Virus record (IMG/VR): IMGVR_UViG_3300040815_002710
Location: 1 to 34,645 of that record
Length of the DNA stretch: 34,645 nucleotides
Strand: one strand, 5' to 3'
Origin: a virus
This document shows positions 1-34,645 of this stretch, in pieces. Numbering within the stretch: position 1 is the first letter of the stretch; every line of letters begins with the position of its first letter. The position numbers and the translations under genes were made by a program. The notes beneath the pieces were generated by a model. The model saw only the letters and a list, made by a program, of their open reading frames with translations. It did no database searches and was not told the origin of the DNA.

Positions 1-861
1 TGTAGTAGGCTCCGTCACCCATACCTCTACGGTTTCTCCGCTAAGATGGTTGGTTTCTTCATCATCAAATTGCGTTCCATCGACATACGTAGCAACGCTT
101 ATATCTGTGTGATCCGTTAATATGTTCTCAACTATCGTGGTTATATTTCCGCTGTAGTATTCGATATGCTTGATTGAGTCGCCAGAAGCGTGCGCCGCTG
201 CGGTTGTACCACCTTGGCCACGGCTACCAAGCGTTATATGGTTAGGGGTTGCGCTTGACGTATAGCTAACTATCTCATCGTTTATTATGGCATAGCCTGA
301 GCTTTGGAATCCGTCATTGTTACCGACGTCTATGCTTGTGCTAGTTGTTACGGCGTCCAGTGCTGCGCCTAAATAACCATTACTAGAACGTGGTATTGTG
401 TCCTCTTTGGTTTGGCTCAAGATATCAAATGCTTTTATTTTGACGTAGCCTTTGTTGTCAGGGCCAACAATATCCTTGATGAAATAGTCGCGCTCTTGAA
501 AATTACTCAGACTGAAGGTGTCACCACGACTAAGAAAGCCGCTATAAATCTTCACCTTTCTGTTCAGAAATATAGGATTATTTGCAAGCAATCGCCCGAA
601 GTAAGTGCCAACATTATCAAACCAAGGAAAATCTTGCGCGGTAATTACTACCTCGCCAAGATACCCAAGTCCGCCGTCTTGGCTTGTTCGCGTTGGCACC
701 CATTCTATGGACTTAATACAGGAGTAGATAGGCGGATCATTGGGCGGGCTGATACCGTCGCATATGTATTCATACGTGCCGGATATTTTAGTATCCAGGT
801 CTAGCCGCACGATGTTTAGCGGCTCACGGAACGATTTGGCGGCGTCAGTGGCATAGCTCAT
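1..861 (-). CDS. Tail hub/Tal-like protein, allele A (partial, C-terminus missing)
   Basis: The frame is open from an ATG at 861 to the first base of the window, so about 287 N-terminal residues are present and the rest is cut off. The protein is closely related to the complete 530-residue product at 31884-33476. The first ~170 residues are nearly the same, and similarity falls off towards the contig edge. By position (after tape measure and distal tail protein) it should be the hub or tail-associated protein at the tail tip; that role is inferred from order, not from a recognised domain. Its start overlaps the end of the upstream gene by four bases, indicating translational coupling. It is best read as a strain variant of the right-end gene rather than a second gene of the same virion. 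Confidence 0.75.
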   Translation of the reverse strand, partial: MSYATDAAKSFREPLNIVRLDLDTKISGTYEYICDGISPPNDPPIYSCIKSIEWVPTRTSQDGGLGYLGEVVITAQDFPWFDNVGTYFGRLLANNPIFLNRKVKIYSGFLSRGDTFSLSNFQERDYFIKDIVGPDNKGYVKIKAFDILSQTKEDTIPRSSNGYLGAALDAVTTSTSIDVGNNDGFQSSGYAIINDEIVSYTSSATPNHITLGSRGQGGTTAAAHASGDSIKHIEYYSGNITTIVENILTDHTDISVATYVDGTQFDDEETNHLSGETVEVWVTEPTT

Positions 862-1628
862 CGCCAGAACCCTTCCATATCAAGAATAATATCATAATAG
901 CCTTGTATGCCCTTTGAATATTTAGGCTCTGGTAATCGTCTAGGCCAGCAATAAAAGGCCGGTTCACCTCCTGTGAATGGTGCTTCGTTTCGGCTTGTGT
1001 CCCATATTATATAGATAGGGTACTGCTTCATGGTGTCTCTAAATTCCAAGAACTCACCAAGCCACGCTGAAGAATAATAGGGAAGATTGAACACGATACG
1101 ATCTAACCCGCTTTTAATCGTCATTCCCGCAAGCTCTTTGCCGCGTGTTACATTAGTTACAAGCTCGTCGCCATCGCTTAACCCTGGCCGAGTAAAACCA
1201 AACTTTTGCGATCTGTCCAATGAATAGCTTGGCCCCAAGAATATATCAGACATTGTTTTTTCTTGAGTCGTGTCTGAAAAAAGTATCTGAACATAGCGGT
1301 AAGACTGAGACCCAAGATCTACAAAAATATTTTTATCATATATGACGTTATAGGTTGTTATTATATTTGTATAGTCAACGCCGTTATTGCTGCCTGTTAC
1401 ATTGATATATGAGTTTGCCCCCATGTTATGTCGTGCTATTGCAAGACTATCAAAACTGAGCTGTGCGCCTAAATCATATGTGGTGCCCTGGTTGGTGCCG
1501 CTGTTGTATTTGACGAAAGTGGTTGTACGCCCATCGTAGGCGTTTTCAGGGCCAAAACCAGTAACGCTAACATCAGTCACAATAGAATCATTTCTTAATA
1601 AATTGTTATAGAGGATTCTACCGGCCAT
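858..1628 (-). CDS. Distal tail (Dit)-like protein with galactose-binding-like N-terminus, allele A
   Basis: This 256-residue protein follows the tape measure gene directly; the two genes share one base. Roughly residues 20-120 have the look of an F5/8 type C (discoidin, galactose-binding-like) jelly roll: AYDGRTTTFVKYN, a SLAIARHNMG strand, a TGSNNGVDY turn and a YRYVQILF strand. The C-terminal half has a conserved MKQYPIYIIWD and GEPAFYCWP segment. Position between tape measure and hub suggests the distal tail protein that joins tube and tip. A diverged version lies at 33473-34243; the two copies share start and end offsets and contain two compensating one-codon indels (MAGR versus MGR; WPRR versus WPAGK). 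Function is inferred from gene order and fold resemblance. Confidence 0.7.
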   Translation of the reverse strand: MAGRILYNNLLRNDSIVTDVSVTGFGPENAYDGRTTTFVKYNSGTNQGTTYDLGAQLSFDSLAIARHNMGANSYINVTGSNNGVDYTNIITTYNVIYDKNIFVDLGSQSYRYVQILFSDTTQEKTMSDIFLGPSYSLDRSQKFGFTRPGLSDGDELVTNVTRGKELAGMTIKSGLDRIVFNLPYYSSAWLGEFLEFRDTMKQYPIYIIWDTSRNEAPFTGGEPAFYCWPRRLPEPKYSKGIQGYYDIILDMEGFWR

Positions 1629-3406
1629 TATACGCTTATCCTTACGTTGCTATCATCTAAGCTATTAAGCTCATCGGCCAGTTCACGAAGCACGGAACGT
1701 GGTAGTAGCTCGCCTTCACCCTCGAATGCAACCGTGATCGTTTTTGTTGTCCGTGGTTCGTCGTTTGCGGCTAGATCTGTTACACCGTCAACGGTGGGCA
1801 GGTCTGGCACGCTTCCGCCGCTGGGCACGCTAGCGCCCCCGCCTGATCTTATTGCGCTCACTTGGGCGACACCTTGAGCAAGGTGTAAAGCAGCGGGCGC
1901 AAGGTTATAGGGGAAGGGGTAAGCCGCTAGCGTCCTGCTAACACCGAGATAAGTATTCATAACCGCCTCGGCGATTGCAAAGCCCTTGTTTTTTTGCCCC
2001 AGCATGCCCAGAAAACTAGCCGTTGCGGTTAGGGTTGCGGCCTGGCCTCGTTTTATGGCCATTTCTTTCTTTTTCTCTTTGTCCTCAATGAGCTTTTGTT
2101 CGTCGTTGTATGCCTTGGTTTTAACCTGTCGTGATAACTGCCAGAATCTCTGCTCGCTTAGCAGCTCCTCAGCCCTAAGATTCTCTAATGTGGCTAGCTG
2201 TTCTATCTTTTTGTCTTGTATTAGCTGAGTTTCGCTTGCGAATTGTTCTTCTATAGCTCCTAGTTTTTCAGTCCAATCGCCGCCAAATAGTGTATTTAGC
2301 CTGCCGTCTTCCTTCTTTTTGTTGTCCTCTGCGGCTTTTGCGTCGGCTTCCGCTTGGGTTTGGGCTAGGCGCTTGGCCTTGGCCTCTTCCTCTTGCTTTT
2401 CCTGATCTTCTATTATCTTGCGTTCTTTGTCGGCTAGCTCTTGTTTGGCTTCAATGCGATGTCGCAATAGCTCGATTTCTTCTAGGTGTGTTTTATTCGC
2501 TTTTTCTCTTTGGCGTATCGACAATATGTAATTGTCGTTATTCACCTTTATAGCTCGGTTGTGTTCTTCGATTTTCTTGGTGAGATCTTCAATAGTCGGC
2601 GCTTCGCCTATTTGCTCAATTTTTACGGTTAAAGTATTGATCAGCTCGGTGAATCTTGCGGTTGCTTCCTTAACAGACTTAGCCAGGCCGCTTTTTTCGG
2701 CAAATGCCACTGATAAATTGCTTACGGCGTCCTGAAAGGTGCTAAACATGCCGCTTAGGGTCTGCGCCTGCTTTTCCATTCCCCCAGCAAAGTTAGTGTT
2801 TCCAATGGATAACAAATACTTTTGTATTTCCTCTGCGTTCCGGCCCACTTCAGTGGTGACACCCTGAAAAGTGAACTTAACCTTGTCGCCTTGCTGGGCT
2901 GCTACAATGCCAAACTCGGCCAACCGGTCCATTTGCAGGGTTGCTGCGTCTGCTATGGCCTCGACGAATTGCAGCAAGGGTTTATTCATGGATGACGCTG
3001 TGTTACCCATAGACTCGATTGATCCGATTGCAGGATCCAAGCCACGGTTACGCATGATTATCGCGGCTTCGGTAACATCGGCAAGAGAATAGGGCGTCTC
3101 TGCGGCGAATTTCTTTAGCTCTTGGAATCGTCTTGCGGCCACTTCGGCACTACCGAACGCCGATTCCATACTAACGCCTAGAGATTCATAGCTTGCAGCC
3201 GTAGACACTATGCCCGTGCTGGCGTCTTTAATGGCTGTGACGGCCTTAACTACGGCATAGAGCACAGCGGCTTTTTTGCCTACGTCTGCCACTTTGGAAC
3301 CAAACTTCTTTACTGATTCCTGCGCGCGCTGTAGCTCTTGAACCATTTGGGCGCTATTGGCCTGCAGGTTAATCGCTAATGATGCTAGGGTTCGGGCCAA
3401 TGCCAA
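1628..3406 (-). CDS. Tail tape measure protein
   Basis: This 592-residue protein lies after the tail chaperone genes and before the tail-tip genes, the standard tape measure position. It has an N-terminal region typical of the family, a charged coiled-coil stretch from about residue 270 to 380 (rich in E, K, Q and A), and a hydrophobic segment near residues 465-515 (MLGQKNKGFAIAEA onward). At the usual ratio of about 0.15 nm per residue it would set a tail of roughly 90 nm, short for a siphovirus. No ATG is available near the start. The reading begins at TTG codons at 3406 or 3400, and the GAGG at about six to nine bases upstream favours 3400. The start overlaps the end of the GT chaperone frame by 38 bases. 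Confidence 0.9.
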   Translation of the reverse strand: MALARTLASLAINLQANSAQMVQELQRAQESVKKFGSKVADVGKKAAVLYAVVKAVTAIKDASTGIVSTAASYESLGVSMESAFGSAEVAARRFQELKKFAAETPYSLADVTEAAIIMRNRGLDPAIGSIESMGNTASSMNKPLLQFVEAIADAATLQMDRLAEFGIVAAQQGDKVKFTFQGVTTEVGRNAEEIQKYLLSIGNTNFAGGMEKQAQTLSGMFSTFQDAVSNLSVAFAEKSGLAKSVKEATARFTELINTLTVKIEQIGEAPTIEDLTKKIEEHNRAIKVNNDNYILSIRQREKANKTHLEEIELLRHRIEAKQELADKERKIIEDQEKQEEEAKAKRLAQTQAEADAKAAEDNKKKEDGRLNTLFGGDWTEKLGAIEEQFASETQLIQDKKIEQLATLENLRAEELLSEQRFWQLSRQVKTKAYNDEQKLIEDKEKKKEMAIKRGQAATLTATASFLGMLGQKNKGFAIAEAVMNTYLGVSRTLAAYPFPYNLAPAALHLAQGVAQVSAIRSGGGASVPSGGSVPDLPTVDGVTDLAANDEPRTTKTITVAFEGEGELLPRSVLRELADELNSLDDSNVRISV

Positions 3407-4081
3407 ATACCTCGCGTATTTCGTCGTCTAGTGTTTTTTCTTGCTCGTTTTTGCCGAATTTAGGCATAAAATCATCAACAGAATAGGCTTTACTTTTTGA
3501 TGATCTGTGGGCGTTTGCGATAGTTGAGGCGATAATCGCGCTTCGCACGTCGGCCCGGTAATCACCCCAAGGCTCTAGCCGCTCGTAGGCCATCGCCTCG
3601 CTGATGTCACTACTTGACATTATTTTTTTTAATATCGGGACCGGCCACCCAATCGCTAAAGCGTAACGGTGCAGAAATAGCGCTGTTGGCCGGTGCTTTA
3701 GTTTCCCGTTAGTTCCTCTATTTCAGCCGTGCCTATGTCGTTTAATGCCTGGCACGCTTGAAAAAGTCTATCAATAACGGCGCTGCTTTTGTTGCCAAGG
3801 GCCATCACGTGCGCGTCGGTTTTAAACATGCGCTTACCATCAGGCCCAACGGCACACGCGGCTATAAGTTTGGCGCGCGCGTTGCTTAGATCTTGCTGAA
3901 ACGTTCCTTCTTTGTTTTTGCTGTTGAATAGGCTCATTTCGTAAGCGTCGCGCGCTTCGCCGGTCATGCTCCGTATCACTACAAAAGTACCTTCGCCCCA
4001 TTCCGGGGTAGGAACCTGCTGTTCTACGGTGTCGTTTATGTTTAGTATGTCTTTAAGGTTTAGCTGTTTCGTTAAGCCCAC
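3369..4081 (-). CDS. Tail assembly chaperone GT fusion (programmed -1 frameshift)
   Basis: The G frame ends at 3698 with AAC TAA, directly preceded by a canonical slippery heptamer G GGA AAC in the zero frame. Slipping back one base reads through without a stop into the T frame, giving GKLKHRPTALFLHRYALAIG and then the FLxxx-MSSxxxSExMAYxRLEPWGDYRAD pattern typical of the T domain of siphophage tail chaperones. The fusion would be about 237 residues (127 of G plus 110 of T). In lambda the rare gpGT binds the tape measure and tail tube protein during tail assembly and is not in the virion. The T part has an internal ATG at 3620, but the conserved T residues upstream of it are only in frame after the slip, which supports the fusion. 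Confidence 0.88.
3698..4081 (-). CDS. Tail assembly chaperone G
   Basis: This 127-residue protein is encoded between the tail tube gene and the tape measure gene. It is the unshifted product of the frame described for GT, ending in EIEELTGN. Size, position and the slippery sequence at its last codons match lambda gpG-type chaperones, which coat the tape measure while the tube polymerises. Its start overlaps the end of the tail tube gene by ten bases. No catalytic motif is expected. Confidence 0.88.
   Translation of the reverse strand: MGLTKQLNLKDILNINDTVEQQVPTPEWGEGTFVVIRSMTGEARDAYEMSLFNSKNKEGTFQQDLSNARAKLIAACAVGPDGKRMFKTDAHVMALGNKSSAVIDRLFQACQALNDIGTAEIEELTGN
3701..3707 (-). promoter_or_regulatory. 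Slippery heptamer for -1 ribosomal frameshift
   Basis: On the minus strand this reads GGGAAAC, phased as G GGA AAC with the zero-frame stop TAA immediately after it. This is the X XXY YYZ form also used in lambda G/T (GGGAAAG there). The adjacent stop codon may help pausing. Conservation of T-domain residues immediately downstream in the -1 frame is the main support. Confidence 0.85.
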
Positions 4082-4488
4082 GTGGCCGCTCCGCTGATTC
4101 TAAGGCTAACCTCTAAGCTAATTTTATCGTCTACGGCTAACCCAATGTTGAATGTTTTAACGTAAGCGGAAAAACTTATTGTAGTTGGCCCGCTGTCCGT
4201 TAAGTCGAGTTCAAAATTCTTTATTGTTGCGCTATCTCGTGCCGTTCTTAGCGCAGTTTGTTGCGTGTCTCCGGTGTCTAAATTCATTGTTACGCTGATT
4301 TCGCCCTCATCTTTGAGGCCGATGATAAACTCCTTGCCGGTGCTGCTTAGGTCTGTTACGTCAATCTCAGAACCTGAACCGCCACCCAGACCGCTAACTC
4401 CGATCACCTCGCCTATGGCGGTAAAGGCTTCAGGGTCTCCCCCGTCGCCTAGTTTCAAAACGCTGCCTTGTGCCGTTAATGCTGCCAT
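4072..4488 (-). CDS. Major tail tube protein
   Basis: This 138-residue protein has the composition and motifs of siphophage tube subunits: GSVLKLGDG at the start, then an EIDVTDLSSTGKEF segment, DEGEISVTMN and a beta-rich C-terminal half (TTISFSAYVKTFN). These are the N-terminal strand and loop patterns of the lambda gpV/HK97 gp14-like tube fold. It would polymerise around the tape measure to form the non-contractile tail. It lies between the tail terminator gene and the G chaperone gene, with a two-base gap upstream and a ten-base overlap downstream. Confidence 0.85.
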   Translation of the reverse strand: MAALTAQGSVLKLGDGGDPEAFTAIGEVIGVSGLGGGSGSEIDVTDLSSTGKEFIIGLKDEGEISVTMNLDTGDTQQTALRTARDSATIKNFELDLTDSGPTTISFSAYVKTFNIGLAVDDKISLEVSLRISGAATWA

Positions 4489-4490
4489 GA

Positions 4491-4847
4491 TTACCCCCAG
4501 ATTGATGCTTGTGCTGTTAGTTGGTACTGCTCTGTTTCGTCGTTGTATCGGCCATCATCGACAGCGATCATAGTATGACGATAAGTGGTGCCCGTGTTTA
4601 ACGCTCCAGTGAGAGCGCCTAGAATGTTTTTAGTCTCTACGTAGCTGCGTCCGTGTATTTCGAACTCAAACACGATTTTTTGCAGGGTGCTTTCGCCGCT
4701 TAGGGTGTTTTGAATCTCTTTGTTGGCTTCGAACAATATTAGCGGGTAAGTGGGGTTAGGCGGAAGCATTCCACGGTATACGCGACCATTAATGTATGTT
4801 GTCAGTAGCGAGTCGCCTTTTAGGTCTGCTAGTACGTCGCTGATCAT
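4491..4847 (-). CDS. Tail terminator/completion protein (DUF3168-like)
   Basis: This 118-residue protein resembles the tail completion family: it opens MISDVLADLKGDSLLTTYIN, followed by GRVYRGMLPPNPTYPLILFE, and ends with a QYQLTAQASIWG strand. Family members cap the tail tube and provide the surface that joins the head. The gene sits between the HK97 gp10-like gene (four-base overlap) and the tube gene, the usual place. The assignment rests on size, order and the proline-rich early segment. Confidence 0.78.
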   Translation of the reverse strand: MISDVLADLKGDSLLTTYINGRVYRGMLPPNPTYPLILFEANKEIQNTLSGESTLQKIVFEFEIHGRSYVETKNILGALTGALNTGTTYRHTMIAVDDGRYNDETEQYQLTAQASIWG

Positions 4848-5392
4848 TGCGTTAGCCTGTCGATTTTTTTCGATAGTGATTTTTTAAATCGGTGCACGAA
4901 TTTTTCGCCGCCGTGCTGTTTCCAAGCCTTATTCATGAATAGTACGGGCTTCACTCTTCCTCGTTTGCGTCCTACTGACAAGTATTCACCCTTAATCTTT
5001 ATAACCCGCTTTGTTCTTTTGCCGCGCAAAACACCAATGTATGTGTTTAGGGCTTTCTGTCTGCGCCTTGGTACATCAGTTAAACGCTGCTTTGTTCCGT
5101 ATTCCATCAAATGCGCGTGCGGCGCAGCTCTTGAGCCGTTCGAATGAATACCTATAGTTAGCTGTGACGCTGTATCACCCGCTAACACTGAAACACCTCG
5201 GACCAACTTTGACGAGAAAACCGCCTTTTTTATCGTACCTGGCGCCCTGTCTTTTGCTGCCCTTTTCACCTTTCCGGACGCTGACACCAAGGCCTGATCA
5301 AGCGCTTTTTTGCCGCCAGTATTGGCCAGTTTCACAAGCTGGTCGTTTAGCTCTTTCAAGCCTTCTACTTTTATTTCAAGGTTAGCCGGCAT
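4844..5392 (-). CDS. HK97 gp10-like head-tail joining protein
   Basis: This 182-residue, very basic protein begins with a typical EIKVEGLKELNDQLVKL helix followed by the KALDQALVSASGKVKRAAK helix, the hallmark of the HK97 gp10/phi neck family. A central HAHLMEYGT segment, also characteristic (normally HxxxxExGT), is at about residue 90. It functions at the neck between head and tail tube. It overlaps its neighbours by 4 and 11 bases. Confidence 0.82.
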   Translation of the reverse strand: MPANLEIKVEGLKELNDQLVKLANTGGKKALDQALVSASGKVKRAAKDRAPGTIKKAVFSSKLVRGVSVLAGDTASQLTIGIHSNGSRAAPHAHLMEYGTKQRLTDVPRRRQKALNTYIGVLRGKRTKRVIKIKGEYLSVGRKRGRVKPVLFMNKAWKQHGGEKFVHRFKKSLSKKIDRLTQ

Positions 5393-5714
5393 AACGTCTT
5401 ATAGACACCTCTAATAATTCGTCTCTGTTTTGCACGTTCATTACACCTAGAACGTCGAACGCTTCACCGTCCCACAATAGGCGGTCATCGGTTAAAAGTG
5501 TCTTTGTTTCAGGGTCTAATCGGATTATTGCAAACCCGGTACGCTGGGCAAAATCCTGATCATTTTTGAATGTTTCGGTCGCGTTGTTTATTTGAATATT
5601 TGCCCAGCGAGAAAAAAGCGGCGTCCACGTTTCTACGGTGCTGCCTTCTGCGTCTGTGGTTGTGCTCAACCTTTCAAAAGACACACGTGTGTCAAACCTG
5701 CCAGCGTCCATCAA
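5382..5714 (-). CDS. Head closure/head-tail adaptor protein
   Basis: This 110-residue protein has the signature of the SPP1 gp16/phage head-tail adaptor family: an initial RFDTRVSFERLSTTTDAEGS, then a W-T-P-L-F-S-R-W-A-N segment, and a final LEVSIRRY strand. It binds below the connector and closes the filled head. It is encoded between the gp6-like connector (four-base overlap) and the gp10-like gene (11-base overlap), as in other HK97-type genomes. Confidence 0.82.
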   Translation of the reverse strand: MMDAGRFDTRVSFERLSTTTDAEGSTVETWTPLFSRWANIQINNATETFKNDQDFAQRTGFAIIRLDPETKTLLTDDRLLWDGEAFDVLGVMNVQNRDELLEVSIRRYAG

Positions 5715-6262
5715 AACACCTGATTGTTTGTGATACCTAACAGGGCGTCGGCCCCGTTCGGCGTCTTTTTAAAATCTAGGTCGCTTATATCCTCGCGGTT
5801 TTTATACCAGCCCGCAGCAATCATTAAAATCGCGTGTTTGTGATGCTCTAATGGCTGGGCTTTACCGCAAGTTATATCAATTTGAACCGCGTCGTGTATC
5901 TCGGTGCTTGTAGTTGGCCAAGAGTCTACGGCGCTTAATAGGGTGTATGTGGTGCCTATTGCTGATCTGTAGGCGGACGTGTCAAGCGTTTGTATTGCGT
6001 TGTCGCCGTCGTAGTACCTTACGGCGTCGATTGAGATGACAGGCCCTAAATGTATCGTTATTTTCGACTCGAAACGCTCTAGGCATAGCGTCCACTTTTG
6101 GCGAGATATCTTGTAATTTATTACCCCCTCGCAATACTGGCGCGCAGCCGTGATATATGAGCGCAACAAAGTGTTTTCGTGGTCGTGCTCGATCCGGCAT
6201 TGTCGCTTAAGCTCGTCAACGCTTACCGGTTCACTTTTTGGGGCTTCGAGTAGTCTTAACAC
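5711..6262 (-). CDS. Head-tail connector (HK97 gp6-like)
   Basis: This 183-residue protein opens with LRLLEAPKSEPVSVDELKRQ and LLRSYITAARQYCEGVINY, the first helices of the HK97 gp6 adaptor family, and ends with the helix around HAILMIAAGWYKNRED. A ring of gp6 attaches to the portal after DNA packaging. It overlaps the preceding small gene by 32 bases and the head closure gene by four. Confidence 0.82.
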   Translation of the reverse strand: MLRLLEAPKSEPVSVDELKRQCRIEHDHENTLLRSYITAARQYCEGVINYKISRQKWTLCLERFESKITIHLGPVISIDAVRYYDGDNAIQTLDTSAYRSAIGTTYTLLSAVDSWPTTSTEIHDAVQIDITCGKAQPLEHHKHAILMIAAGWYKNREDISDLDFKKTPNGADALLGITNNQVF

Positions 6263-6440
6263 TGGGGGCCGCCTTCCTAGTTGTTGCTGTCTCTACTTTT
6301 GGCGCGATTGGCTCGCATACGCCTTTGCTGATCATTCTAGCTACTTCGTCTGGACTAAAAAAAACGGACACGTCCAAAACATCGCCAGGGTGAGCGGTGA
6401 AATTAGGCCCCGACATGCTTACCTTAAAGTGTACTTTCAT
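6231..6440 (-). CDS. Small protein between capsid and connector genes
   Basis: A 69-residue product starting MKVHFKVSMSG. I use the ATG at 6440 because GGGGGA lies just upstream; an earlier TTG in frame is less likely. The N-terminal half contains GPNFTAHPGDVLDVSVFFSPDE, and the C-terminus is lysine and threonine rich and probably disordered. Small genes here in HK97-like genomes often encode head-associated or Rho-N-like proteins, but nothing in the sequence fixes a role. Confidence 0.7.
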   Translation of the reverse strand: MKVHFKVSMSGPNFTAHPGDVLDVSVFFSPDEVARMISKGVCEPIAPKVETATTRKAAPSVKTTRSPKK

Positions 6441-6492
6441 AAATCCCCCGAACAATAGCGGCCATTCCTGGCCGCTATTATTTTGTAACGTA

Positions 6493-7698
6493 TTACGCTG
6501 CGGCTTGAGTCAACGCGCGCAACTTAGCCGTGTTGAGCAACCGTCCGTCGGCTCGCTCGATAGCTTGGAAACCTACTTGGTCGTTTGCTGCGTATAGCTC
6601 GACAAGTCGTTTCATCCTCAAGCCCGCAACGCGTCGAATCGCATAGCCGGACAAATCACCGAACACAATAGACTTACTTGACGCCGCCATGTTTGGCATA
6701 CCCTGATCAACAACGTATGGGTTGCCGTCAAGCGTGGCCGGTAGAGTCGCGGCTACGTCAGGCTGCCACAATTTTCTGCCGTCGCTATCTGCAAGCTTTT
6801 TGACTGCTAGCAAGGTGTTGTCGTTCATTACCCATCGGCCCATTGCTTGGTAGACAGGGTCTACGCTGTGTTTAAGCTCTAAAAGCTCATCATATGTTAC
6901 TGCTGCGACCGCTGCGGCTGTTACTCCGCTTGTAGCCGCGTTGATACCTTGTGGCTGTGATGATCCAGTGCCAGCCGCAAAATGTGCCGCCTCACCTCTG
7001 CCAAGCCTCTCGCCTAACATCACTGCTAGGTGTGATTCCAAATCAAAGGCATTATCCATAAGCAGTTCATGCGAGACTTTAATAATGTTTGACGTGTATT
7101 TGTAGGCCAACATTCTGATCTCACCAAAAACGGTATCTTGTTCGCTGTCTGCTGCATTTTCCGCAAGAATGCTGCCACTATTGCTAGTATCGTCATTTGT
7201 TGGAATAGGCAAATCAGAACCAGTGCCAGTGTTGAAAACTGTTGCGTATTGCTCGATACCACCGTAAGCAGCACGAACCTTTTCAACCATTGCTACAAAA
7301 TCGTCCGGTACTAAGTACCCGCCTTCGCTGTCGGTTCCTTTAGATTGCGCCCTAACTTCAGCAAACACGCTGCGTTCTTCAGCGTTTAGGCCATTCAATC
7401 CAGGCTCTACGCTTCGGATCATGGCGCCGAATGCTTCAGAATAGCTAGGCTTTTTAGGCTGAGACTGTTCGATAGTGATCAGGCCGCGCTCTTGTACTTC
7501 CTCAAGATCTGGCAGACTTTTTAATTTCTCGGCGCGCTTGATCATTTCATCCAGGCTATCAACGCGGGCTAGCATCTTATCCCACTTTTCAGACTCGTCT
7601 GAGGTAAGGCCGCGTTGCTCTTTTACTGCCTCGGCGTCAATAGCTCTCATTTGTGTCGCAATCTCGTTGCGCTCTTGCTTCATGTCTTGCATTTTCAT
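6493..7698 (-). CDS. Major capsid protein, HK97 fold
   Basis: This 401-residue protein starts with a coiled-coil region (about residues 1-70, MQDMKQERNEIATQMRAID), the delta domain that acts as internal scaffold and is removed by the prohead protease. The mature part includes GGYLVPDDF, a segment present in most HK97-type capsids, and ends with the V-E-L-Y-A-A-N-D-Q-V-G-F strand. Length is normal for the family. It follows the protease gene after a 57-base gap that contains no other gene. Confidence 0.92.
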   Translation of the reverse strand: MKMQDMKQERNEIATQMRAIDAEAVKEQRGLTSDESEKWDKMLARVDSLDEMIKRAEKLKSLPDLEEVQERGLITIEQSQPKKPSYSEAFGAMIRSVEPGLNGLNAEERSVFAEVRAQSKGTDSEGGYLVPDDFVAMVEKVRAAYGGIEQYATVFNTGTGSDLPIPTNDDTSNSGSILAENAADSEQDTVFGEIRMLAYKYTSNIIKVSHELLMDNAFDLESHLAVMLGERLGRGEAAHFAAGTGSSQPQGINAATSGVTAAAVAAVTYDELLELKHSVDPVYQAMGRWVMNDNTLLAVKKLADSDGRKLWQPDVAATLPATLDGNPYVVDQGMPNMAASSKSIVFGDLSGYAIRRVAGLRMKRLVELYAANDQVGFQAIERADGRLLNTAKLRALTQAAA

Positions 7699-7755
7699 TT
7701 TTGGCCCCTTTATTGTGCTTATATGGGTTTTATCGTTTGTTACTCTGCTATGGAG

Positions 7756-8325
7756 TTAATCAGCCCATCTATGGGACCGTATACGCTCCAAAACTGCGCG
7801 GCGTTCTGTCGCGCTGGCTTTGGTTTTTACGTATTCTTTTAAGCTGCGAGCGGCGGCGGTTGCGTCGGTGTAAGCGGGGTATGTAACCGGGCTAACATCA
7901 TAAAGCTGTGCCACTCGGTTAACTATTCTTATTATTTTATCGCCTTCGGTGCGCCATTCGTCGCCGTCTTTGGCGACAGTGAATGCAAAGCTTGATTGTG
8001 TAACGTCGCCGCGCTTAACGCTTTGTAGTAAGTCGTTGGCATAGGTGGTATCAGGAAAGTCTACCTCATAACCTAGCCCGCCATTATCTACAAATAGGTT
8101 AAGGGTTCCCGATGTTGTTCGGCCTAAAATCAGGTTAGCGTCATGATTAAAAAGGGCCCTTACGTCATCATTTAGGCGATCTGCGAAAGCGTTTTCGTGT
8201 ATGATCTCTACAAAACCGCCTAAGTCTTGCGATTTTCTGTTAAAAACGGACGCGTAACCTTTTACGCTTCTGGTCTCGTCTAAGTTTTCAATATTTGCGG
8301 TAAATGTCCGGCGCTCAATCTCCAT
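7756..8325 (-). CDS. Prohead protease (HK97 family, S78-like)
   Basis: This 189-residue protein has the HK97 prohead protease pattern: VKGYASVFN near residue 21, the catalytic His in LFNHD (His61) and the catalytic Ser in QSSFAF (Ser111 or Ser112). It cleaves the delta domain of the capsid protein during prohead maturation and digests itself. It lies between portal (11-base overlap) and capsid genes as expected. Confidence 0.9.
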   Translation of the reverse strand: MEIERRTFTANIENLDETRSVKGYASVFNRKSQDLGGFVEIIHENAFADRLNDDVRALFNHDANLILGRTTSGTLNLFVDNGGLGYEVDFPDTTYANDLLQSVKRGDVTQSSFAFTVAKDGDEWRTEGDKIIRIVNRVAQLYDVSPVTYPAYTDATAAARSLKEYVKTKASATERRAVLERIRSHRWAD

Positions 8326-9817
8326 AATACACCCCTAACGTCTGAGTTATAATTTCGGGCGTCATGCCGCCGTTTTTTTTGTTTTCGTTCCCACTTTCCC
8401 AAATTTTGTAATCTGTTACAAATGATTCTAGCACGTCATTGCGATCAAATGCGTTGCAAATGGGGCCAAGGTTTCTATTTATGAACACCTCACCGTCCCA
8501 CCCTGCGCTTGATTTTTTAATAGCTCGGCTCATCTTTTCCGCGAAGCTTTCAAACAAGGGCAAAGGGTCTGCCGCTCTGGCATCGCTTCCGCTTTCGGGC
8601 TCCGTTACGCTCTCTACGGGTTCGCCGTCGTCGTCGGTTTCTATCATGTTAAGAGGTACTAGAACGGTGTCTAACCCATCTATTGGGTTAAGGTTTCTCG
8701 ACTTTCGTGCCTCATTTCGCGTAATGATTCCAGCATTCGTTAATGATACGTCGGCCTCGGCTTCCTCTTTGGGTGTGCCGCGCAACACTTTTGACCGGTC
8801 GAACAACATAGAAAGCGTTTTTTGCTCTCGCGTGCTGAATATCTTATAACTTGCTTCCTGTTCCCACTGGATAAACCAAGGGGTTAGCGTCCGGCGTACA
8901 AAATTTATTGATTCCTCTGTAATGTTGCTGAAGGTCGCTTTATCAAGTAAGCCCATCATCGAGGGCGGCACACCAAATATCTGGGCTATTTGATTGCTGC
9001 CGAATGTCCTAGACTCCAAAAACTGGGCCTCTTCTGGTGGTATCCCAATTCTCTGGTATTCCATGCCGTTAGATAGTACCGGGGTCTGGTGTCGGTTTCC
9101 TGTGCCGCCAAATACGCTTTTCCAGCTCTTTTTTATCTCGTCTCTGTGTTCGGCCTTAATCGCGCCGGGTATCTTTAGATAACCCTGAATAACCGCGCCA
9201 TTACCGAAAAACTCGGCCCCGTAGTTCTGCGCTGCTATCTGTATGCCTATTTCTTCAGCGTGCTGCCTGATCGGGCTAGTGCCTGTAAACCCGTCGCTGC
9301 CTATACACTTAATGTGCAGAACTTCATCGTGACTTAGTATTATTTGTGTGGGGTTCGCCTTGCCTAGTAGCTGGGTGCGGTAGTATATCTGCCCCTCATG
9401 CTCTAACACTGAAGTTGCCCAAGGCGCCAAGGGCCAAAGCGCTACAGGCATGCCGCGCTGATCGAACTCTATAAACGCGTAACCGTTACCCCATCTTAAA
9501 GCGTGGCTTTGTATTAGCTGTATGAGAATATAAGCGCTCATGAAAGGGTTAGCGCGAAGTTTGAAAACACGATATGCCGGGTGATCGTCGGCTAATGTGG
9601 TGCTTCCGCTTCTAGTTCTGTATGGCAAAAAGGGCTGTGCGGCCACAAAATCACTGATTACCTTAACCGCCGCGCCTACTGCGGCTAGCTGCATGGCTGA
9701 GTGCTCATTGACGGTTACGCCGCTATGGTTTGGGCTGTAGTTGAAAACGCTCGATAATGCCGGGTCTGTGCTGCTGTATAGGGCCTGGCGCTTGAATAGG
9801 TTTGTGATCCACTTCAT
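8315..9817 (-). CDS. Portal protein (HK97 gp3 family)
   Basis: This 500-residue protein has family features including HSAMQLAAVGAAVKVISD near residue 40, GNGYAFIEF, a DEVLHIKCIGSDGFTGTSPI segment and FGVPPSMMGLLDKATFSN around residue 280. It forms the dodecameric ring at one capsid vertex through which DNA is packaged and onto which the neck assembles. Length is slightly above the usual 400-450, with an acidic C-terminal tail (EPVESVTEPESGSD). It overlaps the terminase gene by four bases. Confidence 0.93.
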   Translation of the reverse strand: MKWITNLFKRQALYSSTDPALSSVFNYSPNHSGVTVNEHSAMQLAAVGAAVKVISDFVAAQPFLPYRTRSGSTTLADDHPAYRVFKLRANPFMSAYILIQLIQSHALRWGNGYAFIEFDQRGMPVALWPLAPWATSVLEHEGQIYYRTQLLGKANPTQIILSHDEVLHIKCIGSDGFTGTSPIRQHAEEIGIQIAAQNYGAEFFGNGAVIQGYLKIPGAIKAEHRDEIKKSWKSVFGGTGNRHQTPVLSNGMEYQRIGIPPEEAQFLESRTFGSNQIAQIFGVPPSMMGLLDKATFSNITEESINFVRRTLTPWFIQWEQEASYKIFSTREQKTLSMLFDRSKVLRGTPKEEAEADVSLTNAGIITRNEARKSRNLNPIDGLDTVLVPLNMIETDDDGEPVESVTEPESGSDARAADPLPLFESFAEKMSRAIKKSSAGWDGEVFINRNLGPICNAFDRNDVLESFVTDYKIWESGNENKKNGGMTPEIITQTLGVYYGD

Positions 9818-11520
9818 ACGACTAGCAGCCCCTCGCTAAAGTCTAGGTTTTCATCTCGGTAAGCCATAGCCCTCGCAACGCCCATTATCGCGCCTACAAT
9901 ACCGTCGATTTTTTCTGATGATCTCGCTTTTCTTGGATAGAGGTTGTCACCTAAATCTCTACGTATTTGCACGTTGCTGAGCATCCAATTCATAACCGGG
10001 TTGCCGTCATGCCGCAATCGTTTACTTTTTACAGCGGCCTCGATTTCATACATTGCCGCGCTCATGTTCTTGGCGGTCTGCTGAAATTCTAACACGGGCA
10101 GGTCTTCATCTGCTAAATTTTGGGCTAGGTAAGTGGCGTTCCAAGGATCATAGGGTATTTCTATAGCGCCATATTTTCGGCAGTCTGCCAATATATGCTG
10201 CTTAATAAATTCGAAGTCGATTTCTTCGCCTTCGCTTGTTATGACGTGTCCTGATATGTCCCATGATTCATACTTTCCACTTTTTTCACTCATACAAGCC
10301 GCTTTAGGTATGAAAAACTTTGGAAAAACCCTGTATAACATCTTGTCGTCTACAAGCTTGAAAAACACCTTTACATAGGCGGCTATATCGCACTTTGACG
10401 CCAGATCAATGCCGTGCATGCAATCCCAGCCTATGTACTTGTCCGGGTCTGGGTCCGTTCCGCACGCTTCCCAAGCTGCGAAGGATAGCCAGGCCTCGCC
10501 AGCCGCTACCCACTTGTTAAGGTGCTTTGTTAAAAAGGCGTTTTGTTTCTTTGGGTCTCTCCGGGCGTCGTTCAACTGATCCTCTAAAAACTCCCGGCTG
10601 ACGCTTACGCCTAAGTTTGGGTTAGCTTTTATCAGGTTTTCGGGGTCTTCCCAATTGTCGCTTAGTTCGCCGTCTCGCTGGCTTTGCTCTATCTCGTAAA
10701 TGATTGCAAAAAGCCGGTCATCTTCCTCGCTGCCCTCAAGTACCTTTTTGCATAGTGCATACTCGTCATAACATGGCCCGTCAATGTTGAACCCTGCCGT
10801 TGTTATAATTAGCAGCAAAGGCGAGCCGCCCATTGATCTAGCGCCCATTCCAGTAATGAAACAATCTACCATACTATTGTCAGAGTGCTGGTGGTACTCG
10901 TCAACGATAGCCGCGTGCGGACTACCTCCGTCCTTCGGTTGTCCTATTACCGGCTCAAAAAAACCATTGTCGCTCTGTCTTATAATCTGACTTTTTAGCG
11001 CTTTTACGTCATAGTGCTCGCATAGCTCCGGCGTTTTTTCGCACATTATCCTAGCCGGGGTGTAAACCTCCATTGCTTGGCGCTTATTCGTCGCGCCACA
11101 ATACACCTCTGCGCCGTGCTCTCCATCTTCTGTTAGCATGTACAGGCCTATACCTGCCGCAAAAATTGATTTTCCGTTTTTTCTCGCTACTTGGATATAT
11201 GCCTTTCTGTATCGCCTTGTGCCGGTTTCCTTGTCCACCCACCCAAAAATGTTTCCCAGTACAAACGACTGCCAAGGCTCTAACTTGATAGTTTCCCGGC
11301 GCCCTGCCCATTGGCCTTTGGTGTGCGGTAGCAGCTCTATAAAATTGCATACGTTTTCGGCCAAGCTTGGCCTGAACTCCCACTTGTAGGTGTCGTCTGC
11401 GCTTTTGTCTAGGTCATCTATGAATCGCTGACAGGCTAATATAACCGCCTTGCATGCCTTGATCTTACCGTCAGTTATATCAAGCGCATATTGCGCTAGC
11501 CTTTCTGTGTGACTTGTCAT
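9814..11520 (-). CDS. terL: Large terminase subunit
   Basis: This 568-residue packaging motor has an ATPase domain with a Walker A motif VARKNGKS at residues 111-118, a Walker B AIVDE at 204-208 and a coupling motif ITTAG at about 239-243. A C-terminal RNase H-like nuclease begins at GIDLAS (370-375) and continues to the acidic DGIVGAI near residue 540. It cuts concatemers and drives DNA through the portal. It belongs to the HK97/P27-associated TerL group. The small terminase gene ends one base upstream and the portal gene starts in a four-base overlap. Confidence 0.95.
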   Translation of the reverse strand: MTSHTERLAQYALDITDGKIKACKAVILACQRFIDDLDKSADDTYKWEFRPSLAENVCNFIELLPHTKGQWAGRRETIKLEPWQSFVLGNIFGWVDKETGTRRYRKAYIQVARKNGKSIFAAGIGLYMLTEDGEHGAEVYCGATNKRQAMEVYTPARIMCEKTPELCEHYDVKALKSQIIRQSDNGFFEPVIGQPKDGGSPHAAIVDEYHQHSDNSMVDCFITGMGARSMGGSPLLLIITTAGFNIDGPCYDEYALCKKVLEGSEEDDRLFAIIYEIEQSQRDGELSDNWEDPENLIKANPNLGVSVSREFLEDQLNDARRDPKKQNAFLTKHLNKWVAAGEAWLSFAAWEACGTDPDPDKYIGWDCMHGIDLASKCDIAAYVKVFFKLVDDKMLYRVFPKFFIPKAACMSEKSGKYESWDISGHVITSEGEEIDFEFIKQHILADCRKYGAIEIPYDPWNATYLAQNLADEDLPVLEFQQTAKNMSAAMYEIEAAVKSKRLRHDGNPVMNWMLSNVQIRRDLGDNLYPRKARSSEKIDGIVGAIMGVARAMAYRDENLDFSEGLLVV

Positions 11521-11521
11521 T

Positions 11522-11986
11522 CTATTTTGCCAAGTCGCTAAACGACTTAGCGCTACCCCCTGGCGGCTTGCCCTCTATCTTTGTGCGGCTCGCTGGATCT
11601 AGCCCCAACATACCGCTATAACGCTGCATTATCCCTGTTGCAGTACCCAAAACCGTTACCGCTGGGTGCTGCACTTGGTTGCCTTTGTCAGTAACTATAA
11701 TGATACTATCGGCCTTTTCGATCTCTGCATGAGCCCTCAGCATTGTCTCGTATGCCATGCAATAGGCTTCAAGGTTTTGTTTGTCCACGTCGGTTAGGCA
11801 TCCACGGCTAGCCAGGTGTGGCGCTAGCTCTCGCCATTTTCTAGCCCCTGGCCCTTGCGCGTTTATTGTGGCCGGTACGGTTAAATCCTCCGGCGCCTGG
11901 TATTTTGGTTCATTCTTTGGCGCGTCTGAGGTCTTAAAAGTACCCTTTGCTAGCTTCACAATGGTCGCTGTTCGTTTTCGTCCCAT
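11522..11986 (-). CDS. terS: Small terminase subunit (P27 family)
   Basis: This 154-residue protein begins with a basic MGRKRTATIVKLAKG segment and has the family pattern: P at ARKWRELAPHLASRGCLTDVD, then LEAYCMAYE, and a C-terminal GLDPASRTKI. TerS recognises the packaging site and regulates TerL. It overlaps the upstream HNH gene by 53 bases, an unusually long overlap that still leaves a plausible start for TerS. Confidence 0.9.
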   Translation of the reverse strand: MGRKRTATIVKLAKGTFKTSDAPKNEPKYQAPEDLTVPATINAQGPGARKWRELAPHLASRGCLTDVDKQNLEAYCMAYETMLRAHAEIEKADSIIIVTDKGNQVQHPAVTVLGTATGIMQRYSGMLGLDPASRTKIEGKPPGGSAKSFSDLAK

Positions 11987-12344
11987 TCTTAGCCCCTAAG
12001 CTTTGCTCGTGCCATGTTCGCCGGCTGTGGCATCGTTTGCACAGAGGGCGAAGGTTTGTATTGTCGTATTTTAACTGTGGGTTGTCTGCTAGTGGTTTGA
12101 TGTGGTCGACTTCGGAAGCCGATACCAAAAAGCCTTTTTGTCTGCAGTGAAGGCACAGCGGGTTTCTTTCTAGGTATGATTTTCGAAACTTAGACCACGC
12201 GTGATCATAGCCGCGCTGTGTGCTGTTTGGTCGTTTTTTGTCGTGCTCTGACCAGTAGTGTTTTTTATGTTCTTCGCAGAAACGCTCTTTTGTCTTTTTG
12301 CTGCATCCGGCCCGTGCGCATATCTTTAGGGGCTTTTGTCTCAT
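11934..12344 (-). CDS. HNH endonuclease next to terminase
   Basis: This 136-residue protein has a full HNH zinc finger motif: CLHC (64-67), EVDHI (78-82), the Asn in DNTNLRPL (95 or 97) and CKRCH (102-106). HNH proteins encoded beside TerS/TerL in HK97-like phages stimulate specific cos cleavage by the terminase. A Cys-rich N-terminus (CARAGCSKK, RFCEEH) may bind another zinc ion. The ATG follows the stop of the upstream 694-residue gene directly, so no intergenic gap separates them. Confidence 0.9.
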   Translation of the reverse strand: MRQKPLKICARAGCSKKTKERFCEEHKKHYWSEHDKKRPNSTQRGYDHAWSKFRKSYLERNPLCLHCRQKGFLVSASEVDHIKPLADNPQLKYDNTNLRPLCKRCHSRRTWHEQSLGAKNGTKTNSDHCEASKGYF

Positions 12345-14429
12345 CTAGTAATCAGTGACATTAAGTACAAAATTACGTTCTCCAGTTTCGCCGCTGCTTA
12401 GCGTGAACTGTATTGGGATAATATAACGCTCACCTAAAACACCACCCGATATGCTCAAGCCAATAAGGGTGTTAGCCGCGTAGGTGTTGCCCTCTATATC
12501 CGATACCTGGGAAGGATTAAGGCCAGCGGTTTCTATCGTTAAACCTGTTAGGGTTGAGCTTGGGTCGACTATAAAGCTTAAAATAGTGAAATTATTCACA
12601 ACATCATTAAGGTTAACCCAGAATAGGCGCGTGCTTTGGTAGTCTTTATATCCAAAGTTATCATCTGTCAGCACGTTTTCTTTAAGTATTGATTGATTCC
12701 AAAAGGATACTGGGTCTACTATAGCCTGATTATTGATAGTCCACGTATCAGAAACACCGTTAGCAGTGAAAGAAGTGTTAACGCTCCCCTGACTATTCGC
12801 GCTTGATGTGCGCCTAAGCTTAATCTGATTATTCAGTGACACATTACCAGATGCACTGGTGAAAGGTCCCCACGTGGCGCCTGAATCGGTGCTAATAGCA
12901 TAATCTCCATTAATTATGCTAACCGGTATCGTAAACCCTGAGCTTATACCCTCGATGGTAATAGCGTTCGATTCGTATTGTGTGCTGATATTGGCCCCTA
13001 CCAAATCATTAAAAATGAATTGGTTAGGGGTAAGGTCTGGAGCCTCAGAAAATAACCGCCAGGTATCCGCAACAGTGGCCGCTGTAAAGGTAACATCCAC
13101 AAAACCGTTCGGCGTTGCGTTTGATGTTGCTCTAACTTTTACAAGATCGCCATTTGTAACAGTGCCCGCAGTGCTTGACCATGCGGTATATGTGACACCA
13201 CTATCTGAGGACTTGGCCCACTCGCCACCCTGAACGCTTGTGGCCGCTGTTACGCCATCGCTCATGCCAACTATAGTTATAGGATTGGATTCCGTTAGCG
13301 TGGATACTGGCGCGTCGTAGGTGTCTGTGAAATTGAATTGATTAGGGCTAGTAATTAAAGCGCTCGCAGTCGTGACAGAAAACGCCGGCGAACTGGTTAC
13401 ACCTCCAACCGTTAGTGTTGCTGTGGTTGTAGTTTCGTTGCTGGCGCTTGTTCTGTGTCGTAATTTAACGTAATAATTCAATTGCACAAAACCTGGCGTA
13501 TTAGTCCAGGCTGACCAGTTAGTATTGTCTGTTGACGTAGCGTAAAAATCTCCAGCACTGCAAGATATCGGAACGTCTAGCCCAGCGTCAAAACCAACTA
13601 ACTGAACGCTGGCGGATTCCACAAGAGTATCAAGGGGCTGATCAATTAAAGCGGCGAAAGTGAACGCATCCGGCGTGGTGTCTGTATTAGCAACCTGCAA
13701 ATCAGAATCAACGGTAAAATGGGTTATTGTACCATCAAGGGCAGTAAACCAAGCATCGTGCGTGTGCTCTAGCTCTGTAATATAATCGCCGTTATCCGTA
13801 AAATAACCGTCGACTGTTCGTGTTGTTATCTGCTCACCCGCTACAGGTTGAGGACTCCAGCCTTCGAACACGTAAGCATCAAAACCAGATTGTAATGTTG
13901 CGGTGGTGTATTCTGCCCCTGCTGTATAGGTTACGCTGCCCGATCCTACTTGGTCGCCTATGAAATAATTAACAAAATAAGCCGTTCCGGTTTGGGTTAT
14001 GTGCCACAGAGTATAGTTTCCAGATGTCCCACTTATTGATAACCCTGTTGTAACTGTTATTGTATCGGGATAGACAACCTGGTCGCCAGCGACTGGCTGA
14101 ACTGTGAAATATGAATCATTTGGTATTGTTCCCGCCAGGGTAACGTAGCTGTGCCCTGATTGCGGCTGATAAGTTACCAATCCGCTACCTGCTATACCAT
14201 ATAAAGTATTTACAGCCTGACCAGTGCTGGCAATTATATGCCAAACTGTGTAATTCGCTGGTGGGCCAGATACCGTCAAATCAGCCGAAACATTCAACGC
14301 ATCTGGATAGACAATCTGATCGCCGACGACTGGCTGAGTCGCGAATTGCGCATCAGTTTTAACAGTTCCCGCAAGCGTTACAACGCTATGCCCCGATTGC
14401 GGATTATATGTTACTGATCCTGTCGCCAT
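12345..14429 (-). CDS. Large repeat-rich tail fibre/adhesin-like protein
   Basis: The 694-residue product consists almost wholly of beta-rich repeats. Residues about 2-230 hold two clear and one degenerate ~80-residue repeats, each with GSxxVTYxPQSGHS, VTLAGT, QPVxGDQxVYPD and a WHI strand. Residues about 245-570 hold three ~100-residue Ig-like repeats beginning (D/N)xFxF and sharing ESxxIxxxG, a SxDSGxT-W loop and a TxT-xGVxxTW end. The last ~120 residues (SFWNQSILKENVLTDD onward, ending in GERNFVLNVTDY) differ and loosely resemble short siphophage fibre-tail adaptor proteins. It is probably a virion surface or fibre protein that binds receptors or glycans. Location upstream of the terminase genes is odd for tail fibres. 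Confidence 0.6.
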   Translation of the reverse strand: MATGSVTYNPQSGHSVVTLAGTVKTDAQFATQPVVGDQIVYPDALNVSADLTVSGPPANYTVWHIIASTGQAVNTLYGIAGSGLVTYQPQSGHSYVTLAGTIPNDSYFTVQPVAGDQVVYPDTITVTTGLSISGTSGNYTLWHITQTGTAYFVNYFIGDQVGSGSVTYTAGAEYTTATLQSGFDAYVFEGWSPQPVAGEQITTRTVDGYFTDNGDYITELEHTHDAWFTALDGTITHFTVDSDLQVANTDTTPDAFTFAALIDQPLDTLVESASVQLVGFDAGLDVPISCSAGDFYATSTDNTNWSAWTNTPGFVQLNYYVKLRHRTSASNETTTTATLTVGGVTSSPAFSVTTASALITSPNQFNFTDTYDAPVSTLTESNPITIVGMSDGVTAATSVQGGEWAKSSDSGVTYTAWSSTAGTVTNGDLVKVRATSNATPNGFVDVTFTAATVADTWRLFSEAPDLTPNQFIFNDLVGANISTQYESNAITIEGISSGFTIPVSIINGDYAISTDSGATWGPFTSASGNVSLNNQIKLRRTSSANSQGSVNTSFTANGVSDTWTINNQAIVDPVSFWNQSILKENVLTDDNFGYKDYQSTRLFWVNLNDVVNNFTILSFIVDPSSTLTGLTIETAGLNPSQVSDIEGNTYAANTLIGLSISGGVLGERYIIPIQFTLSSGETGERNFVLNVTDY

Positions 14430-14430
14430 T

Positions 14431-15672
14431 TTATGGACTTCCGCTTACTGTTAATGTGCCGAATAAAACAGATGATGCACTTCCGCTGGTAGGTAATGCG
14501 GGCATCGTAGCGGTATTAAAAACACCGCCGCCTGCGTCATTTATAGTTACATTTAAAGTGTTGCCTTGGCTATCAGTGAAGGTTATTGGGCTAGCCAACG
14601 ACGCAATACCGCTATATGTGCCTGTAAATGCAGATCCCGCTGTAACCGTTCCACCATCGACAGAAATAGAACCGGCTCCGGTTGTGGCCGTTACCGTTTG
14701 AACCGCGCTGTCATTTCCGGCCGCATCTTCTGCGGCAAAATAGTATGTGTATTCTGTCGATACATCGCCGGTCGAAAAAACCAATGTCCTTTCTGTTGCG
14801 GCTGTAGCTGCCCCGCTTGCTGTCTCTAAAGCGGCAACGTCGCTAGAATCAGTTCCCGCTATAATCTGGGCGCTGGTGGGTTGAGCCGCTCCTGATGCCA
14901 ACCTAACGCCGTAAAGCGTGCAATCCTCATCCAGGGTGGCCGCTATAGTGTGCCCCGTGTCACTGCTAGCGCTTACAGCAGGAACGCTAGACCACGCAGG
15001 GGCCGTAGTATCTGCACCCCCCGCTGAATCTACCCACGCGGTTCCATCTGTAGGAAAATTATTCCCAGATATAGCATTTAAATCGACCGCGCCGGTTGTA
15101 GCAGTTAATACAGGCGCGACACCTGTGTTAGATCTGTCCGACGCTTCTGCTGTCCAGTAATGAGAGTTACCGTCATAAGTCCAGCCTACCTCATAAATTA
15201 AACCTTCGAACGGCTCGCTAGTATTTCCACGGGCTCCAACATAACGAAACGCGTCCCAGAATGTACTAAAAAAAGGGTGGTTCTGGGCTGTAACATCACC
15301 AACACTTGATCCATTAACTGTTAAATTCATGTTTCCCTGAGCAGTGTTAGCAGTTGATGTATTAAGCCCAGTTATTGCTACAACAACATCATAGTAAGTG
15401 TTAACACTTAATGCAGAAGTTGTAACACTTCTGTTGGCATTGTTGCCGCACTGCGCTACAAGCTGGTTGCTAGTATTTATATAAACACCAAAAAAACTTT
15501 CGCCAGTTGTATAGTTTGAATTGCTATTACCCGCGATTAATTGGATAGTGCCATCAAGCCTTTGTGGCTTAATTTTCAACGTTAATGTTAATGCTGCAAT
15601 CGGTGTACCTTTCGCTGGTATTGAGGACGCTGGCCCCATGCTTGACTGATTGAATTGGAGTGACCAAACCAT
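14431..15672 (-). CDS. LamG/Ig-like multi-domain virion adhesin candidate
   Basis: This 413-residue protein begins with a concanavalin/LamG-like domain (about residues 1-170: MVWSLQFNQSS, LTLTLKIKPQ, GLIYEVGWT). A fibronectin III-like domain follows at about 215-330 (TTAPAWSSVPAVSASSDTGH to YYFAAEDAAGN), and an Ig-like domain ends the protein (335-413). These domains commonly bind carbohydrate or decorate capsids and fibres. The composition is poor in Lys and Cys, as in many surface beta proteins. It is encoded between two other large late proteins with only one and eleven bases between genes, so the three form one cassette. Confidence 0.6.
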   Translation of the reverse strand: MVWSLQFNQSSMGPASSIPAKGTPIAALTLTLKIKPQRLDGTIQLIAGNSNSNYTTGESFFGVYINTSNQLVAQCGNNANRSVTTSALSVNTYYDVVVAITGLNTSTANTAQGNMNLTVNGSSVGDVTAQNHPFFSTFWDAFRYVGARGNTSEPFEGLIYEVGWTYDGNSHYWTAEASDRSNTGVAPVLTATTGAVDLNAISGNNFPTDGTAWVDSAGGADTTAPAWSSVPAVSASSDTGHTIAATLDEDCTLYGVRLASGAAQPTSAQIIAGTDSSDVAALETASGAATAATERTLVFSTGDVSTEYTYYFAAEDAAGNDSAVQTVTATTGAGSISVDGGTVTAGSAFTGTYSGIASLASPITFTDSQGNTLNVTINDAGGGVFNTATMPALPTSGSASSVLFGTLTVSGSP

Positions 15673-15683
15673 ATTTTTTCACC

Positions 15684-17570
15684 TTAAAAATTAAGCAAAT
15701 ATACGGAAACGATTTGTGATCTTCTGCTGGTGCCCACCTGGCTAGACTCCTGTATACCCCTATGAATTACATACAAACGTTTAGTCGCTGGGTCATATGT
15801 ACAACTGGTTAAAGTGCCGCCCCTGTCTTCTCCGCTTTGCAAAGATTGCCATGTGCTTCCTTTATCGTACCACCTATTTTCGTCGAATATTCCGTATTGA
15901 TATAGCGGGACATTGTTAACAGTAGAAGCTGAGGCAATATCATCTGTATTCATAAGCCAATAGTAGTCATCACTGTCCCTAAAATCTCGGGTTGTTGTTC
16001 CGCCGCTAGGTACTTCTAAAACCTGTAGGTCGCCGCCTTTATACTGTATCCCGTAGCGACCTCCGCGCATGTATCCCAAGAACATTATTGTTTTTGTGTT
16101 TGGGATAAACACCGCGCCGCTAGCGCCTGTTATTTCTGTCCCAGCGTCGAATGGAACGCTTTTTGCTGGATTTGGGTAATAAGTTAGATCGTTGAATCTC
16201 TTAGACAAATATGAGTAAGTTACATTTAAGGTCTGACCGTCTGATATTGATCCTCCTGATGTTTTTAGTATTACGGTTCGTCCAAACAGCCTTGTTTGCC
16301 CGTATCCTGATAATGTTCTGTCTGAAACTTCAACTGTGTAATCTGTACCCTCAGAATAGGTAACCGTGTCATCAGAATTTTTTACTACAATAGAGTTTGT
16401 GTATACGCCAAAGTCTGCACTGCATACCCCTTGATTGCTTGACTGTGGGCCCGCCTGCATTGTCAATGTTACTGTTTTAACTCTGTCGCTATCTGATTGT
16501 GCCCCTGTGGCTCCTGTTGGCACCATCACCCACGAATTAAAATCTAATCCAATCAAATTGTCGTAGTATGTTTTAACTGGTGCGTTTCGTGATTCATACC
16601 GCGCAAGGTCACCCGAACCATAAAGCGCATACGTGTCCCCAACGGCTTGATCATCTAGGCTAAAATTCCAGTCGCCTGGCTTGATACCTCTAACCGAAGG
16701 ACCTTGACTCAATCTGCCCGTAATGGATGCGCGCATAAAATTACCAATCATATGCGTGTTGCCGTTGAATTCTGTTTGTTTAGATAATGGTATAGGAAAA
16801 CAATAGGTTGAAAACATATCAGACACGCCGCCATCATATGGCGTTATATTGAATGCACCGCTAACAACTGAAGACTGCATATTTGATGGTGTTTCAATAA
16901 CTACCAACTTATATGGCGTTTCGGTTCCTGCATCTGTGTAACTATCAAGGGTGTTTGCGTAAAGCTTGCCATTAATAACTTGCATCCAACCCATAACATT
17001 CATTCCCGGGCTTAATGCTCGGTTTGATTTCGCGGCATCAATTATCGAGAATGCCCCTTGTAGCTCTGTTGCTCTAGGCAAATCAAAAACGTTTGGGCTA
17101 CTTGATAATGTTTCAGGTATTTGATATTCAAATATTTGAAGATTAAATCTATTATACCCACAAAAAAGACTTCCAAAACTGCCGTTACTTCCGTTTGGCG
17201 GCATAAAGGCTACATTACAGAATTCTGAATCGCTACGGTCCCCATACAGGCCACCCATCAAAAAAGAGCCGATGTATTCAATTTTGTTGAAACTAAAACT
17301 GCTGTCGTTTGTGCCTGTTGCTACTCTGCCAGGCGTTAGCGGCTCGTTCGCGCCTTCGCCTTGAAATCTCGGGTCTACATATGACAATCCATCGCTTATA
17401 CCTATACCCTGCTCACCACCACCGCCGCCAGGTTCTCCGCCAGTGTCGCGTGTGCCATCGCGCTGGGGTAATGCGGTGCTGATCAATGGGGACGTGGCGC
17501 CCTTGACCGGTGGCCCTAGAGTGGGGCCGCCTGTTAGGTTGCGTAGAACTATGTTATCTGGCTTTGGCAC
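15684..17570 (-). CDS. First late gene: large unknown structural protein
   Basis: This 628-residue protein is the first gene after the late leader and starts at a GTG preceded by AGGGCG. A glycine-rich segment (GGEPGGGGGEQGIG) near residue 45 links a short N-terminal tail to the main body. The body is rich in aromatic and glycine residues with strands such as IEYIGSFLMGGLYGD, KTIMFLGYMRGGRYG and CTYDPATKRLYVIHRG, compatible with a beta-propeller or receptor-binding fold; no family is firmly recognised. Cassette position with the next two genes suggests a virion fibre, decoration or depolymerase-type protein. No catalytic motif is evident. Confidence 0.6.
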   Translation of the reverse strand: MPKPDNIVLRNLTGGPTLGPPVKGATSPLISTALPQRDGTRDTGGEPGGGGGEQGIGISDGLSYVDPRFQGEGANEPLTPGRVATGTNDSSFSFNKIEYIGSFLMGGLYGDRSDSEFCNVAFMPPNGSNGSFGSLFCGYNRFNLQIFEYQIPETLSSSPNVFDLPRATELQGAFSIIDAAKSNRALSPGMNVMGWMQVINGKLYANTLDSYTDAGTETPYKLVVIETPSNMQSSVVSGAFNITPYDGGVSDMFSTYCFPIPLSKQTEFNGNTHMIGNFMRASITGRLSQGPSVRGIKPGDWNFSLDDQAVGDTYALYGSGDLARYESRNAPVKTYYDNLIGLDFNSWVMVPTGATGAQSDSDRVKTVTLTMQAGPQSSNQGVCSADFGVYTNSIVVKNSDDTVTYSEGTDYTVEVSDRTLSGYGQTRLFGRTVILKTSGGSISDGQTLNVTYSYLSKRFNDLTYYPNPAKSVPFDAGTEITGASGAVFIPNTKTIMFLGYMRGGRYGIQYKGGDLQVLEVPSGGTTTRDFRDSDDYYWLMNTDDIASASTVNNVPLYQYGIFDENRWYDKGSTWQSLQSGEDRGGTLTSCTYDPATKRLYVIHRGIQESSQVGTSRRSQIVSVYLLNF

Positions 17571-17757
17571 GTTTTCGCCCTGTATTTATTTTGTGTTTTC
17601 GTAAAATTATTTGGTTACTTTATGCCTTTTGGGCACGTTGGCGCAATTTATGAACTGCTCAAAACCGGTTTGTTTTTGAAAAGGAACCCAGGACGGTTTG
17701 GCCTAAAAGGTGTTGGAGATTTGACCGCCCCTCCCCCTTTTCCCGCGAGACGCGCAT

Positions 17758-17793
17758 AAAAAAAGGGCCGATGCGTTAGCACCAGCCCTTTTT
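17758..17793 (-). terminator. Late leader terminator (tR'-like)
   Basis: On the minus strand a nine-base-pair stem AAAAAGGGC/GCCCTTTTT (17785-17793 with 17760-17768) encloses an inner TGC/GCA hairpin and is followed by T7 at 17764-17758. It stands between the late promoter and all late genes, so late transcription needs read-through. This is the expected target of the regulator encoded just upstream. Confidence 0.85.
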
Positions 17794-17864
17794 GATCGCC
17801 CTGTGCGGCCTCTCGGCGCGCTGTGGGCATGTTTCCTATGTGATATACCGTCAACTATACCTGG

Positions 17865-17893
17865 TTTATACCTAAACCGGTTGCAACATGCAA
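17865..17893 (-). promoter_or_regulatory. Late promoter (pR'-like)
   Basis: The minus strand has TTGCAT at 17893-17888, a 17-base spacer and TATAAA at 17870-17865. Transcription would start near 17858, about 65 bases before the terminator. An inverted repeat ACCGGTTT-N6-AAACCaGGT overlaps the -10 region and may be a protein-binding site. The arrangement is that of lambda pR'. Confidence 0.7.
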
Positions 17894-17913
17894 TCAGGTT
17901 ATGTACTTACCAT

Positions 17914-18282
17914 TTACCTTCGCGCGTTCAACCTGCAAAGGTAATCATAAAATAATTGTTGCGCTACTTCCCTACCTATCTGCACCTGGCGCAATGTCTG
18001 CTCTGTTCGCCTTGCAATATCCCGATCAGTGCAGCGGGAATAATATTTTAGCCGCAACAGCCCTGCATGCTTCTTATTGTGCGGGTTATCCGCTGTCATG
18101 GTGCATAGCGCAAGCTCGGCAAGCTGAGCCAGGTCATCATCAAGAACTAGGGCGCCCGATCCGACGTTGTAGAAGTTTGCCCTACTCTTGTAGCCTAATC
18201 TTGTTTTGCCTGATCGGGACCAATCGCCCCAATTTTCAAGCACGCGCACGCAGTCATTGTATAAAATCATCGACGCCCCCAT
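17914..18282 (-). CDS. Late gene regulator, Q-antiterminator-like
   Basis: This 122-residue protein is the last gene of the early operon, immediately before the late promoter and terminator. It begins with a CVRVLENWGDWSR helix and ends with a probable helix-turn-helix, where TDRDIARRTEQTLRQVQIGREVA would be sigma region 4-like. It also has the LRLKYYSRCTDRDIA spacing seen in Q and RinA-type late regulators. Such proteins load on RNA polymerase at the late promoter and allow read-through of the leader terminator. The start overlaps the nuclease gene by 16 bases. Similarity is by pattern and place; an activator rather than an antiterminator is possible. Confidence 0.7.
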   Translation of the reverse strand: MGASMILYNDCVRVLENWGDWSRSGKTRLGYKSRANFYNVGSGALVLDDDLAQLAELALCTMTADNPHNKKHAGLLRLKYYSRCTDRDIARRTEQTLRQVQIGREVAQQLFYDYLCRLNARR

Positions 18283-18554
18283 TTATTTATCACCTCCTGT
18301 GCGTGCGCAATCACGTCGTCTACAGTCCTAACTACACGGTAATCACCGCGCCATTTTGACCTAAAATCAATTTGTGATTGTCTAAGCTTTCCTGTTTTTG
18401 TTTTAACCTCTACGAGATAATTAATATTGAACTTAGCAACGACTAGATCAGGAAACCCATCACCCGACGCGCTCAAATCGGCCACGCTAAACCCGTGCAC
18501 TAGATAAGCCTGAATTATATCACTCTGGTTAGAGTCGACGCGCTTAGCTCTCAT
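18267..18554 (-). CDS. VRR-NUC/PD-(D/E)XK nuclease-like protein
   Basis: This 95-residue protein has a compact nuclease core: GDGFPDLVVAK (Asp about residue 36) followed by INYLVEVKTKTGKLRQSQIDF, giving the D...ExK(T) signature, and a QxxF helix. VRR-NUC-like phage proteins act on branched DNA as junction resolvases or recombination nucleases. It overlaps the upstream HNH-like gene by four bases. Size is small but normal for single-domain phage members. Confidence 0.8.
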   Translation of the reverse strand: MRAKRVDSNQSDIIQAYLVHGFSVADLSASGDGFPDLVVAKFNINYLVEVKTKTGKLRQSQIDFRSKWRGDYRVVRTVDDVIAHAQEVINKWGRR

Positions 18555-18934
18555 CCCCTAGCGTACCTCAGACACGCGCTCATAACGTCAATATCAAACG
18601 GCAAGGGACTGCAATACTCTTGTATATAAGACTCACAAGCCCACACAAACAACTCAACCTCTAAACCTTTTCGCGCTGATCTTGCCATGCGACTAGACAA
18701 AATCAACGCCATACCTGCCCTGTTGCTCGTTCGGTTAATCGGGCCTAGCCGGTGCCAATACGGCGACAACGGACAAACAAACCACTGGCCTATTCTCACA
18801 TTATCAACGCGAGCACTTGCACCGCCCAAATGATCAATCTCTGCAGGGCCGCCCCCCAAGATGCAGCCCATTTTTGCTAGGTCATCATGCCACCGCTTTT
18901 GCGCTGCGCTAGCTCTGTGGTTTTTGGATATCAT
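18551..18934 (-). CDS. Ref/Nin-type HNH-like recombination protein candidate
   Basis: This 127-residue protein opens KNHRASAAQKRWHDDLAKMG-C, followed by EIDHLGG, a VCPLSPYWHRLGP segment and a long C-terminal helix. The arrangement resembles phage HNH-like recombination proteins (P1 Ref, DUF968-type), where Cys, DH and CPxHH coordinate metal. One usual Cys of the first CxxC is not present (CILGG). Its place between replication genes and the resolvase-like gene fits DNA recombination. The assignment is tentative. Confidence 0.6.
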   Translation of the reverse strand: MISKNHRASAAQKRWHDDLAKMGCILGGGPAEIDHLGGASARVDNVRIGQWFVCPLSPYWHRLGPINRTSNRAGMALILSSRMARSARKGLEVELFVWACESYIQEYCSPLPFDIDVMSACLRYARG

Positions 18935-19088
18935 CCTTGTTTTTAGCCTTTTTTGCTATCCGATTAATAAAACTAAATTCTTTTATTTCACCATAAACAT
19001 AAACAACACAAGCACCTAACGAAATCAACATAACTAAAATAAGACAAACCAGTATTAAAAACATAGTTATGTCATACATAATTTGCAT
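18909..19088 (-). CDS. Small single-pass membrane protein
   Basis: The ATG at 19088 is preceded by AGGAG at eight bases and is preferred over an upstream GTG. The 59-residue product has one strongly hydrophobic helix (about residues 9-35, TMFLILVCLILVMLISLGAC) and a basic cytoplasmic tail (NRIAKKAKNKDD). It overlaps the next gene by 26 bases. A role in exclusion or as a holin-like protein can be imagined, but the sequence shows only the membrane segment. Confidence 0.65.
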   Translation of the reverse strand: MQIMYDITMFLILVCLILVMLISLGACVVYVYGEIKEFSFINRIAKKAKNKDDIQKPQS

Positions 19089-19099
19089 TTTAAACACTC

Positions 19100-19321
19100 C
19101 TAATTATGATCACTGAAATACCTCGCTACGATTTTCTGTAGTGCGTCGAGTTTTTCCGGGTCCGGCTCGCGATCACCTACCAAGGAGAAGGCCGCGTCGG
19201 CCACCTCATACAACCTGGCAATCTCCGCAAGCGACTGTTCAAGCAATTGCACGCCCTGCTTGTGTTTACTCTTGACCGGAACTCGCACCAAGTAATTTTG
19301 TAAATCCTCAATCAACTGCAC
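19100..19321 (-). CDS. Small acidic helical protein after the replication gene
   Basis: A 73-residue product from a GTG start with a G-rich ribosome site, overlapping the replication gene end by ten bases. It is predicted mostly helical (LLEQSLAEIARLYEVADAAF) with an acidic centre (GDREPDPEKLDAL). In lambda the next gene is the helicase loader P, but this protein is far too short to be one. No family is recognised. Confidence 0.65.
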   Translation of the reverse strand: MQLIEDLQNYLVRVPVKSKHKQGVQLLEQSLAEIARLYEVADAAFSLVGDREPDPEKLDALQKIVARYFSDHN

Positions 19322-20568
19322 GCACCACCCCCCAAACTATCTAGCTTTGCTTTCGCCTTTTCGATTATCTCTTGTAAACCCTTGTAAGCCCTCGACCCTT
19401 CCGGCGCCTGCCGCAATTGATCCGTAAATCCTTTTATCTCTTGAATAAGCTCTCTGCGCTCCTGTGCGGCCTGATCAATCACACCCGCACCCTTACCACC
19501 CCCGCGTGCTTTATTTTCAACAGCGGGCAAATCAGGCTTGTTCTGCTTGATCTTTTCGGCCCCTGGTCTGCAAGGCGCATACAATCGCTTGTGATCTCTA
19601 GCAATTGAGTCTTCGAGTATTTCGTGCTGAGCCCACCCCTGAGCCATCAGGTGAGCCAGTCGGCGACATTCGAGCGCTTTTTGTGATTCGCTGTAGCTGC
19701 CAGCGGTGCGGCGTTGCTCTACCCACGTGTCCCACAAGTCGGCGAGCACCCACGATGGTTTAACAAATGATTCGCCATTGGCGGGTAGGCTCACACCGTA
19801 GTTTGGTGGTTGCCCTGGTTGATCAGTGCTTGGTGTTCGCTGGGTGGTAGGTTTAGCTCCCACTTGGCCAGCATTGGGTGTTTTTTGTTCTTTAGCCAAA
19901 ATGGGGTTTTCTCTCTCTCCGGGCTCGGCGCCCTCGTCCACCCCCGTCTTGTTAGTTGGTACAGTGTTAGGAGAGAGAGTATTAGTTATATATTTATTAT
20001 TAGTTATGTGTGCCCCTGAGGGGTATACCCCTAAAGGGCACACGGTGGATTCATTTTGGCTATATTCCTGCTCACCTGTCACCGATGACCCCTTTTGAAC
20101 ACCCTCCACCGTGTGCCCTTTAGGGTCACACGGTTCCTCCTGAGCACCCCCGTTACATTGTCCTACACCCTCAGACCCGCGCGTAATGGGGGCTTCGTCC
20201 GTATCCCCTTTATGGGCACACGGTTCAGTAGGCACCGTGTGCCCCTTAGGGGCACGCGGTGAGGTGTGATCGTTTTGCTGCTTGGTTTCGTATATCTCAT
20301 AGGTGCAGCTATCAAAGGCGCCTTGTGATCTGTCCTGTACCCTTCTGCAGTATCCAGCCGCAATAAGGTCATTAAGTATTCTGTAAACCTTTTTACGTCC
20401 TACGCTGAAGGTCTTCATGATGTGCTTGACGTTAACTTCCCAGTTATCAGGCTTACCTAACAGGTACACGTGAAGGCCTTTGCAATCTAGGTCAATGCTG
20501 GTGTCGTCAATGGTAGACATGTGAACTACTAGGAACTGTTCTCGCTTTACTGTTCTTATTATGCTCAT
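19312..20568 (-). CDS. Replication initiator with internal origin
   Basis: This 418-residue protein has an N-terminal winged helix domain (about residues 1-95; KHIMKTFSVGRKKVYRILND is the helix-turn-helix). Residues 100-250 form a Pro/Gly/Thr-rich linker with PKGHT and HKGDT-type repeats. The charged helical C-terminal domain (PSWVLADLWDTWVEQRRTAG to about residue 415) may bind the host helicase or loader. The linker DNA carries five palindromic iterons and an AT-rich element. That layout, binding domain, origin-encoding linker and protein-interaction domain, is the one known for lambda O. Translation is coupled to the preceding gene by an ATGA overlap. Confidence 0.8.
   Translation of the reverse strand: MSIIRTVKREQFLVVHMSTIDDTSIDLDCKGLHVYLLGKPDNWEVNVKHIMKTFSVGRKKVYRILNDLIAAGYCRRVQDRSQGAFDSCTYEIYETKQQNDHTSPRAPKGHTVPTEPCAHKGDTDEAPITRGSEGVGQCNGGAQEEPCDPKGHTVEGVQKGSSVTGEQEYSQNESTVCPLGVYPSGAHITNNKYITNTLSPNTVPTNKTGVDEGAEPGERENPILAKEQKTPNAGQVGAKPTTQRTPSTDQPGQPPNYGVSLPANGESFVKPSWVLADLWDTWVEQRRTAGSYSESQKALECRRLAHLMAQGWAQHEILEDSIARDHKRLYAPCRPGAEKIKQNKPDLPAVENKARGGGKGAGVIDQAAQERRELIQEIKGFTDQLRQAPEGSRAYKGLQEIIEKAKAKLDSLGGGACS
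19981..20008. other. AT-rich DNA-unwinding element candidate
   Basis: 25 of 28 bases are A or T, inside an otherwise GC-balanced coding region and directly beside the innermost iteron. This matches the AT-rich region next to the lambda iterons where the helix first opens. It encodes residues near 187-196 of the initiator. Confidence 0.7.
20005..20260. repeat. Five palindromic iterons (replication origin candidate)
   Basis: Imperfect 27-base palindromes, with arms ACCGTGTGCCC and GGG(G/T)CAC(A/G)CGGT around a TTA centre, lie at 20234-20260, 20198-20224 (left arm degenerate), 20108-20134, 20020-20046 (inverse orientation, one arm degenerate) and 20005-20031. The last two overlap. Centres are at 20247, 20211, 20121, 20033 and 20018. 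All lie in the linker of the initiator gene, as lambda iterons lie in O. Confidence 0.75.
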
Positions 20569-21023
20569 AACACACCCCCGTTGCCGTTATTAGCTGCTGG
20601 GGTGTCGTTTCGGTAGCTGGCGGGTGTAGCCATAGATTTGTTGTATTGCTGACACCAGTCAAGCCACTGCATCACAGCCAGGCCTATAGTGTGCAGATCG
20701 TGATCGGTAGGTCTTCCTAGGTGTTGGCTGAGTACCCCCTCAAGGGTGGCTAGGTGTATCCCTTCTAATGGCAATGTAGGTATGCTTTTAGGGGTAGCCG
20801 TAGCTTGTGAAAACGTCTGGCCAATAGTGGCGCAGTGCTCGCCTATTTCTTGGGCGTACTCTTGAAAGGTGTCGATTAATGCGTCGGCCTGCTCTTTGCT
20901 GTCGTCGTGCAGTGACGCGATACGGTACAAGTTAGCAAAGGCGCTAATCTTACCTGCTAGGGCTTCAATTCTGTCTATGGAGTCAATTAGGTCGTGTGCG
21001 GGCGCACTGGTGGTATTAGGCAT
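20565..21023 (-). CDS. Unknown protein upstream of replication gene
   Basis: A 152-residue protein, mostly helical (IDSIDRIEALAGKISAFANL; KEQADALIDTFQEYAQEIGE), with a low-complexity N/G/T C-terminus. It is the first gene after the terminator and structured leader and is translationally coupled by ATGA to the replication initiator. It may modulate replication or copy control, but no family is recognised. Confidence 0.75.
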   Translation of the reverse strand: MPNTTSAPAHDLIDSIDRIEALAGKISAFANLYRIASLHDDSKEQADALIDTFQEYAQEIGEHCATIGQTFSQATATPKSIPTLPLEGIHLATLEGVLSQHLGRPTDHDLHTIGLAVMQWLDWCQQYNKSMATPASYRNDTPAANNGNGGVL

Positions 21024-21300
21024 GGTCTGCCTCCCTTTGTAGTGTCGTTCCGGCCTCGCTCCGGTTCGAATCGGAGGGAGGCCAACCAGTCAGGTTCGAA
21101 CTACCGCACAAAGGGAACGGCCCCACGAATGGGCCTAACTGGTCAGCCATAACAGGTACAGCAGACACAAAAAAAGCGCTTGTACAGTATAACAGGCGCT
21201 TTGTCGCCTTTGTAATCGGGGTTCGAATCCCGGCAGCGGATTTTGCCGCTGCCCTTTCAGTATGTGTCGATCGGATTCTGTAGTCAATGATCAATTTAGC
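21024..21300 (-). ncRNA. Structured leader with tRNA T-arm-like hairpins
   Basis: This ~310-base gap holds a terminator and several inverted repeats, and no convincing gene. At 21052-21083 there is a 12-base-pair hairpin with one G.G mismatch and an eight-base loop GTTCGAAT, like a tRNA acceptor/T-arm minihelix. TTCGAA recurs in similar settings near 21096 and 21222. CCCTTTGT and ACAAAGGG near 21033 and 21110 could close a larger structure, and 21232-21253 is an 8-base-pair hairpin. No complete tRNA can be folded. It may be a regulatory leader of the replication operon; which strand is functional is unknown. Confidence 0.35.
21169..21202 (-). terminator. Intrinsic terminator upstream of replication operon
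   Basis: On the minus strand an 11-base-pair stem (21202-21192 with 21183-21173, one G.T pair), an eight-base loop and T7 (21175-21169). It lies between the 83-residue gene and the replication genes, where it would limit replication gene expression unless antitermination occurs. Confidence 0.85.
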
Positions 21301-21334
21301 GTCAATGTGCGTCATGGTGACAAATGAGCCTTTG

Positions 21335-21586
21335 TTAATCTGTTTTTGTTGATGCTTTGTTGATTGCGTATTGCGTCATCGCGGATTCTAGGCACTTTGA
21401 AAACCCAATTAGTTGATCGACGCTTTGTAGCGTCACAACCGTTTTCCCCGTCTCCCTGCTTAGCACTTGGCAGCAATACTTGTTTTCAAATGCCATCTTT
21501 AGCCCGTGCTCTTTAAGCGTCTTTAGTGCGTAATAGAATCTTTTGCATGTGTCTATCTGTCTCTCTAGTTCTTGTTGTGGTGTCAT
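21335..21586 (-). CDS. Small unknown early protein
   Basis: An 83-residue protein, MTPQQELERQIDTCKRFYYA at the start, with a helical N-terminus and a mid-region KYCCQVLSRETGKTVVTLQS that may form strands. It is the last gene before the early terminator. No family is recognised; coding is supported by position in the leftward operon and normal composition. Confidence 0.7.
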   Translation of the reverse strand: MTPQQELERQIDTCKRFYYALKTLKEHGLKMAFENKYCCQVLSRETGKTVVTLQSVDQLIGFSKCLESAMTQYAINKASTKTD

Positions 21587-21643
21587 TGTTGTTGGCTCTG
21601 TTGTTATGGTCCCGTAATTGATTACGGTCGCATGTTGTTTGGG

Positions 21644-22499
21644 GTTGTCGTAGCAAAGTGGGATTTGTAAACCTGTTTAAACGGTTATTTTTTCAGTGAC
21701 GGCATAGCCCAGAAGTCCTAGTACCTTCGGGTGCCACTTGATGCGGTAGCCGCTGTGCTCGCTTGATCTGCTCTTGTATGGCTCCATGCTGGCGTACTCT
21801 CGGCCCGCTGCTGTTAGTTCCCATCCCTTGCCCTGTCTGGTCTGTAGTCCGGCCTGTTCTAATGATTTGTTGATTCTTTCCGCGCTGAGTTTGACCATTG
21901 CCCCTAGCTCTGTCGGTATTACTGGGGGGTCTTCTACCGTGTTGCCAATAAGAAAGGGCCGAAAATCCACGCCGCCGTGCTCGATTACTCGGTCAACAGA
22001 TACCGCGCGGGCCATCGGCGTGTCAGTGCCTAGCATTTTCGACACTTCAAGGAACGCCCCAAGCATGTTTTTTGATTCTATGATCGGGGCGGCCAGGCTT
22101 TTCGGGGCCTCAGACTGAATAGCGGGCATTCTCCCCTTTCGGTATTCGATGAACACCTCGATAACTTGGCGGGTGATTTGCTTCGCTTTTTCAGTATCGG
22201 AACGAGTAGCAACGAGAACGGCGGCGGTTTCTGTCAGATAGAACGCCTCGGCCTCACCATTTGTTAACCGCCGTACCGTGCGGCGGTAATCGTCTGGCGT
22301 TAAATCACCACCCTCTATCATTCTTTTTATCAGGTCTTTGATTGTCCTTGGCCTGGAGTACCCCAAGCGCTGTGCAAGCTCCATATCTTCGATCATGGGC
22401 TCATTGTCAATGGTGTGTAGTGTGTATCCGTGTATTGTTAGTGATGTCATTAGGTGCCCGTTTTGTGGTTGCTGTAGCTAGTTGGGATTTGTAAACCAG
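21644..22499. repeat. Direct repeats flanking the antirepressor-like gene
   Basis: A ~31-base imperfect repeat occurs at 21644-21674 and 22468-22498, sharing GTTG, GTAGC and an exact 15-base block TGGGATTTGTAAACC (21659-21673 and 22483-22497). The copies are 824 bases apart and bracket the 257-residue gene, one copy lying at its 3' end and the other at the 3' end of the upstream gene. This suggests an inserted or swappable cassette. Confidence 0.6.
21677..22450 (-). CDS. Antirepressor-like regulatory protein
   Basis: This 257-residue protein has an N-terminal domain like phage Rha/Bro/ORF6N-type regulators: EDMELAQRLGYSRPRTIKDL, then FYLTETAAVLVATRSDTEKA and QVIEVFIEYRKG (residues about 20-110). 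The C-terminal domain (GAMVKLSAERINKSLEQAGL, GWELTAAGREYASMEPYKS) looks like the winged-helix/KilAC-type end of antirepressors. Such proteins inactivate the repressor and trigger lytic growth. It sits in the early lytic operon and is flanked by direct repeats. Confidence 0.72.
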   Translation of the reverse strand: MTSLTIHGYTLHTIDNEPMIEDMELAQRLGYSRPRTIKDLIKRMIEGGDLTPDDYRRTVRRLTNGEAEAFYLTETAAVLVATRSDTEKAKQITRQVIEVFIEYRKGRMPAIQSEAPKSLAAPIIESKNMLGAFLEVSKMLGTDTPMARAVSVDRVIEHGGVDFRPFLIGNTVEDPPVIPTELGAMVKLSAERINKSLEQAGLQTRQGKGWELTAAGREYASMEPYKSRSSEHSGYRIKWHPKVLGLLGYAVTEKITV

Positions 22500-22696
22500 T
22501 CTTGGTCAAGGTTTAGAGCTAGGCCGCATGCTATGGGGTTGCCGTGCTTGTCTCGTACCATTTGCTTTATGCCGCGCTTTGTCTCTGTTATGTACCCGTC
22601 AGTGCAATTTGCTGTGCTTGTGGTGGCCTCTTCAGTAGCGACGTGCACGGCATGCAAGGCGCCAGTGAAAGCGACAAGAGCGGCGGCTAATCTCAT
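22478..22696 (-). CDS. Small secreted or periplasmic protein
   Basis: A 72-residue product with an N-terminal signal-peptide-like segment (MRLAAALVAFTGALHAVHVA), followed by a short hydrophilic part containing two Cys (TANCTDG and PIACG) that could form a disulfide. The ATG overlaps the stop of the previous gene as ATGA. Function unknown; export in an early lytic operon would suit exclusion or lysis-related activity. Confidence 0.6.
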   Translation of the reverse strand: MRLAAALVAFTGALHAVHVATEEATTSTANCTDGYITETKRGIKQMVRDKHGNPIACGLALNLDQDWFTNPN

Positions 22697-23115
22697 GTGG
22701 TCTTTTCCGGTGGGTGGTATGGGTGCAGCGGTGTGACTTTGTTGCCGTGTTTTTCAAGTATGATCAGGTCCAGGCACATATTGATCGCGTATAAAATCGG
22801 CTGATAATAGATAGGGTCATCCCACTGGCATATCACTAGCTGAGCGGCCCTGAACTCTAGCGTGGGTCTACCCTCGAACCCGTTTTTGCGTAGTGCGGTT
22901 GAATTGAGGTCTGCATCTATGACGATTGAGCCAAATGATTCGAGTATTACGGGCTCGTCTGCGCGCCATTTACCGCCGAAACAGCCTGACCACTGCAAAT
23001 AAGCGTCTAGTATCCCGTGCAGGTCTTTGATTGACTCGTGCGTGATATCTCCGGGCTCGACGTGATCTTCGTACAGCCCCATTGTTTTATGTAAGATCTT
23101 GCCGCTGTCGATCAT
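22693..23115 (-). CDS. Unknown early protein
   Basis: A 140-residue protein with a conserved-looking core, a mixture of helices and strands (GILDAYLQWSGCFGGKW, EPVILESFGSIVIDADL, PTLEFRAAQLVICQWDD). It has ATGA overlaps with both neighbours, so it belongs to a translationally coupled chain. No family recognised. Confidence 0.72.
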   Translation of the reverse strand: MIDSGKILHKTMGLYEDHVEPGDITHESIKDLHGILDAYLQWSGCFGGKWRADEPVILESFGSIVIDADLNSTALRKNGFEGRPTLEFRAAQLVICQWDDPIYYQPILYAINMCLDLIILEKHGNKVTPLHPYHPPEKTT

Positions 23116-23363
23116 ATGAGCCCCTTGTATAGTTCCTGGGGGTCTATCTCATTGGCGATGTTCTGCAGGCTAGCGGCTATGTGGTCAAATCGGTCTTGTA
23201 TCAGGTCGATTAACTGCTGTGCCTCTCGGTCCCGGCTGCCGTGATCTTCGCTTTGGGCGATAGACTCAAGCAAGATGCAGGCTATTCTGCCCTGCTCTAC
23301 TAAGGACTTAGCCAGAGCTATGTTTAGATCTATGTGATTTGGCGTTGAGAATGTAGGAGTCAT
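23112..23363 (-). CDS. Unknown early helical protein
   Basis: An 83-residue protein predicted to be two or three helices (NIALAKSLVEQGRIACILLE; DLIQDRFDHIAASLQNIANE). Overlaps ATGA with the genes before and after it. No recognised family; the coupling supports expression. Confidence 0.7.
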   Translation of the reverse strand: MTPTFSTPNHIDLNIALAKSLVEQGRIACILLESIAQSEDHGSRDREAQQLIDLIQDRFDHIAASLQNIANEIDPQELYKGLI

Positions 23364-23485
23364 TGAACACCCCCGAAGGCATCGAGGGTGCCGGCTGTGG
23401 CCGCATTAGAAGCAACGGGCAAGGGTGCTGCTAATGATACAGTCGTATTCAGCCGGCGCCCTGTATTATAGTGTTTTATCGTCAT
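23360..23485 (-). CDS. 41-residue peptide gene
   Basis: An ATG at 23485 with AGGTG six bases upstream opens a 41-residue frame (MTIKHYNTGRRLNTTVSL at the start, TLDAFGGVQ at the end). Its TGA stop overlaps the next gene's ATG as ATGA, the same coupling seen in the following three genes. This is the main reason to believe it. Function unknown. Confidence 0.5.
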   Translation of the reverse strand: MTIKHYNTGRRLNTTVSLAAPLPVASNAATAGTLDAFGGVQ

Positions 23486-23523
23486 GTAGTACACCTATCA
23501 CGTCCGTGTGTGTATTGTACTGC

Positions 23524-23718
23524 TCATAATGTTATGTCGTTGATATCGGCGATTAGCTCTGCTGAGCGCTCGCCCCGGTTTACTCTGTCGCGTAGCGGTC
23601 TAATTACGTGCCAGTAATACGGGCGGCCCGCTATTCCTATGCGGCTGTAGATCTCTTCAGCTATCGACAGACGGCCAAGCGCCTCGCCCCACTCCGTATC
23701 ACTCACAGATTCGGGCAT
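23524..23718 (-). CDS. Small unknown early protein
   Basis: Reading from the ATG at 23718 gives 64 residues (MPESVSDTEWGEALGRLSIA); a GTG at 23730 is an alternative, and neither has a good ribosome site. The start overlaps the end of the small membrane protein gene. Helical, with conserved-looking RPYYWHVIRPLRDRVN. No family recognised. Confidence 0.6.
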   Translation of the reverse strand: MPESVSDTEWGEALGRLSIAEEIYSRIGIAGRPYYWHVIRPLRDRVNRGERSAELIADINDITL

Positions 23719-23873
23719 ACGGCATCGCACGCGAGGCTTAACGCTGCTATTGCGGCACCGCTAACCGCTAGACTTAAAAAAACAACGCCGCCGGCTGCTA
23801 TCCAAACGGCGCTGTGAGCGTATGAGCGCTTTTTTTGCGGTTTTTCTTTTAGTTTTTCTACGCTTCTTTGCAC
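23703..23873 (-). CDS. Small membrane protein with GTG start
   Basis: A 56-residue product from a GTG at 23873, with GGGGTGAGG eight bases upstream. A basic N-terminus (EKLKEKPQKKRSYA) is followed by one hydrophobic helix (about residues 22-45, AVWIAAGGVVFLSLAVSGAA) and a short tail with two Cys. It overlaps neighbours on both sides. Inner membrane protein of unknown role; the ATG at 23880 in another frame gives only a 39-residue basic peptide and is less likely. Confidence 0.55.
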   Translation of the reverse strand: MQRSVEKLKEKPQKKRSYAHSAVWIAAGGVVFLSLAVSGAAIAALSLACDAVCPNL

Positions 23874-24067
23874 GCTTCATACCTCTCACCCCAGTTAGTG
23901 TTACTGATTAGCAACAAGGCTCTACGCACCTGGACTGTTAGCCGCTCTTGTGGGGTTATCTCAATGTAAAAAATTAAAGGGCCTTCAGGCGGCGTAATCC
24001 TGATTGCTACTTCGTTCTGTACTGTTATCACAATTCGGGCGCTGTACCCGTTCATTTTTATTAGCAT
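23858..24067 (-). CDS. Small early protein after the Cro-like gene
   Basis: A 69-residue protein beginning MLIKMNGYSARIVITVQNEV, chosen because GAGGG precedes this ATG at seven bases. A longer upstream reading of the frame would only shadow the Cro-like gene. The sequence alternates strands (AIRITPPEGPLIFYIEITP) and ends with a short helix. It overlaps the Cro-like gene 3' end. No family recognised. Confidence 0.6.
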   Translation of the reverse strand: MLIKMNGYSARIVITVQNEVAIRITPPEGPLIFYIEITPQERLTVQVRRALLLISNTNWGERYEACKEA

Positions 24068-24350
24068 CGGGCGCCCTCTTTTTTTTATGCCGGTATGGCC
24101 TGTGCTCGAACAGTCGCTTATCAAAAAAATGCGTGGCTTTAACCCTGCCTTTTGTGACGACTTCAATCTGCAATGCGCGGTGTATGTTGACGTGGCCCAG
24201 AATGCGCCAGCGCGAAACAGTAGCTTGAGATAACTTTTCGCCGGGAAACTTCTTGTTGATAGCGCTTGCGAGGTTCGCCTGATTGCCAAAGATCTTTATG
24301 GCTTTTGTTAGGGCGTCCATGTGATTGTTAACCAAAGATTGCGGGGTCAT
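23985..24350 (-). CDS. Cro-like repressor (YdaS family)
   Basis: This 121-residue protein is the first gene of the leftward early operon and diverges from the cI-like gene. Residues about 11-80 have the YdaS/Cro pattern: MDALTKAIKIFGNQANLASA as the first helices and LSQATVSRWRILG as the recognition part, then an ALQIEVVTKGRVKATHFFDK end. The C-terminal 40 residues are basic and likely disordered. It would bind the operators in 24351-24478 and turn off the repressor gene during lytic growth. Confidence 0.8.
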   Translation of the reverse strand: MTPQSLVNNHMDALTKAIKIFGNQANLASAINKKFPGEKLSQATVSRWRILGHVNIHRALQIEVVTKGRVKATHFFDKRLFEHRPYRHKKKRAPDANKNERVQRPNCDNSTERSSNQDYAA

Positions 24351-24478
24351 GATGTTGTTGTGCCTTTTCTTGTTATTTACAGGCTTATAGTGCCATTAGT
24401 GGCTAACATGCCATATGCACTTACAGAATACAACGTAAAACATTAAGCAAATTACGCATAAGTACGTATAATCGCGCT
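24351..24478. promoter_or_regulatory. cI/cro-type switch region
   Basis: This 128-base region lies between the divergent repressor and Cro-like genes. The rightward -10 TATAAT is at 24467-24472, six bases before the repressor ATG, with a poor -35, as at an activator-dependent promoter. A leftward -10 candidate TATAAG is at 24389-24384, with no good -35. Repeated elements that could be operators are TGCCAT at 24391 and 24409, GCCA-N4-TGGC near 24392 and TTACAG at 24377 and 24421. Confidence 0.7.
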
Positions 24479-25126
24479 ATGGGATTTGGACGGAATTTAC
24501 AGATAATCAGAAAGCGTAGAAAGGTAACCCAAGGCGAACTTGCTCGAAGGGTCGCCGCCCTGTGCTCGGCTGATCGGCAAGGCATTACGCAAGCGACGAT
24601 CAGTAAACTAGAAACGACAGACGCACAGCACAGTGATTATCTTCTAGAGATTGCGCGAGCACTCGGCGTCACTGTCGAGAACCTATACGATGATGGTTTT
24701 TGTAAGAATTTTAGTTCTGATTACGAAGCAATCGAAAAATCTCTGATAGCTCGACCAGCGTTAACACTGCCTTTATTCTGGATCTCTGGATTAGACAAGC
24801 AGGACGCTAGAACAATGACTACCCCCGCTGAGCAGTATGATTCAACTGCATATTGGGTCGAGATTGAAGATACAAGCTGCACCCCTCACTACCCCGCAAA
24901 CAGTCGGTTTTTGATCAAAGAGACTACCCCGACGGTCGGCTGCCTAGTGCTTGCTAATCTGCCCGACAACACAACCGCTATACGCATCTACCGGCAGCCC
25001 ACCCCCGGCGGGTATACTTTGGCTGCTATCAATCAATCATATGCTCATTACACGCTAGACGACTCAGAACGCGCTCAGATAATCGGTGTTGTGTCCTATG
25101 TAGCCTCCCCCCCGCTTACTTTTTAG
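24479..25126 (+). CDS. cI-like repressor with degenerate S24 peptidase domain
   Basis: This 215-residue protein has an N-terminal XRE helix-turn-helix (about residues 5-70: RKVTQGELARRVA and ITQATISKLET) and a C-terminal LexA/CI-like domain. The Ser region is DTSCTP (Ser133, in place of GDSMxP), but the segment that should hold the catalytic Lys reads NTTAIRIYR, giving Ile168 where LexA has Lys156. The usual Ala-Gly cleavage site in the hinge is replaced by Ser-Gly (103-104). Dimerisation parts (AINQSYAHYTLDD, IIGVVSYV) are preserved. It probably maintains lysogeny but cannot cleave itself. The start is just after the -10 box, so its mRNA is likely leaderless. Confidence 0.85.
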   Translation: MGFGRNLQIIRKRRKVTQGELARRVAALCSADRQGITQATISKLETTDAQHSDYLLEIARALGVTVENLYDDGFCKNFSSDYEAIEKSLIARPALTLPLFWISGLDKQDARTMTTPAEQYDSTAYWVEIEDTSCTPHYPANSRFLIKETTPTVGCLVLANLPDNTTAIRIYRQPTPGGYTLAAINQSYAHYTLDDSERAQIIGVVSYVASPPLTF

Positions 25127-25291
25127 TCTTATTTAGTCCCTGTTTTGACCTCACCACAACATTACCTGTAAACCTTTTATATCCGTTTTTTGCCTTTTTC
25201 CGCTTTTTTTGCATTTTTTTATTGTGAAATATGCCGTACCGCATTATTTTTGATTGAGTAGGTTGTTAAATCGAGTTATCAGGTGATCGCC

Positions 25292-25480
25292 ATGTACGTA
25301 ATCAACAGTGTTCACAAGAGATCAGGGCGCCCTTTTGGACCTCATGGTGTCGAGTGTGCCACTAAGACTGAGGCCGCCAAAAAGGCAGCCAAGGCGATAG
25401 AAAGAGCGTGCAAGCGTGGCCTGTATCGTCACGTGACTATAACCGTCGAGTCTCGGCCTACTCTCCCACAATCAAACTAA
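25292..25480 (+). CDS. Small basic protein downstream of repressor
   Basis: A 62-residue protein from ATG 25292 with AGGTG six bases upstream (a GTG nine bases earlier is the alternative). It is Lys/Arg/Ala-rich with a helix ECATKTEAAKKAAKAIERAC and a terminal strand HVTITVES. The preceding 165-base gap is AT-rich and shows no clear terminator or promoter. No family is recognised; nucleic acid binding would fit its charge. Confidence 0.55.
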   Translation: MYVINSVHKRSGRPFGPHGVECATKTEAAKKAAKAIERACKRGLYRHVTITVESRPTLPQSN

Positions 25481-25505
25481 TCATTAACATCGGCAAGGGG
25501 TGTTT

Positions 25506-26573
25506 ATGTTCTGGATCCTAATTTCGGCAATCGGCTCAGCCGTTGGATTTTACGCGGACTTTGCAAACAACATGGTGGCCGTGTTGGACACCAACATGGT
25601 GCTTGACTGGCACGGGATACTTAGCAATTCAGGTATGGCTGCCCTCGCCTTCGTTGCTGCTCTATCTGTAGTTGTGCTGTCCTTTTTCTGCGGCATGCGC
25701 AAGCGGTATTACTTGCCGCTGGTGGTAGCAATAGTTTGCAGTAGCGGGCTTACCGGATGGGGGCGTTACAAAGTCGCCGAGACTCATCAGGTGCGAGCAG
25801 AGACTCAGGCAGACTATAAGGCCGGATTGCTCAATGAGCGCGCCCAATTACAAGATGATCTCGAACCCGCCAGCCCACACAAGCAGCCATGCAGGCTTGC
25901 CCCCTCTTCCATGTGTCGTGTTAGCGAGCACAACGCAAGGATCCGAGAGATTAACCACGAGCTTAAACAGCTAAGCGTGAGCGGCATAACGACAGCTAGC
26001 AATGGTTACATGGCCATGTTCGGCAAATGGGGGATTATGGCCATATGCGCTATTGGGTTGCCCATCGTAAACGGCGCCCTCTCCGGCTGTTGCGGCTGGC
26101 TTATCGGACGGCGCAAAGACAAAAAGGCATCACAAAAACAGGTTAACGAATACGCTCAAAACGGCGATTACAGCGGCAACGTAACCCGCCTAGACCGGTG
26201 CAAAAAAAAACTGACCGGTCCCCTTACCAGTCTGCGTAGCGGTCTAAAAAAGCGGTTTCCTAAGCGGTCTACTGACCCGCGGACCGGTTCAAATGGGACT
26301 GGACCGGTACAAGATGAGGGTAAAACCAGTCTCGATTACTACCCACAAGCAAAAAAAGCGGTCCTGAGCGGTAGCGCCAAGCCATCAACTACAGGTTTAC
26401 GGGATCACGGCATAAGAGGGCGTCGTGAGGATCTGCAAGAGTATTTAAGACGCATGGCAAAAGAGGGTGTACTGATTCCCCCGTCTAAAAATGGGGGCCG
26501 GTACAAGCTCAACAGCGAGTACGGCAACACGGCCAGCATAACGGATTACTTCAAAACAAAGGCAAGCGCATAG
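25506..26573 (+). CDS. Multi-pass membrane protein with cytoplasmic winged-helix-like tail
   Basis: A 355-residue protein from ATG 25506 (AAGGGG five bases upstream). It has hydrophobic segments at about residues 1-22, 42-63, 68-88 and 172-198. A helical loop of about 80 residues lies between the third and fourth (KVAETHQVRAETQADYKAG to INHELKQLS). The C-terminal ~140 residues are basic, then end in EDLQEYLRRMAKEGVLIPPS-KNGGRYKL, which has the look of a winged-helix tail. It may act in superinfection exclusion or DNA anchoring, both only guesses. The coding region carries unusual GACCGGT and GCGGT repeats. Confidence 0.65.
   Translation: MFWILISAIGSAVGFYADFANNMVAVLDTNMVLDWHGILSNSGMAALAFVAALSVVVLSFFCGMRKRYYLPLVVAIVCSSGLTGWGRYKVAETHQVRAETQADYKAGLLNERAQLQDDLEPASPHKQPCRLAPSSMCRVSEHNARIREINHELKQLSVSGITTASNGYMAMFGKWGIMAICAIGLPIVNGALSGCCGWLIGRRKDKKASQKQVNEYAQNGDYSGNVTRLDRCKKKLTGPLTSLRSGLKKRFPKRSTDPRTGSNGTGPVQDEGKTSLDYYPQAKKAVLSGSAKPSTTGLRDHGIRGRREDLQEYLRRMAKEGVLIPPSKNGGRYKLNSEYGNTASITDYFKTKASA
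26194..26308. repeat. Clustered ACCGGT and GCGGT motifs in coding sequence
   Basis: GACCGGT occurs four times, with ACCGGT starting at 26194, 26214, 26283 and 26303: two pairs each spaced 20 bases, two helical turns. Between and after them GCGGT occurs at 26239, 26252, 26264, 26358 and 26368. The encoded protein segment is low-complexity, so the DNA pattern may be what is selected. Confidence 0.55.
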
Positions 26574-26624
26574 CAACGGAATAGACAGGGAAGCTAAATC
26601 CAAACAATCTAAAGGATATTCAAT

Positions 26625-27155
26625 ATGAGTGATACATCTACAGCAATTGCGAGTTTCATTTGTTTAACCGGCATGGCAGGGCTTTTTTTCAGCGACTGGA
26701 TAGGAGAGGCGTTGCCGCCATTGAATGGGGCTGGCGGTAATGGAGATTCGACATGCTATGCATCGGGGGACGCTGGGCATCGAGGGCACCCAAACTATCA
26801 TCTACTCACTAGCTATGGGGTAGATAGCAAAAAAGACACCTGGCGCCTTATGACTCAATCTCACTCTGACTTTAGGGAAAGCGCTCGCCAAGACTTCGAA
26901 AGCGGTAGATTTTTAGCGCAAGAAAGATTATGGGCACCAGCTAAATGCCACAATCCTCAGTCAAGGAGCTGCGGAAAATGGCCTAGAACTGTTTACAAGA
27001 ACATTCAAAGAGGTCGCTTTCCTGGGGTCCACACAATTCAAGACTGGGAGAGACTACAGGGGAATTCAAATCTATCGGTTTACGGTAAACCGATAGATTG
27101 CAGTATGAGCTATAGACAAGCTGTCCTGTTTCATAACGGTAGGGTTGAGGGGTAG
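26625..27155 (+). CDS. Unknown exported or membrane-anchored protein
   Basis: A 176-residue protein with AAAGGA eight bases before its ATG. The first ~28 residues are hydrophobic (TAIASFICLTGMAGLFFSDW), consistent with a signal anchor. The rest is polar, rich in W, H, R and S (KDTWRLMTQSHSDFRESARQ, GRFPGVHTIQDWERLQG) with several Cys. No family recognised. A 31-base perfect palindrome lies within its 3' part. Confidence 0.55.
   Translation: MSDTSTAIASFICLTGMAGLFFSDWIGEALPPLNGAGGNGDSTCYASGDAGHRGHPNYHLLTSYGVDSKKDTWRLMTQSHSDFRESARQDFESGRFLAQERLWAPAKCHNPQSRSCGKWPRTVYKNIQRGRFPGVHTIQDWERLQGNSNLSVYGKPIDCSMSYRQAVLFHNGRVEG
27069..27099. repeat. 31-base perfect palindrome inside coding sequence
   Basis: Arms AATCTATCGGTTTAC and GTAAACCGATAGATT (15 bases each) surround a single G at 27084, with no mismatch. 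It encodes residues of the 176-residue protein. Such a perfect structure is improbable by chance in 35 kb and could be an operator, a recombination site or an mRNA hairpin. Confidence 0.85.
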
Positions 27156-27216
27156 ATTTGGCCCGGCGGCATTAATTACAAAAAAGGTTAACGGATAACA
27201 AAAAAGGAGGTATCAA

Positions 27217-27477
27217 ATGGCAGGGCGGCCAATAGGGGCGTACTGCAGTTATGTAAGAGCACCACGCTATACAGGGCCCGCGTGCGTACAGTGCGGGTCA
27301 TTTGAAAGGTACAAATCAAGTGGTGAGTGCATCAACTGCAAGCGGATAAAGCAACGGCGACAGAAACGGAAGCAAAAAACTGCAGGCGGAACGATAGCAA
27401 ACATCTCACAAAGTCTTGAATGGCAGCTCAAGGTTCAGAAGGAATGGAGGCCTACAAGTGATATCAAGAGCACATAA
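27217..27477 (+). CDS. Zinc-ribbon-like small protein
   Basis: An 86-residue basic protein with a near-perfect ribosome site AAGGAGGT six bases before its ATG. Two pairs of Cys (CVQCG near residue 26 and CINCKR near 41) form a probable zinc ribbon, followed by a very basic stretch (KRIKQRRQKRKQK) and a short helical end. Likely binds nucleic acid. It overlaps the next membrane protein gene by 20 bases. Confidence 0.68.
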   Translation: MAGRPIGAYCSYVRAPRYTGPACVQCGSFERYKSSGECINCKRIKQRRQKRKQKTAGGTIANISQSLEWQLKVQKEWRPTSDIKST

Positions 27478-27649
27478 CATTTTTTTAGCGATGGTGTTTG
27501 GGTTGCTGGCTTACGCGCTAATACAGGCTGCCATATTTTTAGACGCTATAGGGTTTGGGCCTTACAACGTGGGTACATTTTTTGTTTTGGTCTTTACCGC
27601 TCTTTGTGGGGTTTATCTGACTGCGGCATGTATTAAGGGGAAAAAATGA
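27458..27649 (+). CDS. Small two-helix membrane protein
   Basis: The GTG at 27458 has GGAGG seven bases upstream and is preferred over an ATG 42 bases earlier. The 63-residue product has two hydrophobic helices (FLAMVFGLLAYALIQAAIFL and VGTFFVLVFTALCGVYLTAA) and a basic C-terminus, CIKGKK. This holin-like topology is noted, but the gene lies in the lysogeny arm. The stop overlaps the next start by four bases. Confidence 0.65.
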   Translation: MISRAHNIFLAMVFGLLAYALIQAAIFLDAIGFGPYNVGTFFVLVFTALCGVYLTAACIKGKK

Positions 27650-28041
27650 AAAGGGAGTATTTCACGATACCTGAAGCGGTAGAGCGTTGGCCGCTGCTTA
27701 CTTACCGAATACTTAGGGCGGCTTGTGTAGCCAGCAGTAAGGGCAAAGGGCCAACCATAGGGCGTAAGCTCGGCAACAAGTGGCTGGTAACCTCTGAGGA
27801 AGTAGAGCGACTGATAGAACACGGCACGGCAGATAAGCAGGACAGGTCAGAAGAAAAGAACAAGGGCAAGGTAAACGAATGGGATACCGTATTTTTAAAA
27901 GAAAAGGCGCCTGCAATTGGTACGCGTCAATCACTGTCAAAGGGGCCGGCAGGATCGTTCCCAGAAGCACTGGCACTACAGAAAGAAAGAGGGCCGAAGA
28001 GTTCGCCCGAGAATGGGAGAACGCCGCCTGGCGCCAGGTAA
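27646..28041 (+). CDS. Excisionase/AlpA-like DNA-binding protein
   Basis: This 131-residue frame begins with an AlpA/Xis-type winged helix (residues about 1-60: EYFTIPEAVERWPLLTYRIL, then a GRKLGNKWLVTSEEVERLIEH end), as in helix-turn-helix 17 proteins beside integrases. It lies directly upstream of, and overlaps, the integrase gene by 163 bases. The last 54 codons share DNA with the integrase N-terminus and look low-complexity (GPKSSPENGRTPPGA), so the useful domain probably ends near residue 70. Confidence 0.72.
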   Translation: MKREYFTIPEAVERWPLLTYRILRAACVASSKGKGPTIGRKLGNKWLVTSEEVERLIEHGTADKQDRSEEKNKGKVNEWDTVFLKEKAPAIGTRQSLSKGPAGSFPEALALQKERGPKSSPENGRTPPGAR

Positions 28042-28874
28042 AGCTAGGGGAGAAACCGCGAAAGACTTGGGCCGATGCTTTGGAGTTATGGCGCGAGGCG
28101 TCTGAGGGCAATAAGGGGCTTGAGGTGTCTGTGTACCAGATGAGGGTTATACACCCATATTTTGACGGGCTCTACCTCGACCAAATTGATAGCGATCTGT
28201 GCGCACGCGTGTTTAGCGATCTCCGCGAGGTTCGAGGTATCAAGAACGCATCAGTGAACAGGTATATCAAGCTGTTCAAGCGCTTGATGGGCTTGTGTGA
28301 GCGTAAGGGGTGGATTGATAGCGCGCCGCACGTTGATCTGTTACGCGATGACTCCGAGCGGGTAAACTGGATAACTGAAGGTCAGGCAAAGCGGCTTATT
28401 GCTGTGCTTCCACCCAAGCACGCGGCGGCGGTTCGGTTCGCGCTGGCAACCGGGTTGCGGCGCGGGAATATCTACGAATGTCTAACGTGGGATTGCGTAG
28501 ATATTGATCGTCGCATTGCTTGGTTTGAGCCAGGAGATATGAAAAGCGGGCGACCTCACTCTATACCGCTGAATGCCGATGCTTTAGACGTGCTGGAAGG
28601 GCAAAGGGGCCTTGATCTGGTCCACGTGTTCCCGTACAGGCCCCTAATCAACCGGCAGTGGAAAAAATTCGTGAAACAAGCGCACTTAAACGGGTTTAGG
28701 TTTCACGACTTGCGGCACACCTGGGCGACTTGGCATGTGCAAAGGGGTACTCCGCTGGAACACTTAATGAAGCTTGGTGACTGGTCGAGTCACAAAATGG
28801 TTTTAAGGTACGCGCATTACAGCGTGCGGGATCTAGCACCGCACGCTGATCGTTTAACGCTAGACAAACCGTAG
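27879..28874 (+). CDS. int: Tyrosine integrase
   Basis: This 331-residue protein has all active-site parts of tyrosine recombinases: Arg184 in TGLRRGN, Lys212 in MKSGR, His276 and Arg279 in HDLRH, Trp302 in GDW and nucleophile Tyr311 in LRYAH. The N-terminal arm-binding domain (about 1-55) begins YRIFKRKGACNWYASI, and the core-binding domain covers about 60-150. It integrates the phage at attB in a tRNA-Ala gene through the attP 1.6 kb downstream. The ATG has AAGG upstream, inside the xis-like frame. Confidence 0.95.
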   Translation: MGYRIFKRKGACNWYASITVKGAGRIVPRSTGTTERKRAEEFAREWENAAWRQVKLGEKPRKTWADALELWREASEGNKGLEVSVYQMRVIHPYFDGLYLDQIDSDLCARVFSDLREVRGIKNASVNRYIKLFKRLMGLCERKGWIDSAPHVDLLRDDSERVNWITEGQAKRLIAVLPPKHAAAVRFALATGLRRGNIYECLTWDCVDIDRRIAWFEPGDMKSGRPHSIPLNADALDVLEGQRGLDLVHVFPYRPLINRQWKKFVKQAHLNGFRFHDLRHTWATWHVQRGTPLEHLMKLGDWSSHKMVLRYAHYSVRDLAPHADRLTLDKP

Positions 28875-28900
28875 AACTAACTAGGGCAAGGGGTAAGACT

Positions 28901-29287
28901 ATGAAGAGTAAAGCTAACTCAATATTAACAGCGTTAACATTATCTGGGTTTTTAGCGGCCAGCGGGGCGCAAGCTGGTGTGGTGTATAGCCTGATTCAGT
29001 GCGATGGGAGTACACGCGGCTGCATGCAGACAAGCGCCCCACAGCAATACGCTACAGAAAAGCTGTGTCACGACGCGGCCAGGGCTAGGGGTGGGCAATG
29101 CTTTCAAGAGTGGCGGGCAGAAATGGGTGATAAGCGTCACTATGACGCAATGCACATGCGTAGCAAATCGGATCGAAACGCATATTTGCGCAGTATTGGA
29201 GAGCCCACGATTAGAGAACGAGGAAGAGGAAGAAACGAACGATACAACTATTACTTAGAGCAATTTAAAGATGGGGGTATGCACTGA
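28901..29287 (+). CDS. Secreted/periplasmic moron protein
   Basis: A 128-residue protein with a signal peptide (SILTALTLSGFLAASGAQA, cleavage likely after AQA at about residue 25). The mature part contains four Cys in two pairs (IQCDGSTRGC, LCHDAARARGGQC) suggesting disulfides, and an Arg-rich C-terminus. It follows the integrase gene by 26 bases and ends at a strong terminator. Probably expressed from the prophage and acting in the periplasm; function unknown. Confidence 0.7.
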   Translation: MKSKANSILTALTLSGFLAASGAQAGVVYSLIQCDGSTRGCMQTSAPQQYATEKLCHDAARARGGQCFQEWRAEMGDKRHYDAMHMRSKSDRNAYLRSIGEPTIRERGRGRNERYNYYLEQFKDGGMH

Positions 29288-29310
29288 TAAAAACCACTGT
29301 AAACCATTTA

Positions 29311-29337
29311 AGGCCTATTTTGCGATAGGCCTTTTTT
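29311..29337 (+). terminator. Terminator after the secreted protein gene
   Basis: Stem AGGCCTAT/ATAGGCCT (29311-29318 and 29325-29332), loop TTTGCG, then a T-run to 29337. It ends the rightward integrase transcription unit. Confidence 0.9.
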
Positions 29338-29342
29338 ATGCC

Positions 29343-29371
29343 TTGCGTTTCCGGGAACGCATTGTTATATT
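29343..29371 (+). promoter_or_regulatory. Promoter of the acidic protein gene
   Basis: TTGCGT (29343-29348), a 17-base spacer and TATATT (29366-29371), 71 bases before the ATG at 29442 and just after a terminator. The gene thus has its own promoter, as morons do. Confidence 0.65.
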
Positions 29372-29441
29372 TAATCCCGTAGCAGACAGCTACAGCCCAA
29401 ACAAGCGAGGGGCGACAACTCGCAGACAAGGACACTTCACT

Positions 29442-30200
29442 ATGGGTAATCAAAAAAAATCACGTGTTTTCACTCTTGAGCAATTCCAAAAATTCGTAAC
29501 TTCTGGCGGCTTTAAGTCTGAGCAAGACATAGATACCCAAGACAGAACGCACCGAGAGGAAGAGTACAATAAGCCTGTTTACTTTACTTTTGGGTGTGCT
29601 TGGGTTGAGCACAAAAAAGAATGCGTAACAATCCGGTTTAATGAGGGGTGGAGCTTCGACGATTACCAGCCAGAAACATTCGATCACAGCACCGAAGGGC
29701 TTGAAGTTATTTGGGAATTGGAAGGAGCAACCATTGTTGACGAGGACGACGACGAGATAGAAATCTCTGATCTGTCTGACTTGCTCATTGAAAATGATTT
29801 TGAGGTTATCAATTACGATTCTCTAAAAGAAGGCATAGACGAGACAAACGACATTGACAGCGACACAGACAGCAAAGAGGCAGAAGGCATGGAAAGATAC
29901 ACTTTAGAGAATGACAACGCCCCCAACGTGCGCTTCACGGGCGAGATACTAGCAACAGCGTCAAGCCGACGCGTTACCAATGACGGCGGACGATGGACTA
30001 ACCTTAAACTTTTTAAAACAAAGGGCGGCAAGTACGTTTGCTTTACTGAGGGCGTTACGTGCTGGCAGGGTGAAAACAACAGATATCAAACCGAAGTTTG
30101 CGAAACACTAGACGCCGTTGTCGATCACTTCGGTCACGGCAGACTAGCGAAAGAGATATACGAGGAAGCAGAGATAGACGCCGCCGTCGATATTGATTAA
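29442..30200 (+). CDS. Acidic accessory protein (moron)
   Basis: I use the ATG at 29442 (AAGGAC about nine bases upstream); extending further upstream in this frame would run across a terminator and promoter. The 252-residue product has a long acidic segment (residues about 95-160: VDEDDDEIEISDLSDLL, DETNDIDSDTDSKEAEG) between two folded-looking regions. Its C-terminal part (NLKLFKTKGGKYVCFTEGV, YQTEVCETLDAVVDHFGHG, ending AAVDID) loosely resembles EXLDI-type proteins. High acidity could mimic DNA, but this is speculative. Its own promoter and terminator suggest expression in lysogens. Confidence 0.72.
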   Translation: MGNQKKSRVFTLEQFQKFVTSGGFKSEQDIDTQDRTHREEEYNKPVYFTFGCAWVEHKKECVTIRFNEGWSFDDYQPETFDHSTEGLEVIWELEGATIVDEDDDEIEISDLSDLLIENDFEVINYDSLKEGIDETNDIDSDTDSKEAEGMERYTLENDNAPNVRFTGEILATASSRRVTNDGGRWTNLKLFKTKGGKYVCFTEGVTCWQGENNRYQTEVCETLDAVVDHFGHGRLAKEIYEEAEIDAAVDID

Positions 30201-30206
30201 CACGTT

Positions 30207-30228
30207 CCCCGCTTCGGCGGGGTTTTTT
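30207..30228 (+). terminator. Terminator after the acidic protein gene
   Basis: Stem CCCCGC/GCGGGG with a TTCG tetraloop (30207-30222) and T6 (30223-30228). It closes the moron unit. Confidence 0.92.
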
Positions 30229-30245
30229 ATTTTGTAGGGGTAGGT

Positions 30246-30425
30246 ATGGGTAAGGATAGGAGCACGCCACGCACGCAAAAATTCAGGGGATCACTAACTG
30301 AAAGAGGGCTTAAACGAAAGGACGTGGTTATACCTGCCCACCGAGAGATTGATCTAGTAGAACTGATAGCAGAATGGATGCTAGAGCACGAAAACCGACA
30401 ACAAAATAACAACACAGAAGGGTAG
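30246..30425 (+). CDS. 59-residue basic protein
   Basis: ATG 30246 preceded by AGGGGT/AGG encodes 59 residues: a basic N-terminus (MGKDRSTPRTQKF), a strand KDVVIPAHREI followed by a helix LVELIAEWMLEHENRQQ, and a polar end. Strand-helix order loosely recalls ribbon-helix-helix proteins. Its 3' end lies over the left arm-type repeat of attP. No family recognised. Confidence 0.5.
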   Translation: MGKDRSTPRTQKFRGSLTERGLKRKDVVIPAHREIDLVELIAEWMLEHENRQQNNNTEG

Positions 30426-30470
30426 GAGTTTTTGGTGTTTTTCTTAAATGACTGTATTTGAAGAGTAATT

Positions 30471-30515
30471 TGGTGGAGCTAGACGGGATCGAACCGTCGA
30501 CCTCTACACTGCCAG
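30471..30515 (-). other. attP core: 3' part of tRNA-Ala(GGC)
   Basis: On the minus strand this reads from the anticodon loop CTGGCAG (30515-30509, anticodon GGC) through TGTAG, variable AGGTC and a perfect T-arm GACGG-TTCGATC-CCGTC (30498-30482) to TAGCTCC-A-CCA (30481-30471). No 5' half is present: the matching anticodon stem strand (CTACA) is replaced by unrelated bases. This is the usual form of an attP whose integration restores the host tRNA 3' end. The recombination partner would be a tRNA-Ala(GGC) gene. Confidence 0.88.
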
Positions 30516-30555
30516 TATTATGCTATTACGGCAAATCCTTTGTTTTCAGCACGTT

Positions 30556-30581
30556 AGGCCACCGTGAAGTGGCCTTTTTTT
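30556..30581 (+). terminator. Terminator right of attP
   Basis: Stem AGGCCAC/GTGGCCT (30556-30562 and 30569-30575), loop CGTGAA, followed by T7. It would stop rightward transcripts before the end of the convergent late operon. Confidence 0.85.
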
Positions 30582-30639
30582 CGTTTTATGTCTTTGATTT
30601 TGGATTGATTCGGGTATTGTCGACAACAAAACGACAACA

Positions 30640-30870
30640 CTAGGCGCGCACTCTGCCAGCGTAAAAAATCGACGTTATGAACGCGCGCTTGTATCCTCGA
30701 TCAGAAGCGGACGCAAGAACACCATCTATAAACCTTCCAGAGTCGCCTATATCCCACTCGTCATCAAGCAAATGGTCTGCGCAGTCGCCGTGTACGTCGC
30801 CGTGCGCGTGCTCTAGGTAATAGCTGACTACGTAAAGGTGTTTTGGTGGATCAGACATTAAGATACCCAT
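30640..30870 (-). CDS. Last gene of the late operon, unknown
   Basis: A 76-residue protein (or 72 from ATG 30858, MSDPPKHLYVVSYYLEHAHG). It is acidic, His-rich in the middle (AHGDVHGDCADHLL), with a beta strand-helix alternation (RAFITSIFYAGRV). Adjacent to attP and convergent with the lysogeny arm. No recognised family. Confidence 0.65.
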   Translation of the reverse strand: MGILMSDPPKHLYVVSYYLEHAHGDVHGDCADHLLDDEWDIGDSGRFIDGVLASASDRGYKRAFITSIFYAGRVRA

Positions 30871-30874
30871 ATGT

Positions 30875-31100
30875 TTAATAATCGACCAAAACTATTTCGA
30901 ACTCGCAATCAATAAGAGCTGTGCCGCTGTCAACTTTTGCTAAAAATCCTAGTTTCACTGCCGACTTGAGGCGTGTTATATATCCCGCCTAAACATACTG
31001 GAACAAATGATGTTCCCACTGCTAAATTGCGCCCAAATTTATGCACAACTTGACTAGGTATGCCATTTAAAAAACTGTAATCCCTGGCCGCTAAACTCAT
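30875..31100 (-). pseudogene. Frameshifted small structural gene
   Basis: An ATG at 31100 with AAGGAT upstream opens a frame (DYSFLNGIPSQVVHKFGRNL, AVGTSFVPVCLGGIYNTP) resembling the start of a known group of phage structural proteins with a VHKFGRN and GGxY motif. It stops after 56 residues. A neighbouring +1 frame continues with protein-like sequence (LKSAVKLGFLAKVDSGTALI, DCEFEIVLVDY) to a stop at 30875, just before the next start. The two pieces join if one base is skipped. This is either a broken gene, a sequence error or real frameshifting. Confidence 0.5.
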
Positions 31101-31104
31101 TAGG

Positions 31105-31380
31105 TTAATCCTTATTCTGATCCTTTATAGCTTTTGATAACATAAACGCTCTGCTATCCTCGAGAAAATCAACGCGCTTTTGCAATCTTTCACACTCTTT
31201 TCGAAAAAGGTTTATCCTTTCTTCGCATTTTTCGTCGCTTATTCTGATCTGTCTTTCGAGAGCAGCTATTCTATCAGCGTAAACTTTCCTGAGGTAATAA
31301 AATGAGCCAAGGCCCCCAAGGGCAAAACCTACTACAAATAGGCTTTGTTCAAGTAGGTAGCTGAATATTTGGGATTCCAA
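31105..31380 (-). CDS. Membrane-anchored coiled-coil protein
   Basis: A 91-residue protein with a single N-terminal transmembrane helix (LFVVGFALGGLGSFYYLRKV, about residues 14-33) followed by an uninterrupted coiled coil (RIAALERQIRISDEKCEERI, FRKECERLQKRVDFLED). This is the topology of an i-spanin or of some holin-associated proteins. Found at the end of the late operon, where lysis genes may be, but there is no lipobox gene beside it. Function unproven. Confidence 0.7.
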   Translation of the reverse strand: MESQIFSYLLEQSLFVVGFALGGLGSFYYLRKVYADRIAALERQIRISDEKCEERINLFRKECERLQKRVDFLEDSRAFMLSKAIKDQNKD

Positions 31381-31393
31381 AATCCGTGCGCCT

Positions 31394-31879
31394 CTAGTTA
31401 ACTATTAGTATAAAATCGAAGTCTCTGGCGTAAGCACTGTTACTACCGTCAACCACGTAAACCACTACTGTAGTAGTGGTTTTTGATGATACACCAACAT
31501 TAAAAGGCCCGTTTTCCGATGATCCTATGAATGCAAAATTGCTAGTCCCTAAATTATGGGTAATCGTATAAACATTTAACAAATTCTTAGATACTGTCCA
31601 TGAGCCTGGCTGATCTATCCAAGTGCCATCCGCTGCGACTTGTCCAGAATACATTTTAGTTATATTAGCTATCTCAGAGAGAGTTTCATTTCCGCCAACA
31701 GTAATACTATTGAAATTATATAATTTTGTTGTATCAATCGCCGCTGGGTCAACTTTGGGGGCACCCGTTGCCCCTTCAGCGATTGCTATCGGGTTGTTAT
31801 ACCATGCCCCAGTTAGGGTTGACGTTATAGGGCTGTTCGCGTCGTAGTCGCTACCGTTCAGGTTTGTCCATGTTGCCAT
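31394..31879 (-). CDS. Small tail fibre-like protein
   Basis: A 161-residue protein following the hub gene. Its N-terminus (WTNLNGSDYDANSPITSTLT, GAWYNNPIAIAEGATGAPKV) matches a motif common in phage tail-tip or collar proteins just after the hub. The rest is beta-rich (TITHNLGTSNFAFIGSS, TTTTVVVYVVDGS). It probably contributes to the tail tip or host contact. Confidence 0.7.
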   Translation of the reverse strand: MATWTNLNGSDYDANSPITSTLTGAWYNNPIAIAEGATGAPKVDPAAIDTTKLYNFNSITVGGNETLSEIANITKMYSGQVAADGTWIDQPGSWTVSKNLLNVYTITHNLGTSNFAFIGSSENGPFNVGVSSKTTTTVVVYVVDGSNSAYARDFDFILIVN

Positions 31880-31883
31880 AATA

Positions 31884-33476
31884 TCACCATATCAAATAGG
31901 GGTCGTCGCCGTTTAACATTTCGTTGTCAGTGTCTGCGATGAATCCGTAAAAATCCTTGTTTGCTTGGCTTTCGCTTGCGTAATCGAGCATTGAATTAGG
32001 GCAAACCCTAGCATATCTTGATCCAAGCTCAACGCCGGAATATATAGCCCGGTAACTGTATCTAGCGTTTTTTAGCGCTCGTTTTTCAATGACCCTTAGT
32101 ATTATATTTGAGGGTAGGCCATCAGTACCCTGTATAACGTCAGTAGATAATTCTATTGAATCGCCAGGCTCTACGCTTGCGTGGTCTTTTGCGTCTACTT
32201 CCCACGTTATATCAATGGGGTTTCTGTGCTGTGATATAAAACGATTCGCTATTTTGCTGGCTGTACCGCTGCCGCCGCTAGGAATATGCGAGCAATATAT
32301 ACGTTTTATGTTATCCGTTCCCAATCCAGTTTCAATGTCGCTATTTGCTAGTATATACAGCTCTTTGTAGTTTTTGGCCGACGTTTCCGATCCGGTTTTG
32401 TCTATGCGGTCGTAATACACCCAGCACTGGGTGTATATGTTCTTTTGCGGCCTTTTTATTGAAATCTTAGTGTCTAGTATGTTGGCTGCGTCTGTCCATT
32501 TAACTAAAGGTGTTAAAGCAGGGCCTATGGCCTTTAGCTTTATTTCTTGATTAACATCATCCCAAAAAAGGTTAATGTAGGTTTGTTTGCATAGCTGGTC
32601 TAACACTTTGTCGACTGTCGTCGGGTCTGTTACCCATAGCTCTACGGTTTCAGCACTTAAAAAATTGGTTTTTTCTGCTGTCCAGTCGGTGCCGTTTATG
32701 TAGGTGGTGTCATCTATGTCTGTATGGTCTTGTATTATGTCTTCGATAGTGTCTACTACGTTGGCGTTGTAGTATTCTACATATCGGGCCGGGTCGCCTG
32801 AATCATGGCTTGATGCTTCGGTGCCAGCCTGCGCGCGTGTTGTTATGTTTATCTGTGTGGCTCCGGCTCCTGTTGAGTCATATGCGACTACCTCTTTGTC
32901 TATGATCGCATAGCCAGACGCTGGGAACCCGGTTTTGTCTCCGATATCTATCAGTCCGGTAGCTGAATCAGTGATGTTTGCTTGCAAGTATCCGTTAGTT
33001 CGACGTGGAATTACTGCCTCTTTTGTTTGGCTCAATATATCAAACGCTTTTATCTTAACGTAACCCTTTGAATCAGGGCCTGTTATGTCTCTTATGAAGT
33101 AGTCACGCTCTTGAAAATTGCTCAGGCTGAATGTTTCACCACGGCTAAGAAAACCGCTGTAAATCTTAACCTTTCTGTTTAATAGGTAGGGGTTGTTTGC
33201 AAGCAATCTGCCAAAGTAGGTGCCGATATTATTAAACCACGGAAAATCCTTTGCGGTTATTACCACCTCGCCCAAATAGCCTAGCCCTCCCTCGGTGGCC
33301 GTTCTCTGTGGAACCCATTCAATATTGCTTACACATGAATAGATAGGGGGGTCATTGGGCGGGCTTATACCGTCGCATATGTATTCATATGTACCTGATA
33401 TTTTAGTATCCAAGTCTAACCGCACAATATTAAGCGGCTCTCGGAACGATTTGGCGGCGTCAGTGGCATAGCTCAT
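31884..33476 (-). CDS. Tail hub/Tal-like protein, allele B (complete)
   Basis: This 530-residue protein is encoded after the distal tail gene (four-base overlap). The N-terminus begins MSYATDAAKSFREPLNIVRLD; a middle Ser/Gly/Asp section precedes a C-terminal part with GSGTASKIANRFISQHRNPI and DHASVEPGDSIELSTD, a barrel pattern found in baseplate hub proteins. It is the probable tail-tip hub. The truncated allele A (1-861) aligns without gaps at its ends but is much less similar beyond ~residue 170. The end of the gene is followed by the small fibre gene. Confidence 0.75.
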   Translation of the reverse strand: MSYATDAAKSFREPLNIVRLDLDTKISGTYEYICDGISPPNDPPIYSCVSNIEWVPQRTATEGGLGYLGEVVITAKDFPWFNNIGTYFGRLLANNPYLLNRKVKIYSGFLSRGETFSLSNFQERDYFIRDITGPDSKGYVKIKAFDILSQTKEAVIPRRTNGYLQANITDSATGLIDIGDKTGFPASGYAIIDKEVVAYDSTGAGATQINITTRAQAGTEASSHDSGDPARYVEYYNANVVDTIEDIIQDHTDIDDTTYINGTDWTAEKTNFLSAETVELWVTDPTTVDKVLDQLCKQTYINLFWDDVNQEIKLKAIGPALTPLVKWTDAANILDTKISIKRPQKNIYTQCWVYYDRIDKTGSETSAKNYKELYILANSDIETGLGTDNIKRIYCSHIPSGGSGTASKIANRFISQHRNPIDITWEVDAKDHASVEPGDSIELSTDVIQGTDGLPSNIILRVIEKRALKNARYSYRAIYSGVELGSRYARVCPNSMLDYASESQANKDFYGFIADTDNEMLNGDDPYLIW

Positions 33477-34243
33477 CGCCAGAACCCCATCATATCAAAA
33501 ACTATATCATAGTGGTCCTGTATTCCTTTCGAGAATCTCGGTTCAGGTAGTTTACCCGCTGGCCAGCAATAAAAAGCAGGCTCACCGCCTGCAAAGGGCT
33601 GCTGTGTTCGCGTGTCGTCCCATATTATATAGATGGGGTATTGTTTCATAACGTCGCGCAATTCAAGGAAGCTACTCATCCAACTATAGTTATAGTATGG
33701 CATAGTGAATTTTATTCTGTCATTTCCTGATTTGATCGTCATTCCGGCAAGCTCTTTCCCGCGCGTCACATTGGGTATAATAGTATCGCCGTCGGACATT
33801 CCTGGCTGTACAAATCCGTGCTTTTGGGATCTAGTGAGCGCTAAACCTGGCCCTAAAAAAATATCAGATATTGTTTTTTCCTGCGTTGTATCTGAGAAAA
33901 GGATCTGAACGTATCTGTAGGAGTGCCAGCCCAAATCAACCAGTATATTGTGGTCATATATTACGTTGTGGCTTGTTACTATGTCGGTATAGTCCACTCC
34001 GTTATTGCTGCCAGTGACTTTAATATAAGAATTTGCGCCCATGTTGTGCCGCGCGATTGCCAGACTGTTGAATGTCCTAACTGACCCTAGGTCGTAGGTA
34101 GTGCCCTGATTCGTTCCGCTGTTGTATTTAACAAAAGTAGTTGTGCGGCCATCATATGCGTTTTCAGGGCCAAAACCTGTTACGCTAACATCAGTCACGA
34201 TTGAGTCATTGCGTAATAGATTGTCGTAAAGTATCCGCCCCAT
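33473..34243 (-). CDS. Distal tail (Dit)-like protein, allele B
   Basis: 256 residues, the counterpart of 858-1628. The discoidin-like front (AYDGRTTTFVKYN, TGSNNGVDY) is nearly identical, while segments such as SVRTF, WHSYR, PGLALTRSQKHG and NYSWMSSFLEL differ. Differences sit in surface-loop-like patches with conserved strands between, as expected of exposed variable loops. Function as described for allele A. Confidence 0.7.
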   Translation of the reverse strand: MGRILYDNLLRNDSIVTDVSVTGFGPENAYDGRTTTFVKYNSGTNQGTTYDLGSVRTFNSLAIARHNMGANSYIKVTGSNNGVDYTDIVTSHNVIYDHNILVDLGWHSYRYVQILFSDTTQEKTISDIFLGPGLALTRSQKHGFVQPGMSDGDTIIPNVTRGKELAGMTIKSGNDRIKFTMPYYNYSWMSSFLELRDVMKQYPIYIIWDDTRTQQPFAGGEPAFYCWPAGKLPEPRFSKGIQDHYDIVFDMMGFWR

Positions 34244-34645
34244 TATACGCTTATCCTTACGTTTGAATCTTCCAGGCTGTTAAGCTCATCGGCCAGTTCA
34301 CGAAGCACTGATCGGGGTAGTAGCTCGCCTTCACCTTCGAATGCAACCGTGATCGTTTTGGTTGTCTGTGGCTCGTCGTTTGCGGCTAGTTCCGTTACAC
34401 CGTCAACGGTGGGCAAGTCTGGCACGCTTCCGCCGCTGGGCACGCTGGCACCGCCGCCTGATCTAATCGCGCTCACTTGGGCAACACCTTGGGCTAGGTG
34501 CAAAGCAGCGGGGGCCAAGTTATAGGGGAAGGGGTAAGCCGCTAGCGTCCTGCTAACACCGAGATAAGTATTCATAACCGCCTCGGCGATTGCAAAGCCC
34601 TTGTTTTTTTGCCCCAGCATGCCCAGAAAACTAGCCGTTGCGGTT
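34243..34645 (-). CDS. Tape measure protein C-terminus, allele B (partial)
   Basis: The open frame runs off the right end. The last ~125 residues are almost the same as those of the tape measure at 1628-3406 (differences include GVTEL for GVTDL, EPQTT for EPRTT and LNSLED for LNSLDD). It is the same gene seen again after a full circle, in the second allele. Confidence 0.85.
   Translation of the reverse strand, partial: TATASFLGMLGQKNKGFAIAEAVMNTYLGVSRTLAAYPFPYNLAPAALHLAQGVAQVSAIRSGGGASVPSGGSVPDLPTVDGVTELAANDEPQTTKTITVAFEGEGELLPRSVLRELADELNSLEDSNVRISV
34519..34645. repeat. 127-base exact overlap with 1904-2030
   Basis: Every base of 34519-34645 equals 1904-2030, and the base before it differs (A versus G). 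A length of exactly 127 equals a common largest k-mer of short-read assemblers, so this is best read as the closing overlap of a circular assembly graph. Confidence 0.85.

Follow-up and report, generated by a model that had tools for sequence, protein, structure and literature searches.

A putative replication origin with divergent palindromic iterons inside the initiator gene of an uncultured temperate phage

The 34,645-bp viral contig analyzed here (IMG/VR record IMGVR_UViG_3300040815_002710; hereafter the window) most probably replicates from within one of its own genes: at a probability of roughly 0.86, the region 19980-20260 is a theta-type origin inside its own initiator gene, where five dyads would be bound, an AT-rich block melted and DnaB recruited. 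The core of this reading, namely an origin inside the initiator gene in which iterons are followed by a putative AT-rich unwinding element, is strongly supported, and the locus is best read as a known type of phage origin in which the iteron is divergent.

The source phage

The window carries genes for terminase, portal, major head protein, tape measure, integrase, an S24-type repressor and an antirepressor, and on sequence grounds the virus is taken to be an uncultured temperate tailed phage. The closest matches of its terminase are in Paraburkholderia, Pseudomonas and Vibrio phages (44-46% identity), and none of 50,697 phage records matched the early region at the DNA level. The best terminase relative, the 10.3-kb IMG/VR contig L099 (1-10311), is 100% identical to window positions 2448-12758 in inverted orientation (12758-2448) and ends before reaching the initiator gene; given this identity, it is apparently the same virus assembled from another metagenome, which has thus been seen more than once.

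The initiator gene and its product

The initiator gene (19312-20568, minus strand) encodes a protein of 418 aa that matches the PHROG replication initiation families phrog_4707, 428 and 678 and, by BLASTP, gp20 of phage 80alpha (3e-11). Its N-terminal DNA-binding domain (codons 1-98; 20275-20568, minus strand) is predicted to be a winged helix: the AlphaFold2 model (pLDDT 82) consists of helices and a two-strand wing, Foldseek against solved structures gave generic winged-helix matches (none with E below 0.001), and residues 1-98 match phrog_4707 (1.6e-11) and phrog_428 (2.1e-9). When a profile of this domain from 50 relatives was compared using hhalign, the probability was 99.7% against 80alpha gp20 and 0.3% against lambda O; moreover, Pfam Phage_rep_O (PF04492), with which lambda O itself scores 123 bits, had no match in the window protein. 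Thus the protein, which probably works like lambda O, is by sequence a member of the 80alpha gp20-type initiator family (PHROG 428/4707) and not a lambda O. The earlier note had proposed a lambda-O-like origin inside an initiator gene; the likeness holds for the layout, which recurs in relatives and in 80alpha, but not for the protein sequence. A remote link to lambda O is given by phrog_678 (O-like), which matches codons 50-351. Searches of the window protein for Pfam RepA_N (at E 0.1) and the Pfam domain Phg_2220_C found neither, and a PDB sequence search returned no match at E 1.

The C-terminal domain (codons 270-361; 19486-19761, minus strand), delimited by PHROG matches, is a putative helicase or loader contact: phrog_18589 matches at 270-361 (1.4e-5), and the primosomal protein family phrog_6451 matches weakly at 219-333 (0.022). 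No phage helicase loader gene was recognised near the initiator. Upstream of the gene sits an isrK-like prophage RNA (Rfam RF01394, 21169-21252, minus strand; 62.9 bits against a gathering score of 50, E 5.5e-12), overlapping an ORF (21016-21315, minus strand) with a weak Pfam Ash match. Downstream, at 18267-18934 (minus strand), there are a VRR-NUC Holliday-junction-resolvase-like gene and a weak match to Ref-type RecA-dependent nuclease; in the P. atacamensis relative, a Ref-family nuclease likewise lies directly 3' of the initiator.

Iteron dyads in the linker

The linker DNA of the initiator gene holds ten copies of the half-site ACCGTGTGCCCY, set as five dyads 300-560 bp inside the gene. 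In gene direction these are dyad 1 (20234-20260, centre 20247; 12/13 complementary), dyad 2 (20198-20224, centre 20211; 9/13, with one full half-site), dyad 3 (20108-20134, centre 20121; 11/13), dyad 4 (20020-20046, centre 20033; 7/13, with one full half-site) and dyad 5 (20005-20031, centre 20018; 8/13). Their centres are 36, 90, 88 and 15 bp apart, dyad 4 overlapping dyad 5 at a 15-bp pitch and dyad 5 adjoining the AT-rich block. The earlier note had placed five imperfect 27-base palindromes at exactly these centres, in the low-complexity linker of a winged-helix protein; the repeats and all five dyads are there, but as palindromes two are strong, one (dyad 2) is moderate and the overlapping pair is weak. 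Since 643 27-mers of the window have 7/13 and 147 have 8/13, dyads 4 and 5 are not notable as palindromes; they count as real because each keeps one intact half-site (GTGTGCCCC at 20008 and AGGGCACACGGT at 20035), the two being in opposite orientation and pointing apart, with a degenerate inner GGGGTATACCCC common to both.

Apart from the dyad cluster, the window has no family of direct repeats of at least 18 nt within 600 bp, and the full 27-mer pattern has an expectation of 0 chance matches. When the window was scored with a half-site matrix from the ten arms, these arms themselves took the top ten places, which is partly circular, and the next match, outside the cluster, scored lower. No DnaA boxes were found near the cluster. 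Elsewhere, the sole 13/13 palindrome of the window, the perfect 27-bp TCTATCGGTTTACGGTAAACCGATAGA at 27071-27097, lies inside the ORF 26625-27155 (plus strand) for an unknown protein.

A mobile element of palindromic form, similar to REP or RPE and inserted in frame, could also have placed palindromes in a coding linker, and 27-bp linker palindromes do resemble intragenic palindromic elements. However, the window holds no further full copy, and scans of IMG/VR for the iteron pattern gave 11 and 3 contigs, 0 of which encode a related initiator; thus the iteron is not widespread among viral contigs as an element, and we grant this explanation scarcely any probability.

Repeats beyond coding need

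The linker repeats exceed both chance and coding need. In a synonymous-codon shuffle test (protein fixed, codons shuffled, 5000 shuffles, 7-mer matches counted), the linker (codons 95-205) had 50 inverted matches against 7.8 ± 4.0 and 32 direct matches against 9.1 ± 4.5, and each count was reached in 0/5000 shuffles. On either side of the linker, codons 0-95 had no repeat excess, while in codons 205-418 inverted repeats were not in excess and direct repeats were so to a lesser degree (38 vs 20). The strongest 27-mer palindrome was reached by 1.6% of shuffles and the number with at least 9/13 by 0.7%. With lambda O as control, the 7-mer test recovered the known iterons (direct z 7.9).

These counts bear on whether the repeats are simply a by-product of a repetitive linker peptide (PKGHTV, CAHKGD, CDPKGHTVEG), as the similar peptides encoded at three dyads might suggest. 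Against this, no shuffle that kept the protein reached the inverted-repeat count, and the dyad centres occupy two reading frames (mod 3 = 0,0,0,2,2; the three distal dyads in one, the proximal pair in the other), so that the DNA stays alike where the encoded peptides differ. In particular, near-identical dyad DNA is translated as PKGHTV at one site but as CPLGVYPSGAH at another, and a peptide by-product is therefore disfavoured to the point of being barely credible.

Hairpins in the transcript, acting in attenuation, stability or translational control, would also account for inverted repeats in a gene, and RNA transcribed from 19980-20270 is predicted to fold more stably than 200/200 shuffles (z -7.5). 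Yet any DNA palindrome gives stable folding, and the overlapping pair has lost complementarity while keeping a half-site in each member, which fits recognition by a protein better than pairing of RNA; we regard a hairpin function as very improbable.

The AT-rich block

Following the direction of the gene, the repeats give way immediately to the putative DNA unwinding element (19980-20007), an AT-rich block found at the same position in relatives; the 28-base stretch described earlier is present, with 26/28 A/T and not 25. Within it TATTAGTTAT occurs twice, 18 bp apart, and the minus-strand run TAACTAATAATAA is common to this block and the 80alpha origin; on the coding strand, the element reads CATAACTAATAATAAATATATAACTAATACT in the window and TTTAACTAATAATAACAATACTAATAATG in 80alpha. 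Other relatives (including L014-L098 and L157-L200) carry TAGTAAATACTGA-like copies ~18 bp apart, directly after the iterons and in two reading frames. Measured against synonymous expectation in a 46-gene set, AAATACT was found in 9 genes vs 0.5 and TACTGAA in 11 vs 1.0, the 18-bp periodicity was 0.353 vs 0.328 ± 0.005, and AGTAA was found in two frames. These are hints that the AT-rich block may be read sequence-specifically; the likeness of its motif to DnaA-trios, which are 3'-G/A-A-T-5' (PMC10797057), is only a lead. Beyond the block, a 10-bp perfect inverted repeat (CTCTCTCTCC / GGAGAGAGAG; 19911-19920 and 19970-19979) could be chance.

The cumulative GC skew has its minimum at 20178 when detrended and at 20579 when raw, in agreement with the candidate origin. 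GC skew was among the checks named in the earlier note; for minus-strand genes, however, the third-codon-position skew shows no clear switch across the site (-0.09 to its left vs -0.14 to its right), so the skew minimum counts little.

Comparison with the initiator family

Relatives of the winged-helix domain were collected from 387 IMG/VR stretches (80 kept) and 45 GTDB loci, and 67 non-redundant genes were compared. No close relatives of the full protein were found in IMG/VR or GTDB genomes, and all 45 loci from the alignment-based GTDB scan were at most 49% identical in the winged-helix domain. Across the 67 relatives the layout is colinear, running from winged helix through repeats to an AT-rich block: in 61 of them the AT-richest 28-mer falls within codons 95-200, where 23.5 would be expected if its position were uniform. 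The relatives' repeats form compact arrays, built of CCG-N4-CGG dyads that take turns with CGG-N5-CCG dyads every 15 bp, with totals in the 67 genes of 170 vs 79 in synonymous shuffles for the former and 156 vs 73 for the latter. At least two core dyads are present in 50/67 genes and fewer than two in 17/67, hence the core is usual and not defining; 59/78 genes, in a set that is not independent, exceed the synonymous null at 0.05.

On the other hand, the window has 0 CCG-N4-CGG and 0 CGG-N5-CCG dyads; its iterons are longer, dispersed palindromes with a CCC-N5-GGG core, and only the AT-proximal pair retains the 15-bp pitch. The overlap of that pair had been singled out as unusual, but overlapping dyads at a 15-bp pitch are the rule among relatives, and thus it is the family pattern and not an oddity. 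The departure from the family lies in the three distal palindromes (spacings 36, 90 and 88 bp), and what is unusual in the window is the iteron sequence together with these widely spaced, long palindromes. None of the related phages compared uses the window repeat sequence, and a description of the iteron was not found in the open-licence literature, an absence that is not proof of novelty. Dispersed palindromes as such are not unique to the window: two contigs with related terminases, L106 (4777-5778) and L107 (5628-6527), encode distant winged-helix initiators whose linkers carry other, GTGCAATATTTGCAC-type palindromes, which encode CNICTH-like peptides and represent another iteron vocabulary.

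At recognition helix position 59 the window protein has Lys, where relatives usually have Asp. A switch of iteron specificity by residue 59 alone is at most a hypothesis, as CGG-based cores often persist in relatives that carry E, S, H, A or Y at this position.

The family layout also bears on the possibility that the palindromes are operators for control of the initiator transcript, be it by the initiator itself or by a phage regulator, with the origin located elsewhere. Winged-helix folds resemble MarR/Fur-type repressors, and long palindromes are typical of operators. However, the sites are located hundreds of bp inside the gene with no promoter excess seen there, they match the relatives' repeat arrays and AT-rich block, including the annotated 80alpha origin, and the window has no second repeat cluster. 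An operator role is therefore improbable, and an origin embedded in the initiator gene remains the preferred reading.

Relation to known origins

The closest known system by sequence is 80alpha, whose ORF20 is essential and whose mutant was not complemented in trans, from which the authors infer an embedded origin (PMC5499656); the same authors described ORF20 as a homologue of SPP1 G38P and called lambda O unrelated. In the 80alpha GenBank record, rep_origin 9674-9899 corresponds to codons 79-154 of gp20. The window resembles 80alpha in that i) the winged-helix N-termini are homologous; ii) the origin, putative in the window, is in the same part of the gene; and iii) an AT-rich block with the shared run follows the repeats. 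It differs in that i) the 80alpha repeats are short and ACCGTTAACGGT-type, while the window palindromes are long and dispersed; ii) 80alpha has a DnaC-like loader gene directly downstream, while the window has no recognised loader; and iii) the C-terminal domain of the window protein is different (no Phg_2220_C).

With lambda the likeness is one of arrangement: a mid-gene origin in which inverted-repeat iterons are followed, in the same order, by an AT-rich tract (PMC7466680). The iteron had been described earlier as differing from lambda's in both sequence and palindromic form; its sequence is indeed unusual, but the form is common to both, as lambda iterons are 19-bp imperfect inverted repeats (PMC7466680). 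In contrast to the window, lambda has 18-19 bp iterons at 20-24 bp spacing (against 27-bp dyads with centres 36, 90, 88 and 15 bp apart) and a loader gene beside the initiator, and N-terminal homology was not detectable in the hhalign and PF04492 comparisons. In SPP1, oriL lies inside gene 38 and comprises direct repeats and an AT-rich unwinding element (PMC6316719); this phage, likened here by its published description, differs in that it also has oriR, a further origin, and encodes a loader and a helicase. The RepA_N initiators (pSK41, pTZ2162 and V. cholerae PLE RepA) resemble the window in having semi-palindromic iterons and an N-terminal domain for DNA binding; in PLE, repeat 3 has 13-bp inverted arms (PMC7145576). 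Their iterons, however, converge on a poly-A tract where the iteron centre in the window is CTTAG-like, the PLE repeats are in a non-coding region whereas those of the window are inside a gene, and no Pfam or PDB sequence match ties the window protein to RepA_N.

A model for initiation

From architecture and homology, we infer binding, melting, helicase recruitment and origin activity as follows. The initiator, presumably dimeric, would use its N-terminal winged-helix domain to bind the five dyads at their ACCGTGTGCCC half-sites and build an O-some-like complex over ~250 bp, bending the region into a compact form. This complex would melt the AT-rich block beside the proximal pair, and the C-terminal domain, with its phrog_18589 and weak primosomal-protein matches, would then bring in host DnaB, either directly or with the help of the host's loader, given that a loader gene of the phage itself was not recognised.

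A more detailed scenario is tentative, and we consider it possible but doubtful: recognition may have changed (Lys59; CCC/GGG for CCG/CGG cores), the array may have given way to palindromes over 250 bp with one 15-bp pair left, and the AT-block motif TAGTAAATACTGA / ACTAATAATA (~18-bp spacing, two frames, family-wide) may be read strand-specifically in a DnaA-trio-like manner.

Phages are known to embed origins in initiator genes, yet beyond lambda, SPP1 and 80alpha few such origins have been studied in detail. The features described here, i.e., a winged helix, repeats and an AT-rich block, in this order, with repeats exceeding synonymous shuffles, may serve as a rule for spotting such origins across phages of many bacteria. 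The window phage would be singled out among them as one whose iteron has departed from the family's usual sequence, which makes it possible to ask what residues of the recognition helix determine iteron specificity, and whether the sequence of the unwinding element is itself read.
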